Part shown: in pieces, positions 1 to 64,000 of the stretch
How positions within the stretch are numbered: the stretch's first letter is position 1
Layout of the letters: each line of letters opens with the position of its first letter
From: an uncultured Lachnospiraceae bacterium
GTDB taxonomy: Bacteria; Bacillota; Clostridia; Lachnospirales; Lachnospiraceae
DNA length: 64,000 nucleotides
Assembly: GCA_900317825.1 (NCBI GenBank)
Contig: ONIH01000004.1
Coordinates: 96,089-160,088 of the forward strand
Direction of reading: 5' to 3'
Translations under genes and position numbers: made by a program
Notes under the pieces: model-generated
What the model was told of the DNA's origin: nothing
Seen by the model: only the letters and a program-made list of their open reading frames with translations
Database searches by the model: none

Positions 1-1487
1 GCAAAACCACCCTCGGGCTTTTTTACCTTGAAGCAGTCACCGGTAAAACTGTTATGGGTTCTCGCAAGCGCAGCCTTTATATGTGTCGCGCTCATAAAGG
101 TCATAAAACGCTCCCTGTCGTCACTCGCCAGTCTCTGCTCTGCCATTTGTCTGAAAGTGTTCTTTACTCTGGTATATGTGTCTCCAGTCTTTTCCCCCGT
201 ATCCTCGCTCTCCACGACCTCCAGCTTATCGTCCTTTGGCGACCAGAGGTAGATATGGTTATATATCTGGTTTGCCTCACGAAGCAGGTCATTAAAGCGC
301 TTCATTCCTTTCTGTGACAGGTCATAGGTGATGTCATAGGCAGATACTGTAAAAAGACTGTGGCGATTTACCCGCTTTACCAGCGTCGTATATATACGAT
401 AATACCTGCCGTTATAGACAGCATTTATCATCTCTTCCTTATCGGACTTTTCCACCTTCTTTAAAAAATCAGAGAACCTGTGATAAAATCCGGTATTTTT
501 CAGTTCGAAGACGTCGTTTATGAACTCCTCTCCATCAGGAGCGCCCAGTGACTTCAGAACTTCACGCGAACCTTTGTTATTGAATAAGAGCTTCAGATTG
601 CCATCTACCGAATCGATAAGCGCCAGCGGCTTGTCAGCGAGAAAATCCACAGAGCCTGCTGCATCGTAGACCACTGCTTCATCCTCCGTCTCCGGGAAAA
701 GTCCGAAATCCATACAGTGCTGGACCAGCTTCTCATAAGGCATAGGAGCACCATAGTAGTACCCCTGAATTTTTTCACAGCCTATCTCCCGGAGGAAATC
801 TACCTGCTCCCTGGTCTCAGCACCCTCTGTCAGGGTATGGATGTCGAGGCTCTTTGCCATGCGGACTATAGATGATACTATATTTCTCCCTCTCTGGTTT
901 AAGCCACGAAGGAAAAGCATGTCTATTTTTATCTCATCGAAGCTGTAATCCTTCAGTACATTAAGTGTCGAATAGCCGCTTCCAAAATCGTCCATCCAGA
1001 TGTCATACCCATTATCATGGAACCGGGTGAACATATTCTGCAGCTTCTGAGGGTCAGAAATAAGAGTGCTCTCAGTTATCTCCACCTTGAAGAACTTTCT
1101 GTCGACTCCGTATTTTGCTACGGCCTTTTCGATTTCTTCATATGGATCCGTCTGCGAAAAGTCGACCCTGCTCAGGTTAAAAGATACCGGTATCTGAAGT
1201 TCTCCCCTTTCTCCTATCTCTTTCAAAAGTTTTGCCACATGGTCTATGACATAGAGGTCCACCTTCTGGATCTGATCAGTTTTTTCGAGAACAGGTATGA
1301 ATACTCCGGGAGAGATCATGCCATGCTCCGGATCCACCCATCTGGTCAGAGCCTCGCAGCTGGAGAGTTTTCCTGTAAGTGCCCTTACCACCGGCTGGAA
1401 GTATACCTTTATCCAGCCCTTTTCGAGTGCTTCATCGATATGGCCTGCTATAAACCCCTCTAATTCATTGTCTTCTGTATTTCCCAT
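1..1487 (-). CDS. EAL-domain c-di-GMP phosphodiesterase (3' end cut by window edge)
   Basis: Probably hydrolyses cyclic di-GMP. The protein opens directly with the EAL domain (about residues 15-250). All catalytic signatures are readable: CEALTRW at 44-50 (the EAL triad), NLSR at 104-107, ITES at 137-140, MDDFGSGYS at 165-173, IKID at 186-189, TEGAET at 220-225 and KIQG at 239-242, so an active enzyme is expected. After residue 260 comes a PAS-like sensory region that runs off the left edge, so the C-terminus is unknown and may hold another output domain. No membrane segment is visible in the 495 codons present. It starts 18 bases after the DUF2974 gene and is probably the last visible member of the long minus-strand train. 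The reading-frame start ATG at 1487 is the first possible one. Confidence 0.9.
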   Translation of the reverse strand, partial: MGNTEDNELEGFIAGHIDEALEKGWIKVYFQPVVRALTGKLSSCEALTRWVDPEHGMISPGVFIPVLEKTDQIQKVDLYVIDHVAKLLKEIGERGELQIPVSFNLSRVDFSQTDPYEEIEKAVAKYGVDRKFFKVEITESTLISDPQKLQNMFTRFHDNGYDIWMDDFGSGYSTLNVLKDYSFDEIKIDMLFLRGLNQRGRNIVSSIVRMAKSLDIHTLTEGAETREQVDFLREIGCEKIQGYYYGAPMPYEKLVQHCMDFGLFPETEDEAVVYDAAGSVDFLADKPLALIDSVDGNLKLLFNNKGSREVLKSLGAPDGEEFINDVFELKNTGFYHRFSDFLKKVEKSDKEEMINAVYNGRYYRIYTTLVKRVNRHSLFTVSAYDITYDLSQKGMKRFNDLLREANQIYNHIYLWSPKDDKLEVVESEDTGEKTGDTYTRVKNTFRQMAEQRLASDDRERFMTFMSATHIKAALARTHNSFTGDCFKVKKPEGGF

Positions 1488-1505
1488 AATAAAACCCTTG
1501 CCTTC

Positions 1506-2642
1506 TTACCAGGTGTTTGTTTTCTTTTCTACATCGAGGATAGCATCCTTAAGTGCCGAGCCTCCGCTCTTTGCCAGATCCTTCAGTATCGAAAGAAAAG
1601 TGGCTCTGTCGTCTGCCGGCAGTTTTCTTAAAGCATTCATCATCGCTATCGACGTCTTTATCTTATTCTTCCCAAGCTCACTGGCCTTCGTGACCCCTGC
1701 CTCTTTGAACAGGTCAAAAAGGATATTTATGAAGACCTTGCGCTTCTCCGGCGACTCATTTGATACCCACCGCCCGAGTGCGTCATTTAATACTACACTC
1801 TGGGTACTGTAACTGTCAGCTAAGACCATGTGATTTCTCATAACCTGCCAGCTGAACGGATCGTGCTGATAGGCTCCGCTTCCGTCACTTTTTACGATGA
1901 CAGGCTCTGCGTCGTCTGCCATCAGTCCTCCTATAAAAGAGAACTCCGGAGTGTACTTTATCATTTTTTCTCTGATGTCCTGGTATTCCTTCGTATTTAT
2001 GACTTCCTGGACAAAGCCCGGGCCATCGTTCGAATACACTTTATCTATCCTCTCCCTGACTGCCTTCCTGCAGAAGGCTGCCGCGAATACAGCGAAGTTC
2101 CCGCCCTTCGAATGTCCTCCGACATAGAGCTTCAGGTTCTCCGGCAGACAGTTTAAAGTTCTGTCGAGATAGTCGACTGCGACCTTCTGTCCGACAGTCA
2201 TGTCCTTATACGCGAACTGAAAATCCTCTTTCCAGCCTATCAGTGTATCATCTGTTCCCCGGTAAGCCACATACACCGAACCGTCTCCCGGCAGAATGGT
2301 TATAGCCGAAACCTGAAGCGTCACATCCTCACTTACTGAATTGATGTAATGCAGCATCTTCAGATGTTTGTATCTACGGCTTCCGGACATTTTTTCAAGG
2401 ATAAAAGGAGCGTCCGAGACAAAAGCTTCTCTCGACTTCACTTCTGCGTGCGTGTGCTTTCTCCAATATCTGGCATTCACCTCGCACACAGAAAGCAGCC
2501 TGTCCTTTTCGAGGCCTGGCACGACTCCATCGAAGTCTATATATGCCATTGTCGAAAAGACGAGATTATCCACTTCATTATATGGATCGACCGAGAAGGG
2601 GATGTCCGCCCTCCAGTCCAGGTAATCCATGATATTCGCCAT
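1506..2642 (-). CDS. DUF2974 (Mbeg1-like) alpha/beta-hydrolase
   Basis: A 378-residue cytoplasmic protein of the DUF2974/Mbeg1-like family, lipase-like hydrolases of unknown substrate. A nucleophile elbow GGHSKGG is present with the candidate catalytic Ser at residue 178, and AYRGTDDT (126-133) resembles the oxyanion/lid strand of class 3 lipases. There is no signal peptide. The gene lies 22 bases downstream of the yhaN-like gene and 18 upstream of the EAL gene, so it is probably co-transcribed with both. Family assignment rests on the opening MANIMDYLDWR, the elbow, and the overall length, all typical of Clostridia members. Substrate and role are unknown; a phospholipase or esterase is possible. 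Confidence 0.8.
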   Translation of the reverse strand: MANIMDYLDWRADIPFSVDPYNEVDNLVFSTMAYIDFDGVVPGLEKDRLLSVCEVNARYWRKHTHAEVKSREAFVSDAPFILEKMSGSRRYKHLKMLHYINSVSEDVTLQVSAITILPGDGSVYVAYRGTDDTLIGWKEDFQFAYKDMTVGQKVAVDYLDRTLNCLPENLKLYVGGHSKGGNFAVFAAAFCRKAVRERIDKVYSNDGPGFVQEVINTKEYQDIREKMIKYTPEFSFIGGLMADDAEPVIVKSDGSGAYQHDPFSWQVMRNHMVLADSYSTQSVVLNDALGRWVSNESPEKRKVFINILFDLFKEAGVTKASELGKNKIKTSIAMMNALRKLPADDRATFLSILKDLAKSGGSALKDAILDVEKKTNTW

Positions 2643-2664
2643 AGTGCCTCCCTTTTGTCCCTGT

Positions 2665-5349
2665 CTATTTCATCGACCGGCTGCTGTGACAGGTGAAGTA
2701 GATCACCTGGTATTTCTGGGAAAGTGTGTCCATCATCTTACGGGCGTCGGATATTTTTTCCGCATCAAAATTCACGAACGGATCATCGAGGATTATCATC
2801 GGCTGCTCCCTTCTGAACAGCACATCGATAAGCGCGGCTCTCGAACAGAACGAAGCCAGATCCTGATAGCCTGTCGACAGATAGTCGATCGACCTGGTCT
2901 TTCCGCCGCCGCTCTTTCCGGTCACCGAAACCGCCAGATTCATGTCCAGCTCAAAATCATCGGTAAGTATAGCCTCATCCGTATCCGGGTAAATGCTCTT
3001 CAGATAGTAGTTAAGCCTTTCCCTGAGCGGCCCCATGTAGACCTTCAGGAAATTTTCTTTTGCGAGGCTTAAGTACTTTTTAGTGTCTTCTAAGAGCTTT
3101 ACCTTCTTGTCATAGTCTGCTTTTCTGGCGCCGAGTTCCTTCAGATCCTCTCTCGCTTCTTCACATTCTAACAGCTCAGCCGACCTGGAATCAAGCTCTT
3201 TTGCATCATTTGCTATGTACTGCTTCTGCTTTGAGATTTCCTCATCCAGTTGCTTCTGCTCGTACTGCAGATCCTGAAGAGTCTTGCCGTTGCTCTCTAT
3301 GTCCTCTACATGCAGCGACTTCAGATCCTTTTTAAGCTCATCGACCTGACTCTGCGTCTGCGTGTAGAGAAGCGCATTCGCCCTGATCTCCCTGATGCAG
3401 GCGGCCAGATCCGCTATGTCGTTCTTCAGTGGAAAGCCCTTGAGCACTGACAGGATACCGCTAGTCTTTCCGTTTATCCCGGCGACCATTCTCTGGTATT
3501 CCTGCTCGTTCTTTTCGAACTCCTCGTATTCGTTGTACTTCTCTTCTATCTGCTTTAGCAGGTCGTCTACATTCGCATCCTCGTAGAGATTCACTCCGAA
3601 AATCTTCGCGTATCTGTCGAGTGAAGTGTAGAGTGCGAGCTGAAGTGAGGACAGGTCTTCCATCATTCCGGAAGTATCTTCATTATACTTCTTTTCTTCC
3701 TCGGAGAGTGTATCAAAACGATCTTTTTTTCGATGGATCTCGAGGATCGCTTGCTGCCTGTCTTCTGTCTCCACCGGATACTTCTTTATGAAGGAGCTGA
3801 CAGAATCGTCGAGAGTGTTATACTCGTCTCTTAATTTCCAGAGATCCTTTTCCGACTCTATCATCTCGCCTTCCGCCGAAGCCATATCCTTTTTCTTCTT
3901 CCGGCTCCGGTGGATGATCTGCGTCACGAAGAGCACAAAGAAAGCAATGCTGCCCGTAAAGCTGCCAAATCCGATGATCTGTGCCAGCGGTCCGTCACCT
4001 ACGAATCCTAAGAATACAAATCCGGCGACCAGGAACACAGCGGCGATGAGTCCGACGATGATCGTTCCGGACATGCCTTCTTCTATCTGGGTCAGCTGTC
4101 TGCTGCTCCTGACTGCGTCCTTGTGCTTCCGGTAAGTGTCGTTTAAGCCCTTCATCCTTCCGGACAGCTCGTTCAGCCTGCTTATGTCCGCCAGCTCCTG
4201 CTGCATCTGGTCATCGGAAGGTTCACCCTCTTTAAAAAATTCTCTGAGTCCGGCAAGCTGCGCCCTCTCGTCTTCCGACATCTGCACATGCTCGCCCTTC
4301 ATTCTTATCGACTTGATGTCGGCGGCCTTTTTCTTCCAGTCGTCGATATCAGCTCTCTCTATCGTATTATCTGAAAACAGCTTCTTTAAAAAATCCTGTT
4401 CATCGGTGTCGGGGATTTTTTCACGGAGAAGGTCCCTGCGGCTCTTCGCAAGCTCAAGGTCACGCTCTCTGTTCTCTAAGTCATCTATCTCTTCATCGCT
4501 CGGCAGTCCGCCCGCGAAAAAATCATCGAGACCTTTAAGAGTTTCCTCCTGCCTGTTCAGTGAATCCTGCTTTGCCTGGTAGGCTCCTACCGATTTCTCG
4601 CTTCTCGCTATAGAGGTCAATGAATCCGCCAGCTGACTTTTTCTGAACTCGAGCTTTCGGAGTTCTGCCCTCTTCTCCAGAAGCATCTGCGACTTCGCGT
4701 CATAGGCTTTCTGAAGGGTAGCTATCTGGTCTGACTTTTCCTTCTGGCTCTTTATCTCGTCGGATATTACTTTTATTTTTCCGGGATTGATCTTGCTCGT
4801 GGCAGTGTAGACTTTTCTCGCCTCATCTATGGCTTTGACTGCAGCATCGAACTGGTTCATATCATCCTGGACCGCGCCAAGTCCTCCGAGCTTTGCGTTG
4901 AGCCTGCTCGTGATCTCGGTCTCCAGTGAGCCCTGAGGCACAAATATACTCTTTTCGAAGGACTCCCTGTCTACCTCGAAGATCTCCTCGCCTATATTCT
5001 CAGAAAAATCCTCAGTCGGCAGATTAGTCTGCGTATCGTATATCGCAAACTCGTCTTCCTTGTCACTGTGGCCGAAGCGCCTCTCGATACGGTATTTTTT
5101 CTCGCCCATAGAAAAGTCGAGAGTACCGCCATAGGCTGCCGTTCCCCACGGTCTGTAGTGCTCCCTTTCGGTCAGTCCCGACCTTCTCGGAGCGTATTCC
5201 ATCCCATAGAACATCGCCTTTATGAATACCGCAAAAGTGGTCTTTCCCCAGCCGTTATCCTCGAGAACCTCGTTTAGTCCCGGACCGAAGGTAAAGGTCT
5301 GGTCTATGAGTCTGCCAAATCCGGCTATGTAGCATTTCTCAAGTATCAT
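2665..5349 (-). CDS. YhaN-like SMC/SbcC-type AAA ATPase with central membrane hairpin
   Basis: An 894-residue ABC/SMC-type ATPase. The Walker A region is at 31-38 (DNGWGKTT) inside the AAA_23/YhaN N-terminal domain; the Walker B ILDDPFVNFD is at about 853-862, followed by a C-terminal half typical of SbcC/Rad50 ATPases. Between them lie long charged coiled-coil segments interrupted at about 410-470 by two hydrophobic stretches that would form a membrane hairpin, a feature known from Bacillus YhaN-type proteins. It overlaps the metallophosphoesterase gene upstream by 4 bases, so the two are translated together and probably form an SbcCD-like complex in DNA processing or repair at the membrane. 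SbcC itself would be longer and lack the hairpin, so YhaN is preferred. Confidence 0.85.
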   Translation of the reverse strand: MILEKCYIAGFGRLIDQTFTFGPGLNEVLEDNGWGKTTFAVFIKAMFYGMEYAPRRSGLTEREHYRPWGTAAYGGTLDFSMGEKKYRIERRFGHSDKEDEFAIYDTQTNLPTEDFSENIGEEIFEVDRESFEKSIFVPQGSLETEITSRLNAKLGGLGAVQDDMNQFDAAVKAIDEARKVYTATSKINPGKIKVISDEIKSQKEKSDQIATLQKAYDAKSQMLLEKRAELRKLEFRKSQLADSLTSIARSEKSVGAYQAKQDSLNRQEETLKGLDDFFAGGLPSDEEIDDLENRERDLELAKSRRDLLREKIPDTDEQDFLKKLFSDNTIERADIDDWKKKAADIKSIRMKGEHVQMSEDERAQLAGLREFFKEGEPSDDQMQQELADISRLNELSGRMKGLNDTYRKHKDAVRSSRQLTQIEEGMSGTIIVGLIAAVFLVAGFVFLGFVGDGPLAQIIGFGSFTGSIAFFVLFVTQIIHRSRKKKKDMASAEGEMIESEKDLWKLRDEYNTLDDSVSSFIKKYPVETEDRQQAILEIHRKKDRFDTLSEEEKKYNEDTSGMMEDLSSLQLALYTSLDRYAKIFGVNLYEDANVDDLLKQIEEKYNEYEEFEKNEQEYQRMVAGINGKTSGILSVLKGFPLKNDIADLAACIREIRANALLYTQTQSQVDELKKDLKSLHVEDIESNGKTLQDLQYEQKQLDEEISKQKQYIANDAKELDSRSAELLECEEAREDLKELGARKADYDKKVKLLEDTKKYLSLAKENFLKVYMGPLRERLNYYLKSIYPDTDEAILTDDFELDMNLAVSVTGKSGGGKTRSIDYLSTGYQDLASFCSRAALIDVLFRREQPMIILDDPFVNFDAEKISDARKMMDTLSQKYQVIYFTCHSSRSMK

Positions 5350-6440
5350 TCGATCAGACTTCCCTCCATGATAGCGCGGATCCCGGTCTCGATGATCTTC
5401 GCCTTCTCTTCCTCGTCCATATCCAGACCCTGCACTGTGCGCACGAAAGTACCCTTTAGTGACCTGTCATGCGCAAAGGTCTCGTAGTTTATCTTCGTCT
5501 TTGTATCGTCTCTGACCTCGTAGTAGAAAAATCCCCTGTCGGTCTTATCCCTTATCCAGTCACAGTCCAGCTCCAGGTCCATATTTTTACGGCCTGTCAG
5601 AACTACGCACACCAGGTCTTTTTCCGGTGCATGACTTAAAGGGTCTTTAACTTTTGTAATGATACTGTCCAGGTCGTCTTCTGGCTCTACTTCGACTTTT
5701 ATCTCGTGGAGTTCTCTCCTCGCCAGCGAGATGAACTGGTGTCCGTGGACTCCGTCTTTATCTATGTCAAGGATCACGAATCCCTTTTTCCCACACTCGT
5801 CGAAACCTCTCCCTTCAAGGCATCCCGGATAGCAGAGGATTCCTCTCTCGTCGAGCCTCTCCCATCTGTAGCTGTGCAGATGGCCGAGAGCCAGGTAGTC
5901 AATATATCTGCCGCGCATTTTTGGCAGGTCGATAATGTATGAATTATCGTGTGTCGGGTACTCACTGTCCATGCCATGAAGCATTACGATATTCACCTTC
6001 GACTGATCCAGGACGAGCTCGCTCATGACATCTGTCGTCGACTTCGCGTCGAGCTCACGTCCGGTGATCACTATATTCTGATCGGGGATCTGATATGAGC
6101 TCCACTTCTCCTTCGTGAACAGGTGCAGGTTCTTCGGGATCTCTTCCATCTCATCGAGGAAATCAGTGATATCGTGGTTTCCCCTCAGATAGTAAAAATC
6201 CATGTCCGTATGGCTGATGATCTCCTGCTTTACCTTATCCTTTACGGACTTTCTGATATGCCTCTTGTCAAAAAGGTCACCTGCGATAAGCACTGCCTTC
6301 ACTTCATGCTCGGCTGCGTAGTCGAGACTGTCGTGAAAGGTAAGAAGCATTTCCTCACGTCTCTTGGCAGCCTGCTCAGGAGTAAGCCTGCTCTCCATTT
6401 TTGAATCCAGATGAATATCTGCACAGTGCATTATCTTCAT
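5346..6440 (-). CDS. YhaO/SbcD-like metallophosphoesterase (DNA exonuclease subunit)
   Basis: A calcineurin-like two-metal phosphoesterase of 364 residues. The metal motifs are clear: CADIHLDS (Asp8, His10), GDLFD (54-58), RGNHD (86-90), MLHGMD and LGHLHSY further on. The C-terminal third matches the capping region of SbcD/YhaO-type nucleases. Overlap of 4 bases with the yhaN-like gene downstream and 4 bases with the GTPase-NYN gene upstream indicates tight coupling. The expected role is the nuclease half of a Mre11-Rad50-like complex. Start ATG at 6440 places the first metal motif at the usual distance. YhaO is preferred to SbcD because of the partner type. Confidence 0.87.
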   Translation of the reverse strand: MKIMHCADIHLDSKMESRLTPEQAAKRREEMLLTFHDSLDYAAEHEVKAVLIAGDLFDKRHIRKSVKDKVKQEIISHTDMDFYYLRGNHDITDFLDEMEEIPKNLHLFTKEKWSSYQIPDQNIVITGRELDAKSTTDVMSELVLDQSKVNIVMLHGMDSEYPTHDNSYIIDLPKMRGRYIDYLALGHLHSYRWERLDERGILCYPGCLEGRGFDECGKKGFVILDIDKDGVHGHQFISLARRELHEIKVEVEPEDDLDSIITKVKDPLSHAPEKDLVCVVLTGRKNMDLELDCDWIRDKTDRGFFYYEVRDDTKTKINYETFAHDRSLKGTFVRTVQGLDMDEEEKAKIIETGIRAIMEGSLIE

Positions 6441-9091
6441 AGATGCGCGTTCCTTAATTCCTGTAAAAATTCTTTCGCCGTAACTCTGATGGCTCCGTTT
6501 CCAATGGCAATGGTCTGCTCAGCATTATCACTTGTGACTACCCTGACAGAATCCCTGTCCCTGTGGTCGTGGGTAAACTTCTCTATGTAGGCGTCAGCGG
6601 TCTGGTCCTGTTTCGTGTAGACCACAGTTACTTTGCCTGACTTCGACTCTCTTCCGGCATTTCCCTTTCGGTTATATGCGTCGAATACGACTATAGTCTC
6701 TGCCCCGTCAAAGCCCTGGTAATTCTCGACTTCGTCTACGAGTTTTGTCCGGGCTGAGTCCATATTTTCATGGAAGAGCTGTGAGAGCTCATGCGAAGCG
6801 TGGATCACATTATACCCGTCTACTATCATAAAACGGCGTTTTTTATTCTCGTTGCGCCTTTTTTCCGCCAGTCCTGGATGAGCATTGATATAGTCCTCTT
6901 TTGCGGACCGGATATTCTCATCGCGGTCATAGTCACGTTCGCCTGTGCCGTCGTTAAACATCGGTCTTTTTATCTCACCGAACTCCCTGATAAAAATCTC
7001 CTCGAGTTCCGGACTCATGCCGCTGTATCCCTGGTACGAGCTCTTCTTTGCACCGTGGCTTTCCATGGCTCCGCCACCCGCAAGACTTTCCTCATGCTGC
7101 TCATACTCTTCTTCTACTGACTCGGCGGCTTCATGTATCACCTGGGCCATACGGTCCCAGTCAACACGCTTGTCGCCTTTTAGCACCGGCTCGCTCCTCG
7201 CCATCGAATCCACGAGATACCACGGAGTATTCGTCCCGACTCCATGGAAACAGAAAACCGACGAAGGCAGATTCCTCGAATCCATCTCCGGGTCGTAGAA
7301 TGACTCAGCTATGATCTCATCTGCGTTATGGCAAGGCCTGTAGCCGGCATTTGAGATCCCTATGTCCTGAGTTCCGCTAGTGTATTCACTGAGCCTTTTC
7401 GAATACTCTATAAATGAGCTGACCGGAACTTCTCCGACAAGCTCTGTCGTCTCACCGATCGCCTGCGGAGTTTCTGTGGTTCCGCCCATCTGCATCAGGT
7501 CGTTCATTGCTCTTCCGACAGCGTCGTTTCTGATGCGGAGAGTGACCTTGTACCACGGCTCCAGAAGTTCGCTCGAAGCCTTCATAAGTCCCTGCCTTAC
7601 GGCGCGTATCGTGGCCTTGCGGAAATCTCCACCCATCGTGTGCTTGTTCGAAGCCTGTCCGCCAACCAGAGTGATCTTCACATCGGTAAGCGGATTTCCC
7701 GTCAGGACTCCTTTGTGCCTGTAGCCATTCAGCGTCGAGAGTATCTGCTGCTGGTAGTTTTTATCCAGGATGTCTGTCGGACACTCGCTCTCGACTTCTA
7801 TGCCACTTCCCGGCTCGCCAGGTTCCAGCAGGAGCCTGACTTCCGCGTAGTGTCTCAGCGGCTCAAAATGTCCTATTCCCTCGGCAGCTTCGGTGATAGT
7901 CTCCTTGTACATGATCCGTCCGGCATCAAAAGTCACGACATAGCCGAACCTGTCTTTGACAGCTTCTACGACTACCTCCTGCTGCACCTGTCCCATCATT
8001 TTGATGTGGACTTCCCTGGTCTCCTCCTGCCAGCTGACGCTTAAAGAAGGGTCTTCCTCCCCGAACACTTTCATATCATCGTAGAGCATCTGTGGACTCA
8101 CGTCTGACGGTGGCACTACTCTGTATGAAATGACAGGCTCAAGTACCGGCTGTCTCGCAAAGTCACAGGCGCCCAGCGCATCTCCGGCATTCACGTGGTC
8201 CAGCCCTTCGACTGCAGCCACATCTCCTGCTTCTATCTGAGTGACACTCTCCTGCTTGTCTCCATTTAAAAATCTGATCCGGGTGACCTTATCGTCTCCG
8301 ATATTCTCCCGGACCGAGAGCTTCCCGCCCGTCATCTTCAGATGTACGAGCCTCGTGTTTCCACTCCTCGTGACCTTGTAGCAGTAGGCTCCGAATTCTT
8401 CGGTCGTCTCTTTTGCTGTCGCGAGATCAGTGACAAGCTCCATCAGCTCGTCTACACCCTGATCCTTCAGGGCGCTTCCGTACAGCACCGGGAAAAACTC
8501 CCGCTTGGAAAATGCCTTTCTGACACCGCCTTCCGGCATCTGATTTTTTTCGGTATAAAGAGAAAAGAGTTCGTCATCACAGAAGGCGAGCTCTTCTTCT
8601 ATCTGAGTTTTTTCCTGTGAAAAATCGATCAGATTTTCCGACAGTTCTCCCTTTAGTTTTTCAAAAAGAGTCTCCCTGCTCTCCCGGGCTATATCCATTT
8701 TGTTCACAAAAATGAAAGCCGGTATATTGTAGTATCTGAGGAGTTTCCAGAGTGTCCTTGTGTGGTTTTCGACACCTGAGATTCCGCTAATGACCAGAAC
8801 TGCAGCGTCTAATACCGGAAGGACTCTCTCCATCTCTGCCCCGAAATCCACATGCCCCGGAGTGTCTATAAACTGAAGCAGGACACCGTTCCTCTCGAGC
8901 CTTGCTTCTCTCGAGTAGATGGTTATTCCTCTCCGCTTCTCGACTGCGTCTGTATCCAGAGCAGTATTTTTGTCATCTACTTTTCCGAGCTTCCTGATGA
9001 CTTTCGCGTTAAAGAGCATTGCCTCACTGAGCGTAGTCTTTCCTGCATCTGCGTGCGCTACTATTCCGAGGGTCAGTTTCTTAATTTTCAT
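6437..9091 (-). CDS. TetM-like ribosomal GTPase fused to a Rae1/YacP-type NYN endonuclease
   Basis: An 884-residue two-part protein. Residues 1 to about 660 are an EF-G-like translational GTPase of the TetM/TetO family: AHADAGKTT (12-20), RGIT (54-57), DTPGH (76-80), NKMD (130-133), then domains II-V. A charged linker (about 680-750) with the conserved-looking segment SPELEEIFIREFGEIKRPMF follows. Residues 752-884 are a NYN/PIN-fold domain of the YacP (DUF901) type with the acidic residues VDGYN (Asp758), VFDAYN (Asp804), TADAYIE (Asp833) and TSDN (Asp855). YacP is Rae1 in Bacillus, an endonuclease acting in the ribosomal A site. By inference the GTPase positions the nuclease on ribosomes. 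It overlaps the amylase gene by 11 bases and yhaO by 4. The TetM resemblance alone does not prove tetracycline resistance. Confidence 0.88.
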   Translation of the reverse strand: MKIKKLTLGIVAHADAGKTTLSEAMLFNAKVIRKLGKVDDKNTALDTDAVEKRRGITIYSREARLERNGVLLQFIDTPGHVDFGAEMERVLPVLDAAVLVISGISGVENHTRTLWKLLRYYNIPAFIFVNKMDIARESRETLFEKLKGELSENLIDFSQEKTQIEEELAFCDDELFSLYTEKNQMPEGGVRKAFSKREFFPVLYGSALKDQGVDELMELVTDLATAKETTEEFGAYCYKVTRSGNTRLVHLKMTGGKLSVRENIGDDKVTRIRFLNGDKQESVTQIEAGDVAAVEGLDHVNAGDALGACDFARQPVLEPVISYRVVPPSDVSPQMLYDDMKVFGEEDPSLSVSWQEETREVHIKMMGQVQQEVVVEAVKDRFGYVVTFDAGRIMYKETITEAAEGIGHFEPLRHYAEVRLLLEPGEPGSGIEVESECPTDILDKNYQQQILSTLNGYRHKGVLTGNPLTDVKITLVGGQASNKHTMGGDFRKATIRAVRQGLMKASSELLEPWYKVTLRIRNDAVGRAMNDLMQMGGTTETPQAIGETTELVGEVPVSSFIEYSKRLSEYTSGTQDIGISNAGYRPCHNADEIIAESFYDPEMDSRNLPSSVFCFHGVGTNTPWYLVDSMARSEPVLKGDKRVDWDRMAQVIHEAAESVEEEYEQHEESLAGGGAMESHGAKKSSYQGYSGMSPELEEIFIREFGEIKRPMFNDGTGERDYDRDENIRSAKEDYINAHPGLAEKRRNENKKRRFMIVDGYNVIHASHELSQLFHENMDSARTKLVDEVENYQGFDGAETIVVFDAYNRKGNAGRESKSGKVTVVYTKQDQTADAYIEKFTHDHRDRDSVRVVTSDNAEQTIAIGNGAIRVTAKEFLQELRNAHL

Positions 9092-11132
9092 AAGTCAGTA
9101 CCACCCCCGAAAGTCCTGTGAGCTTTATATGCAGAATGCCCTTCTCCACCTGATATCTGACTGCCATCAGTGAATAGCCCTGTTTGTTTGCCGCAAATAC
9201 CATCTGCATCTCGCAGTTCTGGGGCACTTCGCCTTTCCATACAGGTACGTCGACCTCAAAGTCAGTGTCCCCAGAATTTATGACTATGACCATTTTTTCT
9301 TTGTCGTTAAAACGGGCGTAGCTTACGTAGTTTCGTCCACTTGCAAGGAAATTCAGGGAGCCGGTCTTTAAGGCTTCGTGAAATCTCCTGAGGAAAATAA
9401 GGTCTCTGTGGTAGTCTATCAGCTCGTAGTTCGCATTTCCCCACGGATAGGTTCTTCTACTGTCTGGATCTGTAAATCCAACTACTCCTGCCTCATCACC
9501 GTAGTAAAGTGTCGGTGCTCCCGGCCAGGTCATCTGGATAAGGGCTGCCAACTTCATGACTGGAATGCTGACTCCTTCTCCGGCTGCTGCGCTTCCGAGC
9601 TCTGCCACTCGTCCTGCCTTGTGGTTCGTCCTCGTCAAAAATCTCGAGTGGTCGTGATTCGACAGCTGGTTCATCGCGCAGTAAAGCGACGGCGTCAGAA
9701 ATTCGCACATGGCGTGTCTCATCGTGATCTCAAACACACGGCCATCGCCCCAGAGGTCTCCTTCGAATCTGTCTGAGTGCTTCTCCATTCCTGTCAGGAA
9801 AAATGAGACCGGCTCCATGAAAGCGTCGTAATTCATTATCGTATCCCACTGGTCTCCCGCGAGCCAGCTGGAAGCGTCTCCGTAATGCTCTGCCAGTATC
9901 ACTGCATTCGGGTTTGCGTCTTTTACTTCTTTTCTGAAACGCTGCCAGAAATGATGGTTGTACTCCGGCGAGTGTCCCAGATCCGCAGCGACATCGAGTC
10001 TCCATCCGTCACAGTTATACGGTGGTGAAACCCACTTGCGTCCGATCCGGATGATATAGTCCTCCAGCTCCTGCGAGCCCTCGTAGTTCAGCTTCGGAAG
10101 GGTATCATTTCCCCACCAGCCGTCATAACTGTTATTATACGGCCACTTATCGTCTCCATCCTCGTAGAACTGGAAAAATGAATGGTAGGGGCTGTCCTTT
10201 GATATATAAGCTCCCGGCTCGTAGCCTTCTTTTCCCTCATATATCCTTTCCCTGTCGAGCCATTTGTTAAATGATCCGCAGTGGTTGAAAACTCCGTCGA
10301 GGATGACCCGGATTCCCTTTGAATGGGCCTCCTGCACGAAGTCTGCAAAAAACTGGTTCGTGGCTTCGAGGTTCTCTTTGTCTGTGACTCTTCTGATGAA
10401 TTTTGTCGCGTTTTTATTATCGTAATCTCCCGGTGTCAGGTTCTCTCCGTCGTCTTTTACTATTTTTCCATAATGCGGGTCGATATAATCGTAGTCCTGG
10501 ATATCGTACTTGTGATTCGACGGTGATACGAAAAGCGGGTTGAAGTAGATGGCTTCTATGCCAAGGCTCTTCAGATAGTAGAGCTTCTGTCTGACGCCCT
10601 CCAGGTCTCCGCCGTAAAAATTCCCAACGTCGAAATTTGCCGGCGGGGTATCCCAGTCCGGCACATGATGTGAATATGTGTTTATATAGTGGTACTCGTT
10701 ATCTTCTACGTCGTTTGCCTCATCCCCGTTACAGAACCTGTCGACGAGGATCTGGTACATAACCGCTCCCTTTGCCCAGGTCGGAGTATGGAACCCCGGA
10801 CTTATTCTGAAAAAATACTGCGGTCTCATGGTATCCGTGACGCCGAACCTGTCGTAGAACAGGATTCCCTCGTCACAGCGGATCTTAAAGTAGTAGCTGA
10901 CGAGGTCTTTTCCAAGTGTCAGGTCTGCGTCGTAGTAGTCGAACATGTCATCCTTCGTACTCTCTTCCTTTACGCAGGCGAGTTCTTTTCCGTCCTCGCT
11001 CGTCATGACGCTGACCCTGACATCCTCTCCCTTTGCTGTACGAAGGCGCAGTCTGACCGTGTCGAATTCTGCCGGCTCACATGGATCCGTGTATTCACTT
11101 GTCCCATCAGAGAAAAGCGCCTCTTTGTTCAT
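9081..11132 (-). CDS. GH13 alpha-amylase family (neopullulanase/cyclomaltodextrinase-like)
   Basis: A 683-residue glycoside hydrolase of family 13. Residues 1 to about 115 form a CBM34-like beta-sandwich as in neopullulanases; the TIM barrel follows with region I DGVFNH (279-284), nucleophile in GWRLD (Asp380), acid/base in LAEHYG (Glu415) and transition-state stabiliser in SNHDHS (Asp494), and a C-terminal beta domain. No signal peptide, so it acts in the cytoplasm on malto-oligosaccharides or cyclodextrins. It starts 3 bases after the ftsH stop and overlaps the GTPase-NYN start by 11 bases; a carbohydrate enzyme in the middle of this housekeeping train is unexpected. The exact substrate cannot be set from sequence. 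Confidence 0.9.
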   Translation of the reverse strand: MNKEALFSDGTSEYTDPCEPAEFDTVRLRLRTAKGEDVRVSVMTSEDGKELACVKEESTKDDMFDYYDADLTLGKDLVSYYFKIRCDEGILFYDRFGVTDTMRPQYFFRISPGFHTPTWAKGAVMYQILVDRFCNGDEANDVEDNEYHYINTYSHHVPDWDTPPANFDVGNFYGGDLEGVRQKLYYLKSLGIEAIYFNPLFVSPSNHKYDIQDYDYIDPHYGKIVKDDGENLTPGDYDNKNATKFIRRVTDKENLEATNQFFADFVQEAHSKGIRVILDGVFNHCGSFNKWLDRERIYEGKEGYEPGAYISKDSPYHSFFQFYEDGDDKWPYNNSYDGWWGNDTLPKLNYEGSQELEDYIIRIGRKWVSPPYNCDGWRLDVAADLGHSPEYNHHFWQRFRKEVKDANPNAVILAEHYGDASSWLAGDQWDTIMNYDAFMEPVSFFLTGMEKHSDRFEGDLWGDGRVFEITMRHAMCEFLTPSLYCAMNQLSNHDHSRFLTRTNHKAGRVAELGSAAAGEGVSIPVMKLAALIQMTWPGAPTLYYGDEAGVVGFTDPDSRRTYPWGNANYELIDYHRDLIFLRRFHEALKTGSLNFLASGRNYVSYARFNDKEKMVIVINSGDTDFEVDVPVWKGEVPQNCEMQMVFAANKQGYSLMAVRYQVEKGILHIKLTGLSGVVLTYEN

Positions 11133-11135
11133 GTC

Positions 11136-12956
11136 TTACTCCTCAAATAATGCTTCGAATTCCTGGCGGCCGATCTTTTCTTTCTCCATCAGGAGCGCGG
11201 CGCTCTTGTGGAGGACGTCGATGTGCTCAGTGATCAGCTGCTTTGCCTTGTCATAGCCCTCGTCGAGGATACGCTTGACTTCAGAATCTATGTCACCGGC
11301 TACTGCCTCGCCGTAAGGGCGGGCATGGCCCAGGTCACGGCCGAGGAAGACCTCGTCCGGGTCTCCGTTCTGGTAGTTTATCGGGCCGATAGAATCTGAA
11401 AAGCCATAAATGGTGACCATATCACGGGCGGTCTTTGTAGCTTTCTGGATGTCGTTGCTGGCACCGGTCGTGATGTCATCAAAGATCAGCTCCTCGGCAA
11501 CTCTGCCGCCGAAGTCTACTACGATATCGTCGAACATTTTTCCACGGGTGTTATACATGTCGTCCTTCTCGATAAGCGGCATCGTGTAGCCGCCTGCCGG
11601 GCCGGTAGGGATGATCGAGATCCAGTTCACCGGACCTGCCTTCGGAAGACAGTACATAAGGATAGCGTGACCGGATTCGTGGTAAGCTGTGATCTTTTTC
11701 TCCTCATCGGTGATAACACGGCTCTTCTTCTCGGTTCCTACGCTTACCTTTACAAAGGAATCCTTTATATCCTGCTCGGTGATATAAAGGCGGTTGTTCT
11801 TGGCTGCTAAAATAGCAGCCTCATTCAGGAGATTCTCGAGGTCTGCGCCTGAGAATCCGACTGTGGTCTGAGCTATATTATGCAAGTCGACATCGTCTGC
11901 GAGTGGCTTATTATCCGCATGGACTCTGAGTATAGCCTCACGGCCTTTGATATCAGGCCTTCCTACATATATCCTTCTGTCGAAACGTCCCGGTCTCGTG
12001 AGTGCCGGATCGAGGATATCCTCACGGTTCGTAGCAGCCATCACGATTATGCCCTCGTTCTCCTCGAAACCGTCCATCTCGACGAGCATCTGGTTTAAGG
12101 TCTGCTCACGCTCATCGTGTCCTCCGCCCATTCCGCTTCCACGGCGTCTGGCTACGGCATCGATCTCATCGATGAACACGATACACGGTGAATTCTTCTT
12201 TGCGTCAGCAAAAAGATCCCTGACTCTGGCTGCTCCGACTCCGACGAACATCTCAACAAAATCAGAACCCGATATCGAGAAAAACGGCACTCCGGCCTCT
12301 CCTGCTACTGCCTTTGCGAGAAGAGTCTTTCCTGTTCCAGGAGGGCCCACAAGCAGAAGTCCCTTAGGGATCCTGGCTCCCATCTGCGTATACTTCGATG
12401 GAGACTTCAGGAAGTCAACGACCTCCTCCAGCTCCTTCTTTTCTTCTTCCAGACCTGCCACGTCCTTGAAGCGTACCTTGACATTCTCCTTGGTGGTCAT
12501 CCGGGCACGGCTCTTTCCGAAGTCAGTCATCCGGTTTGCTGCACCGCCTGTCTGCTGCACCCTTCCGCCTAAGACCATCGTAAACAGGATGAAGAAAGCT
12601 CCGACTATGATAAGCGTTGGAAGAAGCTCTGCCATCCAGTTCTCTTTTGGCACATCTCCGAGCGTATAGGCAACGCCCTTCGACGACAAGTAGGTCTGCA
12701 CTTCCTTTACATCAGACACGTAGAAAAAATACTCCGTGTCATCGTCCTTAAGCCTTACATCCACTTCCCCTGTCGGGACTTCCCTGTTCTGCTGGATGGT
12801 GACCGACGAGACTGTGTCCTTCTCTATCGCCTGGTTCAGTTCACTCACCGAGTAGTTCGGCTGTGACCTGTTTGTGAAATAGAACCAGAATACCAGCACT
12901 ATAAGTATCAGCAGGATGTAAAATCCCAATCCGCTCAGACCTCTACGTCTTTCCAA
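11136..12956 (-). CDS. ftsH: ATP-dependent zinc metalloprotease FtsH
   Basis: Membrane-bound AAA+ protease degrading membrane and some cytosolic proteins. Visible parts: N-terminal membrane segment, extracytoplasmic domain, second membrane segment, Walker A GPPGTGKT (about residues 204-211 from the chosen start), the arginine-finger region TRPGRFDRR, and the zinc site HESGH in the protease domain. I choose the TTG at 12956 as start: it is preceded by AAAGAGG at a 6-base spacing and lies 16 bases beyond the hpt stop. A longer in-frame reading from a TTG at 12998 would overlap hpt by 26 bases and has no better ribosome site. Length about 606 residues, normal for the family. Operon neighbours tilS-hpt-ftsH are classic for Firmicutes. 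Confidence 0.95.
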
Positions 12957-12972
12957 AATGTGCCTCTTTCTT

Positions 12973-13515
12973 TTACTGTTTCTCTGCCGGCTCCACAACT
13001 CCTATATACGGCAGATTTCTGTATCTCTGGTCGTAGTCAAGCCCGAAGCCTACCACGAACTCATCCGGTATCGTAAATCCGGTATAGTCTACATCCACAT
13101 CGACTTCACGTCTGTCCGGCTTGTCAAGCATTGTAGCCATCCTGACGCTCTTCGCATTTCTCTCCTCGAAAAAATGAGAGAGGAAATTCAGGGTATTTCC
13201 GCTGTCGATGATATCCTCGACGATCAGGACATTCTTTCCCTCCGGTGACAGGTCAAGGTCTTTCTTTACTTTTACCTCGCCTGTGGAAACTGTTCCTGCA
13301 CCATAACTCGATGTAGCCATAAAGTCCATGACTACCGGAACAGTAATCCTCTTTGCCAGCTCGCAGGCGAACATGGCTGCTCCCTTAAGGATACACACCA
13401 GAAAAATGCTTTCACCTTCGTAGTCTGCACTGATCTGTGCTCCAAGCTCACGGATTCTTCTGTCAAGCTCTTCTTCTGACAGCATGACTCTTATCTTATC
13501 TTCCATCTGACTCAT
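12973..13515 (-). CDS. hpt: Hypoxanthine phosphoribosyltransferase
   Basis: Purine salvage enzyme making IMP/GMP from hypoxanthine/guanine and PRPP in the cytoplasm. The 180-residue length is typical. The PRPP-binding signature VLIVEDIIDSGNTL is present, as are FLVCILKGAAMF near the N-terminus and the base-binding VVGFGLDYDQRYRNLPYIG near the end. It overlaps the tilS 3' end by 20 bases; an alternative ATG three codons in (13506) sits at a wider spacing from AGGAGG, so the exact start is open. Co-transcription with tilS and ftsH is conserved in Firmicutes, and in Bacillus the HprT and TilS proteins also take part in ftsH control. Confidence 0.95.
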   Translation of the reverse strand: MSQMEDKIRVMLSEEELDRRIRELGAQISADYEGESIFLVCILKGAAMFACELAKRITVPVVMDFMATSSYGAGTVSTGEVKVKKDLDLSPEGKNVLIVEDIIDSGNTLNFLSHFFEERNAKSVRMATMLDKPDRREVDVDVDYTGFTIPDEFVVGFGLDYDQRYRNLPYIGVVEPAEKQ

Positions 13516-14911
13516 TTCCTCCTGAAGTCGTACACTTCACCACTAATACTTTTTTAGTCTTCTCCGACAGTTTCACGTCCTCGCTGATACGCTGTGTCCC
13601 GAGAGCCCACAGCACGTGGTGCTCACCTGAGACCAGAAGAGGTATCCTTCCTCTCTCGGACGCCGGAATCTTCGCGTTCACACAGAAGTCCTTGAACTTC
13701 TGTCTGTGCCCGTCCTGATCTATCGTAAAAAAATCACCCGGGGCTCTGCTCCGGATGCAGAAACTCTTTACTATCTTATCATAATCGAGCCATTTTTCAT
13801 AGTTTTTTTGTGGAATGTCTTTAATTTCCGACAAATCGAAATCCCTGACTGAGAACGTCACATTGAAATCCTCTGTCTTTATTTGCTGGAAACCTTTCTG
13901 CGCGAGTTCATCCAGCCCGTAAATAAATCCGGTGTCTTCACGCCTGTAGCTCACCTTCAGGACTCCGTATTCAAAAAACACCTCTGCCCCGGCAGGCAGG
14001 TCATATCTGAAGTTCTCTCCCTTTTTCACAAGCGCGGACAGCCTGTCTATATGCTCCCGGCCGACGTCTTTTATGCTCTTCAGGTGACGCCTCAGGTACT
14101 CCATGATGACCATGCCACGGGTGTATTCATCACTCTCCGCAAGCTTGCGGCAATCAAGGCCTCCGTCACTCTCATTCGCTGCTATGTAGGCGTCTTCCTT
14201 TTCGGTAAAACCGTCGTACATCTGACCAATGTCTGAAGCCGCTTCGCAGATGTGCCTGGCGGCACCTGCGTTTATACGTGTAAGCTCGGGAATGATGATC
14301 TGTCTTATCCGGTTTCTCGCGTAATTCACATCAGAATTGGTCGAATCGGTGCGCCATTCCTGTCCCAGGCTTTCAAGCTCATCAGTGATCTCCTGCTTTG
14401 TCGCGAAGAGCAGCGGTCTTATGATATACCTGCCCTGCACTTCACTTACCGGACGCATGCCTGTAAGCCCGCGGACTCCGCTTCCTCTCACCATATGAAA
14501 AATGACCGTCTCCGCCTGGTCCTCGAGATGATGCGCAAGAGCTATCACGTCTCCAGGCTCTGTATTCTGAAAAAAAGCTTCATACCTAAGCTGCCTGGCA
14601 GCCTCTTCTAAGGATATGCCTTTTTCTCGCGCTCTGCCCGGAGCATCGACGTGCACGACCTCACAGTGGACACCGTGGCTTTCACAGAGCTTTTTTGAAA
14701 ACTCAGCGTCACTCTCACTCTCATCTCCCCTGATCCCATGCTCGACCGTAACAGCCTTAAGCTCTATTCCGAGCTTCTCCCTTAGGTCTGATAACTGTAA
14801 AAAAAGACAGACCGAATCCGCACCTCCGGAGATTCCCACAGTGACGGATCCTTTCTGCCTTAACATGCCGCTTTCTCTGATAAAGCGCTCTGTCTTTTCA
14901 GTAAAATCCAA
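13496..14911 (-). CDS. tilS: tRNA(Ile)-lysidine synthase
   Basis: Modifies C34 of the tRNA-Ile CAU anticodon to lysidine, switching its charging and decoding; essential in most bacteria. The PP-loop SGGADS is at about residues 28-33 in an N-type ATP pyrophosphatase domain, with the family's AHHLEDQAETVIFHMVRGSG segment, followed by the TilS central and C-terminal substrate-binding domains. Length 471 residues is normal. The start is a TTG at 14911 preceded by AAGGA nine bases upstream, overlapping the region just after the divIC stop. Translationally coupled to hpt by a 20-base overlap. Confidence 0.94.
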   Translation of the reverse strand: MDFTEKTERFIRESGMLRQKGSVTVGISGGADSVCLFLQLSDLREKLGIELKAVTVEHGIRGDESESDAEFSKKLCESHGVHCEVVHVDAPGRAREKGISLEEAARQLRYEAFFQNTEPGDVIALAHHLEDQAETVIFHMVRGSGVRGLTGMRPVSEVQGRYIIRPLLFATKQEITDELESLGQEWRTDSTNSDVNYARNRIRQIIIPELTRINAGAARHICEAASDIGQMYDGFTEKEDAYIAANESDGGLDCRKLAESDEYTRGMVIMEYLRRHLKSIKDVGREHIDRLSALVKKGENFRYDLPAGAEVFFEYGVLKVSYRREDTGFIYGLDELAQKGFQQIKTEDFNVTFSVRDFDLSEIKDIPQKNYEKWLDYDKIVKSFCIRSRAPGDFFTIDQDGHRQKFKDFCVNAKIPASERGRIPLLVSGEHHVLWALGTQRISEDVKLSEKTKKVLVVKCTTSGGNESDGR

Positions 14912-14913
14912 TT

Positions 14914-15219
14914 CTATTTTTCCTTAAAAATCGTCTCGTTATCATAGAGAAGCCCGAGCTTCGATCGCGCCTGGCTCTCTGTGTATTCCTTCGTCTTAGT
15001 GTACTTCTCGTAATCCTTTAAGTCCTGCTGCTTTTCCTTCTGCTCCTCGAGCTGTTCGTTCACCAGGGCTTCCTTCTGCCTGTAGGAACGGTACTTCGTG
15101 TAGAGCGCATGCAGCTGGAACAGAAGTGTGACCGTAACAGCCAGTCCCATCAGAAGACTTAAGAGCTTCACTACGTTCAGCTTCTTCTTATGAACTTTTC
15201 CCGTACTGACTGCTGTCAT
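14914..15219 (-). CDS. divIC: Septum formation initiator DivIC/FtsB-like
   Basis: A small bitopic cell-division protein. From the ATG at 15219 it is 101 residues: a basic N-terminus, one membrane segment (VVKLLSLLMGLAVTVTLLFQ), then a coiled coil rich in Glu/Gln/Lys and a short C-terminal tail ARSKLGLLYDNE that matches the FtsB/DivIC motif. AGGAG and AAAGG precede this ATG; a longer reading from a GTG at 15261 adds 14 unconserved residues and is less likely. In Bacillus it works with FtsL and DivIB in septum assembly. Spore formers normally carry yabP and yabQ between rqcP and this gene and spoIIE after it; none is here. Confidence 0.88.
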   Translation of the reverse strand: MTAVSTGKVHKKKLNVVKLLSLLMGLAVTVTLLFQLHALYTKYRSYRQKEALVNEQLEEQKEKQQDLKDYEKYTKTKEYTESQARSKLGLLYDNETIFKEK

Positions 15220-15287
15220 CCGCTGCCTTTCTCCTGTCCTGTCTACTGTTAAAAAAATCACAGAGTTAATATCTGTGAATAGAAATA

Positions 15288-15316
15288 ATTATACCTGTTT
15301 TTTCTGTCAGTAACAA
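15288..15316 (-). promoter_or_regulatory. Sigma-A promoter for divIC-tilS-hpt-ftsH train
   Basis: On the minus strand TTGTTA, 17 bases, TATAAT. The -35 overlaps the intergenic DNA just before the rqcP stop. It would start transcription near 15281, about 60 bases before the divIC ATG, and drive the long downstream gene train. Confidence 0.7.
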
Positions 15317-15319
15317 GTA

Positions 15320-15583
15320 CTAGATATAGTCAAACATGTCCGCCACATTCTCTTTTTTTGTGGTATTCATGATCTCTTTGACTTTTGCCCTGACTGTCCT
15401 GTTCCCGAAACCGATCTCTATGACATCGCCGGAATGTACCTTTGTAGATGCCTTCGCTACCTTGTCATTTACCTTTATCCTTCCGGCATCGGCTGCGTCA
15501 GCCGCCACAGTTCTCCTCTTTATGAGCCTCGAGACCTTTAAGAACTTGTCGAGCCTCATTCCTTCGTCTTTTTCTTCAGCCAT
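15320..15583 (-). CDS. rqcP: S4-domain ribosome quality control protein RqcP
   Basis: An 87-residue single S4 RNA-binding domain protein of the YabO/RqcP/HslR group: MRLDKFLKVSRLIKRRTVA is the S4 helix pair, then GRIKVNDKVAK and a beta end. In Bacillus RqcP binds stalled 50S subunits and helps RqcH add C-terminal alanine tails. The start ATG at 15583 follows AGGAGG at a 4-base spacing; a second Met at residue 9 is less likely. It lies just after hup with an intervening stem-loop, the usual Firmicute order. Confidence 0.88.
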   Translation of the reverse strand: MAEEKDEGMRLDKFLKVSRLIKRRTVAADAADAGRIKVNDKVAKASTKVHSGDVIEIGFGNRTVRAKVKEIMNTTKKENVADMFDYI

Positions 15584-15597
15584 ATATCCTCCTGAAG

Positions 15598-15624
15598 TTA
15601 AAAAAAGACGGCCACTCAGGGCCG
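15598..15624 (-). terminator. Stem-loop terminator after hup
   Basis: Minus strand: 5-bp stem CGGCC/GGCCG (15620-15624 with 15609-15613), 6-base loop, followed by TCTTTTTTT. It lies 32 bases after the hup stop and directly before the rqcP ribosome-binding site, so it may attenuate rather than fully stop read-through into rqcP. Confidence 0.7.
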
Positions 15625-15655
15625 CTTTATAGTTTTATTTAAAAATGCTCTATAC

Positions 15656-15931
15656 TTAGGCGTTTACGGCATCCTTAAGAGCCTTGCCTGCCTTGAACTT
15701 AGGAGCCTTAGAAGCTGCGATCTGCATCTCCTCACCAGTCTGAGGATTTCTTCCTGTACGAGCGCTTCTCTCAGCTACTTCGAAAGTACCGAAACCAACG
15801 AGCTGAATCTTTTCACCCTTCTTCAGCTGCTCTGTAACAACATCTGTGAATGCGCGAAGGACAACCTCTGCTTCCTTCTTTGATGTGTCTGCCTTCTCTG
15901 CGATTTCTGTTACAAGTTCTGTCTTATTCAT
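15656..15931 (-). CDS. hup: HU-type DNA-binding protein
   Basis: Histone-like nucleoid protein of 91 residues. The family core [12 protein letters not shown] and the DNA-binding beta-arm segment [13 protein letters not shown] are present, with the terminal helix [13 protein letters not shown]. It bends and compacts DNA as a dimer. The ATG at 15931 is preceded by GAGGAGG. It has its own strong promoter and a leader of about 75 bases with two small stem-loops. Confidence 0.96.
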
Positions 15932-15945
15932 TTGAATTTCCTCCT

Positions 15946-16003
15946 CGTATTTTCTAATACGATATACTTTAAGTTTTGCGCAGGTTAGATAGTATTTCCT
16001 GCG
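15946..16003 (-). promoter_or_regulatory. Structured 5' leader of hup
   Basis: Two inverted repeats in the leader: CGCAGG/CCTGCG (15979-15984 with 15998-16003) and CGTATT/AATACG (15946-15951 with 15956-15961), the second abutting the ribosome-binding site. They could stabilise the mRNA or tune translation; no known riboswitch is recognised. Confidence 0.45.
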
Positions 16004-16011
16004 TCTCTTCT

Positions 16012-16040
16012 TTTATACATTTTTTTCAATTAAATGTCAA
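16012..16040 (-). promoter_or_regulatory. Strong sigma-A promoter of hup
   Basis: Minus strand TTGACA, 17 bases (A/T-rich), TATAAA. Predicted start near 16005. The near-consensus elements fit an abundant protein. Confidence 0.8.
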
Positions 16041-16052
16041 TACGTTTTTCTT

Positions 16053-16089
16053 AAAAATGCCCGTTTTTAAAAGATTTTTGGGCATTTTT
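16053..16089 (-). terminator. Rho-independent terminator of pgcA
   Basis: AAAAATGCCC (16053-16062) pairs with GGGCATTTTT (16080-16089), giving a 10-bp stem with a 17-base A/T-rich loop and flanking T runs. It lies 44 bases beyond the phosphoglucomutase stop and just upstream of the hup promoter, insulating the two units. Confidence 0.8.
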
Positions 16090-16133
16090 TACAGTTTTGT
16101 ATCGATGTAATTGTTTCAGTTTTTACAAAAGTA

Positions 16134-17867
16134 TTACTTCGTCAGCTTGTCTGCCAGCTCCTCGAGAGCCTTTGCCATGGCAGCTGACTTCTTATCAGCG
16201 TCTTCGAAGCTAGAACCCTTGATACCGTAGTAGAACTTGATCTTCGGCTCTGTTCCTGAAGGGCGTACACAGATCCAGGCATCATCGTTCAGCTCATAGT
16301 AGAGAACGTTTGACTTCGGAAGACCTGTCGGCTCCACTTTTCCAGTGGCTGCATCTGTGATCGTATCCTTCTGATAGTCTCTGGTGCGGACTACCTTGTA
16401 ATCGCCGATTCCTGTAAGCGGATTCTCGCGGAGGTAAGTCATGATAGAACCGATCTTCTCGATGCCTTCCTTGCCCTTCAGGGTGATAGCGCTTACAGCG
16501 TCCTGATAATAGCCGAGTCTCTCGTAGAGATCTACCATAGCATCCCAGAGAGTCCATCCCTGAGTCTTATAGTAAGCTGCTGCTTCGCAGAGAGTCATCG
16601 AAGCGTCTACAGCGTCCTTGTCACGTGCATAGGTTCCTGTCAGGCAGCCATAGCTCTCCTCCATTCCGAAGAGGTAGGTTCCTTTTCCGGACTTCTCGAA
16701 CTCAAGAATTTTGCCGCCGATATACTTGAATCCGGTCAGCACTTCGATCAGCTGGATCCCGTAATCCTTTGCGATGGCGTCTGCCAGATTCGTAGTAACG
16801 ATAGACTTGATAAAAGCTCCGTCAGCCGGCAGCTTTCCGTCTCTGGCTTTTCTCTGACCGATCACGTAGTTTCCGATAAGACATCCGCTCATATTTCCAG
16901 TCAGGCAGTGGTATTCGCCCTGCTTGTCCTTTACGTAAACGCCGAGTCTGTCAGCATCCGGATCTGTAGCAAGTACGAGGTCGGCATTTTTCTCTTTTCC
17001 AAGCGCAAGGGCGAGCTTGAAAGCTTCCTTTGCTTCAGGATTCGGATAAGAAACTGTAGGGAAATCTCCGTCCGGTTTCTCCTGCTCAGGAACTACGAAT
17101 ACATTTGTAAATCCGAGCTCTTTAAGGACACGCCTTACCGGTATGTTTCCAGTGCCGTGGAGCGGAGTGTAGACGATGGTGATGTCTTTTCCGACCTGGT
17201 CGATGGCATCCTGATGGATCACGAGTTTCTTCAGCTCAGCGATATACGGATCATCGATGTCTTTTCCGATGACCTGATAGAGTCCCTTGTCGATAGCTTC
17301 CTGCTTTGAAATAGTCTTTGCCTTGTCGATGGCTACAGCCTTTACACAGTCCATGATGCCTGTGTCGTGAGGAGGTGTGATCTGGGCTCCGTCCTCCCAA
17401 TAGACCTTATATCCGTTGTACTCAGCCGGATTGTGGCTTGCAGTGATATTGATTCCGGCGATGCAGTGTAAGTATCTGACTGCGTATGAAAGTACAGGTG
17501 TCGGGCGGAGTGACTCGAATACATAGGCTTTGATGCCATTTGCCGCAAGACACTCTGCTGCAACATCTGCGAACTCCGGTGACATGTGGCGGCAGTCATA
17601 TGAAATGGCTACGCCTCTGTCGGCTCCGCCAACTTTATTTATATAGTCAGCGAGTCCCTGGGTGGCACGGCGGACAGTGTAGACGTTCATCCTGTTCGTT
17701 CCGGCACCGATCACGCCGCGGAGTCCGGCTGTTCCAAACTCGAGGTCCATGTAGAAGCGGTCCTCGATCTCCTTGTCATTTCCTGCAATGCTCCTGAGCT
17801 CTGCTTTTGTGTCGTCGTCGAAGTACGGATCTGAAAGCCATGCTTCGTAAGTCTCCTTATATCCCAT
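16134..17867 (-). CDS. pgcA: Phospho-sugar mutase (alpha-phosphoglucomutase type)
   Basis: Interconverts glucose 1- and 6-phosphate (possibly also mannose phosphates), feeding glycogen and surface-sugar nucleotide synthesis. The 577-residue length and GTAGLRG near residue 46 fit the PgcA subgroup. The phosphoserine loop ITASHNPAEYNG has Ser144; the metal loop is DPDADR, the sugar-binding loop GMEESYGCL, and the phosphate-binding RPSGTEPKIK is near the C-terminus. ATG at 17867 follows AGGAGG. It stands alone between the cca unit and hup. The product would supply the polysaccharide genes to its right. Confidence 0.93.
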   Translation of the reverse strand: MGYKETYEAWLSDPYFDDDTKAELRSIAGNDKEIEDRFYMDLEFGTAGLRGVIGAGTNRMNVYTVRRATQGLADYINKVGGADRGVAISYDCRHMSPEFADVAAECLAANGIKAYVFESLRPTPVLSYAVRYLHCIAGINITASHNPAEYNGYKVYWEDGAQITPPHDTGIMDCVKAVAIDKAKTISKQEAIDKGLYQVIGKDIDDPYIAELKKLVIHQDAIDQVGKDITIVYTPLHGTGNIPVRRVLKELGFTNVFVVPEQEKPDGDFPTVSYPNPEAKEAFKLALALGKEKNADLVLATDPDADRLGVYVKDKQGEYHCLTGNMSGCLIGNYVIGQRKARDGKLPADGAFIKSIVTTNLADAIAKDYGIQLIEVLTGFKYIGGKILEFEKSGKGTYLFGMEESYGCLTGTYARDKDAVDASMTLCEAAAYYKTQGWTLWDAMVDLYERLGYYQDAVSAITLKGKEGIEKIGSIMTYLRENPLTGIGDYKVVRTRDYQKDTITDAATGKVEPTGLPKSNVLYYELNDDAWICVRPSGTEPKIKFYYGIKGSSFEDADKKSAAMAKALEELADKLTK

Positions 17868-17907
17868 TTTTCCTCCTTTGAAAAATGCCTTCTGTTAAAC
17901 TATGCCT

Positions 17908-17913
17908 ATTATA
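17908..17913 (-). promoter_or_regulatory. Probable -10 element of pgcA
   Basis: A perfect TATAAT on the minus strand 40 bases before the pgcA ATG. The matching -35 position reads TGGAAA, a weak match, so the promoter is only tentative. Confidence 0.4.
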
Positions 17914-17944
17914 GCCGAAACCAGCACTCTTTTCCACCTGTTTT

Positions 17945-20560
17945 TTAGTCTGACAGGCTCGAGCCTATAGTAGAGGCTATCGAGTTTGCCAGCGTGGACA
18001 GGTAGTCTTCCTGCGCCTTGTCACGTTCAGAATGTGTCGTGCCGGAACTCGTGGATGTCGATGAGTCATTTCCGGTCGTTACAGTGCTTCCGTTTGTGTT
18101 AGTCGAAGTATTTCCGGAATCTGTCGAACTGTTTGTAGAGCTGTTCGAGGTTCCGGAGTTTATCGTATCTGTACCTGATGTAGAGGTGCTGCTCGACGAA
18201 CCCTTTTTACTGCTTGATATATCAAGAGAGATCGTAGCTTTTTCCGAGTTCACGTACAGCGTCCTCTCCCAGTCATCATATCCCTCGGCCGTTACCTTCA
18301 GCGAATGGGCTCCGTAAAGTACAGTGAGCGTCCTGTCCTTTTTTATCCGTTTGCCATCCAGGTATATCTTCGCGCCGTCCACATCTATCTCAAACTTCAG
18401 CTTGCAGGACTTTGGTCCCTTGCCTTTCATCGATTCGAGATTCAGGACAGTTGTCACGTTTTTCTTTATCTTTATTTTCTTTGTGCCGCCCCAGCCGTTG
18501 TTCGCGACAGTGATCGCGTAAGTGCCTGCAGGCAGTGTAAAAGTCTTTCCGTCCGATACCTGTGAAGCATCGTAAGAGCCTATCTGTATAAGGCTGTTAT
18601 CAAAGCGCTTCGTATCAGCCAGCTGCAGATATCCGTGGCTTTTCGTCACAGCGACCGACAGGATCTCCTTGTCGACTCCGACCACGCGCAGCTGATCCAC
18701 TCCGCTCACCAGGTCATCTACCTCTATCGGATTCTTTCCGTCGAGAAAGAGGGTGGTATCAGTGTATTTGTAATTCTCATCGCCGATCTTCATCAGATCT
18801 ATCGATTCATCGAATGAAAAATTTCTCAGGTCGTCCCATTCCCAGACCGCGTTCGACTTCTGCACCCTCGTGAGCATTCCGTAACGTCCGGAAGCGTCAA
18901 AGGTGATAGCCATTCCAGGCTTGAAATCATCCATCGTATCCGTGTCGCCGTACTTGTCGAGAAACTCGGTCGAGATATCATAAGGGTATCTGAACTCGCG
19001 GAGGCTCGTGACATTCATCACGGTAAGCTTCCCCTCGTCCTTATTATTCTCTTCGATGATGTAGACCTTATCCAGTGAAGCAGTCGCATCTCCGGAGGCA
19101 TCTGCAGAAGCCTGTGACAGCGGGACTCCCGGTGCCCTGTAGGATACTGTTCCACGATTGCTTCCGCAGGCTGTAAGGCTCATTCCGATACTTAAAAAGA
19201 TCGCGCAGATACTTAAAAACAGTTTACCTTTTTTTGCCAGAGAAGCGTATTTATGCGCCTTGGAAAGCAGTGTTTCCTTATCATTCTCCGATGGTTCATC
19301 TATCACATCGTCTAACAGCTTCTCCATGACCCGGCCCATGTCGGGTCCTTTTTCGACACCAGCCTTTATCAGGTCACCGCCGTTTACTGCCAGATGCTTT
19401 TTGTCAGTGCAGTATCCGGCATCGAGATTCTCATGATAGAGCTGTTCAAGATCATCGATAGCCTTAAGTTTCTCCTCTCGCATATAGTCGCTCTGGCCAG
19501 CGTTATCAGCGCGTTTCAGCTCGAAGAGATCATCAAAGTCCAGATCCATGTCTCTCATGCAGCGTCTGATGCTCCGCGGATTCAAAACAGGACGCTCGTC
19601 ATGATATCTGACAAGTGTACAAACTTTTTTTATCGTGTCGTTGTCGTATTTCAGACGGCGGAGAATTTTTCCAGCCATGACTTCTGACATCTGCGGGTGC
19701 CCCTGAAAATGGTCGTGGCCTTTTTTATCTGTGCGCTTTACCACTGGTTTCCCGATATCGTGGAGCATCGCCGCGAGACGCATGACCTTATCCGCCCTGA
19801 CATGCTGCATCACGACTATCGAGTGCTCTCCGACAGTGTAGCAGTGGTGCTTCGTGTTCTGCTCACACTCCATCGCCACATCCCACTCCGGGAAAAATAC
19901 AGAGGTGAGCCCCGTCTCATAGAGAGTCCTAAGCTGCTCCGGATGGTCAGAAGTGATGAGTTTGGTCAGCTCCACCTGGATGCGTTCTGCCGATACTTTG
20001 CTTAAATTATCTTTAAGTTCTGAAATGGCTTTTTTCGTCTCTTCCTCAATAGAAAAATCGAGCTTTGCCGCAAATCTGACTGCCCTCATCATCCGAAGGG
20101 CATCCTCAGAAAAGCGCTCGAGTGGATCACCAACGCAGCGGATCATTTTTTCACGGAGATCATCCTGGCCGCCGAACAGGTCGACTATGCCGGTGCTGTC
20201 GTTGTACGCCATCGCGTTTATCGTGAAGTCGCGGCGCTTTAAGTCCTCCTCGAGACTTTTTGTAAAAGTGACCTCTTCCGGATGCCTGCCGTCCTCGTAC
20301 TTTCCGTCGATCCGATAGGTCGTGACCTCAAAGCTCTTCCCGTCCATGCGAACGGTGACTGTACCGTGCTTTATGCCGGTATCTATCGTTCTATGAAAAA
20401 GAGCCTTGACTTCCTCCGGTTCTGCGGACGTTGTGATGTCCCAGTCGTCAGGTTCAAGGCCTAAAAGTGCGTCACGAACGCAGCCGCCCACTGCATACGC
20501 TTCGTGGCCGGCCTGTTCTAATGTGTGTATGATTTTTTCTACTGATCCTGGTAACTGCAT
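17945..20560 (-). CDS. cca: CCA tRNA nucleotidyltransferase in frame with a PEGA-domain lipoprotein
   Basis: 871 codons from the ATG at 20560, whose first base is the last base of the proS stop (TGATG). Residues 1-440 are a complete CCA-adding enzyme: GGCVRD (25-30), DWD (39-41), the RRDFTINAMAY motif (109-119), and an HD domain with AAMLHDIGKP (263-272). The frame then runs without a stop into KKGKLFLS, a hydrophobic stretch (447-463) and a lipobox LTAC with Cys465, then a secreted part with a PEGA domain (about 719-782) and a Ser/Thr-rich tail. Normal CCA enzymes end near residue 440. At the joint (codons 442-444) lies a run of seven A. One A fewer or more puts a stop within four codons. 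Either a true fusion, a slippage site, or an indel joining two genes. Confidence 0.8.
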   Translation of the reverse strand: MQLPGSVEKIIHTLEQAGHEAYAVGGCVRDALLGLEPDDWDITTSAEPEEVKALFHRTIDTGIKHGTVTVRMDGKSFEVTTYRIDGKYEDGRHPEEVTFTKSLEEDLKRRDFTINAMAYNDSTGIVDLFGGQDDLREKMIRCVGDPLERFSEDALRMMRAVRFAAKLDFSIEEETKKAISELKDNLSKVSAERIQVELTKLITSDHPEQLRTLYETGLTSVFFPEWDVAMECEQNTKHHCYTVGEHSIVVMQHVRADKVMRLAAMLHDIGKPVVKRTDKKGHDHFQGHPQMSEVMAGKILRRLKYDNDTIKKVCTLVRYHDERPVLNPRSIRRCMRDMDLDFDDLFELKRADNAGQSDYMREEKLKAIDDLEQLYHENLDAGYCTDKKHLAVNGGDLIKAGVEKGPDMGRVMEKLLDDVIDEPSENDKETLLSKAHKYASLAKKGKLFLSICAIFLSIGMSLTACGSNRGTVSYRAPGVPLSQASADASGDATASLDKVYIIEENNKDEGKLTVMNVTSLREFRYPYDISTEFLDKYGDTDTMDDFKPGMAITFDASGRYGMLTRVQKSNAVWEWDDLRNFSFDESIDLMKIGDENYKYTDTTLFLDGKNPIEVDDLVSGVDQLRVVGVDKEILSVAVTKSHGYLQLADTKRFDNSLIQIGSYDASQVSDGKTFTLPAGTYAITVANNGWGGTKKIKIKKNVTTVLNLESMKGKGPKSCKLKFEIDVDGAKIYLDGKRIKKDRTLTVLYGAHSLKVTAEGYDDWERTLYVNSEKATISLDISSSKKGSSSSTSTSGTDTINSGTSNSSTNSSTDSGNTSTNTNGSTVTTGNDSSTSTSSGTTHSERDKAQEDYLSTLANSIASTIGSSLSD

Positions 20561-21996
20561 CAATATGCTTTTCCCCAGATAACGAGCTTCTTCGCCGGTC
20601 TTCCGCAGCAGACACATCTGTCTGAAATGTGCTCCTGCTCAAACGGCATGCAGCGGCTCGTAGCTGTCGTGTCTTCTTTTATCTTGTCCTCGCAAGCCTG
20701 GTCTCCGCACCACATACCACGGATCATTCCAGGCTTGTTGGCTACGAGGTCTTTGAACTCGTCGTAATCGTGAGCGTCGTAGATGTGTGAATCGCGGAAT
20801 TCCTTTGCGCGGTTGAACATATCCTGCTGCTCTGTCTCGAGGATCTCCCTGGCCTTATCCGCTACTTCGTCAAGACTTACGACTGTCTTCTCACGATTAT
20901 CTCTGCGAACAAGTACGCACTGTCTCTTCTCGATATCCTTCGGTCCGATCTCGACACGAAGAGGGATTCCTCTCATCTCTTCCTCGGCGAACTTCCAACC
21001 TGGTCTCTTATCTGAATCGTCGAGCTTTACCGAAAGGCCTGCTGCTGAAAGCTGGTTCTTTACCTTATTCGCGATCTCGAGGACTCCTTCCTTCTGCTGC
21101 TGGATAGGAATGATCATTACCTGGGTCGGTGCGATGTGAGGAGGAAGAACGAGCCCTGAATCATCACCGTGAACCATGATGATGGCTCCGATAAGTCTCG
21201 TCGATGCGCCCCATGATGTCTGATATACAGGATGAAGCTGGTTATCCTTACCTGTGTACTGAACGCCGTAGGCCTTTGCGAATCCGTCTCCGAAGTTATG
21301 TGAAGTGCCTGACTGGAGTGATTTTCCGTCGTGCATCATCGTCTCGATAGTATATGTAGCTTCTGCTCCGGCAAATTTTTCTTTGTCGGTCTTCTGTCCC
21401 TTGATGACAGGGATGGCAAGTTCGTTCTCACAGAAATCCGCGTAGATGTTCAGCATCTGGATAGTGCGGGCCTCAGCCTCTTCTGCTGTAGCGTGGATCG
21501 TGTGTCCCTCCTGCCACAGGAACTCTGATGAGCGAAGGAACGGTCTGGTCGTCTTCTCCCATCTGACTACCGAGCACCACTGGTTATATACCATCGGCAG
21601 GTCTCTGTATGTATGGCAGTTATTTTTGAAAAATTCGCAGAAAAGTGTCTCAGATGTAGGTCTGACGCAGAGTCTCTCCTGGAGCTCATTTCCGCCGCCC
21701 TGGGTAACCCATGCTACTTCCGGCGCGAATCCCTCGACGTGATCCTTCTCTTTCTGAAGAAGGCTCTCAGGTATAAGCACAGGCAGATATACGTTCTCAA
21801 CACCTGTCTCCTTGAACATGGCGTCCAGTTTGCTCTGGATGTTCTCCCAGATGGCGTAACCGTTCGGCTTATAGATCATAAAGCCTTTGATGGTCGAATA
21901 CTCCATCAGTTCCGCCTTTTTTACGACGTCAGTGTACCACTGCGTAAAATCCTCGTCACGGGAGGTGATCGCCTCCACCAGTTTCTTATCAGCCAT
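20560..21996 (-). CDS. proS: Prolyl-tRNA synthetase, type 3 (archaeal/eukaryote-like)
   Basis: Charges tRNA-Pro. About 478 residues from the ATG at 21996, which has GAGG seven bases upstream; ten extra residues from 22026 are unlikely because they lie in the leader. Class II motifs are visible: motif 1 around YLPVLIPES, motif 2 [22 protein letters not shown], motif 3 [24 protein letters not shown]. The anticodon-binding domain is followed by a ProS-C-type zinc/C-terminal domain ([20 protein letters not shown]). The bacterial editing insertion is missing, as in type 3 enzymes, common in Clostridia. Coupled to cca by a one-base overlap. Confidence 0.96.
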
Positions 21997-22034
21997 TGTA
22001 TTTCCTCGCTTTTTTAAAAATATCAAACTATATA

Positions 22035-22063
22035 ATCATAGAAAAAATGTCCGCCGCTGTCAA
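22035..22063 (-). promoter_or_regulatory. Strong sigma-A promoter of proS-cca
   Basis: Minus strand TTGACA, exactly 17 bases, TATGAT, with a start near 22028 and a leader of only about 30 bases. That leaves no room for a T-box, which proS genes of Firmicutes often carry. The -35 lies just downstream of the large palindrome. Confidence 0.85.
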
Positions 22064-22070
22064 GAGCGCT

Positions 22071-22275
22071 GTTGTCAGCTCGGAGCATGGCAGCGGTGCG
22101 GCGCTCAACACCGGTTTTTCTGTTCCTCGCGCTCGTCTATTAGCAGCCGCTTACGCAAACGTAGGCTTGTATCGGTGCTCCAGCGGCCGCACATCGCGCT
22201 TCGTCACAACGAAAAACCGCTATTCGCGCCGCACCTGCTGCCACACTCCGGGCTGAAGAACGCTCTCCTGACAAC
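22071..22275. repeat. 205-bp GC-rich imperfect palindrome between the amidase and proS
   Basis: The ends GTTGTCAG (22071-22078) and CTGACAAC (22268-22275) are exact inverted repeats. Inside them a long arm (about 22081-22120) matches the complement of about 22211-22253 with few gaps, including GGTGCGGCGC and CGGTTTTTC on one side and their complements on the other. A smaller hairpin GCTTACG/CGTAGGC sits near the centre. RNA from it would fold into one long hairpin. It is distinctly more GC-rich than flanking DNA and has no convincing reading frame. It begins 8 bases after the amidase stop. It could be a MITE/REP-like element or a structured RNA. Confidence 0.75.
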
Positions 22276-22283
22276 TAACTACC

Positions 22284-23006
22284 TTAGAATCCGAAATAGT
22301 CGTCGATGCCGTTGGCTATGCCTTTTGCCATTTTTTTCTGGTTGGAGGACTTTGCCATGTAGGTGTCGTCGGAGCGGTTCGTCATAAAGCCCATCTCGAG
22401 AAGGGTGACAGGGATCGTCGAGAAGTTCGTTCCGGTCAGATCGTCGCGGTATGAGATACCGCGGTTCTTCATTCCTGTCTTTTTGCAGTAGCCGTTCAAT
22501 ATATCTTTTGAAAGCCTGTTGCACTTAGAATAGAGCCTGCCGATGTACTTATTATTTTTTGAAGAACACTGCATCGATGCGCCGTGTGCCGAAGGTGCTG
22601 CACCATCAGCGTGAAGCCTGATTGCGATGTCGCACTTCTTGTTCAGCTTCTTCGCGCGTTCGCTGTTTGAGATATTCACCTTATGCTTTGTGCGTGTCAT
22701 AACGACCTTGTAGCCGCGTGACTCAAGTTCCTTTTTAAGCTTTTTAGCGACCTGGAGTGTCAGTCTGTATTCAGGCAGACCACTGTATTTTCCACTGGTT
22801 CCACCAGTTACTTTGTACTTTTTATCACTGCTCCCCGGTCCAATCGGCTCCTTTGAGTAATTACCAGATTTCTGATGTCCCGCATCGATTCCTATAGTGT
22901 AGTTGCTTCTGCTCTTTTTCTTTGCATAAGCGTTCAGGCTGAGTGTCCCGGTCAGAAGACAGACAGCCATCAGAAAACATGCTGTTTTAAATAATTTTTT
23001 CTTCAT
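22284..23006 (-). CDS. Secreted N-acetylmuramoyl-L-alanine amidase (Amidase_3)
   Basis: Cleaves the stem peptide from muramic acid in peptidoglycan. From the ATG at 23006 (AAGGAG upstream) it is 240 residues: a signal peptide MKKKLFKTACFLMAVCLL ending near NAYA, then an Amidase_3 domain with zinc ligands in GIDAGHQ, a Glu in the PEYRLTLQVA stretch and RLHADG, and the catalytic Glu in LLEMGFMTN. No cell-wall binding repeats are seen. A longer reading from 23069 overlaps the flippase and places residues before the signal peptide, so I reject it. Own promoter upstream; the palindrome follows its stop. Confidence 0.92.
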   Translation of the reverse strand: MKKKLFKTACFLMAVCLLTGTLSLNAYAKKKSRSNYTIGIDAGHQKSGNYSKEPIGPGSSDKKYKVTGGTSGKYSGLPEYRLTLQVAKKLKKELESRGYKVVMTRTKHKVNISNSERAKKLNKKCDIAIRLHADGAAPSAHGASMQCSSKNNKYIGRLYSKCNRLSKDILNGYCKKTGMKNRGISYRDDLTGTNFSTIPVTLLEMGFMTNRSDDTYMAKSSNQKKMAKGIANGIDDYFGF

Positions 23007-23040
23007 GTAAAAATGCTCCTTGTTTTTCAATTTTTTCAAT

Positions 23041-23069
23041 ATAGTATCAGCGCCCTGCGTTTTTTTCAA
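23041..23069 (-). promoter_or_regulatory. Promoter of the amidase gene
   Basis: Minus strand TTGAAA, 17 bases, TACTAT, embedded in the last codons of the flippase gene. Start near 23034, about 28 bases before the amidase ATG. Confidence 0.6.
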
Positions 23070-24267
23070 GTCGGCGGGTGCTTACTACGACCACGATCAC
23101 TTCAAAAAGTATATAGCATGAAAGCGGAATTATCTGCGCGTAGCTGGCGCCGTTCATGCCCCAGGTTCCTATCGCCGGTCTGACTGTCAGTGCGAAAAAA
23201 ATAAAATCCGCGATCATTCCTGCTGCCACCGCCACATTCTGGCGCAGTGCCACGAGTACGCCCTGGAACCAGTAGACGAAGGTATTTATGATGACCACGA
23301 TCACCACTGGAATGAACAGCTCATAGTAGTCAAGTATTTCCTTGCCAAAGAAAATCCCCAGCACCCATCTGCCAAGCAGTGCTGCAATTATCAGGACGAA
23401 TACAGCAAAAACGGCCAGAATTCCGGTAACTTTCAGGACATTTTTCTTAAAAGCCTTGAAATCCTGCTCACTGAGCTTCTCAGCGAGCACCGGCAGAAAT
23501 GGAGCAAACATCGCTGCTCCCATGACCTGTACCGCATAAGTCGGATTCGAAATAGAGGCGTAGATTCCCTGTTTCGCGACTCCCATGACATCCTGCAGCA
23601 CGGTCTTCGCGTACATTACCTGCATGCTCATAAAAAAAGTGAAAAGCATCAGCGGTAAACAGCTTAAATACAGTTTAAATATCTTCGAGTCCTTCAGGTG
23701 CAATCTGATAGTTGTGATTTTTGAAGTAAGTCGCATATCCCAGAGTATAGAGATTGCAAAAGTGGCGATTGAAATGATCACAAGCGTAACTGCAAGATTC
23801 TTCGTCAGGACAAGCCCTGCTACGAATATCACGATTATCGCCACGCCTCTGATCGCGAACGATTTTCCTATCAGGTCATACCTGTCATGCATCTGGTCGA
23901 TCCCGTGGAAGGCATCTGAGAAGGCTTCCGAGAGTCTGACCGGCATGAAGGCTATAATGCAGACTGCCTGATACACCGACCCGCTGAACGCTGCCGCCAC
24001 AGCCAGGAACGCATATGCCGCTATGCAGCTTATGACTCTGCTCGACACATACTGCCCATCCGAATACACATGCTTCGCGTCTGTTATCTGATAGTTTCTC
24101 ATCGCAAACAGCGCTATCGCATTATACGTGCTGCTCGTCGTCATCGCTAGCGACAGATACCCGGCATCCTCAAACGACCCGAGCCTCACGACGATGATCG
24201 TAATGACCCAGGTGCAGAACCCATAAAAAATATTTCCAAAAGTATTCCAGGCGATGTCTTTTTTCAT
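23047..24267 (-). CDS. Polysaccharide flippase (Wzx/MATE-like)
   Basis: A 406-residue polytopic membrane protein with about 12 hydrophobic segments, starting MKKDIAWNTFGNIFYGFCTW as in oligosaccharide flippases. It would move lipid-linked sugars across the cytoplasmic membrane. It follows the AT-rich glycosyltransferase gene after an 82-base gap holding a G-rich hairpin, and its own base composition is like the core genome rather than the AT-rich block. It sits at the 3' end of the surface polysaccharide operon. Co-presence with the Wzt/Wzm exporter suggests either two export modes or that this flippase serves a second glycan. Confidence 0.82.
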   Translation of the reverse strand: MKKDIAWNTFGNIFYGFCTWVITIIVVRLGSFEDAGYLSLAMTTSSTYNAIALFAMRNYQITDAKHVYSDGQYVSSRVISCIAAYAFLAVAAAFSGSVYQAVCIIAFMPVRLSEAFSDAFHGIDQMHDRYDLIGKSFAIRGVAIIVIFVAGLVLTKNLAVTLVIISIATFAISILWDMRLTSKITTIRLHLKDSKIFKLYLSCLPLMLFTFFMSMQVMYAKTVLQDVMGVAKQGIYASISNPTYAVQVMGAAMFAPFLPVLAEKLSEQDFKAFKKNVLKVTGILAVFAVFVLIIAALLGRWVLGIFFGKEILDYYELFIPVVIVVIINTFVYWFQGVLVALRQNVAVAAGMIADFIFFALTVRPAIGTWGMNGASYAQIIPLSCYILFEVIVVVVSTRRLEKNAGR

Positions 24268-24280
24268 TTGTTTGTCCTGT

Positions 24281-24347
24281 GGTAAGGGAGGTAGGGGTTA
24301 GGAGCGAAGGACTGGTTTCTATACCCTACACCCTTACCCCTATGCCC
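24281..24347 (-). other. G-rich hairpin / putative G-quadruplex upstream of the flippase
   Basis: On the coding (minus) strand four G runs (24345-24347, 24337-24340, 24331-24333, 24324-24326) with 4-, 3- and 4-base loops fit the canonical G-quadruplex pattern. The same G-rich strand can instead pair with the C-rich stretch closer to the flippase start (about 24281-24300), giving an alternative hairpin. It lies within about 57 bases of the flippase ATG and marks the left border of the AT-rich block. Confidence 0.5.
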
Positions 24348-24349
24348 TC

Positions 24350-26824
24350 CTATCCTAGCTGAAAAGGTCCAAAGTTAATATTGAAATTCGGATTATAGTA
24401 GGGATCACCTTCTGAAAGCTCCTTTTCATACCTTTCCTGAAAGGTTTTTATCTCACCCTCGAATCTCCTTATCTTCTCAGGGTCATCCTCATAGCCTCTG
24501 GACTTTGATTCATAATGATGCCAGATTGAAAACGCATTATAGACTACAAGCAGGTTTTTTCTTCTTACCTTCATACAATAGTCAATATCGTTGCATGACA
24601 CTCTGAATGCCTCGTCAAATCCGCCCAATGACTCAAACAGGCTCCTGCGTGTCATCAGGCAGGCCCCGGTCACTGCACTGTAATCACAATTTAATAGTGC
24701 TCTCATCATATAGCCCGGTTGATCCTTATCTATACCTGTATTAATATGTCCTGCGAAGCCTCCAAAGCCTATAACTACTCCGGCGTGCTGAACAGTATCA
24801 TCCTCATACAGAAGCTTTGCGCCTACCACTCCAACCTCAGGTCTTTCAAAAAAGCCTGCCATATTTGCAATGGAATCTTCCCTGATCAGTTCAGTATCAT
24901 TATTGAGAAACAGCAGCAGATCTCCTTTTGCTTCCTTTTCTGCAAGATTATTTATCCTCGAAAAATTAAATGTCATTTTACCAAGGTCAACAATTCTTAC
25001 ATTATCATATTGTTTTTGCACATCAGAGTAATAGCTCTTTATCTTCTGAGAAGTGCTATTGTTTTCAGCAACGATTATCTCAAAATTTCTATACGTACTC
25101 TTCTCTTCTATAGAATCAATACATTGCTTCAGAAGATCACGCTGTTCATAATTCGGTATTATTATTGACAACAGCGGCTTACTTACAGGTTCATAATCCA
25201 CCTCATACAGACCATAGTTTGGTTTTTCCTGCATCCTGACCTTTGCCCTGATATGACTTCTTTCAAGATGAGACTCTATTGCCTTCTGCCCGGCAATATA
25301 TGCATATTTTTTACTCTCCGGATCAAGCGCTGTAGATCCCGGAAGCATTCTCCAATGATACAGTACCTTTGGAATATGCATAATAGGACCTGTCTTTTCT
25401 GCGACTCTCAGAATCATATCGTAGTCCTGTGCTCCATCAAACTCGCTTCTGAAGCCACCTGTTTCATCCAATACAGACCTTTTTACAACAAAAAAATGCG
25501 TTATATAATTATGACTTCTAAGCAGATCCAGATTGAAATCCGGTTTCATATTAGGATCTATATAAGTCTTTCCCTTTGTGTCATATTTATCCTCATCGGT
25601 ATAGAAAGCCACAGGCTTTTCAGTATTATTGATTGCTTTTACCACCTCGTATAAAGCGTCTGGTTCAAGCAGATCATCGTGGTCGAAGAGTCCGACAAAA
25701 TCACCGTTTGCAAGCTCAAGTGCTTTATTCGTATTCCCTGATATACCATAGTTTTTATCAAGGAAAGTCACCTTTACTCTCTGGTCATGTTCCTGTATTT
25801 CATCAAGCAGTTTCCTTGCTGGTGCGCTTTCATCTCCAGCAAATGCTATACAAAGTTCCCATCTGTTATAGCTCTGTTGCTCAACAGAATCAATTGTTGC
25901 CTTAAGAAGATCCACATTTGTATTATATGCAGGTACTATAATACTTATAACAGGCTCACAGGCAAATCTTACCTGTTTCTGGGCTTCAAGATGATCAGGA
26001 GTTATTCGATGAGTTCTGAACCACTGATCATAATCATATCCGCCACTATATGAAAAGACTGTCTTCAGCGTTTTTGAAAGTCCAAAGGTCCTTACATACT
26101 TAAAAAACTTCTTAATATTCTTTCTGTTTATATTCTTTATCAGTCTGCCAAAGCCTCTCTTATCTGTACTTGTATAAGGAACCGCTTCAATTGCCCTATC
26201 CTTATCTGATGAAAAGGTTATTATATCACTGTTTTTTCTGGAACTCTCGAATGAAATAATAAATCCAGCGTTCTTTTCATCTTTATTGATCAAGCCCAGC
26301 CTGTAAAGGTCATTTCTGAAGATCCTTCTGATATTGCATGGAAGCTCTTTTTTCGTGTGCCTATCCATAACTGATATACTGACAGGTACATGATTCAAGG
26401 AATACACCCATCCCGTAACCGATGTATTCCCTTTCTTATCATGTGTTTCATTATCAATGGCATAAACAATTGTATCATATGAGATAATATGATCTATAGC
26501 CTTCTTATCCATTGACAGTATCACAGTATTGCCAGAGTGTATTTCCAGCTGGCTTATATACTCGCAATCATTCATCTGGATCCTGAAGCCAGAGTTGATA
26601 AGTCCCTCTGTCTGATGGAAATATCTTCTGTCCACGTCAGGACGAGCAACTGTTTTTATCTTAACATCCTGCTGCTTTCCGTTAATATAAAGAGTGATAG
26701 CCTCAGGCATACCATTCTCATTAAATGCCCATCCGCTTACTGTTAATACATCATGATCGGGCAGTCTATTTATTTTTAATGCATCGATTGAATTTCTTGG
26801 CTTCAATTTGTTCTTCCTTATCAC
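24350..26824 (-). CDS. Large glycosyltransferase: two GT2 domains behind two beta-sandwich modules
   Basis: 824 codons. Residues about 28-200 hold two copies of a module with a GW...GF pattern (GW at 31-32 and 138-139, RPDV at 61-64, GF at 79-80 and 187-188). Then two GT-A/GT2 domains: VISIIVPAYN near 290 with DDLLEPDAL and DEDKYD, and LLSIIIPNYE near 555 with LFLNNDTELI. No membrane segment, so it builds the glycan on the cytoplasmic face. The first codon read here is GTG at 26824 without a clear ribosome site; a TTG at 26806 has AAGGAAG at 6 bases and may be the true start. The gene is visibly AT-rich. Its 5' end is duplicated at 27686-27763. Confidence 0.85.
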   Translation of the reverse strand: MIRKNKLKPRNSIDALKINRLPDHDVLTVSGWAFNENGMPEAITLYINGKQQDVKIKTVARPDVDRRYFHQTEGLINSGFRIQMNDCEYISQLEIHSGNTVILSMDKKAIDHIISYDTIVYAIDNETHDKKGNTSVTGWVYSLNHVPVSISVMDRHTKKELPCNIRRIFRNDLYRLGLINKDEKNAGFIISFESSRKNSDIITFSSDKDRAIEAVPYTSTDKRGFGRLIKNINRKNIKKFFKYVRTFGLSKTLKTVFSYSGGYDYDQWFRTHRITPDHLEAQKQVRFACEPVISIIVPAYNTNVDLLKATIDSVEQQSYNRWELCIAFAGDESAPARKLLDEIQEHDQRVKVTFLDKNYGISGNTNKALELANGDFVGLFDHDDLLEPDALYEVVKAINNTEKPVAFYTDEDKYDTKGKTYIDPNMKPDFNLDLLRSHNYITHFFVVKRSVLDETGGFRSEFDGAQDYDMILRVAEKTGPIMHIPKVLYHWRMLPGSTALDPESKKYAYIAGQKAIESHLERSHIRAKVRMQEKPNYGLYEVDYEPVSKPLLSIIIPNYEQRDLLKQCIDSIEEKSTYRNFEIIVAENNSTSQKIKSYYSDVQKQYDNVRIVDLGKMTFNFSRINNLAEKEAKGDLLLFLNNDTELIREDSIANMAGFFERPEVGVVGAKLLYEDDTVQHAGVVIGFGGFAGHINTGIDKDQPGYMMRALLNCDYSAVTGACLMTRRSLFESLGGFDEAFRVSCNDIDYCMKVRRKNLLVVYNAFSIWHHYESKSRGYEDDPEKIRRFEGEIKTFQERYEKELSEGDPYYNPNFNINFGPFQLG

Positions 26825-26881
26825 ATCCGGATCTTTAATGTCTCTTTGTCTTTATCAGGGCTCAGTCCTACTGACATTTTA
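26747..26881. repeat. 135-bp direct repeat, copy A (at 5' end of the large GT2 gene)
   Basis: Matches 27686-27820 in the same orientation with only two mismatches by eye, at a constant offset of 939 bases. It covers the first codons of the GT2 gene, its upstream region and the stop of an acetyltransferase remnant. Weaker similarity continues to about 26984. Confidence 0.93.
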
Positions 26882-26984
26882 AAACCATGCTTCTGTATCT
26901 ACCGTTTCCGTAGATCATATCTTTAAACACCCCTTCTTCTTTAAATCCCATTTGCTTATTATAACATTTGCTGTTGGCTCTTTT
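26868..26984 (-). pseudogene. C-terminal remnant of a GNAT acetyltransferase
   Basis: About 38 codons before a stop at 26868-26870 read NSKCYNKQMGFKEEGV then FKDMIYGNGRYRSMV and KCQ, closely matching the end of the intact acetyltransferase at 27807-28307 (FREEGVFKDMIYQNGRYRSM) with a four-codon deletion near the end. No start codon or acetyl-CoA motif remains, and an in-frame stop lies just upstream. Substitutions relative to the intact gene exceed those in the 135-bp repeat, so this is a diverged allele. Confidence 0.85.
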
Positions 26985-27009
26985 TCACATACTCATGATC
27001 ATGTCGTAT

Positions 27010-27327
27010 TCACTCACCATCAAACAGAACCCTCATATAATCACTCGCTCCGTATAGAACTCTTATAATCTCTATATATGTGCTATGAATCCTATAAAAA
27101 GCATAGTATTTCTTATATACTACAAAATACATCCCCGTTGGATGCTCATTATAAAGAAGTGGAATACCTGTCTTAGGATACCCAGCCTTTTTACTGATGG
27201 CTTGCCTTATTCCATCCACATAATTCTGTGCTGTATCTATATCAGCGGATACATCAAACACCTCTGACCATATCTGATCCAGATCATCCAATGCAGCATG
27301 CGTATATTTTACTGGACTACTGTTCAA
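27010..27327 (-). CDS. RelE/ParE-family toxin
   Basis: A 105-residue protein of the ParE/RelE fold: KYTHAALDDLDQIWSEV at the N-terminus, a middle helix with YVDGIRQAI, and the terminal strands YFVVYKKYYAFYRI and IEIIRVLYGASDYMRVLF. Proteins of this family either cut mRNA on ribosomes or poison gyrase; sequence alone does not decide, though the DDLDQIW start and ending favour the ParE-like/YoeB-like broad group. It overlaps the antitoxin gene by 11 bases, the normal TA layout. The pair is inserted between two halves of a duplicated segment in the polysaccharide operon. Confidence 0.87.
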   Translation of the reverse strand: MNSSPVKYTHAALDDLDQIWSEVFDVSADIDTAQNYVDGIRQAISKKAGYPKTGIPLLYNEHPTGMYFVVYKKYYAFYRIHSTYIEIIRVLYGASDYMRVLFDGE

Positions 27328-27610
27328 TTGCGTGCTCCTTTAGATATTTTTCCCTGCGTATCCTGAAATGCTCACTAACTTCATCATCTGTAAGAAGATC
27401 CTCATTCTCCCCAGATCTGATACCCTTATTCAGTTCGGATAACAGCTCTACCATTGCATTTGCTTTTTCATACTTGTCATCATCCTCTATACTATGTATG
27501 CTGTATATCCCCTCACCATTTCTAGTCAGATAAACTGGTGAGCCAGGCGATACCTTATCTAATACCTGTCCATAGTTACGCAGATCTGATACTGGTTTTA
27601 TTACTGGCAT
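27317..27610 (-). CDS. Phd/YefM-type antitoxin
   Basis: A 97-residue DNA-binding antitoxin. MPVIKPVSDLRNYGQVLDKV is the classic Phd/YefM N-terminus, followed by SPVYLTRNGEGIYSI; the C-terminal half is acidic and helical, as needed to wrap the toxin. ATG at 27610 follows AGGAGG. A near-palindrome around the -10 of its promoter (about 27632-27647) could be the operator for autoregulation. Confidence 0.88.
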   Translation of the reverse strand: MPVIKPVSDLRNYGQVLDKVSPGSPVYLTRNGEGIYSIHSIEDDDKYEKANAMVELLSELNKGIRSGENEDLLTDDEVSEHFRIRREKYLKEHAIEQ

Positions 27611-27634
27611 AAGCTTACCTCCTTATCTGAATAC

Positions 27635-27663
27635 ATTGTATCATCCTTCGATATATCATTCAA
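27635..27663 (-). promoter_or_regulatory. Promoter of the toxin-antitoxin pair
   Basis: Minus strand TTGAAT, 17 bases, TACAAT, about 25 bases before the antitoxin ATG. The -10 lies in an imperfect palindrome TGATACA-AT-GTATTCA, a plausible Phd-type operator. The pair is therefore expressed independently of the surrounding operon. Confidence 0.65.
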
Positions 27664-27763
27664 CATATTTTACGAAAGCTCTTCGTACATCATGATCTGG
27701 CAGTCTATTTATTTTTAATACATCGATTGAATTTCTTGGCTTCAATTTGTTCTTCCTTATCAC
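27656..27763 (-). pseudogene. 5' fragment of the large GT2 gene
   Basis: From the GTG at 27763 the first 26 codons match the start of the intact GT2 gene (KLKPRNSID, KINRLPDHDV) almost exactly, then diverge into about nine unrelated codons and stop at 27656-27658. It lies directly behind the intact acetyltransferase, exactly where the full GT2 gene would be expected before the insertion. Confidence 0.85.
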
Positions 27764-27820
27764 ATCCGGATCTTTAATGTCTCTTTGTCTTTATCAGGGC
27801 TCAGTCCTACTGACATTTTA
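27686..27820. repeat. 135-bp direct repeat, copy B (3' end of the acetyltransferase)
   Basis: Partner of 26747-26881. It covers the last codons of the intact acetyltransferase, the intergenic DNA and the GT2 5' fragment. Together the copies flank the toxin-antitoxin cassette. Confidence 0.93.
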
Positions 27821-28307
27821 GACATGCCATAAAAACCATACTTCTGTATCTTCCATTCTGATAGATCATATCCTTGAATACTCCCTCTTCCCTGAAACCT
27901 ATTTTTCTATAGCTTCTTATAGCGGCCGTATTATCTTCAAATACACGGAGAAATATCCTATGCAATCCTAAGCTGTTGAAGCCATAATCCAACAGCAGTT
28001 TGCCTGCCATTGTTCCATATCCTTTTCCTCTGGCATCATCTTCTCCAATAAAGATGCCAAATTCCGCACTTTTATTTGTGCTGGAAATATCCCTGAGATA
28101 GCATGAGCCTACTGCCCTATCAGCAGCCTCGATAATGAATTGAGCCACTTCGCCCGTATCTACTTTCGTATGCAGCCAATGCAGATGTCCTTCTCTGGTA
28201 AAATCCTCCTGATAGACAAAATTCTTCTTTACCTTTTTATTATTACGCCATTTCACTATTTTATCAGTATCCTGTTCATTTATAGGCCTGATAGATATAT
28301 TACTCAT
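27807..28307 (-). CDS. GNAT N-acetyltransferase, probably amino-sugar specific
   Basis: 166 residues from the ATG at 28307, which overlaps the stop of the GtrB-like gene by 8 bases; an ATG three codons upstream has its GGAG too close. The GNAT core is visible: GIFIGEDDARGKGYGT (acetyl-CoA P-loop) and the FREEGVFKDM ending. Similar RimJ/RimL-type enzymes acetylate 4-amino sugars on nucleotide carriers. Placed three genes after a WecE-like transaminase, it probably makes a 4-acetamido-4,6-dideoxyhexose nucleotide. The 3' end is duplicated at 26868-26984. Confidence 0.8.
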   Translation of the reverse strand: MSNISIRPINEQDTDKIVKWRNNKKVKKNFVYQEDFTREGHLHWLHTKVDTGEVAQFIIEAADRAVGSCYLRDISSTNKSAEFGIFIGEDDARGKGYGTMAGKLLLDYGFNSLGLHRIFLRVFEDNTAAIRSYRKIGFREEGVFKDMIYQNGRYRSMVFMACLKCQ

Positions 28308-29253
28308 TGTCAGCATTCTCCAGATTTATAGTATCTTTGATAACGTACTGCGGCGAGTCATTAATACACATATATATTCTTCCCACATACTCACCAATAA
28401 GCCCCAGTATTATCATTATAAGACCAGTTGAAAAAAGTATTACAGCCATAATCGAGCTATATCCCATCGGTACAGCTGGTTCTATTAGCTTTTTGACTAT
28501 TATGATTATTCCATATACAAAACCGATGACCGCAAATAAAAAACCGGCTACTGCCGCGAATCTCAGAGGCTTAACAGAAAACGCTGTAAGCCCATTGATA
28601 AATAGGGACAGTGACCTTCTGAATGTAAAACCCGTAGTATTATCATCTGCCCTTGATCTCTCATCCATTACAACAGTCTTAATATTTCTGGTAACTCTTA
28701 GTATTAAGCCTTCCAGATAAGGATATGGATTCTTGTAATTTGTTATTTCATCAGCTATATATTTTTTCATAATGCTGAAATTTTCAAATCGCAACCCCTT
28801 TTCCTTATCAAGCATTTTCTCAGACATCCAGGAATTAATAAAGCTTCCTATTCTTTTTCCCCTTGACTCCTTCTTGTCTGTATATTCCGCTGTACTGACG
28901 TCATATCCTTCATTCTCTACCGGTTCAAGAAGCCTCCATAGCTCCGTAACCGGACACTGAAAGTCATCATCTAAATTAACAATATACGCTCCTTTTGCCA
29001 CTGCAAATCCAGCTAATATTGCCGAGTGTTTTCCCATATTTTTCGCAAAGTCTATTACTTTTACCCTGCAATTCTTTGCCGCAATAAGTGAAAGCACTTT
29101 ATATACATTATCTGGTGAGCAATCATTTACAGCGATGATTTCATAATCATATTCAGGTCTCTCTGAAACCACTTCTATAATCTCATCTATTACGCTTCTT
29201 ATAGTATGTTCACTTCTATAGCATGGAATAACAAAACTCAGCAAAGTACTCAT
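28300..29253 (-). CDS. GtrB/ArnC-like polyprenyl-phosphate glycosyltransferase
   Basis: A 317-residue GT2 enzyme with a cytoplasmic GT-A domain (LLSFVIPCYRSE at the start, NDCSPDN, LDDDFQCP as the metal-binding motif) and two C-terminal membrane segments (about 228-255 and 264-290). This architecture loads a sugar onto undecaprenyl phosphate on the inner face of the membrane. It overlaps the aminotransferase gene by 4 bases and the acetyltransferase by 8. With the DUF2142 GT-C-like protein it would form a pathway in which the modified amino sugar is loaded, flipped and added to the glycan outside the cell. Confidence 0.85.
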   Translation of the reverse strand: MSTLLSFVIPCYRSEHTIRSVIDEIIEVVSERPEYDYEIIAVNDCSPDNVYKVLSLIAAKNCRVKVIDFAKNMGKHSAILAGFAVAKGAYIVNLDDDFQCPVTELWRLLEPVENEGYDVSTAEYTDKKESRGKRIGSFINSWMSEKMLDKEKGLRFENFSIMKKYIADEITNYKNPYPYLEGLILRVTRNIKTVVMDERSRADDNTTGFTFRRSLSLFINGLTAFSVKPLRFAAVAGFLFAVIGFVYGIIIIVKKLIEPAVPMGYSSIMAVILFSTGLIMIILGLIGEYVGRIYMCINDSPQYVIKDTINLENADNE

Positions 29254-30380
29254 TTATCAAAAAACCCTTTAATAGTATCAACTACCTTTTTTCTGTCCGT
29301 ATTCGTTAAACCATAATACAATGGCAGCCTCACCAGTCGCTCGCTTTCTCTTGTGGTATATATATCCTCTCCAGCAAATCGTCCGAACTTATATCCTGCC
29401 GGTGCCGAATGTAATGGAATATAATGAAATACGAGCATAACTCCTCGTTTCTTACAATAATCAATCAGCGCTGTCCTCTCCTGCAGATCCCTGCACTTCA
29501 TGTAATACATATGTGCATTATGCTCACAGTACTCAGGTAAAAATGGGAGCTCTACCTTTCCTGACGCTGCCAGATCCTGAAGCTGCTCATTATAGTAATT
29601 CCATGTCTCCATTCTATCTTTTTCTATTTTATCAGCCGACTCCAACTGAGCCCATAGATATGCCGCATTAAGCTCGCTCGGAAGGTAACTGTCCCCGAAA
29701 TCGACCCAGGTATACTTATCCACCTGACCTCTGAAAAATTTTGCACGATTTGTTCCTTTTTCACGAAGTATCTCTGCCTTTTCGTTGTACTCCCTGTTAT
29801 TTATGACAAGAGCTCCGCCCTCGCCCATAGAGAAATTCTTCGTCTCGTGAAAGGAATAGCATCCGAAATCTCCTATGGTTCCCAGATATCTGCCCTTATA
29901 CTTACTAGTCACTGCCTGTGCTGCATCCTCTATGACCTTTAGCCCATGTCTGGTTGCTATATCCATGATCGTATCCATCTCACAGGCTACCCCGGCATAG
30001 TGGACACAGCAGATGACCTTTGTCCTATCTGTTATGGCTGCTTCGATCTTTTTCTCATCGATATTCATGGTATCTGGTCTGATATCCACGAAGACAAGCC
30101 TTGCGCCGCAAAGAACCGCGGCATTGGCCGTACTTGAAAATGTATAGCTCGGAAGAATCACCTCATCACCCTGCTTCAGCTCACAAAGCTCAAAGGCCAT
30201 ATCAAGAGCCGTAGACCCGCTGGTGGTCAGCATGACCTTTTCCGCGTCAAATCGGCTTTCCAGCCACTCATTACATTTCTTTGTGAACGCTCCGTCGCCA
30301 CAGATCTTATGCGATTCGATGGCCTGCTTTACATAGTCTAATTCTTTTCCCACATATGGTGGAATGTTAAAGTTTATCAT
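29250..30380 (-). CDS. WecE/RffA-like dTDP-4-oxo-6-deoxyhexose aminotransferase
   Basis: A PLP enzyme of the DegT/DnrJ/EryC1 family, 376 residues, the length of WecE. TSGSTALDMAFEL (phosphate cup), EDAAQAV and the Schiff-base Lys181 in SFHETKNFSMGEGGAL are visible; the HETKN form is typical of the WecE subgroup. It would convert dTDP-4-keto-6-deoxyglucose to the 4-amino sugar, which the nearby acetyltransferase can acetylate. It overlaps the DUF2142 gene by 4 bases (ATGA) and the GtrB-like gene by 4. No rmlA/rmlB genes are in this window, so the precursor comes from elsewhere. Confidence 0.85.
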   Translation of the reverse strand: MINFNIPPYVGKELDYVKQAIESHKICGDGAFTKKCNEWLESRFDAEKVMLTTSGSTALDMAFELCELKQGDEVILPSYTFSSTANAAVLCGARLVFVDIRPDTMNIDEKKIEAAITDRTKVICCVHYAGVACEMDTIMDIATRHGLKVIEDAAQAVTSKYKGRYLGTIGDFGCYSFHETKNFSMGEGGALVINNREYNEKAEILREKGTNRAKFFRGQVDKYTWVDFGDSYLPSELNAAYLWAQLESADKIEKDRMETWNYYNEQLQDLAASGKVELPFLPEYCEHNAHMYYMKCRDLQERTALIDYCKKRGVMLVFHYIPLHSAPAGYKFGRFAGEDIYTTRESERLVRLPLYYGLTNTDRKKVVDTIKGFFDK

Positions 30381-31687
30381 GATGGCAAATATACTCCTAT
30401 GAATGAATATAACGCAAGTACGACAACTATTCCTGTTAATATCACTGTCACGATGTTTTTCCTTTTATCTATTGCAGCTATTCCCACAGCACTTTCTATA
30501 GTAAGCGCAGGAATAAGAGACATAATATATCGTCCCTGTGCCTGATAATCTGATGAATATGAATACCACAATGACAGGATGATCGGAATCACAAATTCTA
30601 AAATAATAAAAGCTCTGAACACAACCTCCGATTTACATTTATTATATGCCAGCTTTGCAGTAGATACAATAAATATGGTTATAAATAACAAGAACATCAA
30701 AAAATATGTTACCCATATCCATCCCGGAACCGGATATTGCATATAGCCAAAGCAACCTATAAAGCTATTTAATGTACTCCTCCACCACTCACGGCTTATA
30801 AGAAGATATACAAAAGGTACTCCCTGCGACATAAGCGATAAGCGGTTTTCCGGTTTCATCTCCGTAGTGGCATATCTGCTTTGCGCTGCCCCCATAGATG
30901 CTCTGCCCAATAAATCCCCATGATAAATCACCAGATTTCTGATAAAGAAGAATGATACTACTCCCAGCACTAATATACAAATCAGGGCTGTCACCTTCCA
31001 CATTTTTTTATCCGGCTTATTGGGACCTATCTGAAGTAAATGTGTGATAAAGAAGAAAAATATGCTGCCCAGTATCCACCCGTATCCAAAATAATAGGAC
31101 AGAGACACAATTATGATTCCTGCTGACAGTAATAAGCCATTTTTATAATTCCATCCGTCCTGTATTCCACAGACCCAAGATAACAGAATTATAGAAGTTC
31201 CCAAAAGATTTAAGCTGTCCTGATTTACATAGCTTCCTAAAAATGTAATCTGTGGCAGCATCGAAATAAGGATGAGTGTCATCCACTTTACTCTTCTTGA
31301 AAATAGTCTATCAAGAGTTCTTGCGAGACAATAAACCATTCCACTGATAGAAAGCACACTCACAAATCGTGCAGCCACAACGAGCTTAAACTCACTGGCT
31401 CCAAATATCGATACTACATGCATGAAAAAAGCTGCTATAATCGGCTCCAACCATGTCGGCATAAATGCATATGAAAATCCCCAGATCTGATTACGAATCT
31501 CGGGATCATCTCCCAATGGAAGTCTGCCATGATTATATATATATAGTGGCAGGTCATAGCGCATCTGCTCATCCGGAGCATAGTTAAACGGTTTTAGAAC
31601 ACTCCAGATAAACATGTATATACCTATTGCTATTACAAACAGCACTTCCAGTCTTATTTCCTGTTTGTCAGCTTTTGACTTTCCCAT
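30377..31687 (-). CDS. DUF2142 polytopic membrane protein (GT-C-like)
   Basis: About 436 residues with roughly ten membrane segments. The first outer loop carries PFNYAPDEQMRYDL, the acidic motif of the DUF2142/GT-C fold, and QGRYIMSLIPAL near the C-terminus is another family mark. GT-C enzymes take sugars from polyprenyl phosphate on the outer face. I use the ATG at 31687, preceded by AGGAG at 7 bases; the longer reading from 31735 overlaps wzm by 17 bases with no better site. Neighbours WecE- and GtrB-like suggest it transfers the amino sugar. The gene marks the right edge of the AT-rich block. Confidence 0.75.
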   Translation of the reverse strand: MGKSKADKQEIRLEVLFVIAIGIYMFIWSVLKPFNYAPDEQMRYDLPLYIYNHGRLPLGDDPEIRNQIWGFSYAFMPTWLEPIIAAFFMHVVSIFGASEFKLVVAARFVSVLSISGMVYCLARTLDRLFSRRVKWMTLILISMLPQITFLGSYVNQDSLNLLGTSIILLSWVCGIQDGWNYKNGLLLSAGIIIVSLSYYFGYGWILGSIFFFFITHLLQIGPNKPDKKMWKVTALICILVLGVVSFFFIRNLVIYHGDLLGRASMGAAQSRYATTEMKPENRLSLMSQGVPFVYLLISREWWRSTLNSFIGCFGYMQYPVPGWIWVTYFLMFLLFITIFIVSTAKLAYNKCKSEVVFRAFIILEFVIPIILSLWYSYSSDYQAQGRYIMSLIPALTIESAVGIAAIDKRKNIVTVILTGIVVVLALYSFIGVYLPS

Positions 31688-31718
31688 TACCTGTCTCCTG
31701 TCTTCAACTTCCATCATA

Positions 31719-32492
31719 CTAGAACTGCTCCGCAAATCCCTTTTGCAGCCTGTTGAAGATCGCGACAGCGATCAGGAACAGGATAAAGGAGCCGAGGAAT
31801 ACTATGCCTATCGCACGGAGATTCGGGATCTGGTGATTCATAAAGACATCCCGGTAGCCATCCATGATGTGGGTCATCGGATTGAGCTCTATCATGGCAC
31901 TGATTCGGGAGCCCTCCGGAAATATCGATTTCTCGTAGATGATCGGGGCTCCATACATCGCCATCATCAGGATGAAATTCACGATGTACTCGGTGTCCTG
32001 GATGTAGGCGTCGATAGCTCCGAAGATAGTGCCAAGTGCCAGACCGAAGAGTCCCTCAGTCACAGCTATAAGCGGCACGAAAACCAGGTGCCACGAGATT
32101 CCCATTCCGAATATCAGGCAGAAAAATACTATGATCACACACGATATGAAAAAATTGATGAGTCCTGAGAAAAATGCCGAAAGCGGCAGGATGATCCTCG
32201 GAAAATAAACCTTCTTTATGATGCCAGAGTTCGACTTGATGCAGGTCGTCGACTGGTTCACTACCGTCTGGAAAAAAGTCCACGGGATGATACCGGTGAC
32301 CAGGTAGACTACGTAGTGATCTGCAGCGCCTTTCATCAGATACGGAAAGACGATAGCATATACGAGCACCTGAAGCAGCGGATTTATAAAAGACCAGAGT
32401 ACGCCAAGAACAGAGGCCTTGTAGCGGCCCCTGATATCCTTTTTCACATTCGTCTTTAATAATTCCCTGTAATCGTATATTTCTCTGAGCAT
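31719..32492 (-). CDS. wzm: Polysaccharide ABC exporter permease (Wzm/TagG type)
   Basis: An ABC-2-type permease of 257 residues with six membrane segments; starts with the family N-terminus YRELLKTNVKKDIRGRYKAS and has IPWTFFQTVVN in the first loop. With the ATPase upstream (one-base overlap, TAATG) it exports finished lipid-linked glycan. Base composition is like the core genome, unlike the next gene. Gram-positive relatives export teichoic acids or other wall glycans. Confidence 0.92.
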   Translation of the reverse strand: MLREIYDYRELLKTNVKKDIRGRYKASVLGVLWSFINPLLQVLVYAIVFPYLMKGAADHYVVYLVTGIIPWTFFQTVVNQSTTCIKSNSGIIKKVYFPRIILPLSAFFSGLINFFISCVIIVFFCLIFGMGISWHLVFVPLIAVTEGLFGLALGTIFGAIDAYIQDTEYIVNFILMMAMYGAPIIYEKSIFPEGSRISAMIELNPMTHIMDGYRDVFMNHQIPNLRAIGIVFLGSFILFLIAVAIFNRLQKGFAEQF

Positions 32493-33607
32493 TATCCTAC
32501 TGTAACCGTTATCTGCTTATCCGCTATGTGTTTTCCTCCGGCCGATATCTGAGCCAGTATAGTAAGCTGTCCCGTCTCATGCGGAGTAAAGCGGGCCGTG
32601 AATCCGAGCTTTCTGTCCTCCACATACCCGGCGTATTCTTCTTCGTATACCGAAGCCACATCAGGCCTGTCGACCTCATCTATCTGCGTGATCTTTTCAC
32701 CATTTACTTCCACAGAAAAATCGAAGTCATCGCTGTCTGCAATCCGCCAGCCGTTTATCACGACTTCCTGGTCTTTTGCTACCTTTGAAAAATCAGCGGG
32801 TGAATCGATGAACACGACTCCCTTGTATTCGTCTGTACCCTTTTCAACTGCAGCCTTTTTCTCTTCCTTGTGGTCTATCGCCGACTGCTTCTTGTATGCT
32901 TCGATCACGTAAGCCGGATCTCCGTCCAGCCGAAGCGTCCCTTTGTAGATCCAGACTGCTCTGTCGCAGAGCTTCCGTACCTGATCTAAGGCATGGGATA
33001 CGATAACTATCGTCTTTCCGGAATTTTTCAGTTCGAGAAGCTTGTCGTAACACTTGTCCTGAAAGTGCTGGTCCCCGACCGCCAGAATCTCATCTATAAG
33101 TAAAATATCCGCGTCTACATTTATCGCTACCGAAAACGCTAGACGCATATACATTCCGGAAGAGTAGGTCCTTATCGGCTCGTCTATCGCATCACCAAGT
33201 TCTGAGAATGCGATTATCTCATCTATCCTGTCGTCTATCTGCTTCTTCGTCATGCCGAAGATCGAAGCGTTGAAATATATATTTTCCCTGCCGGTGAAGT
33301 CTGGATGAAAGCCTGCTCCGAGTTCGAGGAGTGAAGTGAGTCTGCCGTTTGTCTCGACCGTGCCTTTCGTCGGATAGATGATCTTCGTCATCAGCTTCAG
33401 AAGAGTCGACTTCCCGCTTCCGTTCACACCGATGAGTCCGACAGTCTCGCCTTTTTTTATGTCGAGGCTTATGTCCTTTAAGACCACGTGCTTTTCAGCC
33501 TTTGTGTGACGTCTTACCAGGAATTCCTTCAGAGTCTTCGCGCCGTCATGGCTCACTTTGAATTCTTTAGTGAGGTTTCTGACCTCGATAGCATTTTCAG
33601 CGTTCAT
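32492..33607 (-). CDS. wzt: Polysaccharide ABC exporter ATPase with C-terminal glycan-recognition-like domain
   Basis: 371 residues. ATPase: Walker A GVNGSGKS (60-67), signature YSSGMYMRL (148-156), Walker B ILLIDE (168-173), and the H-loop SHALDQV. Residues about 262-371 form an additional beta-sandwich, as in Wzt proteins whose C-terminal domain chooses the glycan to export. This domain has NGWRI at 285-289, VNGEK at 301-305, RPDV at 314-317 and LGF at 334-336, the same pattern and spacing as the N-terminal module of the large GT2 enzyme. It starts one base after the response-regulator gene ends, so the exporter is co-expressed with the two-component system. Confidence 0.9.
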   Translation of the reverse strand: MNAENAIEVRNLTKEFKVSHDGAKTLKEFLVRRHTKAEKHVVLKDISLDIKKGETVGLIGVNGSGKSTLLKLMTKIIYPTKGTVETNGRLTSLLELGAGFHPDFTGRENIYFNASIFGMTKKQIDDRIDEIIAFSELGDAIDEPIRTYSSGMYMRLAFSVAINVDADILLIDEILAVGDQHFQDKCYDKLLELKNSGKTIVIVSHALDQVRKLCDRAVWIYKGTLRLDGDPAYVIEAYKKQSAIDHKEEKKAAVEKGTDEYKGVVFIDSPADFSKVAKDQEVVINGWRIADSDDFDFSVEVNGEKITQIDEVDRPDVASVYEEEYAGYVEDRKLGFTARFTPHETGQLTILAQISAGGKHIADKQITVTVG

Positions 33608-33608
33608 A

Positions 33609-34307
33609 TCAGATCTTCATCCTGTACCCTACTCCCCATACTGTCTCGATGTACTGCGGGTGGTCCTTGTCGAGCTCTATCTTCTCGCGGATCTTCTTTA
33701 CATGGACGGTGACTGTGGCGATGTCGCCTACAGAGTCCTGATCCCAGATACGCTGGAAGAGCTCTTCTTTCGAAAATACCTGACCCGGATGCTTTGCGAA
33801 AAAGTAGAGCAGGTCGTATTCTTTCGTCGTAAGGAATTTCTCTGCACCGTCGACCCAGACCTGGTGAGAAGTATTGTCGATCTTCAGGCCTCTGATACGG
33901 ATCACATCGTCATTCGAATAGACAGCCGAAGCGTTTACGACTCTGTCGAATGAAGCCAGATGAGCCTTGACTCTCGCCACGAGTTCACTCGGTGAGAACG
34001 GCTTTGTGATGTAGTCATCGGCGCCGAAGCCGAGTCCCTTGACCTTGTCTATATCATCTTTTCTCGCCGAAACAAAAATGATCGGAGTCGATTTTTCCGC
34101 GCGGATCTGTCTGCAGATCTCGAATCCGTCTGTCCCCGGAAGCATGATGTCGAGGATGAACAGATCCCACTCTTCGTTCAGTGCTCTTTTGACACCCTCA
34201 TCTCCATTGTTCTCGATCTCTACAGTAAACCCCGACAGCTCCAGATAATCTCTCTCAAGCTCTGCGATTGCCTCTTCGTCTTCTACAATGAGTATCCTGC
34301 TCATCAT
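33609..34307 (-). CDS. OmpR/PhoB-family response regulator
   Basis: A receiver domain (ILIVEDEEAI, phospho-acceptor Asp53 in LFILDIMLPGTDG, FVSARKDD, TKPFSPSELVARV) followed by a winged-helix DNA-binding domain (LTTKEYDLLYFFAKHPGQVF and VTVHVKKIREKI). 232 residues, standard length. Two consecutive ATGs follow AGGAGG; the second (34304) has the better spacing. It is preceded by its histidine kinase (6-base gap) and followed after one base by wzt, placing the sensor system inside the polysaccharide operon and suggesting direct control of export or wall stress response. Confidence 0.93.
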   Translation of the reverse strand: MMSRILIVEDEEAIAELERDYLELSGFTVEIENNGDEGVKRALNEEWDLFILDIMLPGTDGFEICRQIRAEKSTPIIFVSARKDDIDKVKGLGFGADDYITKPFSPSELVARVKAHLASFDRVVNASAVYSNDDVIRIRGLKIDNTSHQVWVDGAEKFLTTKEYDLLYFFAKHPGQVFSKEELFQRIWDQDSVGDIATVTVHVKKIREKIELDKDHPQYIETVWGVGYRMKI

Positions 34308-34313
34308 TTCCTC

Positions 34314-35804
34314 CTAATCTGATATGTCTGTAGTCTCCTCATCCGGCGATACTTTTTTCAGCAGAAAATAAAAGGTGCTTCCTTCATTCAGTCTGCTCGT
34401 AACCCAGATCTGACCTCCGTGGTCTTCAATTATTTTTTTCACTATAGAAAGTCCTATGCCGCTTCCGCGGATACCGGTGTTCCGTGCCTTGTCAGCTCTG
34501 AAAAGTCTCTCGAACACGTGCGGTAGGTCGTCCGGACTTATTCCCTTTCCATTATCTTCGAGCGATGCCTGGATAAAATCCCCGGCGTCACTTACCGTGA
34601 ACTTCAGCTGGAGCCGCTCGTCAACCCGACAGTATTTTAACGCATTTGATACCAGATTGTGAAGTACCCTTTTGATCTGCGCGGGATCACAGATCATCAT
34701 GGTATCGGCGTCCAGTGTATTCTTATAAGAAAAATCAGCGTCGTCGCTCGACAGTTCTTCCTCCGTCACCTCGGCGAATTCATCAAAGTAGTCGTTCACA
34801 TTTATTTTTTCAAAATGGTACGGTATCTCATGCAGGTCAAGCTTCGAGAACTCCGAAAGCTCGTTTAGGAGCTCGTTCATGTCGACTGCTTTCGAGTGTA
34901 TCGTTCTGATGTATTTGCGCTGTCTTTCCGGATCAGCTGCTATCCCGTCGAGGATTCCCTCTGAGTATCCGATAATCGAAGTCAGCGGAGTCTTCAGGTC
35001 GTGCGTGATGCTGCTTAGGAATTTGCGGTTTGAATCCTCGTCCGCCAGCTTCTGTGTAGCATCCGCGAGAAGTCTCGCCCTCATTCGCTCAAGACTCTGC
35101 GCGAGTTCCGAAAGCTCGTCCTTCCCCCTGACATCTATGCGGGTCTCAAGATTTCCTTCACGGATATCCTCGGTCGCCGCCTGCATCTGCCTGACTTTTT
35201 TTATCGTGCTGCGGTAGAGGAGCATCGAGATGATGAACCCGGTGATCAGCATTATCACGATAAGCCAGACGATATAGTAGAGTATGACCCACTCTCCGCC
35301 TGGCACGACACTTCCGGCAGGCGTTATCACAAATGCCTGACCGCGCTTTCCATCCTCTTTTCCGAAGTTTATCTCCTTCAGGATCCCGCTCTCTGTCTGG
35401 AGTTTTATGATCAGCACATCGCCGTTTACGAGCTTTCCGTACATCGGGAGGCTGCTGTAATCAGGATGCATTCCCTTCGCCGCGCCGTCGTAGACTATCT
35501 TCGTCCCGACCCGCACGACCAGGTACGAATTTTTCCTTGCGAGCTTTTCATTGGTCTGTCTCTGGATATCCTTATTTAAAAAATTATCCGGGAATGTCCT
35601 CGACCACCCCTCAAGCATCTTCACATCTTCGTCTGTGTAAGAGGCGAGCGTGTCTACTGTATTTGAAAAATACAGCTGGCCCTGCGTCGTATTTCCGACA
35701 TCCGCCTTAGTCCGGCTGACTGTGAAATACGCTGCCAGTGCCAGTCCTATCGGAAGCAGCACCGTCAACACCATACTAAGTATCGTTCTTGTTCTCAGTT
35801 TCAT
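34314..35804 (-). CDS. Sensor histidine kinase (HAMP-HisKA-HATPase)
   Basis: 496 residues. Two membrane segments (about 8-28 and 174-197) enclose an extracytoplasmic sensor of about 145 residues; HAMP domain 198-250; HisKA with His268 in SSITHDLKTPLTSIIGY; N box VLHNLVSNALKYC; G boxes LEDNGKGIS and RGSGIGLSIVKKI. All catalytic motifs are intact. What it senses is not readable; the sensor contains no known fold that I recognise. Partner is the response regulator 6 bases downstream; the GT2 gene ends 15 bases upstream. Confidence 0.92.
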   Translation of the reverse strand: MKLRTRTILSMVLTVLLPIGLALAAYFTVSRTKADVGNTTQGQLYFSNTVDTLASYTDEDVKMLEGWSRTFPDNFLNKDIQRQTNEKLARKNSYLVVRVGTKIVYDGAAKGMHPDYSSLPMYGKLVNGDVLIIKLQTESGILKEINFGKEDGKRGQAFVITPAGSVVPGGEWVILYYIVWLIVIMLITGFIISMLLYRSTIKKVRQMQAATEDIREGNLETRIDVRGKDELSELAQSLERMRARLLADATQKLADEDSNRKFLSSITHDLKTPLTSIIGYSEGILDGIAADPERQRKYIRTIHSKAVDMNELLNELSEFSKLDLHEIPYHFEKINVNDYFDEFAEVTEEELSSDDADFSYKNTLDADTMMICDPAQIKRVLHNLVSNALKYCRVDERLQLKFTVSDAGDFIQASLEDNGKGISPDDLPHVFERLFRADKARNTGIRGSGIGLSIVKKIIEDHGGQIWVTSRLNEGSTFYFLLKKVSPDEETTDISD

Positions 35805-35819
35805 TTTTACCCTCTTTTT

Positions 35820-36734
35820 TCACATGTAGATCAGCTGGCCGATGACACGGGCTGCAGTACTTTTCAGGTAGCCGCCTTTCAGCTGTGTCATGATGCGTGA
35901 CAGCTTTTTCTTTTCCCTCAGCGTATAAAAACCCCTGAATATTTCAGCATTCTCCGGAGTCATCTGATCACCATAGCATGAGAAAAATCCCTTTGCCTGT
36001 GCCAGAAGCTTCCCGCAGTTCTCACGGAGCATTTTTCCGTTCAGGTGAGAGCTGATGTATTTCATGCTCTTTAAGTCCTTCGCTCCGACCTCGTTATCAA
36101 AGTGCTGCCGGTACTTGATCAGTTTCTCCGGCACGTGGATTATCTCCCCGAAAGTCTCGGCGTAGAGCACGAGCCACCAGTCATGCATCTCCATCCCAGG
36201 ATAATCGTCACGCAGTACTCCGTCCAGAAGCGCTCTGTTTACCGCTATCGTACAGCCCATGATATAGTTCTGCACGAGCAGTTTCTGCAAGGTAAGGCCT
36301 CGATTATAGGTCTGAAGTCTCCTTTCATCTGCTTCAAGAGTCTTTAAGTTCTCGTCAGCGATCAGCGCATCTGAGAAAACTAACTCCGGCTTCTCAAAGC
36401 TGTTAAATGCTTCAAGAGTTTTAATCACTTTTTCAGGCAGCCACCAGTCATCCTGGTCACAGAAAAAAATGACATCTCCATCCGAAGCTGCCATAAGCCT
36501 CAGGAAATTTGCCATCGCGGAGCCTGACTTTTTCTCCGGAATGATCGTGATGATCGACGGATACCGCTCCTGGTATTCCCTGATGATCTCAGGAGTTCCG
36601 TCATCCGAAGCATCATCCGATATCAGAATACTGTACTGATCCTCCGGTCTTCTGAGCTGTGCCAGCAGTGAGTCCAGCTGCGTTTCGACGTATTTTTCGC
36701 CGTTATGAGTTGCCAGCAGTATCTGAATCTTCAT
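35820..36734 (-). CDS. GT2 glycosyltransferase (rhamnosyltransferase-like)
   Basis: 304 residues with a GT-A domain: IQILLATHNGEKYVETQLDS at the start, ISDDASDDGT and FFCDQDDWWLPEK as the nucleotide/metal site. The QDDWW form is common among rhamnosyl- and related transferases of wall polysaccharide clusters. No membrane segment. Its start overlaps the ligase gene by 32 bases, but the ATG at 36734 is right because the first beta strand begins at once. Donor and acceptor are unknown. Confidence 0.85.
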   Translation of the reverse strand: MKIQILLATHNGEKYVETQLDSLLAQLRRPEDQYSILISDDASDDGTPEIIREYQERYPSIITIIPEKKSGSAMANFLRLMAASDGDVIFFCDQDDWWLPEKVIKTLEAFNSFEKPELVFSDALIADENLKTLEADERRLQTYNRGLTLQKLLVQNYIMGCTIAVNRALLDGVLRDDYPGMEMHDWWLVLYAETFGEIIHVPEKLIKYRQHFDNEVGAKDLKSMKYISSHLNGKMLRENCGKLLAQAKGFFSCYGDQMTPENAEIFRGFYTLREKKKLSRIMTQLKGGYLKSTAARVIGQLIYM

Positions 36735-38526
36735 GCTTTATTATCTCGTTTATGGCAAAGCCAAGTCCCAGAAGAACCCACATGACCGGCGAGGTGCAGA
36801 CGTTTGAGTCATTTGCAATGCCTGCTGCCAGGTGTGCCAGGATCCCCGCGAACGCTCCGATAGCAAAGATAGTCATCGGCTTTCTGATGTCATGCTTTCT
36901 GATCACCGAAGCGGTCTGCACCAGATAACCGATGACAGCTACCAGGTAGAGGATCATCGCGATGAGTCCGTTCTCGACCCACTGCTGCAGGTAGAGGTTA
37001 TGCGGCTTGACATCTATAGAAGTAGTCTCACTCTCTATAAGAAGAGACTTCATCACATAGTTATTCTGCGGATAATCCATCAGAAAAGTATTCTGTCCGC
37101 TTCCTATAATGATATGCTTCGGTAAAAGCGGAAGCGTCCTGTTCCAGATGATACCTCTGTTACTGAAAAAGTCTTCTGGAAAGACTCCTGCTGACTTTAT
37201 GTCATTATCGAGCTTTACGAGTTTTCCGGAGCCGGTGATGTACTCGTATCCGTCTTCATCCTGGATGAAGTAGAACTCTCTGGTATCGACTGAAATGCTG
37301 ACGAAATTCTGTCCGTCCTCGGTGGACTTCGGTATGACTGAGCAGAGCACCGTTCCATTGGCGTCTGTTATATCATCAGAAGAGCCGTTCCAGGTAGCTG
37401 TCAGATCATTTCCTTCCTTATCCTGAGCTGTGACAGTCATCTGTGAATTATCATCAAAGCTGTACTCTATAGCGCACTTAGAACCGTCCTTGAAGTCGAG
37501 CGTTACATTGTCTGTATTTGTCTCGATGTCTTTAAGAGTTCCGGCTGTAAGAGGAGTCGGGTCTGCGTTTATTTTTCTAAGGAAGAGCTCCTGCACCGGC
37601 TTAACAGCGACTACTAATACGATGCCTATGACTATCACAACGGCAAGTATCGAAGCTGCGGCGATGAACGGCTTTTTATTTCTGGATAAGACTACGAGGA
37701 TAGTGATGCTGCCTGAGATCACGAGTGACATGACACCGGTGATCGAGATATCTGTGATCAGAAGGATGACCGAGCATACTATGATGGCACCCGAGAGTAT
37801 TCTCGCTTTCTTTTCTTTTACCGCAAAAAATGCTGCGACTGCCATCGGCAGCACGAGAGCTAAGTACAGTGAAAAATAGTTCGGGTTATAAAGTGTCGAA
37901 TACGACGTACCCTTCGGCATCCTGATGACAAGGCTGTCCAGACTGCTCCAGAATGAAGGAGTCGAGTAGAGGACTTTTCCGAACTTCGTAGCGAAGAAGT
38001 CTGCTCCGAATCCCTGGAACACTCCGATCAGCATAAGGATCAGCACGAAGATTCCTGTCCATTTCAGGAGAGTTCTGACTGTCTTTTCATTTTTTACATC
38101 GGTGAAGGTGTAGAATGCGAACATCACATAGCATAAGACGACGAGCACCGACTCGAACATCTCATATGAGCCGCCGAACGCGAAGCCTTTCCACTTCGAG
38201 GCTATACCGCTTATCAGCACCAGAGCCGCATATGCGAAAAGCACCATGAAAAGTCTTGTGACCGGGAACTTCTCGTGCTCATATGCTCTATAAGCTAAGG
38301 CTATCGCCATGCAGATTCCTATAGTGATCATCGCGAATGATTTGTACGCAAGAAAAATGTCGACTACCGTTCCATCAGATGGGAACCATTCGTAGCCTGA
38401 CAGATGTGAATCATAAGTGAAAGTTCTCATGATAAGAGGCACGATGCCTGCGGCAAGTATAGAAAGAATGATGCCTGCCGGGACCTTTTCCTCGTACCTC
38501 TTATTTTTTGTAACTCTGTTTGACAT
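36703..38526 (-). CDS. O-antigen ligase/polymerase-like membrane protein (Wzy/WaaL family)
   Basis: About 607 residues from the ATG at 38526, preceded by AGGAGA. Some ten to twelve membrane segments enclose a large outer region (about residues 330-500) that contains an extra, hydrophilic beta-rich stretch of about 120 residues not usual in the family (around SKCAIEYSF, TATWNGSSDD). The catalytic-loop histidine motif KPHNLYLQQWVENG lies after it. It would polymerise glycan repeats or ligate glycan to its acceptor on the outer face. First gene of the polysaccharide operon, directly after a near-consensus promoter. A longer start at 38589 lies upstream of the promoter and is rejected. Confidence 0.85.
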   Translation of the reverse strand: MSNRVTKNKRYEEKVPAGIILSILAAGIVPLIMRTFTYDSHLSGYEWFPSDGTVVDIFLAYKSFAMITIGICMAIALAYRAYEHEKFPVTRLFMVLFAYAALVLISGIASKWKGFAFGGSYEMFESVLVVLCYVMFAFYTFTDVKNEKTVRTLLKWTGIFVLILMLIGVFQGFGADFFATKFGKVLYSTPSFWSSLDSLVIRMPKGTSYSTLYNPNYFSLYLALVLPMAVAAFFAVKEKKARILSGAIIVCSVILLITDISITGVMSLVISGSITILVVLSRNKKPFIAAASILAVVIVIGIVLVVAVKPVQELFLRKINADPTPLTAGTLKDIETNTDNVTLDFKDGSKCAIEYSFDDNSQMTVTAQDKEGNDLTATWNGSSDDITDANGTVLCSVIPKSTEDGQNFVSISVDTREFYFIQDEDGYEYITGSGKLVKLDNDIKSAGVFPEDFFSNRGIIWNRTLPLLPKHIIIGSGQNTFLMDYPQNNYVMKSLLIESETTSIDVKPHNLYLQQWVENGLIAMILYLVAVIGYLVQTASVIRKHDIRKPMTIFAIGAFAGILAHLAAGIANDSNVCTSPVMWVLLGLGFAINEIIKHEDSDTAGNS

Positions 38527-38560
38527 TGTCTTTCTCCTGTATGTTTTTCTAAACTGAATG

Positions 38561-38589
38561 ATTATAACATATTTTGAGAAAGTTGCCAA
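38561..38589 (-). promoter_or_regulatory. Main promoter of the polysaccharide operon
   Basis: Minus strand TTGGCA, exactly 17 bases, TATAAT. Predicted start near 38554, about 28 bases before the ligase ATG. No terminator is seen between this point and 24.3 kb, so one transcript may cover the whole glycan cluster. Confidence 0.82.
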
Positions 38590-38612
38590 AGTTTTTATTT
38601 TTTATATGAGCG

Positions 38613-40745
38613 TCAGTCCCAGCCTAAGGCTCTGCGCTTTGCCTTCATGTCTTCGACTATCTGCTCACCGAGCTTGGCAGGGTCTACATTTACGACCATG
38701 TGTGAGCCGAGCGTCTCTTCTGTACCCAGCTTCAAAAATTCGATGACATTTTTCGAACCGAAGATCTGGGCCTCGACACAGTGGTATGACGAGATTCCCA
38801 TAAGCCTGAACGCTAGCGCCGCGTCTATTCCCTTTTCGTTGCTCCACTCAGGAGATGAGAAGGCGTACGGCATATCCGGAATGTCTACTCCAAGAGCAGC
38901 TGCTATGCCGCCGAGGATTCCCGATGATCTGGTGTTATCGATGCACTCACCGACATGCCATACCGGCGGAAGGTCAGGAGCTAAGAATTCCTGTAAGTCT
39001 TTTCCTGCCCTGCTCCAGGCATCCTTTTCACAGAAGCCGAGCTTCATCAGAGGATAGGAGGCGCAGCCATTTGAGAGGATAAGGACGTTATTCTTCACGA
39101 GGACATCTGCCACATCCACTATGCATCTCTCATAAGGGACCTTCGGATTGTTGCATCCGACCATATTTACGATGCCGAGGATCTGACCGCTCTTTAAAGC
39201 CTCTGCTATCGGAGCGAAGCTGCCGAATCTCTTCATCAGATACTCTACTGAAAATCCGACTTCTGCCGTGACTTCGTATGGCGGGATGTAGACAGGGATT
39301 CCCTTTCTCTGCTCGAAGCTATCGATGGCGCGGGTCACGATGCGCTTAGCCAGCTCCTTTGCCTCGCCGATATTTGAATGGTGTCTGTCGAACTCCATCC
39401 TCTCTGCTCCAGGAAGTCTCGCCGATGCGCTCGTAGTCACGACAGTTGTCCTGTAGCAGTTCGCAACATCCATGATGCCTGGGAAGACATCCTGCACGTC
39501 TGCCACCCAGAGGTCAAGAGCTCCGGTCATCAGGACAAGCTCTGCCGATACAGCATTTGAAAGCGGGATGACTCCGTCGTATCTGTACATGGCTGAAAGT
39601 CCGCTGCAGCAGATGCCGTAGAACTGGATTCCCTTTGCGCCTTTGGACTTCGCGAGTTCTATCATCTCTTCGGTCTGTCCGCATTTTACTATCTCTTTTA
39701 CGAGGAGAGGCAGATGTCCGTGGACTGCGATGTTCACGTAGCCTTTTTTCAGGGCGCCGATATTTACCTTCGAAGTGACCCTGTCGCCGACTCCAAAGAG
39801 ACTGTCCGTAGCTATCGAAGCTCCTGCCACTCCAGAGAAGCAGAACGCTAGTCCGCAGCGAAGGAACTGCTCCATCGTGCTCTTCCAGTCTCCGTCAGTT
39901 CCCACTCCTGTCTTGTGATATGCCTCAAATACTTCGTGATACGCGCTTATCGGTATCAGGTCTAAGTCCTTCCAGGTCTTTACTCGCTCAGCCGGAGCGC
40001 AGACTTCGAGAGTCTTGTACTCATGCTCCGGGTCCGGACTCGACAGGTCATCGAGCAGAGCCTTTGCTAAGTCGTATGCTACATTCTTCAGCTGTCTGTG
40101 CTCTGTCTTTATGCCGAAGGCCTTAGCAGTCGAGAGTATCTTCTGCTTTCCGAGAAGCGGTTCGTCGAGTTTTCCCTCGGCCGCCCACATCAGCTCGAGC
40201 ATCAGCTCTCTGGCATGCATTCCGTGCTGGGCTGCACCGGCCGCTGCCGCACGGAGCAGATTTCTCGCTACGATAAGGTCTGCGTCTGCTCCGCAGACTC
40301 CCTTCTTTGCCTTCTGGGTGATACGGCACGGGCCCATGTTACAGATCTTGCAGCAGATGCCTGCCATGCCGAAATTACACTGAGGCTGCTGTTTGTCAAA
40401 TCTGTCAAAAGTCGTATCGATGCCTAACTGTTCCGAGCGAAGGAGCATCTCCCTGATCGCCGGGTCTGCTGTTTTTTCTATCTGCTCCTGCTTGTTCGGG
40501 AATGTCTTTCTGTAAGCGGAAACTGCATTCATATAGTCTTTGATGAATGCGTCTTCGTCCTCTTCCGTTTCCTCGTGATGATGATGGTGGCTGTGCCCAC
40601 TCTGAGAAAAATCTCCGTTTTCTACTGCCTGGTAATCAGCGTCTATATCCTCGCTGCTGTGTGCCGAGGCTTTCAGAGTGACTGTAGGGATACCATTCTC
40701 ATCAAAGCCTATAAGGTTCCTGTGACTGTGGATCTTTTCGACCAT
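38613..40745 (-). CDS. cooS: CooS-family Fe/S protein lacking one canonical Ni,Fe-cluster cysteine
   Basis: 710 residues with the full fold of anaerobic CO dehydrogenase catalytic subunits. Cys123, 131, 132, 135, 140 and 151 match the B- and D-cluster ligands. Of the six C-cluster ligands of Carboxydothermus CODH-II, five are present: His344 (VHGH), Cys380 (YGICC), Cys531 (MVGCNN), Cys561 (SNGC) and Cys601 (GECIDN). The sixth, Cys333 in the DYQC motif there, is Asp419 here (DVQD, codon GAT). His174 and His177 of the proton path are kept, the third is Glu180. A His-rich stretch (GHSHHHHH, 50-57) precedes the fold. Such deviant enzymes (CooS-V type) do not oxidise CO and carry an Fe/S/O hybrid cluster. 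No cooC, cooF or cooJ nearby; a NitT/TauT-type transporter precedes it. Confidence 0.9.
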   Translation of the reverse strand: MVEKIHSHRNLIGFDENGIPTVTLKASAHSSEDIDADYQAVENGDFSQSGHSHHHHHEETEEDEDAFIKDYMNAVSAYRKTFPNKQEQIEKTADPAIREMLLRSEQLGIDTTFDRFDKQQPQCNFGMAGICCKICNMGPCRITQKAKKGVCGADADLIVARNLLRAAAAGAAQHGMHARELMLELMWAAEGKLDEPLLGKQKILSTAKAFGIKTEHRQLKNVAYDLAKALLDDLSSPDPEHEYKTLEVCAPAERVKTWKDLDLIPISAYHEVFEAYHKTGVGTDGDWKSTMEQFLRCGLAFCFSGVAGASIATDSLFGVGDRVTSKVNIGALKKGYVNIAVHGHLPLLVKEIVKCGQTEEMIELAKSKGAKGIQFYGICCSGLSAMYRYDGVIPLSNAVSAELVLMTGALDLWVADVQDVFPGIMDVANCYRTTVVTTSASARLPGAERMEFDRHHSNIGEAKELAKRIVTRAIDSFEQRKGIPVYIPPYEVTAEVGFSVEYLMKRFGSFAPIAEALKSGQILGIVNMVGCNNPKVPYERCIVDVADVLVKNNVLILSNGCASYPLMKLGFCEKDAWSRAGKDLQEFLAPDLPPVWHVGECIDNTRSSGILGGIAAALGVDIPDMPYAFSSPEWSNEKGIDAALAFRLMGISSYHCVEAQIFGSKNVIEFLKLGTEETLGSHMVVNVDPAKLGEQIVEDMKAKRRALGWD

Positions 40746-40782
40746 TTTTCCTCCTGATACATACTTTTATAGTGACTGCCCC

Positions 40783-40811
40783 ATTATAGCTTAAATGTAG
40801 TATTCTGTCAC
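40783..40811 (-). promoter_or_regulatory. Internal promoter candidate for cooS
   Basis: Minus strand GTGACA, 17 bases, TATAAT, overlapping the last codons of the ATPase gene. It would give cooS a private start about 30 bases before its ribosome-binding site (AGGAGG), in addition to read-through from the transporter genes. Confidence 0.55.
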
Positions 40812-41573
40812 ATCCGGCTGTTTTTCTTCGAAGCAGGTCATTACCTTGTCACGCACCGCGAGGAAATCGTCGCGGGTCCTGTCCCTGTGCGTGCCGATGT
40901 CTACTTTTATGATCTGCTTTATCCTGCCCGGATTCGGCTCGAGGATCACTATCCTGTCTGCTAAAAATACCGCCTCTTCTATGTCATGGGTCACGAAGAT
41001 GACTGTCCTGTTGCCCTCGAGCGAAAGCTTCAGGATATCGTCCTGCAGCTTCATCCTCGTGATGGCGTCGAGCGCCCCGAATGGCTCATCCATAAAAATG
41101 ATCTCAGGCTCTACGCAGAGTGCCCTGGCTATTGCCACTCTCTGCTGCATACCGCCTGACAGCTGGCCGGGGCGATATTTTTTATACTGCCCGAGACCTA
41201 CCATGCGAAGGTATTTGTCGGCTCTCTCTTTCTGTTCCTTCACAGGGATCTTTTCATCCTCGAGTCCTAAGAGCACGTTCTTCTCGACAGTTCTCCACGG
41301 AAGGAGACCGTAGTTCTGGAAGATCGTGATGTATTTTTTCTGCGGGCCGGTGACTTTGTTACCATCGATAAGTATCTCGCCGCTGTCTGGCTTTTCAAAT
41401 CCCGCCACGAGATTTAAGAGAGTCGTCTTTCCGCAGCCGGAAGCCCCCAGGAGACAGATGAATTCTCCCTTTTCTATGTCAAGGGACACATCCTTTAAGA
41501 CCTGCCTTTTTCCATTATCAGTCGGATAATATTTGTTTACGTCTTTTACTGTTATGTAGCTCATCTGCGTCAC
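40791..41573 (-). CDS. NitT/TauT-type ABC transporter ATPase
   Basis: 260 residues of the SsuB/TauB/NrtD group. Walker A GASGCGKTT (about 39-47), signature QLSGGMQQRVAIARAL, Walker B EIIFMDEPFGALD, H-loop FVTHDIEEAV; FQNYGLLPW is the subgroup's Q-loop form. It overlaps the permease gene by 4 bases and is followed after 45 bases by cooS. The group imports nitrate, sulfonates, taurine, cyanate or thiamine precursors; which one applies cannot be read. Confidence 0.92.
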   Translation of the reverse strand: MTQMSYITVKDVNKYYPTDNGKRQVLKDVSLDIEKGEFICLLGASGCGKTTLLNLVAGFEKPDSGEILIDGNKVTGPQKKYITIFQNYGLLPWRTVEKNVLLGLEDEKIPVKEQKERADKYLRMVGLGQYKKYRPGQLSGGMQQRVAIARALCVEPEIIFMDEPFGALDAITRMKLQDDILKLSLEGNRTVIFVTHDIEEAVFLADRIVILEPNPGRIKQIIKVDIGTHRDRTRDDFLAVRDKVMTCFEEKQPDVTEYYI

Positions 41574-42346
41574 CTGCTCTTTTCAAGGATACCGAATCCC
41601 CATTTTTCTTTTACGAGGTTCTCGAGGTATTTCATCAGTGCGTCAATTCCGAGACCGATAAGTCCGATGACTATGATCACGGCCGCGAGGATGTCCGTAC
41701 GGAGATTATTTCTCGCGTCGATGATCAGGTAGCCGAGTCCTGACTGGGTTCCTATCATCTCGCCCGCCACAAGAAAAATCCACGCTGTTCCACATGCCAT
41801 ATGAAATCCATTCATGATCTGCGGGAACGCTGCCGGGAAGATTATCTTCATAAGAGTCTTTCCGGTGCTTATGTCGAAGTTCGACGCGACTCTCAGATAG
41901 ACACGGTCGACATTCCTGACTGCTGAGACTGTCGATAAAAGTATCGGGAAAAATGCCGCGATAAAAATGACTACGTCTGCCGGGATGTCTCCGATCCCGA
42001 ACCAGAGCACGATGAACGGCATCCAGGCTATAGGTGAGATAGGTCTGATAAACTGCACGAGCGGATTTACAAATTCCCAGGACTTCGTGTAATATCCGAA
42101 GATCAATCCGAGGAAAACCGCGAGCACTGCTGCTATTATGTAGCCAGTCAGGTATCTCGACATGCTCGCTCCAATGTGTAAGTACAGGTTATCCTGCGTG
42201 ATCTCGTACCAGAGAGCCTTTACCGTCTGGAGCGGCGACGGGAAGAGCGAACGGTTGTAGATTCCTGCGTTCCAGTTCAGCTGCCAGATGACTATCACTA
42301 TGATGAATATCAGACTGCTTTTAAAAATTTTCTTCAGGACTTTCAT
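41570..42346 (-). CDS. NitT/TauT-type ABC transporter permease
   Basis: 258 residues, BPD_transp_1 fold with six membrane segments. The ATPase-contact EAA loop reads ASNFDISTGKTLMKIIFPAA (about 160-180), and IRPISPIAWMPFIVLWFGIG is the family hallmark of SsuC/TauC proteins. Overlaps the binding protein gene and the ATPase gene by 4 bases each, so the three are a translationally coupled importer. Confidence 0.92.
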   Translation of the reverse strand: MKVLKKIFKSSLIFIIVIVIWQLNWNAGIYNRSLFPSPLQTVKALWYEITQDNLYLHIGASMSRYLTGYIIAAVLAVFLGLIFGYYTKSWEFVNPLVQFIRPISPIAWMPFIVLWFGIGDIPADVVIFIAAFFPILLSTVSAVRNVDRVYLRVASNFDISTGKTLMKIIFPAAFPQIMNGFHMACGTAWIFLVAGEMIGTQSGLGYLIIDARNNLRTDILAAVIIVIGLIGLGIDALMKYLENLVKEKWGFGILEKSR

Positions 42347-43320
42347 TTCGCTTTTCCTCCCTTCTGGTAGACGAAGTCGCCGAATGTCGGCGGATTTTCA
42401 TTGAGTCCATACTGTTTCATCTTCTCCGAAAGCGTATCGTAGTTATCCTCTGTGATCTCCAGGTCGTCGTATGAGATCCACTGGAGTGACTGCTCCAAAA
42501 CGTTCTTCGTTCCCTTCAGGTATTCTGTCGCGAGTGAAAGTTCCTCGTCCTTATCGGAGTTCAGGCTGTCTCCAGTCTCTAAGTATTTATCTAAAAATTC
42601 ATCGGCGGTATCCTGGTGCTCTTTCGACCAGTCGGTGTTCCAGACGAGTCCGCAGCAGATGGAATCCTTCCAGAGATTTTCGGAAGTCTCTAACACGTGT
42701 CCTATTCCTTTGCCGACAGCCTGTGCTCCGAAAGGCTCGGCCACACAGTAGGCATCGATCTTCTTGCTCTGGAGTGCGAAAGGCATCTCTGTCGGAGCGA
42801 GCTCCAGGAAGGTCACATCGCTGTCCGAAAGCCCCGCTGACTGCAGGTACTGTCTCAGTAAAATATTGTGGGAAGACTGGGGACTTGGAATGGCTACGCT
42901 CTTTCCTTTGAGGTCTTCGGCACTTTTTATATCGTTCGAGCCGATTATGACGTTTCCGTCCCTGTGCCCCAGGGCTGCAAGCTGCAGATGCGAGCCTGAA
43001 TCGTAAGCCTTTATCGCAAGCTCTACGAGAACAGAAGCCGCGTCTACATTTCCGGAGCTCAACGCATCCATGAGCTCAGGCCAGGAACCGTACTTTACGA
43101 GTTCTATCTTTATATCGCTGTTCTTATCCGCATCGAGTTCCTTTGCGAGCTCTAGTACAGGAAGCGAATGGGTGATAGGAAGATAGGCGACCTTTATGGT
43201 CTCTACATCCTTTTTCTCAGCGTGGATCGAATACTGGTAGTAGATCACGCTGCTCAGTATGAATGCGGCAAAGACTATTGCCGCCGTAGCTGATGCTATC
43301 GATTTTGCTTTTTTCTTCAA
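42343..43320 (-). CDS. NitT/TauT-type substrate-binding protein (membrane-anchored)
   Basis: 325 residues, NMT1/SsuA-like type II binding fold: IKVAYLPITHSLPVLELAKE begins the first lobe, LKGKSVAIPSPQSSHNILLRQYL is the hinge/ligand region and VAEPFGAQAVGKGIG the second. The N-terminus is a positively charged membrane segment with no lipobox, so it is probably an uncleaved anchor rather than a lipoprotein. The start is TTG at 43320 behind AGGAGG (9-base spacing). Six Cys-poor but two adjacent Cys (SICCGLVW) occur in the second lobe. The ligand is unknown; coupling to a CooS-V-like enzyme hints at an anionic nitrogen or sulfur compound. Confidence 0.88.
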   Translation of the reverse strand: MKKKAKSIASATAAIVFAAFILSSVIYYQYSIHAEKKDVETIKVAYLPITHSLPVLELAKELDADKNSDIKIELVKYGSWPELMDALSSGNVDAASVLVELAIKAYDSGSHLQLAALGHRDGNVIIGSNDIKSAEDLKGKSVAIPSPQSSHNILLRQYLQSAGLSDSDVTFLELAPTEMPFALQSKKIDAYCVAEPFGAQAVGKGIGHVLETSENLWKDSICCGLVWNTDWSKEHQDTADEFLDKYLETGDSLNSDKDEELSLATEYLKGTKNVLEQSLQWISYDDLEITEDNYDTLSEKMKQYGLNENPPTFGDFVYQKGGKAK

Positions 43321-43379
43321 AAAAATACGCCTCCTGTCATATCCTACTATTCTTATATGATTACTATGAATATGTAACC

Positions 43380-43408
43380 ATTATAAGAGTTCATACAGGT
43401 AAGCGCAA
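43380..43408 (-). promoter_or_regulatory. Promoter of the ABC transporter-cooS operon
   Basis: Minus strand TTGCGC, 17 bases, TATAAT; start near 43373, about 53 bases before the TTG codon of the binding protein gene. Palindromic sequences lie immediately upstream. Confidence 0.6.
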
Positions 43409-43419
43409 ATAAGTATATA

Positions 43420-43447
43420 TTATAGCCGGCTATAACTTCTGGTTATA
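43420..43447. promoter_or_regulatory. Possible operator: overlapping palindromes upstream of the transporter-cooS promoter
   Basis: A perfect 16-base palindrome TTATAGCCGGCTATAA (43420-43435) overlaps a second inverted repeat TATAAC-N5-GTTATA (43431-43447). They sit 11 bases upstream of the -35, a suitable place for an activator. No regulator gene is adjacent, and I do not recognise the binding protein. Confidence 0.5.
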
Positions 43448-43453
43448 TACAGA

Positions 43454-43498
43454 CAGGGACAGACCCCGATTTCAGTCAGAAATCGGGGTCTGTCCCTG
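43454..43498. repeat. REP-like perfect hairpin (20-bp stem, 5-base loop)
   Basis: CAGGGACAGACCCCGATTTC (43454-43473), loop AGTCA, then its exact complement to 43498. It lies 6 bases after the tsaD stop. There is no T run on the minus strand after it, so it is not a standard terminator, though such a stem could protect the mRNA 3' end. The GGGACAGACCCC core resembles REP elements mobilised by RAYT-type transposases in Clostridia (from memory, not searched). Confidence 0.8.
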
Positions 43499-43504
43499 TA
43501 TTTA

Positions 43505-44515
43505 TCAGAGTGCGAGGCTCGGCTCGGCGTTCAGGTCGAGACCGGAGCGGACACCTTTTTCGAATTCATAGTAGCCTGCTGCTGCGATCATCGCTCCGTT
43601 ATCTGTGCAGAGGATAGGAGCAGGGCGGTAGAACCTGACACCCTTTCTGTCGCAGAGAGCTTCGATCGACGCGCGAAGTGCTCCATTTGACGCGACACCT
43701 CCGGCTATGGCGAATTTATCCTCGCCAAACTCATCGATAGCCATTTCCGCATGGTCGGTAAGTGCTCCGACTACTGCCTTCTGGAAAGAAGCGGCAACGT
43801 TATCACGGTTTATCTCGTGTCCGGCCATTTTTTCATGGTTCAGGTAATTCAGCACGGCGCTCTTCAGTCCCGAGAACGAAAAATCATACGGATGGTCTGC
43901 GACCTTCGCGCGCGGGAATTCTATCGAATCCGGATCTCCGTTCTTTGCAGCCTTCTCTATCTTCGGGCCGCCCGGATAACCTAAGCCTATGGCACGGGCG
44001 ACTTTATCGAAAGCTTCTCCTGCTGCGTCATCGACCGTCCTTCCGAGGACTTCGTACTTTCCGTAATCTATGACCCTTACCAGATGTGTGTGTCCTCCGG
44101 AAACTACCAGGCAGAGGAACGGAGGCTTCAGGTCCGGAGCCTCGATGTAATTCGCGCTGATGTGTCCCGAGATATGATTTATGCCGATAAAAGGCTTCTG
44201 CTTAGCATAGGCAAATGCCTTCGCAAATGACACTCCGACAAGCAGCGGTCCGACGAGTCCCGGGCCGTATGTCACTGCGACTGCGTCCAGCTCCTCCGGC
44301 CTGGTATCAGCCTTCTTTAACGCCAGGTCCACGACCTGCGTTATCCTCTCGACATGCTTTCTCGACGCGATCTCCGGCACGACTCCTCCGTAGAGGGTGT
44401 GTATAGGGATCTGTGTCGAGATCTCATTCGACAGTACTTTTCTTCCATTTACCACGACAGCAGCTGCGGTCTCATCGCAGGAGCTCTCGATCCCAAGTAT
44501 TTTTATATCACTCAT
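43505..44515 (-). CDS. tsaD: tRNA N6-threonylcarbamoyladenosine transferase TsaD
   Basis: Transfers the threonylcarbamoyl group to A37 of ANN-decoding tRNAs. 336 residues, ASKHA fold: [16 protein letters not shown] at the start, metal-binding [34 protein letters not shown], and [13 protein letters not shown] at the end. It closes the operon that also holds tsaE and tsaB. Essential in most bacteria. A REP-like hairpin follows its stop. Confidence 0.96.
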
Positions 44516-44517
44516 AT

Positions 44518-45126
44518 CTATTTGGTTTTAGTAGTTGTAGTTACCGGTGTCCCGTTTTTATCCGTGCGTGAAAATCCGACGATCTTCCAGTTATCATTCT
44601 CATCCTGACGGAGCACGAATTTCTGATATGTCGTCGTAAAAGAACTGGCTTCACGGATGTAGTAAGTGGCCTGCACGTAGGCATAGTCACGCTTGTCTAT
44701 AGTCTTATAGATGATGTCATCCGTGTTGCAGACATCGGATTCGTATATCTTTGCCTTTCTCTGCGTGAAATCCTGGACCTGGCTCCAGAGCGAAGCCGCA
44801 TACTCGCTTTCAGGATTTGCGTTCGCAAGCTCATCGTCTAAAAGCTCATGCATTTTTACCGCGATCTTCTCAGTCTGCTTTTTGGTCGGCTTCTTATCTC
44901 CGAAGCAGAGAATCGAATAGCGGTTGTACCACTTTATGACTTCTCTCGGGGTCGGCGGATAATTTTTTGAAAAATCCACGTCGAGAAGACGGTCCATCTC
45001 CGTGACCGCCTGCTCCTGCTTGTATTCAGTCCGCTTGCCTGCTGCCTTGTTCAGGTACATGTAAAAAGCTACGATGATCACCGCACACAGGACTAATACC
45101 GATACCGTTCTCGCTGCACGTCTCAT
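44518..45126 (-). CDS. Membrane-anchored protein of unknown function (DUF6715-like)
   Basis: 202 residues from the ATG at 45126, which has AGGAGG at 7 bases; the longer frame from 45267 runs into rnz and is rejected. One N-terminal membrane segment (about residues 8-25) and an outer domain with [28 protein letters not shown], the mark of a family I know only from Lachnospiraceae and relatives (DUF6715, from memory). The domain looks alpha+beta and NTF2-like at its end ([23 protein letters not shown]). No catalytic motif is evident. It lies between rnz and tsaD, one base or so from the latter, so it is co-transcribed with RNA genes but not obviously linked in function. Confidence 0.75.
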
Positions 45127-45137
45127 AGGAACACCTC

Positions 45138-46049
45138 CTACTCGTCTATAAAGTCTAATTCGATCTTCTTTCCATCCTTTCCCATCGAAAGCTCTGGAAA
45201 GATTTTTCTTATCTCTTCTATATATATTTTCGGATTGATGACCGAAGGTGAAAAGTGGGTAAGCCACATTTTCTTTACTCCTGCATCCATGCCGAGCTTC
45301 GCTGCCTCCTGCATCGTCATGTGTTTCTTCTCTTTAGCGCTCTGCGCCTTCTCCGGGTCGCCGTACATTCCCTCACAGATAAAGAGGTCGCTGCCCTTCG
45401 CATTCTCCGCGATCAGGTGCGTAGGCCTCGTGTCCGTAGTATAGGTGACCTTCAGGCCTTTTCTCGCCGGGCCCATCACCTGCTCCGGTGAAAAATGCCC
45501 TTCAGGTATATCCACTTCACTTCCGTGCTGCAGTACGCTCCAGTAGTTTATAGGAATGCCAAGAGCCTTCGCTGTATCAGCGTCGAAGCGGCCTGCCCTG
45601 TCGAGTTCAAAAGTATAGCCGTAGCAGGTCACGTTATGGTTCACGTGAAATGCCTTAAGCCTCAACCCGTCGAGATCAAAGGTCTCTTCGTTCTCAGAGA
45701 GCTCATGGTATTTTATCTCGAACGGGAGCTGCGGCGCTATGACGCAGAGTGCTTTGACTGTACGCATCAGACCTTTGGGACCTATCATCTGTACCGGTTC
45801 TGTCCGGTCTGAGTTCCCCATATCGAGGAGAAGTCCAGGCAGTCCGCTGATGTGATCAGCGTGATAGTGCGTAAAGCAGATCGTATCTATAGGCGCCGGC
45901 GAAAGTCCGGCTCTCTTCATCGCGACCTGGGTTCCCTCGCCGCAGTCTATAAGCGTCGTGTGACCGTTGTATCTGACTGTCAGCGCCGTCAGATGTCTCT
46001 TCGGAAGCGGCATCATCCCGCCTGAGCCTAAAAGACAGATATCAAGCAT
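45138..46049 (-). CDS. rnz: Ribonuclease Z
   Basis: Cuts tRNA precursors at the 3' end. 303 residues from the ATG at 46049 (overlapping the tsaB stop by 8 bases). Metallo-beta-lactamase fold: MLDICLLGSGG start, THYHADH metal motif, HVNHNV, TTDTRPT, and LTHFSPS near the C-terminus. The tRNA exosite arm region GIPINYWSVLQHG is present. It takes the place where rimI often stands in tsaE-tsaB-rimI-tsaD operons. Confidence 0.93.
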   Translation of the reverse strand: MLDICLLGSGGMMPLPKRHLTALTVRYNGHTTLIDCGEGTQVAMKRAGLSPAPIDTICFTHYHADHISGLPGLLLDMGNSDRTEPVQMIGPKGLMRTVKALCVIAPQLPFEIKYHELSENEETFDLDGLRLKAFHVNHNVTCYGYTFELDRAGRFDADTAKALGIPINYWSVLQHGSEVDIPEGHFSPEQVMGPARKGLKVTYTTDTRPTHLIAENAKGSDLFICEGMYGDPEKAQSAKEKKHMTMQEAAKLGMDAGVKKMWLTHFSPSVINPKIYIEEIRKIFPELSMGKDGKKIELDFIDE

Positions 46050-46755
46050 TTGCACCTGCTTTCTCTGCCCGTTCACGTTCGGCCTGTGACTGTCTCAGGT
46101 AATCCGGTCTGAATTCTTCGGCCGAAGTGTAATACTCCCGGTCGAAATATTTTCTTCCTAAAGAGGCGACTGTACCGGCCCTCTGCCTGCTGGCAAACGG
46201 CGGCGCAAAATCATAGTCCACTTTAGCGTTCCGTTCGATGTAGTCCCTAAATACCGGGACTCCGTCTCCCAAAAAAGTGACCGGCTCATCCTCTGCATTT
46301 ATCCGGTTTATGATGTCTTCTATGGCTTCAGGCGCCTGCTCTTTTTTTACGATAAATTCATTCGTTTCATCAAACCTGTAAAGTCCCGAATAAGCCTGCT
46401 GCCTTCTCGCATCCATCAGCGGACAGATAAGCCGCTTTGAGCCATAGAGACCATACGCTATCGCATCAACTGTAGGAACCGCTATGACCGGGATCCCGAG
46501 CGCATAGGCCAAGCCCTTTACGGTAGCCGCTCCGATACGAAGTCCGGTAAAGCTTCCCGGACCAGCGGCTGTAGCTATCGCGTCTATAGACTTCAGGTCA
46601 ATGCCCAGCATCCGGATCAGCTCGTCGAGCATTGGCATCAGCGTCGTCGAATGTGTCTTTTTATAATCAGTTGTAAACTCTCCTAAGAGCACTTCGTCGT
46701 CAACTACTGCCGCCGACGCGACAAGCCCTGAGGAGTCAATTCCAAGTATCCTCAT
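46042..46755 (-). CDS. tsaB: t6A biosynthesis dimerisation protein TsaB
   Basis: 237 residues of the ASKHA fold: MRILGIDSSGLVASAAVV, KKTHSTTLMPMLDELI, AAGPGSFTGLRIGAATVKGLAY are hallmark segments. It pairs with TsaD and TsaE to make t6A37. It follows tsaE after 33 bases and overlaps rnz by 8. No RimI acetyltransferase gene follows. Confidence 0.94.
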   Translation of the reverse strand: MRILGIDSSGLVASAAVVDDEVLLGEFTTDYKKTHSTTLMPMLDELIRMLGIDLKSIDAIATAAGPGSFTGLRIGAATVKGLAYALGIPVIAVPTVDAIAYGLYGSKRLICPLMDARRQQAYSGLYRFDETNEFIVKKEQAPEAIEDIINRINAEDEPVTFLGDGVPVFRDYIERNAKVDYDFAPPFASRQRAGTVASLGRKYFDREYYTSAEEFRPDYLRQSQAERERAEKAGANA

Positions 46756-46788
46756 GATCCCTCCATGTAAAAAATGTCAGTCCCTTTT

Positions 46789-47214
46789 TCATCTGTTCTC
46801 TACTGTGATCAGGCGGTAATCGTCATCGCCGTCTAAGTCTTTCTCGAGCTTTATGGCGGTGCGCGGTGAAGGCAGGATATCCTCGATCAGCTCCGCCCAC
46901 TCGATAAGCACGACTCCGCCCCTGTCGAGATAATCGTAGAAACCTGTCTCTTCCATTTCATCCGGATCTCCGATCCTGTACACATCGAAGTGATAAAATG
47001 GCAGGCGACCACTTAAATACTCCTGAACTATCGTAAAGGTCGGACTCGTGACTGGTTCTGTGACTCCGAGTCCTTTGGCAAAGCCTTTTGCGAAGACTGT
47101 CTTTCCGACTCCTAAGTCCCCGGTCAGAGTGAAGACTTCTCCAGGCTCTGCCTTTGCAGCCATGTCGGCTGCGAATTTTATGGTTTCTTCCCTGCTGTGG
47201 CTTTCAAATGTCAT
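46789..47214 (-). CDS. tsaE: t6A biosynthesis ATPase TsaE
   Basis: 141 residues, P-loop ATPase: LTGDLGVGKTVFAKGFAKGLG is the Walker A region, TSPTFTIVQEY and FYHFDVYRI follow, and VVLIEWAE is the Walker B-like strand. It resets the TsaBD complex. It starts 7 bases after tex ends. Confidence 0.94.
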   Translation of the reverse strand: MTFESHSREETIKFAADMAAKAEPGEVFTLTGDLGVGKTVFAKGFAKGLGVTEPVTSPTFTIVQEYLSGRLPFYHFDVYRIGDPDEMEETGFYDYLDRGGVVLIEWAELIEDILPSPRTAIKLEKDLDGDDDYRLITVENR

Positions 47215-47221
47215 TTTTACC

Positions 47222-49543
47222 TCAGTTCAGTTTCAGACCAGAAAGCAGGCTTCCGAGATTCGTTCCGACATCACGGTTATTCTGGCGCTGCTTACCCTTC
47301 TGTCTGTCTCCATTCTGCTTTTTCTGCGGCTTTTTGTTCCCACGGTTCTGCTTAGGGCGCTCAGACTCTTCGTGATGAGACGCCTTGTCCTGTTTGCCGC
47401 TGTCGTCTCTCATCGTAAGTGAGATACGGCCCTTTTCCTTATCTACGTCGAGCACTGTCACATCTACTATATCACCGACACTTAACACGTCAAGTGGATG
47501 ATTTATGTGCCTGTTCGATATCTGCGATATGTGGACCAGACCGTCCTCATGCACTCCGATATCGACAAAGGCTCCGAAGTCCACGATATTTCTGACCGTG
47601 CCTTTGAGCTTCATGCCTGGTTTTAAGTCGTCCATTGAGAGAACATCGCTCCGGAGTACCGGAAGCGGCATCTCCTCACGCGGATCACGTCCAGGCTTCT
47701 TTAACTCTTTTATTATGTCTGTCAGAGTCGGGACTCCGATGTCGAGCTTCTTCGCCAGCTCATCTACGGATCCTGCTTTTTTATCTATGTCTGAGAGAGC
47801 TCCGTTCTTCAGGTCATCCTCGGTGTAACCTAAGAGTCCTAAGAGTTCTCTGGTCTTATCGTAAGACTCCGGATGTACTCCGGTGTTATCGAGAGGCTCT
47901 TTTCCGTTTCTGATACGCAGGAATCCGGCACACTGTTCATAAGCCTTCGGTCCTAAGCCTTTTACTTTTAGAAGTTCTTTACGTTCCGAAAAGCTTCCGT
48001 TTTCTTCCCTGTATGTCAGGATGTTATTCGATACTGTCTTCGAAATGCCTGCCACATACGAAAGCAGCGGAGCCGAAGCTGTATTTACATCTACTCCTAC
48101 TGAGTTTACCACGGATTCGACTACTCCGGTAAGTGCTTCAGATAGCTTTTTCTGATTCATGTCGTGCTGGTACTGTCCGACGCCTATGGCTTTCGGATCT
48201 ATTTTTACCAGCTCTGATAACGGATCGATAAGTCTTCTGGCCATCGAAGCTGCTCCTCGACCCTCGACATCGAGATCAGGAAGCTCTTTGGCTGCCAGCT
48301 CGCTGGCTGAGTAGACCGAAGCCCCAGCTTCGTTTACGATCACGTACTGCACCGGGCGGGAAGCTTCCTTAATGATGTCGGCTATGATGACTTCTGACTC
48401 TCTTGAGGCAGTTCCATTTCCAAGTGCTATCAGATCCACGTCATACTTCGATATAAGTGCTAGGACTTTTTTCTTAGTTCCATCGATATCGTTCTTCGGC
48501 TTGAACGGGAAGACCATGTCTGTAGTAAGTATTTTTCCGGTCGGGTCGCAGACTGCGAGCTTACATCCGTGTACATATCCCGGGTCCCAGCCTAAGACTG
48601 TCTTTCCCGCGATAGGCGGTGCTAAGAGCAGCTGTCTGAGATTTGCGGCGAAGACCTTAATAGCCCCATCCTCTGCCATCTCTGTCAGGTCACTTCTTAT
48701 CTCACGCTCTATCGACGGAGCTATGAGCCTGTCGTAGGCGTCCTTTGCGGCATTCTGTAATGCCGGTGTCGTGTTCGGATTTTCAGAAGTGATGATCTGC
48801 TTCTCTAAGTAACGGACTATATCCTCTGCCGGAGCGTTTACCTTTACTGTCAGGAAATCCTCTTTTTCACCGCGGTTCATGGCAAGGATCCTGTGGCCTG
48901 GGATGGTCGTGATCTTCTCAGAGTAGTCGTAGTACATCTCATACACTGACGGCGTGTTCTCTTTCTTCTGAGCCGAAGAAATATTTCCATCAGTCTTTGT
49001 CTTCTCACGGATCCAGCTTCTGAAATCAGCGTTATCGGAGACCTCCTCTGCGATGATATCGCAGGCTCCGTTTATGGCGTCCTCCGGTACATGGACATCG
49101 TTCTCTGGATCTACATACTTTTCTGCCTCTTCGGTAAGAGAAGTCTTAAGCTGCTGTGCCTTTATCGTCTCTGCTAACGGCTCTAAGCCCTTTTCCTTTG
49201 CGATAGTAGCGCGGGTCCTTCTCTTTGGCTTGTAAGGTCTGTAGATATCCTCTACCTCGGCTAAGGTCCGGGCTGCGTCGATTTTTTTACGGAGCTCATC
49301 CGTCAGTGCTCCGGCCTCTTCTATAGTAGAAAGTACTGTCTGCTTTCTGTCCTCGAGTCCGCGCAGGTACTCGAGCCTTTCGCCTAAGACACGAAGGGCG
49401 TCATCGTCTAATCCTCCGGTGACTTCCTTTCTGTATCGCGCGATAAAAGGGATGGTATTTCCCTCATCTAACAGCTCTACTGCCGCATCGACCTGGGATT
49501 TTTTGACCTGCAGCTCCTCTGCAATAAGTGCATTGATATCCAT
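47222..49543 (-). CDS. tex: Tex-family S1 RNA-binding protein
   Basis: 773 residues. Order of parts: helix-turn-helix/helical N-terminus (ITAMLYEV-like opening), YqgF/RNaseH-like domain (KTVLGWDPGYVHGCKLAV), helix-hairpin-helix pair (LTYREENGSFSERKELLKVKGLGPKAYEQCAGFLRI, given here only as landmarks), and a C-terminal S1 domain (FGAFVDIGVHEDGLVHISQI). After the S1 domain there is a basic, Gln/Lys/Arg-rich tail of about 55 residues that probably adds RNA affinity. Tex is a conserved transcription/translation accessory protein of uncertain molecular role. Its ATG overlaps the ppiB stop by one base. Confidence 0.94.
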   Translation of the reverse strand: MDINALIAEELQVKKSQVDAAVELLDEGNTIPFIARYRKEVTGGLDDDALRVLGERLEYLRGLEDRKQTVLSTIEEAGALTDELRKKIDAARTLAEVEDIYRPYKPKRRTRATIAKEKGLEPLAETIKAQQLKTSLTEEAEKYVDPENDVHVPEDAINGACDIIAEEVSDNADFRSWIREKTKTDGNISSAQKKENTPSVYEMYYDYSEKITTIPGHRILAMNRGEKEDFLTVKVNAPAEDIVRYLEKQIITSENPNTTPALQNAAKDAYDRLIAPSIEREIRSDLTEMAEDGAIKVFAANLRQLLLAPPIAGKTVLGWDPGYVHGCKLAVCDPTGKILTTDMVFPFKPKNDIDGTKKKVLALISKYDVDLIALGNGTASRESEVIIADIIKEASRPVQYVIVNEAGASVYSASELAAKELPDLDVEGRGAASMARRLIDPLSELVKIDPKAIGVGQYQHDMNQKKLSEALTGVVESVVNSVGVDVNTASAPLLSYVAGISKTVSNNILTYREENGSFSERKELLKVKGLGPKAYEQCAGFLRIRNGKEPLDNTGVHPESYDKTRELLGLLGYTEDDLKNGALSDIDKKAGSVDELAKKLDIGVPTLTDIIKELKKPGRDPREEMPLPVLRSDVLSMDDLKPGMKLKGTVRNIVDFGAFVDIGVHEDGLVHISQISNRHINHPLDVLSVGDIVDVTVLDVDKEKGRISLTMRDDSGKQDKASHHEESERPKQNRGNKKPQKKQNGDRQKGKQRQNNRDVGTNLGSLLSGLKLN

Positions 49544-50064
49544 TATGCTTTCTCCGGTTCAGGGTACTCTTCGCCGAATGTCTCGACTGTGACTGTCTCC
49601 ATGACCTGCGGCTCTACCGGGCGGTCCGACCAGTCTGTCTCGACCTCTGCTATTCTGTTCACGACGTCCATGCCCTCGGTGATCTTTCCGAAAGCCGCAT
49701 ACTGTCCGTCGAGATGCGGTGCGTCCTTATGCATGATGAAGAACTGGCTTCCGGCTGAATCCGGTGCCATGGTACGTGCCATCGAGAGCACTCCCGCCGT
49801 ATGCTTTAAGTCATTCTCAAATCCGTTTGCAGAAAATTCTCCCTTTATAGAATACCCCGGTCCTCCGGTTCCATTTCCGTCCGGGTCTCCTCCCTGGAGC
49901 ATGAAACCGTTGATGACTCTGTGAAATCCGAGTCCGTCATAAAAGCCTTTTTTTATCAGACTGATGAAATTATTTACTGTGTTCGGCGCGATCTCCGGAT
50001 AAAGCTCTGCCTTCATCACGCTGCCGTCCTGCATTTTTATCGTAACCACCGGGTTCTGTGCCAT
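49543..50064 (-). CDS. ppiB: Cyclophilin-type peptidyl-prolyl isomerase
   Basis: 173 residues, cytoplasmic. Catalytic FHRVINGFMLQGGD and SAGSQFFIMHKDAPHLDGQYAAFG are intact. It speeds proline cis-trans isomerisation in folding. First gene of the ppiB-tex-tsaE-tsaB-rnz-DUF-tsaD operon; ATG at 50064 follows AGGAGG at 7 bases. Confidence 0.95.
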   Translation of the reverse strand: MAQNPVVTIKMQDGSVMKAELYPEIAPNTVNNFISLIKKGFYDGLGFHRVINGFMLQGGDPDGNGTGGPGYSIKGEFSANGFENDLKHTAGVLSMARTMAPDSAGSQFFIMHKDAPHLDGQYAAFGKITEGMDVVNRIAEVETDWSDRPVEPQVMETVTVETFGEEYPEPEKA

Positions 50065-50100
50065 TTTTATTTCCTCCTGTAAAAATTCATAAGCTTTTTT

Positions 50101-50129
50101 ATTATAGAGTAATTCCGGGATTTACTCAA
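50101..50129 (-). promoter_or_regulatory. Promoter of the ppiB-tex-tsa operon
   Basis: Minus strand TTGAGT, 17 bases, TATAAT; start near 50094, about 30 bases before the ppiB ATG. Divergent from the diguanylate cyclase promoter. Confidence 0.78.
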
Positions 50130-50165
50130 CTGTTTTTTGTTCGGCGGTTGTGCCTTGGTAAAAAC

Positions 50166-50194
50166 TTGATAAACTCTTCTTATAGTTTTATAAT
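50166..50194 (+). promoter_or_regulatory. Promoter of the GGDEF gene
   Basis: Plus strand TTGATA, 17 bases, TATAAT; start near 50201, about 27 bases before the ATG, with AGGATGG as ribosome site. Confidence 0.8.
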
Positions 50195-50227
50195 AAAATT
50201 ATCTGTGTAAAAATATAGGATGGGTTT

Positions 50228-51331
50228 ATGATCAAGGAATTTCTTAGAAAAACAGGGCTTTACATCCCTGATAAGATGGAGCATCACGAGGTGATGAGGC
50301 GGCTTTTAAAGGATAACCTCTCATTCGGTCTTCCGATGGCGGTACTTACTGCTGCCTCCGGACTGATCTATTTTTTCGTGTATCTCGGAGGAGGAGACTA
50401 TCACCGCTGGCTGGCAAATCTGGTACTGACTCTCGGGTCTGCTGCCATGATAATCGCTTCGATAATCTACCGTAAGTACCCGAAGGCTCAGCTGATATGG
50501 CCGGGGTGGATAGCATTCTTTATATACTTTTTCTCCTGCTCGTTTTACGGGATGTCACGCTCGCTCTACTCCTGCAGATTCGGCCAGGATTATATGCTTT
50601 CATTTATGCTGATAGTCATCTGGTGCTTCGGCATTTTTGAAATCTACCCGCTCGCATCGCTGATCTACGGAGCCACTCTTTTCTACGGGATGTTCTACTT
50701 GATGAGAAAGGTCGGGATATACGGATATGATCCGGTCAACTGGATCATGTTCTATGCTGTGACCTGCGTGTTATCGACTATCCGCTACAGTATCGCGATA
50801 AAAAATGTCTATGCATCGATGGAGATCGAAGTCAGGACAAGCCAGCTCGAGTACCTGTCCGCGCGAGACGGACTGACTGGTCTCTATAACCGTTTCTGCC
50901 TCCGTGAAAAATTCGACGGATTTTTGAATAAGACGGTGATAGTCGCTATGATGGACATCGACGATTTCAAACACTATAACGATGACTTCGGGCACGATTA
51001 CGGCGACTACATCCTGAAGCTCTACGCTAAGACTGCGCAGCATTCTTTTGACAATGCTGACATCTTCCGTTACGGCGGCGACGAGATACTTATCGTCTCA
51101 CGTCAGCCGAGGGATATATTCGAACGTGAGATAGTGACTTTCGGTCGCGAATTAAAGCTTGGGTTCAGTACCGGTTCAGATGTGACACCGACCTTCTCTC
51201 TCGGCTACGTCTGTGGTAAAGCCACAGACCAGGACAGCCTCCGCCGCATCCTGAAGCAGGCCGACAAGAACCTCTACGATGTAAAGCACGAAAACAAAGA
51301 CTCCTTCAAAGGCAGTGAGTTTGAAGGCTGA
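50228..51331 (+). CDS. Membrane diguanylate cyclase (GGDEI active site)
   Basis: 367 residues: five to six membrane segments between about 33 and 185, a short helix, then a GGDEF domain. SARDGLTGLYNR (211-222) opens the domain; MMDIDDFKHYND holds the metal ligand; the active-site loop is YGGDEIL (282-288), so GGDEI replaces GGDEF, a substitution tolerated in active enzymes. The RxxD inhibitory site is not evident. It would make c-di-GMP in response to a membrane signal; the EAL protein at the left edge could break it down. One of the few plus-strand genes, with its own promoter and terminator. Confidence 0.92.
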   Translation: MIKEFLRKTGLYIPDKMEHHEVMRRLLKDNLSFGLPMAVLTAASGLIYFFVYLGGGDYHRWLANLVLTLGSAAMIIASIIYRKYPKAQLIWPGWIAFFIYFFSCSFYGMSRSLYSCRFGQDYMLSFMLIVIWCFGIFEIYPLASLIYGATLFYGMFYLMRKVGIYGYDPVNWIMFYAVTCVLSTIRYSIAIKNVYASMEIEVRTSQLEYLSARDGLTGLYNRFCLREKFDGFLNKTVIVAMMDIDDFKHYNDDFGHDYGDYILKLYAKTAQHSFDNADIFRYGGDEILIVSRQPRDIFEREIVTFGRELKLGFSTGSDVTPTFSLGYVCGKATDQDSLRRILKQADKNLYDVKHENKDSFKGSEFEG

Positions 51332-51370
51332 AAAACCCCCGGTAAGCCATACTGGCTGCCGGGGATTTTT
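51332..51370. terminator. Bidirectional terminator between GGDEF gene and lon
   Basis: CCCCGG-T-A-A-GCC pairs with GGC-TG-CCGGGG around a short loop, with an A run before and a T run after, so it can end transcription from both the plus-strand cyclase and the minus-strand lon gene. Confidence 0.9.
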
Positions 51371-51380
51371 GTTAAACTGT

Positions 51381-53690
51381 TTATTTGTTATTCTGCAGTG
51401 ACGGATTCTCGACCGGGATCTTCAGAGCATCAAGGACATCTGTCACTTTTTTAACAGGTGTAATCTCTAATGCTTCCTTGACCTCGTCGGCGACGTCACG
51501 GAGATCGTCCATATTTTCTTCAGGGATAAAGACGCGCTTTACGCCTGCTCTCTGGGCTGCCATCAGCTTCTCTGGCAATCCTCCGATAGCGTTTACTGAA
51601 CCGTTCAGTGAGACCTCTCCGGTCATGGCGACCTGCGGAGTGACCGGAGTTCCGGTCACGAGTGATGAGAGTGCTGTCGTAAGAGTGATTCCTGCAGAAG
51701 GTCCGTCCTTCGGCGTAGAGCCGTCTGGTACATGAATATGGATATCGCTCTTTTCGAGAAGCTTTATCTTGCCCGGGTACATAGCTTTCACAAGAGAGAG
51801 GGCGATCGTAGCCGACTCCTTCATGACATCGCCGAGCTGACCGGTGATAGTGAGCTTTCCGGTACCTTTTGTCATCAAAGACTCGATGTAGAGGATCGTG
51901 CCTCCGACCTGAGTCCAGGCAAGTCCGGTGATGATACCCGGTTTGCCCTCTTTCTTTACTTTATCCCTGTGGAGCGGATGCATATCCAGGTAATCGCGGA
52001 GCTCATCCTTATGGACTGTGACATGATCCTCTCCTGTCTCGATCTTTACGGCTGCAATACGGCAGAGAGTATCGATACGCTTCTTTAGTCCACGGACACC
52101 GCCCTCCATCGTATAATCGGAGATGATCGTCTCGAGCGCATCATCGTCGATGTCGAGCTTGTCCTTAGGGATGCCTGCCTTCTCATATGCTTTCGGGATC
52201 AGGTGATCCTTGGCGATATGCTCCTTTTCTATCGGAGTGTATCCCTGGAACTCTATGACTTCCATTCTGTTCAGAAGAGGTGCAGGGATAGTATCTAAAG
52301 TATTCGCTGTGCAGATGAAAAGTACATCTGACAGGTCATACGGTACATTCATATAGTGATCGGTGAAGCTGTTATTCTGCTCAGGGTCAAGGACTTCGAG
52401 CAGTGCTGATGCAGGGTCACCGTTATATGATTCCGAGAGCTTGTCGATCTCATCTAAGACCATAACCGGATTCGAGACTCCAGACTTGTGGATCCCATCC
52501 ATGATACGGCCCGGCATAGCTCCTATATATGTACGTCTGTGACCTCTGATCTCAGCCTCGTCACGGACACCGCCAAGGGCTACTCTGACATACTTTCTGC
52601 CGAGTGCACGTGCGATGCTCTTTCCGATGGAGGTCTTACCTGTACCAGGGGCACCTACGAAAAGAAGAATAGAACCGGCCTGCTGCTTCTTCAGGTTCAT
52701 GACAGCTATCTGCTGGATGATCCTGTCCTTGACTTTCTTCAGACCGTAATGGTCCTCGTCAAGCACAGCTCTGGCCTGCTTCAAGTCTATATCCTTCGGC
52801 TCTTCCTTTTTCCAGGAAAGGGTCGTCACGAAATCAAGGTAATCATAGAGCATGCCGTACTCAGGAGAATTCTTTCCCTCCTGCTTCAGTCTGCCGAGAA
52901 CCTTCTCAGCTTCCTTCCTGGCATCCTCATTCATGCCGTTATCCTTCAGAGCTATCTCGAACTTTCTGATATCCGAGACATTCTCAGGATGCATGTCATC
53001 GAGCTCTTTCTGCAGATAGTCGATCTGCTTCTTCAGGGCTGACTCCCTGTATATCTTCTGGTAATCGGCTTCCTGGGCGTTTGCTGCCTCGGCGCCGATA
53101 TTGCTCATCTCGATATTCTCGTAGATCATTTTTTCGAGGAGATCGATACGCTTCTTCTTCGAGTCCTCCTCAAGGACGCTGTACCTGTCCTCGGCTGAGT
53201 TAAAGAGCCACGGGCTCATCGATGCTGCGACCTCGGCGATGGAGTTGAACTGCGCTATGTAGCCGCGGCTTAAGTTCCCCCACTGTGAGTTGGCAAAATA
53301 GTTTACCAGCGCCTGCTTCATCTTATCGAGTCTGGCACGCTCTTCCTCAGGGTTCGTCTCCTCGCCCGGTGTGTCCTCTCGCTTTGTGGCTGTGACATTT
53401 ATCGTGTGATCCGCAAAGATAGTGACATCTGTGATGTCGGCTCTCTTCTTCGTCCTGATCACGATGTAGTTATTATCTGAATTTATCTCGGTGATGATTC
53501 CTGATACGCCGATCGGATAGAGGTCGTCCTCTGTGATCTCTTCTCTCTTCTTCGGGCTTTTCTCTGCCACGATGATGAGCCTTTCCTGGTTCTCAGGGTC
53601 TTTTCCTGTCATGGCTGTGAAAGCCTGTGTCTGCAGATACAGGTTCGTCTCCGGTATCAGCATCACGTTATATAAAGGCAATACTGTCAT
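51381..53690 (-). CDS. lon: ATP-dependent protease Lon
   Basis: 769 residues: LON substrate-binding domain (LPLYNVMLIPETNLYL), coiled-coil region, AAA+ module with Walker A GAPGTGKT (346-353) and VMLDEID-type Walker B (VLDEIDKLSES), and a protease domain with Ser665 in DGPSAGI and Lys708 in LPEKLMA. All active residues are in place. The upstream region carries a sigma-A promoter and a CIRCE element, so HrcA heat-shock control is expected. ATG at 53690 follows AGGAGG. Confidence 0.96.
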   Translation of the reverse strand: MTVLPLYNVMLIPETNLYLQTQAFTAMTGKDPENQERLIIVAEKSPKKREEITEDDLYPIGVSGIITEINSDNNYIVIRTKKRADITDVTIFADHTINVTATKREDTPGEETNPEEERARLDKMKQALVNYFANSQWGNLSRGYIAQFNSIAEVAASMSPWLFNSAEDRYSVLEEDSKKKRIDLLEKMIYENIEMSNIGAEAANAQEADYQKIYRESALKKQIDYLQKELDDMHPENVSDIRKFEIALKDNGMNEDARKEAEKVLGRLKQEGKNSPEYGMLYDYLDFVTTLSWKKEEPKDIDLKQARAVLDEDHYGLKKVKDRIIQQIAVMNLKKQQAGSILLFVGAPGTGKTSIGKSIARALGRKYVRVALGGVRDEAEIRGHRRTYIGAMPGRIMDGIHKSGVSNPVMVLDEIDKLSESYNGDPASALLEVLDPEQNNSFTDHYMNVPYDLSDVLFICTANTLDTIPAPLLNRMEVIEFQGYTPIEKEHIAKDHLIPKAYEKAGIPKDKLDIDDDALETIISDYTMEGGVRGLKKRIDTLCRIAAVKIETGEDHVTVHKDELRDYLDMHPLHRDKVKKEGKPGIITGLAWTQVGGTILYIESLMTKGTGKLTITGQLGDVMKESATIALSLVKAMYPGKIKLLEKSDIHIHVPDGSTPKDGPSAGITLTTALSSLVTGTPVTPQVAMTGEVSLNGSVNAIGGLPEKLMAAQRAGVKRVFIPEENMDDLRDVADEVKEALEITPVKKVTDVLDALKIPVENPSLQNNK

Positions 53691-53718
53691 CTGAATTCCT
53701 CCTTTATAGTTTCGTTAT

Positions 53719-53745
53719 TAGCAACCGATGAATATGAGTGCTAAT
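53719..53745. promoter_or_regulatory. CIRCE element (HrcA operator) upstream of lon
   Basis: TTAGCAACC, 9 bases, GAGTGCTAA. The right arm is a perfect CIRCE half, the left has two mismatches to TTAGCACTC, and the 9-base spacer is exact. It lies just downstream of the predicted transcription start, the classical position for HrcA repression. Confidence 0.88.
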
Positions 53746-53759
53746 TAGATTGCGCACAA

Positions 53760-53788
53760 ATAATAGCACCGTTGTCAGTATCTGTCAA
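53760..53788 (-). promoter_or_regulatory. Promoter of lon
   Basis: Minus strand TTGACA, 17 bases, TATTAT; start near 53753, so the CIRCE element falls at about +8 to +34. Confidence 0.85.
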
Positions 53789-53823
53789 TAGGAAATTTGT
53801 GAAAAATATGTTAAACTGTGTCT

Positions 53824-54366
53824 ATGAATATTTATATAACAAGACATGGACAGACTGATCTGAATAAGGCGCACCTGATGCAGGGGCGGACCGATGCGCC
53901 GCTGAATGAGCGAGGAAAGCAGCAGGCTGCCGAGGCCGCTGAACAGCTAAAAGGCATCCGCTTTGACGCCGTATATGCGAGCCCGCTGCAGAGAGCTGTA
54001 GATACCGCTCACATCATGACAGGCTTCCCGAAAGATCAGATTATCACAGACGAGCGCATCATCGAAGTCGACTTCGGCAGATACGAGAAGAGAAAATACA
54101 CGGCGCTTGGACTGCGCATGTGGTCATTCTGGCTTCTGCCGACCATTTTTTCAGAGCCGGACACTGTGGAGTCAATCGCACACATGAAAAAAAGAGCCCA
54201 TTCATTTCTGAATGATCTCTCAAAAAATGACTATCAGAATGTGCTCATCTCATGCCACGGCGGCATAATGCGGGTACTCTGCGGCATCCTCGATCACAGG
54301 AAAAACGAGCTGATGTGGAATCCCAAACCTAAAAACTGTGAGATCCGGAAATTCACTCTTTTGTAA
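53824..54366 (+). CDS. Histidine phosphatase family protein (phosphoglycerate mutase-like)
   Basis: 180 residues from the ATG at 53824; a GTG two codons earlier is possible. ITRHGQTDLN gives the catalytic His, LMQGRTDAPLNERG and YASPLQRAVDTA are family marks, EVDFGRYE holds the acid residue and ISCHGGIMRVLCG the second His. Most small members are phosphatases of sugar phosphates or cobalamin intermediates; the substrate is not readable. No ribosome-binding site is evident, so initiation may be weak or leaderless. It converges on the DUF6171 gene. Confidence 0.88.
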   Translation: MNIYITRHGQTDLNKAHLMQGRTDAPLNERGKQQAAEAAEQLKGIRFDAVYASPLQRAVDTAHIMTGFPKDQIITDERIIEVDFGRYEKRKYTALGLRMWSFWLLPTIFSEPDTVESIAHMKKRAHSFLNDLSKNDYQNVLISCHGGIMRVLCGILDHRKNELMWNPKPKNCEIRKFTLL

Positions 54367-54380
54367 AAAATTCCGCAGAT

Positions 54381-54629
54381 TCACCATTTTTTCTTCGGAC
54401 AGGCAGCTTTTTTCGCGAAAGCGCGGATCTGGACGTAACAGCCACACGCCTGGCAGGTCACGTCCACGAGATAGGGGCATTTTTCGCATAGCAAAAGGCG
54501 CCCGTTGTAAACCGCTTCTGTGGCACGGTCTTCGGGCGCTATCATGTTTCTGTAATGAAGGAGGTCTGCCGCATCCGCTCCAGCTTCTTTTTCAAGCTCG
54601 CAGAGACGGCAGGTTCTTTTTTCACTCAT
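54381..54629 (-). CDS. Small Cys-rich protein (DUF6171-like)
   Basis: 82 residues with nine Cys: CRLCEL near the N-terminus, LLLCEKCPYL, TCQACGCYVQIRAFAKKAACP near the end, suggesting one or two zinc or Fe/S sites. The pattern fits a family I know from Lachnospiraceae (DUF6171, from memory); function unknown. It overlaps the DUF624 gene by 4 bases and so closes the sugar-transport operon. Confidence 0.72.
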   Translation of the reverse strand: MSEKRTCRLCELEKEAGADAADLLHYRNMIAPEDRATEAVYNGRLLLCEKCPYLVDVTCQACGCYVQIRAFAKKAACPKKKW

Positions 54630-55285
54630 GCTTTGTAGTTTTCTCCATATAGAGGGTCATCAGCTCCAACCGGATCTTCTGAGATGTGCTTAGAAAACAC
54701 TTTATAGAAGAAAAGTGACTGGAGCCAGCTGACTGTTGAAAATCCGAAAAGTGCCATGATAATGGTAAGTCCCGGATTCAGTGTCGCAAGCCACACTGCA
54801 AATACCGCAAGTCCTGCAGCGCATACAGTGTAAGGGATAAAATAGCCGAAAGCCATTCTGGCTGCGTTTTTCACCTGAGTCAGGAGGCTGTCGTTCATTT
54901 TTGCGATAAGTGGGAAAAGCCACATGGCTACTACACCGATCAGTATAGCTATGACGATGCTTATGACCTGCATCATATGGCTTAAGGAGCTGGCTTTCCT
55001 CACATTCCAGAACCTGTAGTCAAAGAAAAGGAGGAATCCACATGCCGCAAGTACAAGGAATGAGATCGTAGACTGCCTGAAGCTCTGCTTAAAAGCTTTG
55101 AAGTAGGTCCTTACTACATAGCCATCGCCGTATCGGATCGAACGGAGTGAAACGGCATACATGGCAGAGAGCGATGCCCCGATAGTAAATATCGGAATGG
55201 AGGTAAGAATAAAGAGAAGATTTAAGACCAGAAGATCGGTCATTTTATTTAAGAATCTGACAACGCTGCTGTTAAACTGTTCCAT
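54626..55285 (-). CDS. DUF624/YesL-family membrane protein
   Basis: About 219 residues from the ATG at 55285 (AAGGAG upstream), with five to six membrane segments; the opening NSSVVRFLNKMTDLLVLNLLFIL and IGASLSAMYAVSLR are typical of YesL. Members stand next to sugar ABC transporters and glycosidases; an accessory role in transport is assumed but unproven. Follows the permease gene by 22 bases. Confidence 0.87.
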   Translation of the reverse strand: MEQFNSSVVRFLNKMTDLLVLNLLFILTSIPIFTIGASLSAMYAVSLRSIRYGDGYVVRTYFKAFKQSFRQSTISFLVLAACGFLLFFDYRFWNVRKASSLSHMMQVISIVIAILIGVVAMWLFPLIAKMNDSLLTQVKNAARMAFGYFIPYTVCAAGLAVFAVWLATLNPGLTIIMALFGFSTVSWLQSLFFYKVFSKHISEDPVGADDPLYGENYKA

Positions 55286-55307
55286 GTATACCACTGCTCC
55301 TTTCGTA

Positions 55308-56198
55308 TTATTTGATGCCGCTGATGGCAACTGACTGCACGATGACTCTCTGGAAACAGAAGAAGAGAACCAGCGTAGGAATAATAGCTATAACCGATGC
55401 CGCCATGATCAGAGCGTAGTCACTCTGGATAGCGTAGTATGAGTTGAACGACTTGATAACCACCTGTAAGGTCCACTTGCTCTCATTTCTTAGGAAAATG
55501 ACTGGAGCCAGGTAGTCATTCCAGATACCCATGAACCACAGGATAAGCTGTGTACCAAGGGCGCCCTTCATCAGAGGAAGGAATATCCTCCAGTAAACTC
55601 CGAAGTAAGAGCAGCCGTCAAGCTTTGCAGCTTCCATAAGCTCTGTTGGGATACTGTAGAGATTCTGTCTCAGGAAGAAAATGATGCTGACATTTCCGAA
55701 GCATCCAGGAACTATAAGAGGAAGCAGGGAGTTTGTCCATCCCATTTTTGTAAAGAGTACATACTGCGGGATCATGACTACCGCGAACGGGATCATGATC
55801 GTGGCGAGTAGAGCCATGAAGAAAGCGTTCTTTCCGCGAAATCTCATCTTTGCGAAAGCGAAAGCCGCAAGTGATGAGGTGAAGCCTCCGAATACAAGAA
55901 CCGGTACTTCGACCTTCAGCGTGTTAAAAATACCGTTTATGAAACTTCCCTTTGAAAGCACTTCTGAGTACTTGCCGATAAGAACAGGATCCGGAATGAT
56001 ACTCAGCTGTCCGGAAAGGATCTGGTTCTTCGTCATGAAGGAGGTGGCCACCATGTAGATCAATGGGAAAACCATCGTCACGGCTCCTAAAGCCAGAAGG
56101 ATAAAGACTACTATGTCTCCAGCCTTCTGTTTGGTGGATTTGTGGCCCTTCTTAGCTATTTTTAAAAGTTCTTTCTTATCTATAGTAGCGTCACTCAT
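55308..56198 (-). CDS. CUT1 sugar ABC transporter permease (MalG type)
   Basis: 296 residues with six membrane segments, EAA loop LMEAAKLDGCSYFGVYWRIFLPLMKG, and the terminal QRVIVQSVAISGIK typical of MalG-like permeases (ending GxxKG in many). With the second permease and the lipoprotein it imports oligosaccharides, by context arabino-oligosaccharides. The ATPase is not in the window; CUT1 systems commonly share MsmK/MsiK encoded elsewhere. Confidence 0.92.
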   Translation of the reverse strand: MSDATIDKKELLKIAKKGHKSTKQKAGDIVVFILLALGAVTMVFPLIYMVATSFMTKNQILSGQLSIIPDPVLIGKYSEVLSKGSFINGIFNTLKVEVPVLVFGGFTSSLAAFAFAKMRFRGKNAFFMALLATIMIPFAVVMIPQYVLFTKMGWTNSLLPLIVPGCFGNVSIIFFLRQNLYSIPTELMEAAKLDGCSYFGVYWRIFLPLMKGALGTQLILWFMGIWNDYLAPVIFLRNESKWTLQVVIKSFNSYYAIQSDYALIMAASVIAIIPTLVLFFCFQRVIVQSVAISGIK

Positions 56199-56210
56199 TT
56201 TTCCACCTCC

Positions 56211-57131
56211 TTAATCCATAGTCTTGACCCATTTATTCTGGGTACCAAAGTTGATCGCCGTTATGATAAAAATAATGATAGCGAGGATAACCGCTACTGC
56301 GCAGCCATATCCGAGCTGATTCTGTGAGAATGCCTTCTGATACAGGTAGAACACGATAGTAGCGGCGCTGTAGTTTGTACCACCGTTTCCTGTCATGACC
56401 TGAACCTCGACGAATACTTGCCAGCCACCGATCAGAGAAGTGATCAGTACGAAGAAGGTGATAGGGGAGATCAGTGGAAGGGTGATGTACTTAAACAGCT
56501 GGAATCCTGTGGCTCCGTCGATCTTTGCAGCTTCATAATAATCCTTCGGGATATTCTGAAGACCTGCGAGATAGAGGATGATCGTACCACCGAGGCCCTT
56601 CCAGGTCATGAAGATGATCATGGCTACTTTTACCATCTTCTCATCGCCGAGCCAGTTCGGACCATGAAGACCAGTCAGTGCCTTGATGATAGAGTTCAGA
56701 AGACCATAGTCGAAGTTAAACACCCAGGCCCAGAGGATTGACACAGCCACGAGGGATGATACAACCGGGATATAGTAGAGTGTTGTAAAAATACGCCCAA
56801 GCTTCTTTAATCTGTTGATACCCATGGAAATCAGGATACTGAGTATCATACCGATCGGTATACCGATCATGTAGATGATCGTGTTCAGCATTGACTTCCA
56901 GAACTTGGTATCTGTAAGTATGTCGTGATAGTTTCTTAGGCCAGCCATGTTGCCGAGGAGGGAGTTAAGTCCTGTCCATCTCGAAAAACTGGCCGTAACT
57001 GCGAAAACTATCGGGTATGCCATAAAAATGCAAAATCCTACGAACGGCGGCAGGATGAATAGCCATGCCCAGCGTTCTTCTCGTTTCGCCATCGCAGACA
57101 GACCCTTGCTCTTGCTCTTTGTAACTTCCAT
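56211..57131 (-). CDS. CUT1 sugar ABC transporter permease (MalF type)
   Basis: 306 residues with six membrane segments, starting ERRWAW-like and carrying the EAA loop YYEAAKIDGATGFQLFKYITLPL. First permease of the importer, 12 bases ahead of the MalG-type gene. A stem-loop separates it from the binding-protein gene, which would make permease mRNA less abundant than binding-protein mRNA. Confidence 0.92.
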   Translation of the reverse strand: MEVTKSKSKGLSAMAKREERWAWLFILPPFVGFCIFMAYPIVFAVTASFSRWTGLNSLLGNMAGLRNYHDILTDTKFWKSMLNTIIYMIGIPIGMILSILISMGINRLKKLGRIFTTLYYIPVVSSLVAVSILWAWVFNFDYGLLNSIIKALTGLHGPNWLGDEKMVKVAMIIFMTWKGLGGTIILYLAGLQNIPKDYYEAAKIDGATGFQLFKYITLPLISPITFFVLITSLIGGWQVFVEVQVMTGNGGTNYSAATIVFYLYQKAFSQNQLGYGCAVAVILAIIIFIITAINFGTQNKWVKTMD

Positions 57132-57150
57132 TTTTATAATTCCTTTTCTG

Positions 57151-57199
57151 AAAAAACGGCCGCTCTTTCATATGAAAGAATCTATAGAAAGAGTGGCCG
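57151..57199 (-). terminator. Partial terminator between binding protein and permease genes
   Basis: Minus strand: 13-bp stem CGGCCACTCTTTC / GAAAGAGCGGCCG with one wobble pair, followed by six T. An inner palindrome CTTTCATATGAAAG lies in one arm. Located in a binding protein-permease gap, it fits the usual attenuator that raises the binding-protein ratio. Confidence 0.85.
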
Positions 57200-57231
57200 C
57201 TGTAAACGAATTGCGCGCTAGAGAATGCCTG

Positions 57232-58665
57232 TTAGTTCTTGTTTCCTGATGAGAGATCCCATGCGTTGTCGAGGGCTTCCTGACACTTCGGTTCTACTTC
57301 CTTCAGATAATCGCTTGCCGATTCTGAACCATTCTGTACGTTCGGTATTCCTTCGAGGAAGGTTGTCCACCACTCGTTGTTCGGAGTGTATGTAGTCTCT
57401 TCGAAAATTCCCTTGTACTTGTCGTTTCCTTCGATGTAACCGAAGATAACGTCTACATTTGAAGCATATGGAATCTTTCCATCCTTAACAGCCTGCTTCC
57501 AGTCGCCTGTAGCATAGTCCTTGATGTTCGGAATCTGCATTGACTTTCCGGTAGTCTCACCTGAAAGAGCCTTCTGTCCGTCAAGGTCTGTAGAAAGAGC
57601 TGTAATAAGCTCAGTAGCGAGGTCTGGGTGCTTGCAGGTCTTAGATACTGCAAATCCTACTGTTCCAAGCCATGTGGTAGACTTTCCGTCTCCATCCGGT
57701 CCTACAGGCCATCCACAGAGATCCCACTTATAAGGGAAGGTTGCCTGATCCATGAATGCTGCTACATCCCATGTACCGCATGCGTAGAAACCGATCTGGC
57801 CGTCAAGCCATCTCTGGTAGCCGCCCATGGCTGTATCCTGCTCTACCGAAGGAGTAACCTTATACTTTGAAGTAAGGTCGGTGTAGAACTGGAAGCTGTC
57901 CTTTAAGGCCTTGTTATCAGTGAGATTGACCTTCTTGTAGTCATCGCTCAGGAACTTGACTCCGTTTGAATACATGTACGGTGTCATACCAAATGCATTA
58001 GCATTTGCAACACCCCACTGATCGATCTCACCATCACCATCAGTATCCTTTGTCAGCTTCTTGCAGACTTCAAGGAACTCATCGTATGTGTATGGCTTCT
58101 CAGGATCCGGATAATCAAGTCCGGCCTTATCGAAGAGGTCTTTGTTATAAGCGAATGCGAAGCATGAGAGATCCTTCGGCAGGCAGTACAGAGAGCCTTT
58201 TCCGATCTCTTTACCATCATACTGGTAAGCGCTCTTGATCTCAGGCCAGAGGTTATCTACTGCTGTCTGGTCTACATACTTATCAAGAGGAATGCAGTAG
58301 CCGTTATCTACATACTCCTTAACTGATGCAGGTCCTACATAAAAGATATCCGGCAGATCGTTTGCTGTGATAGCTGCTGTCATCTTCGTATTGTACTCGT
58401 CCTGTGTTGTTACTTCGAAATTCACGTTCTTGATCTGATCCTTGTGAGCTTCTGTGAACTTCTTGATCTGTTTCTCGTAGGCTGCCTTCTCATGCTCCTG
58501 TGCGTAGATGAGGATGTGGAGTTCGTCCTTTCCTTCACCCTTCAGATTCGTGCTGGTTGAAGCATCACTTGAAGAAGCTTCGTTCTTTGCTACACTACAT
58601 CCAGCGAAGGACGTAACTGCCATGGCCGTGCAAAGGCCAAGTGCTAATGCCTTTCTGAGTTTCAT
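57232..58665 (-). CDS. Extracellular sugar-binding lipoprotein (CUT1)
   Basis: 477 residues. Signal peptide with lipobox FAGC (Cys23), then a type I sugar-binding fold (ELHILIYAQEHEKAAYEKQIKKF as first strand-helix; AMGGYQRWLDGQIGFYACGTWDV later). It captures oligosaccharide at the cell surface for the two permeases downstream. The promoter lies far upstream, giving a leader of about 180 bases without a recognisable riboswitch. By location next to arabinanases, arabino-oligosaccharides are the likely ligand; this is inference. Confidence 0.9.
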   Translation of the reverse strand: MKLRKALALGLCTAMAVTSFAGCSVAKNEASSSDASTSTNLKGEGKDELHILIYAQEHEKAAYEKQIKKFTEAHKDQIKNVNFEVTTQDEYNTKMTAAITANDLPDIFYVGPASVKEYVDNGYCIPLDKYVDQTAVDNLWPEIKSAYQYDGKEIGKGSLYCLPKDLSCFAFAYNKDLFDKAGLDYPDPEKPYTYDEFLEVCKKLTKDTDGDGEIDQWGVANANAFGMTPYMYSNGVKFLSDDYKKVNLTDNKALKDSFQFYTDLTSKYKVTPSVEQDTAMGGYQRWLDGQIGFYACGTWDVAAFMDQATFPYKWDLCGWPVGPDGDGKSTTWLGTVGFAVSKTCKHPDLATELITALSTDLDGQKALSGETTGKSMQIPNIKDYATGDWKQAVKDGKIPYASNVDVIFGYIEGNDKYKGIFEETTYTPNNEWWTTFLEGIPNVQNGSESASDYLKEVEPKCQEALDNAWDLSSGNKN

Positions 58666-58849
58666 AAATCATTTCCTCCTATGGGCTCCTTACTTTTCCT
58701 TAAAAAATATCCGCCCTGTGCTTGTTTCTAACTCGATCTCGATTTTTGTGAATTGTTTTACTTTTATCTGTCACTGTCAGCTCGCGCGCCTGGCCGTTTT
58801 GTGAAAGATTACTGTAAAACCCCTCTCGCTATCTCGATTTTCTATGCAT

Positions 58850-58878
58850 ATTGTACTATCTGTTTCTGGTTCTGTCAA
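58850..58878 (-). promoter_or_regulatory. Promoter of the sugar ABC transporter operon
   Basis: Minus strand TTGACA, 17 bases, TACAAT; start near 58843. The stretch 58666-58843 is an untranslated leader in which I see no known regulatory RNA. A CTAAA-N4-TTTAG site lies 18 bases upstream of the -35. Confidence 0.8.
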
Positions 58879-58896
58879 TACCTTTTTTATTTTTTT

Positions 58897-58910
58897 CTAA
58901 AATAATTTAG
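58897..58910. promoter_or_regulatory. Operator candidate 1: CTAAA-N4-TTTAG
   Basis: A perfect inverted repeat CTAAA/TTTAG around ATAA. It stands between the divergent promoters, just upstream of the transporter -35. It matches the second site at 58953-58966 in 9 of the 10 arm bases. Confidence 0.55.
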
Positions 58911-58947
58911 TTCTCCAATTTTTTATCGCAAAATCAAAATTTTGTTA

Positions 58948-58976
58948 TTGACCTAAACTACTTTATGTTTTATCAT
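58948..58976 (+). promoter_or_regulatory. Promoter of the ArsR-like regulator, containing operator candidate 2
   Basis: Plus strand TTGACC, 17 bases, TATCAT. Between -35 and -10 lies CTAAA-CTAC-TTTAT (58953-58966), nearly the same inverted repeat as at 58897. A protein bound there would block the promoter, so self-repression by the regulator is likely. Confidence 0.65.
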
Positions 58977-59012
58977 ATATTTAGAAAACTATAAAGATTA
59001 CAGGAGGCGAAA

Positions 59013-59930
59013 ATGATACGAATCACTACGCCCGAGGAGGCACTCCCGCTTTTTAAAGTACTGGGATCAGACGCCAGAATGCAGATCATAAGTCTGCTGC
59101 TTGCAAACAAGCAGATGAACATGAATGAAATCGCCTCTGCGTTAAATATCACAAACGGAGCCCTTACCGGACACATCAAAAAACTCGAGGCTGCCGGTTT
59201 CATCACGGTAAATAACGACAGCGAAGGCCACGGCAATCAGAAACTGGTCTCTCCACGTCTTGAAAAAATCCTGATAGATTTCGAGACAGCTGAGGAAGTC
59301 CAGAACATCTACAACGCCGACATAAAGGTCGGGCACTACACTAACTACAAAGTATATCCTACCTGCGGCATCGCGACAAACAAGTCGCTGATCGGAGAAG
59401 TAGATGACACCAGATACTTCTCACACCCTGACAGGTACGAAGCCGATATCTTATGGTTTACCCGCGGATTTGTAGAGTACGAGGTACCGAATTTCATACC
59501 GGTAAACCAGAAGATAAACCAGATAATGATCTCCGCCGAGCTCTCGTCTGAGGCTCCGGGAGTAAATTCAGTCTGGCCTTCAGATATTACCTTCTCGATA
59601 AACCATACAGAGCTTGGTATGTGGACTTCTCCGGGAGACTTCGGAGATACCAGAGGAATCTTTACTCCGGACTGGTGGTTCCCGAACTGGAACCAGTACG
59701 GACTCCTGAAACTCCTCGTCGTAAACCATGAGGGAACCTTCATCGATGGTCTTCAGATCTCTGATGTGACTATCGATCAGCTTGCTCTGAACTACAAGAG
59801 CCACATCTCATTCAGACTCGAGGTAAAGGACGACGCCGAGCACGTCGGAGGGCTTACGATCTTCGGAAGTACATTCGGAAACTACGCTCAGGATATAAAG
59901 GTAAGTCTTTACTACGAACCGATGGCATAA
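59013..59930 (+). CDS. ArsR-like winged-helix regulator with large C-terminal sensor domain
   Basis: 305 residues. Residues 1-85 are a winged helix of ArsR type (FKVLGSDARMQIISLLL, MNEIASALNITNGALTGHIKKLEAAGFI). Residues about 100-305 form a beta-rich domain with many aromatic residues (FTPDWWFPNWNQYGLL) that looks like a carbohydrate-binding sandwich, unlike metal-sensing ArsR proteins, which are about 100 residues and have Cys sites. It stands divergently to the sugar transporter and beside arabinanases, so it is probably their arabino-oligosaccharide-responsive regulator. AGGAGG precedes the ATG. Confidence 0.85.
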   Translation: MIRITTPEEALPLFKVLGSDARMQIISLLLANKQMNMNEIASALNITNGALTGHIKKLEAAGFITVNNDSEGHGNQKLVSPRLEKILIDFETAEEVQNIYNADIKVGHYTNYKVYPTCGIATNKSLIGEVDDTRYFSHPDRYEADILWFTRGFVEYEVPNFIPVNQKINQIMISAELSSEAPGVNSVWPSDITFSINHTELGMWTSPGDFGDTRGIFTPDWWFPNWNQYGLLKLLVVNHEGTFIDGLQISDVTIDQLALNYKSHISFRLEVKDDAEHVGGLTIFGSTFGNYAQDIKVSLYYEPMA

Positions 59931-59931
59931 C

Positions 59932-59975
59932 AAAACAGGGCGGCAGGCCTTATGGCCCGCCGCCCTGTTTGTTAT
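59932..59975. terminator. Strong terminator between regulator and GH51 gene
   Basis: ACAGGGCGGC-A-GGCC pairs with GGCC-C-GCCGCCCTGT around TTAT, with A runs before and TTTGTT after. It ends the plus-strand regulator transcript and, read from the other side, the minus-strand arabinanase operon. Confidence 0.88.
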
Positions 59976-60048
59976 AGTTATTACAGAACCATGGAACATC
60001 GCCCGATTGGCGATGGAAGGAGGGAATCCATGGATTTATAGGAATATT

Positions 60049-61551
60049 TTACTTTATGCGAAGCATAGTGACGCTGGCTGCCGGCAGTGTCGCCTTGAGT
60101 CCATCATCTGTCTTCTTAAAGCCTGTGAATTTTTCTTCGGTGACTTCATCAGGAGCCTCGAAGGTATTGTGAGCGTGGATCTCTCCAGTCACTACTGTAG
60201 CTTCCTGTACCTCGAAGTCCTTCTTTTCAACAAAGCTGATGTCTACATCCTGTGCGTCGTCCGCGGACAGATTTGCCAGGGTTACGGTGATAATTCCGTC
60301 TTTATCTATAGAAACCGACTCTGTAACCTCTGGAACCTGCCATTCATCAGGTCCGATGATTCCATCATCAGCGATATGCGCATCAACGAGCTCTGCTCCT
60401 TGATGATATCTGTACTGATGAAATACATGATAGGTCGGAGTCTTTATCATTTTGTCTCCGTCTGTCAGGATCATAGCCTGAAGTACGTTGATCATCTGGG
60501 CGATGCAGGCCATTTTTACACGGTCACAGTGCTGGTTGAAGATATTCAGCGTAATGCCGGCGATCAGCGCGTCACGGACTGTATTCTGCTGATAGAGGAA
60601 TCCAGGATTTGTGCCCGGTTCAGCTGTATACCAGCCGCCCCACTCATCGACTACCATGCCGATCTGCTTCTCAGGATCGAAGGTATCCATTATCTTGCCG
60701 TGCTTTGTCACGAGCTCGTCCATATACAGGGCTTTTGACATCGTCTTGTACCATACTTCGTGGTCGAACTCTGTCGACGGTCCCTTTATCTCCCAGCCTT
60801 CCGGATGGACATAATAGTGAAGTGAAAGCCCATCCATCAGTCCGTGGAATGCAGGTGCGCAGTGATCGTAGCAGGTTCCTAAGACTTTCTTAGTCCAGTC
60901 GTAATCATCTACATTGGCTCCGCCGCAGATTTTTTTGATCGGATGCTCAGGATCGTAAACCCTGACATAGGTCTGGAATCTGCGATAGAGGTCTGCGTAA
61001 TACTCAGGGCGCATATTGCCGCCGCAGCCCCAGTTCTCATTTCCGACTCCAAAGTAGTCGACAGTCCAAGGTTCCTCGTGGCCATTTTTCTTACGAAGCT
61101 CTGACATCGGTGAGAGTCCGCCAAAGGTCATGTACTCGACCCACTCTGACATCTCCTGGACAGTGCCGCTTCCTACATTTCCATTGATGTAGGTCTTGCA
61201 GCCGAGCTGTCTTACCAGTTCGAAAAATTCGTGAGTTCCGAAGCTGTTATCCTCGGTCACACCGCCCCAGTGGGTGTTGACCATTTTCTTCCTGGTCTCC
61301 TTTGGTCCGATGCCGTCCATCCAGTGGTACTCATCGGCAAAGCAGCCGCCCGGCCAGCGAAGCACCGGCACTTTTATCTCTTTTAACGCCTCTACGACAT
61401 CTTTTCTCATGCCGTTCTCATTCGGGATATCCGAATTCTCTCCGACATAGAGCCCTTCATAGATGCCGCGGCCCAGATGCTCGCTGAACTGGCCGTAGAT
61501 CTCAGGTGAAATGGTTCCTTTTTTTACCTTTTCATTGATAAAAAGCTTCAT
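60049..61551 (-). CDS. GH51 alpha-L-arabinofuranosidase
   Basis: 500 residues, no signal peptide, cytoplasmic. GH51 marks: RWPGGCFADEYHW (65-77), acid/base Glu172 in GVGNENWGCGG, nucleophile Glu303 in VVDEWGGWY, and a C-terminal beta-sandwich. It releases arabinose from imported arabino-oligosaccharides. It overlaps the upstream GH43 lipoprotein gene by 4 bases and is the last gene of the three-gene enzyme operon. Length and motifs are those of the AbfA group. Confidence 0.95.
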   Translation of the reverse strand: MKLFINEKVKKGTISPEIYGQFSEHLGRGIYEGLYVGENSDIPNENGMRKDVVEALKEIKVPVLRWPGGCFADEYHWMDGIGPKETRKKMVNTHWGGVTEDNSFGTHEFFELVRQLGCKTYINGNVGSGTVQEMSEWVEYMTFGGLSPMSELRKKNGHEEPWTVDYFGVGNENWGCGGNMRPEYYADLYRRFQTYVRVYDPEHPIKKICGGANVDDYDWTKKVLGTCYDHCAPAFHGLMDGLSLHYYVHPEGWEIKGPSTEFDHEVWYKTMSKALYMDELVTKHGKIMDTFDPEKQIGMVVDEWGGWYTAEPGTNPGFLYQQNTVRDALIAGITLNIFNQHCDRVKMACIAQMINVLQAMILTDGDKMIKTPTYHVFHQYRYHQGAELVDAHIADDGIIGPDEWQVPEVTESVSIDKDGIITVTLANLSADDAQDVDISFVEKKDFEVQEATVVTGEIHAHNTFEAPDEVTEEKFTGFKKTDDGLKATLPAASVTMLRIK

Positions 61552-63035
61552 AAGTATTTAACCCCCCAGATAGTCTGGTTGTTGTCGCCAGTCGCAAGGA
61601 TAGTGCATACCTTATTACCGGCTTCGTCTGTAGTATCTGTGATAACCCCCGTGTACGTAGCACCGTCGATTTTTACAGTGATCTGGTTCTTATCCTGTAT
61701 CTCGTAGGTTCCCTTGTACGCCCCGGTTATTTTGCCATCATTAAAAGTAGTTTTCTCTGCCTCACTGATATTCGAACCGATTTCAATCCCATGATCTACC
61801 ATGTAGACTGTTCCATCGATATCAGAGTTCTTATACTCCTTCGTCGAATCGTCGCTGTACTGAAAAGCCTGCGGCACCAGCCATCCCTCAGATGTCATAT
61901 AGAGCCTGTGGATCCTGTCTTGATGGTCTTCGGAACCGTTATCAAATCTCTGATGATAGATCAGACACCAATTTCCGCCCTTGTCTTTAAAGACTGACTG
62001 TCCGCCCGGCGCCATATACGCTGTCTCAAGGCTCGGGAAAGTGTAGTTCCCCATCAGCTTTACACCGTAGTTAAAGAAATCATCCTGATCTTTAGGTGTC
62101 TGTCCCTTGGCGTCTACATATGGCCCTGTCGGCTCCTTGCTTCTGAACTCCCTGATCTGGTAGCCGCCTTCACGTGTCAGCTCACCATATGACAAGAACA
62201 GATAATAGTACTGTGTATCCTCATCGTAGGCTATGTACGGAGCTTCGATAGCATGATGTCCGCCACCGAGTAGATGGTATCCGTAGTAAGGGTCGATATT
62301 CTCTCCTGTCTCCTTCGGTGAGATCGGAAGTCCGGTATTTTTATCCAATTCTATAAGAAAAATACCACCAGACCATGACCCGTACACGAGCCACATCCTG
62401 TCATCAGTGTCTGTAAAAACTGCCGGATCGATGCTGTTCGGCCACTCCTTATTATTGTAAGCACCGTACTCCAAGTATCTCGAGAGGTCTGCGCCCTTGC
62501 CGAGCACGTCGTACACGTCGGTATTTTTTACATCCTTTTTCGTCCAGCCGGAGTAGAGGAACTTTGCCTTGTACTCCCACGGGCCGTTCGGCGTGTCTGA
62601 AACCGCCATGCAGATATCGCTCTTTATATAGGTAGAAGTCGTGCAGAAATACATCACATATTTTTTCATCGTATCGTTATAGATGATGTTCTCAGCCCAG
62701 CACGAATATCCGCCCTGGTCGTTTTTCCCGACGTAATCAAATGCCGGCATGTCACCATCATATATATTGGAAAAAAGTACCGTAGGCGTCTTCGCCGTAT
62801 ACGTCCATGTCTTCAGGTCATCAGACTTTGCCTCGAGGTAATGGCTTCCAACCATCCAGTAGGTCCCGTCTTTGTCGAGAAGTATCTGCGGATCATGAAT
62901 GCTGACTTCGCACTGGTAGTTTCCTTTTTTTATTTTCACTTTCTTCTCCGAGCCTCCGCTTTTCTGTGCTGTTCCCGCGCATCCAGTCAGTACCATAGCT
63001 GCTGCCATAACAAGAGCTGCAATTCTTTTTTTCAT
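61548..63035 (-). CDS. GH43 endo-arabinanase lipoprotein with C-terminal lipocalin-like domain
   Basis: 495 residues. Lipobox LTGC (Cys19) anchors it outside the cell. The five-bladed GH43 domain begins with the base in SIHDPQI, and has SIDPAVF (transition-state Asp) and the acid Glu in HHAIEAPY. Segment LLGGGHHAIEAPY and the overall form fit endo-1,5-alpha-L-arabinanases. The last 110 residues (from about DIDGTVYMV) form a small beta domain of the lipocalin-like type seen at the end of GH43 arabinanases. It cuts arabinan at the surface for the transporter. Overlaps neighbours by 4 bases on both sides. Confidence 0.92.
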   Translation of the reverse strand: MKKRIAALVMAAAMVLTGCAGTAQKSGGSEKKVKIKKGNYQCEVSIHDPQILLDKDGTYWMVGSHYLEAKSDDLKTWTYTAKTPTVLFSNIYDGDMPAFDYVGKNDQGGYSCWAENIIYNDTMKKYVMYFCTTSTYIKSDICMAVSDTPNGPWEYKAKFLYSGWTKKDVKNTDVYDVLGKGADLSRYLEYGAYNNKEWPNSIDPAVFTDTDDRMWLVYGSWSGGIFLIELDKNTGLPISPKETGENIDPYYGYHLLGGGHHAIEAPYIAYDEDTQYYYLFLSYGELTREGGYQIREFRSKEPTGPYVDAKGQTPKDQDDFFNYGVKLMGNYTFPSLETAYMAPGGQSVFKDKGGNWCLIYHQRFDNGSEDHQDRIHRLYMTSEGWLVPQAFQYSDDSTKEYKNSDIDGTVYMVDHGIEIGSNISEAEKTTFNDGKITGAYKGTYEIQDKNQITVKIDGATYTGVITDTTDEAGNKVCTILATGDNNQTIWGVKYL

Positions 63036-63985
63036 AGATTACCTCTGAATGAAAATACAGGGGTTTCACCGTTCCATCTGACAGGAAGGATGAATGCGTG
63101 GCGGTTCGGATTATACAGAGGGTCTCCCTCTATCTCCGGTTCTGTACGCGCATGAACGATCATAGCATCGTTGTCCTCTTCATCCTTCACGAAGCAGTTA
63201 TGCCCCGGTCCGTATATCCCTAACTCCTCATCTGTTGAAAGCACCGGATATCTCGATTTTTCCCAACTTCTCGGGTCTAACAGATCCGAGCCTCTCTTCG
63301 CGTGCATAAGTCCCACGCAGTATGCCGGACTCGTGTCCGACGCTGAGAATGTCAGCCAGATATCGTCCCCATGAAAAAGCACTCCCGGCCCCTCGTTCAC
63401 CCAGAATCCATGTCTTTCCCAGTCATAGTCCGGTGATGTCAGGAGCACCTGATCTGTCGCCAGCTTCGTCGGGCTCTCCATCCGCGCGATATACAGATTC
63501 GAGATCTGCTTTCCGACGCTGACTTTTTCGGCCCACACGTAGTAATACTCGCCGTCCACTTCAAATACTGTGGCATCTAAAGAGAATGCCCTGAACGAAA
63601 ACTCATCCGTATCGGCTGCCTGCATCGGTCCGGCCTCGACCCAATCGTCTTTCATCGGGTCAGTTCCGTTGAGTTTCAGCACGTAAGGTCTGATATGCCA
63701 TATATCCTCTACCTCTCCGCCTGCAAAGTAGATGTAGTACCCGCCGAACAGGTAGTGTATCTCAGGTGCCCAGATGTTCTGAGACATCGGCCCGTGATCA
63801 TGCTTTCTCCACAAAACTCTCTCATCAGCATCCTTTAAACCGAGAAGAGTGTCGCTCTTTCTCAGGATTATCTCATCGTACTCCGGCACTGATGCCGTGA
63901 AATAGTACGCCCCATCCCTCTTGTAGACGTATGGATCTGCCCTCTGCAGGATCCATGGCTTGTTGTAGTTTTCCTGTCTGTCCAT
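63032..63985 (-). CDS. GH43 exo-arabinanase/arabinofuranosidase (cytoplasmic)
   Basis: 317 residues, single GH43 propeller without signal peptide: QRADPYVY gives the general base, SLDATVF the middle Asp and WVNEGPGVLF the acid Glu. Related enzymes of the GH43 subfamily 26 type remove arabinose from alpha-1,5-arabino-oligosaccharides. It is the first visible gene of the GH43-GH43-GH51 operon; its promoter lies beyond the right edge or in the last few bases. ATG at 63985 lies near the window end, with too little upstream sequence to confirm the ribosome site. Confidence 0.9.
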   Translation of the reverse strand: MDRQENYNKPWILQRADPYVYKRDGAYYFTASVPEYDEIILRKSDTLLGLKDADERVLWRKHDHGPMSQNIWAPEIHYLFGGYYIYFAGGEVEDIWHIRPYVLKLNGTDPMKDDWVEAGPMQAADTDEFSFRAFSLDATVFEVDGEYYYVWAEKVSVGKQISNLYIARMESPTKLATDQVLLTSPDYDWERHGFWVNEGPGVLFHGDDIWLTFSASDTSPAYCVGLMHAKRGSDLLDPRSWEKSRYPVLSTDEELGIYGPGHNCFVKDEEDNDAMIVHARTEPEIEGDPLYNPNRHAFILPVRWNGETPVFSFRGNL

Positions 63986-64000
63986 CGTAATCCCTTTTAC

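Follow-up and report, generated by a model that had tools for sequence, protein, structure and literature searches.

The operon described here, which combines an aspartate-containing CooS homologue with a NitT/TauT-type importer, is not new; this kind of operon was already described by Inoue 2019 (PMC6344411) as belonging to group B-1 of clade B, a group for which the changed active-site residue (Asp) is normal. The association of the importer with CooS is a genuine evolutionary one. As to function, our tentative best guess is that the importer supplies metal (nickel) to an Asp-ligated CO dehydrogenase (CODH), with import of a small molecule as a close rival. Import of nickel by the clade B transporter was itself proposed earlier (PMC6344411), and this analysis adds tests for and against that idea.

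Layout of the operon

The window is a stretch of 64,000 nucleotides from an uncultured Lachnospiraceae bacterium. As originally predicted, it contains a four-gene operon for a substrate-binding protein (SBP), a permease, an ATPase and CooS, and all four ORFs were found where expected on the minus strand (Table 1). The ATPase and CooS genes are separated by 45 bp, compared to 4-bp overlaps at the two other junctions. The operon is flanked by tsaD and an O-antigen-ligase-like ORF (both named by eye). In these immediate flanks, no gene for CooC, CooF, ACS or a hydrogenase lies directly beside the operon, which agrees with the predicted lack of accessory genes for CO metabolism. An Rfam scan of positions 38000-44600 for regulatory RNA gave no family above the gathering score; three sub-threshold matches (E 0.06-0.15) were to miRNA and lncRNA families.

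Table 1. Features of the CooS operon (positions in the window)
Feature	Position	Strand	Remarks
Substrate-binding protein (SBP), 3UN6-type, NMT1_2/SsuA superfamily	42343..43320	-	TTG start; TM-type N-terminus without lipobox Cys
AGGAGG, ribosome-binding-site-like, before SBP start	43330..43335	-	read by eye
Permease (BPD_transp_1)	41570..42346	-	4-bp overlap with SBP gene
ATPase, NitT/TauT type	40791..41573	-	4-bp overlap with permease gene
CooS, anaerobic CODH catalytic subunit family, clade B group B-1 type	38613..40745	-	710 aa
CooS N-terminal extension, residues 1-65	40551..40745	-	9 His including HSHHHHH
Codon GAT, Asp419	39489..39491	-	Cys333 position of CODH-II

CooS has the features of group B-1

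CooS passed the NCBIfam model for anaerobic CODH (TIGR01702; 503.1 bits, cut-off 478). In an alignment to CODH-II chain 9tox (offset from CODH-II numbering: 3, as counted by us), the Cys of the DYQC motif is matched by Asp419, which confirms the predicted Asp at the Cys333 position; its codon is GAT, also as predicted. Since all 80 close relatives kept for comparison share this Asp (81/81 with the window CooS), it is not a sequencing slip. The remaining cluster ligands, also predicted to be intact, are present in columns that are invariant across nine proteins: Cys123, Cys131, Cys132, Cys135, Cys140 and Cys151 for the B- and D-clusters, and His342, Cys379, Cys531, Cys561 and Cys601 for the C-cluster. 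In addition, His174 faces His93 and Lys638 faces Lys563 in the alignment to 9tox, and this acid-base pair is kept in 81/81 proteins.

Group B-1 is described as having Asp or Glu at the position of the second C-cluster Cys and an N-terminal stretch rich in His (4-48 His), the type II D-cluster motif is Cys-(X)7-13-Cys-Cys, and NitT/TauT transporters were found with clade B CooS (Inoue 2019, PMC6344411). The window CooS shares with this group (example WP_026514536) the Asp at the second C-cluster Cys, the other C-cluster residues, the acid-base His and Lys, a type II D-cluster (Cys123-X7-Cys131-Cys132), the His-rich N-terminus (9 His in residues 1-65) and adjoining transporter genes of the COG0600/0715/1116 type, recognized here by Pfam/NCBIfam matches rather than by COGs. 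No group-defining difference was found; the window is distinguished by a sister group of six CooS proteins without an adjacent importer and by the missing lipobox Cys of its SBP. The His-rich segment had no place in the original prediction.

The position in the tree points the same way. The window CooS grouped with Butyrivibrio and Ruminococcus CooS (SH-aLRT 100) in trees built from sequences of our own sample rather than from the accessions of the cited papers. Butyrivibrio is a genus named for clade B (PMC11338639), and R. flavefaciens is named for it in a passage of PMC13056359. A single branch (SH-aLRT 100) separated the Asp-type CooS and the B-like CooS with an intact C-cluster from 21 other CooS, in a quick tree that carries a long-branch warning and from which a motif filter had removed the loci L004, L005, L008, L233, L235 and L241. 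Clade B-type CooS in our sample came mostly from gut and rumen bacteria.

The importer is linked to CooS independently of the Asp residue

The pairing of importer and CooS put forward in the original prediction was tabulated for the Asp-type homologues, with SBP and cassette cut-offs of our own choice for both the adjacency and the genome counts. A complete cassette adjoins CooS in 63 of 80 close relatives, and four more carry a partial cassette cut by a contig end. Deeper relatives are linked as well, and in the samples examined the Asp is confined to one tree branch rather than scattered among ordinary CODHs; both observations are in line with the prediction. None of the six closest CooS relatives, which form the sister group, has an adjacent cassette (two of these six contigs are short). 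The importer is missing from the whole genome in 4/6 sister genomes and in 5/8 deeper Asp-type relatives.

The same SBP-permease-ATPase cassette also adjoins related CooS proteins with an intact C-cluster, in 8/8 fetched neighbourhoods. These proteins, which we infer to belong probably to group B-4 (Inoue 2019), have Cys in place of the Asp, lack the His-rich arm and are ~40% identical to the window CooS. Because all eight carry the cassette, the linkage is independent of the Asp, which is thereby ruled out as its cause, and the importer gives no reason to assume a non-CO active site. The His-rich arm does not follow the importer either: the CooS of L010-L017, L020 and L023 are linked without an arm, while locus L004 lacks an importer although its CooS carries 41 His. 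ABC transporter genes accompany clades D-F too (PMC8776680).

The binding protein has a candidate His/His/Cys pocket

The best match of the SBP was S. aureus 3UN6 (E 7.8e-57, 37% identity), which is presumably the product of SAOUHSC_00137, and the predicted SBP model superposed on it with a TM of 0.91 on the target and an rmsd of 1.5; by both fold and closest sequence match, the SBP is of the 3UN6 type. For 3un6, zinc is known here from the title of the entry rather than from its site. To our knowledge, the S. aureus protein has no link to CooS. His119, His151 and Cys223 are invariant in 3UN6 and in a set of 85 SBPs, all taken from genomes that encode a clade B or B-like CooS (the window SBP is one of the 85, and some genomes count twice). 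Where the SBP locus has no CooS gene, His119 and Cys223 were found in 24/24 SBPs and His151 in 22/24. Glu195 is likewise invariant but uninformative, since it is shared with the nitrate/bicarbonate regulatory domain.

NrtA and CmpA, as well as the regulatory domains of NrtC and CmpC, share the NitT/TauT fold with the SBP. Position 223, Cys here, is Lys in the CmpC/NrtC nitrate/bicarbonate regulatory domain (the alignment was to that domain; for NrtA, a passage of PMC13204499 gives Lys269 as the anion-binding Lys). With this Lys replaced by Cys223, nitrate import was rejected. Some small-molecule substrate may well be imported, as originally proposed, but there was no sign of a nitrogen oxyanion. 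A related proposal is a CmpABCD-like importer of bicarbonate or another C1 anion that would give CooS its CO2. The fold is common to CmpA and NrtA, and the CmpC domain keeps Trp80, His151 and Glu195 of the SBP; however, it has Thr and Lys where the SBP has His119 and Cys223, and no carbon-fixation gene was seen beside the flavoprotein-linked cassettes described below. We consider import of bicarbonate or another C1 anion highly improbable.

A cassette without CooS in a second class

Related cassettes also occur in another class, probably Bacilli (the class of genome G357), where, unlike the window cassette, they are not linked to CooS. Among 23 genomes of this class, the cassette lies beside a gene for an acyl-CoA-dehydrogenase-like flavoprotein in 23/23 and beside an SCO4226-like gene, matching PF14026 ("nickel responsive"), in 22/23. 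The Ni-1 ligands of SCO4226 are Asp43, Ser46 and His76 (PMC4186839), and these are not clearly kept in the proteins of this class, as judged by eye on unaligned sequences. Two SCO4226-like proteins were compared with Ni_bind_SCO4226: one scored 24.7 (cut-off 125) and the other gave no match, which weakens PF14026 as proof of nickel. Neither SCO4226-like, flavoprotein nor HxlR-like genes were found beside CooS loci in the ORF sets of close and deeper relatives. A limited literature search found no description of this flavoprotein-linked cassette, and the consulted part of a paper on 'Ca. Galacturonibacter' (PMC7000372) had no bearing on the operon.

Possible nickel supply and its rivals

The reading that we tentatively prefer is as follows. 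Via the putative His/His/Cys pocket of the SBP, the importer would bring in a transition metal, for which Ni2+ or a nickel complex is the most likely candidate; the His-rich arm of CooS would buffer the imported metal, which would then enter the C-cluster without the help of CooC. In this C-cluster, Asp would replace Cys as the ligand of one iron in the [3Fe-4S] part. The equivalents of the nickel ligand Cys526, of the pendant-iron ligands His261 and Cys295, and of the acid-base residues His93 and Lys563 are all retained. With these residues in place, the window CooS probably has a Ni-Fe-S cluster as before, and its chemistry is probably of the CO/CO2 type, although the potential may be shifted. 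Taken whole, this chain from importer to arm to cluster is somewhat doubtful.

Several findings are consistent with nickel: the B-1 signature, the closeness of the SBP to a protein with zinc in its entry title, the invariant His/His/Cys residues, Cys223 in place of the regulatory-domain Lys, the PF14026 linkage in the second class, and the window genome itself, which encodes an Ech-type [NiFe] hydrogenase plus HypD/HypE (named by eye) as well as a gene of the CbiM/NikM type. Among Asp-type genomes, NikM was rarer in those with the SBP (14/73) than in those without (7/9; Fisher p 0.0008), counting NikM only if the best E was <1e-50 (weak matches of G424, G447, G407, G434 and G468 taken as absent) and excluding G404, G406 and G409, which have cut contigs; NicO was found in 0/70. 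This contrast disappeared when relatedness was respected (3 independent pairs, no direction), and co-absence of NikM was rejected as proof of nickel import. NikM was also missing from two of the four lone-CooS sister-group genomes without a close SBP (G399, G400, G402 and G403). Fourteen SBP-positive genomes negative for NikM and NicO have a match to another nickel enzyme (of these, the hydrogenase of G415 was viewed by eye); in 13 of them (G447 left out), a NikA-like match was found in 12, 11 of which exceeded 150 bits, with G411 alone giving none. NikM was found in 8/8 of the intact-C-cluster genomes tested. Further points against nickel supply are that a metal importer would leave the flavoprotein of all 23 neighbourhoods in the second class without an explanation, that the His-rich arm and the importer do not regularly occur together, and that the SCO4226 Ni-1 ligands are not clearly kept.

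NitT/TauT transporters usually adjoin an enzyme that uses the transported substrate. The 3UN6-type transporter may thus be a dedicated small-molecule importer, the substrate of which would be converted by clade B CooS in anaerobes and by the flavoprotein and SCO4226-like protein in the second class. We regard this as possible, though less probable than nickel supply. The constant gene partners in the second class fit it, as does the phylum sample, in which 15/18 genomes with an SBP >139 bits also have a clade B or B-like CooS; a passage of PMC13056359 adds that maturation genes are missing from almost all clade B operons. In contrast, many Asp-type CooS occur in genomes that lack the importer altogether, there is no candidate substrate, and the nitrate/bicarbonate regulatory-domain Lys is absent. 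In a broader version, which seems unlikely, the 3UN6-type importer defines a single transported ligand, a small molecule or a metal complex bound in a His/His/Cys pocket. Clade B CooS would then correspond, in anaerobes, to the pathway of the flavoprotein and its SCO4226-like partner, and their main role would lie outside CO metabolism.

The original prediction instead likened CooS to CooS-V of C. hydrogenoformans (clade D-1; PDB 7b7q, which we take to be CooS-V), as a reductase with an Fe/S/O hybrid cluster whose substrate, a nitrogen oxyanion, N-oxide or sulfonate, would enter through the importer. Both proteins are CODH scaffolds with one C-cluster Cys replaced, here with a linked importer whose SBP has the fold of sulfonate/nitrate binders. 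The ligand lost is a different one, however: passages of PMC9311411 give Cys295->Glu for CooS-V, and passages of PMC10502027 give Cys at the Cys333 position with Glu at the Cys295 position for a class III hybrid cluster protein, whereas the window CooS has the reverse, Cys379 at the Cys295 position and Asp419 at the Cys333 position. In group D-1, Tyr occupies the His93 position and the D-cluster is of type III (PMC6344411), in contrast to His174 and Cys-X7-Cys-Cys here, and the window CooS groups with clade B genera, not with D. It matched 7b7q with an E of 4e-85, compared to 2.7e-130 for the best CODH. On the residues at the Cys295, Cys333 and His93 positions, the CooS-V/hybrid-cluster model was rejected; importer included, we give it very little weight, also because the intact-C-cluster relatives have the same importer. 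Loss of a C-cluster Cys should not by itself be taken as a sign of hybrid-cluster chemistry, because it makes a difference which one is missing.

According to a passage of PMC13056359, no clade B CODH has yet been characterised biochemically. The cargo of the importer would tell whether clade B enzymes are CO dehydrogenases supplied with nickel or have another function. The shared cassette of the second class offers another system in which to look for this cargo, and the crystal structure of a related protein is available.

Identity of the CooS homologue

We confirmed the four ORFs as genuine; they make up a single operon-like run on the minus strand of the window, in which an importer (substrate-binding protein (SBP), permease and ATPase; together, the cassette) precedes cooS, as the original prediction had it. 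The window CooS scored 503.1 bits against the anaerobic CODH model (curated cut-off, 478), and bona fide CODHs head its list of PDB relatives; 7b7q, which we take to be CooS-V, ranks far lower. Alignment and codon also bore out the predicted ligand exchange: Asp419 faces Cys333 of C. hydrogenoformans CODH-II, a residue that presumably binds one of the [3Fe-4S] irons rather than Ni or the pendant iron. Since the best 80 of 538 relatives confirmed in the genome scan were kept (72-84% identity), the set is a sample of close kin; among these 80, Asp occupies the Cys333 position in all, and 81/81 proteins, the window one included, retain the remaining C-cluster ligands together with the acid-base His and Lys.

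The proposed analogy with CooS-V, under which the window CooS would be a hybrid-cluster reductase fed by the adjacent importer, failed at the ligand itself. As described in PMC9311411, the exchanged ligand of CooS-V is Cys295 (to Glu), whose role concerns the pendant iron, and PMC10502027 places Cys261 at the Cys333 position and Glu217 at the Cys295 position in the class III HCP of M. marburgensis. In contrast, the window CooS retains Cys at 295 and has lost 333; at the His93 position it has His, where group D-1 has Tyr, and its D-cluster is type II. This reverse ligand pattern, together with His93 and the D-cluster type, ruled out CooS-V, and we regard the identity of the protein as settled. 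Besides this CooS, the genome of the window (1.94 Mb, 90% complete) encodes one other Prismane protein, which scores 598.9 bits and is taken for a hybrid cluster protein.

Coordinates of features in the window and in two other loci (L)
Sequence	Feature	Positions	Strand
Window	SBP-permease-ATPase-CooS operon	38613-43320	-
Window	SBP gene	42343-43320	-
Window	Asp419 codon of cooS (GAT)	39491-39489	-
Window	Region of lower G+C	24001-32000	
Window	890-aa ORF	17945-20617	-
L176	HxlR-type regulator adjoining cassette	7348-7815	
L177	HxlR-type regulator adjoining cassette	6876-7316	

Linkage of the importer to CooS

The suggested tabulation of importer genes beside Asp-type CooS (Asp at the Cys333 position) upheld the linkage among the best 80 of 538 relatives: a complete cassette adjoins CooS in 63/80 (46 upstream, 17 downstream) and a partial one, cut by the contig end, in 4/80. 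No cassette lies beside CooS in 5/80 whose contigs show 3 kb or more on each side, nor in 8/80 with a cut flank. The window CooS is sister to six others, L033-L038 (SH-aLRT 100 for all seven together), for which no adjacent cassette was found, with only 611 bp visible downstream (L033) and 2645 bp upstream (L037). The genomes of L033 and L036 (G398, G401) carry a second clade B CooS elsewhere with a cassette (L118, L143), i.e. one solitary and one with a transporter in each. No close SBP was found in the remaining four sister genomes (G399, G400, G402, G403), the single match in G403 having E 1.7e-6. Among eight deeper Asp-type relatives in the phylum sample, three are linked to a cassette, and the genomes of the other five contain no SBP at E <= 1e-20.

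Twelve CooS proteins with an intact C-cluster (L012-L023; 39-42% identity) were also compared. All eight fetched neighbourhoods have a linked cassette; a close SBP lies near CooS on the same contig in G002 and G111 and on a different contig in G125, and none was found in the twelfth genome, G162, with its short contig. A branch separates nine intact-Cys and nine Asp-type CooS from 21 others (SH-aLRT 100, in a quick tree with a long-branch warning), a grouping that fits clade B; we infer that the intact-Cys proteins are group B-4. Because they are linked too, cassette linkage is independent of the Asp. The tree requires four changes for the genome-wide SBP trait and five for adjacency, and linkage has therefore changed, by loss or gain, on several occasions. 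In the phylum sample, 18/398 genomes have an SBP scoring over 139 bits, and 15 of the 18 also hold a CooS of these two types. Two MAG records named Spirochaetales and Thermoguttaceae (L069, L098) carry a Ruminococcus-like CooS with a cassette, reflecting mis-binning or transfer.

An operon of the window type is already described by Inoue et al. 2019 (PMC6344411), where group B-1 is defined by a His-rich N-terminal region and by Asp or Glu replacing the second C-cluster Cys, all clade B groups are accompanied by NitT/TauT transporters, and Ni import with His-rich delivery is proposed. A 2026 survey (PMC13056359) gives ABC transporter genes in 64% of clade B operons, maturases missing from almost all, and no clade B biochemistry yet. 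The role of the ABC-transporter contexts is called unknown in a 2024 gut survey (PMC11338639), and PMC8776680 regards the function of these transporters as unknown, reporting such genes with clades B and D-F.

Binding protein and imported ligand

The predicted SBP model (pLDDT 91.7) best matched 3UN6 (rmsd 1.5, TM 0.91 on target), entitled 'Ligand Binding Component of ABC-type Import System from Staphylococcus aureus with Zin...', followed at lower scores by SsuA, TauA, NrtA and CmpA. Trp80, His119, His151, Glu195, Cys222 and Cys223 are invariant across 85 SBPs of genomes carrying a CooS of either type (77 Asp-type with the window counted, eight intact-Cys; a few genomes twice; L113 and L115-L117 without CooS in view) and are present in 3UN6. 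The CmpC regulatory domain shares Trp80, His151 and Glu195, whereas Thr faces His119 and Lys faces Cys223. Nitrate in NrtA is held by Lys269, His196, Gln155, Trp102 and Gly240, as given in PMC13204499. A lipobox Cys is found in 76/77 Asp-type SBPs; the window SBP, the exception, is apparently tethered by a transmembrane segment. In L170 and L171, proteins of ~600 aa have a long N-terminal part followed by an SBP-like domain with Asp51/His119/Cys222-Cys223; they may be sensors built on the same binding domain.

The odds between metal and substrate import are close. A metal ligand, which we hold tentatively at somewhat under an even chance, has its strongest point in the His/His/Cys residues shared with the zinc-named 3UN6. 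Import of a substrate for a partner enzyme is only somewhat less probable; its strongest point is the flavoprotein conserved beside the cassette among genomes of the G357 class, taken for Bacilli. There, a close SBP (E <= 1e-50) occurs in 23 of 398 sampled genomes, and its neighbourhoods hold an acyl-CoA-dehydrogenase-like flavoprotein gene (23/23), a SCO4226-like (PF14026) gene (22/23), an HxlR-type regulator (12/23, one weak) and no CooS gene (0/23); genome-wide searches of G357 and G169 gave no CooS match. The additional locus L178 (G042) has none of the three neighbours. All five SCO4226-like proteins checked passed Pfam membership. S. coelicolor SCO4226 is described as Ni-induced with low-affinity Ni binding (PMC4186839); of two SCO4226-like proteins, one reached 24.7 bits against the Ni-binding model (cut-off 125) and the other had no match, and this partner is therefore a hint of Ni only. 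A limited literature search found no paper on the SBP-flavoprotein-SCO4226-like neighbourhood; genes 00136-00138 appear in work on GraSR in S. aureus (PMC3128592), where similarity is the sole basis of their listing. By eye, the L176 and L177 HxlR-type regulators have a Cys/His-rich C-terminal tail, which could bind metal.

Nickel genes bear on the metal reading. The window genome has one CbiM/NikM gene and, by eye, HypD/HypE plus an Ech-type hydrogenase whose two ends each carry Cys pairs. Among 93 genomes (41 + 52), strong CbiM/NikM matches were found in 14/73 Asp-type genomes with the SBP versus 7/9 without it, in 8/8 intact-Cys genomes and in 0/3 genomes left outside these groups for their cut contigs. 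NicO was found in 0/70 genomes; NikA exceeded its curated cut-off in 0/50, with lesser matches in 44/50. Since the tree lends the NikM difference no independent support, it is compatible with Ni import and not decisive.

Other features of the window

One region has 39-41% G+C against ~49% around it; its ORFs, by eye glycosyltransferases, a DegT-like aminotransferase, a Wzm/Wzt-like ABC exporter and a flippase, are read as a surface-polysaccharide cluster. The 890-aa ORF, also by eye, reads as a CCA-adding enzyme that continues, with no intervening stop, into a lipoprotein-type signal and a region resembling PEGA; it reflects either fused genes or a misassembly.
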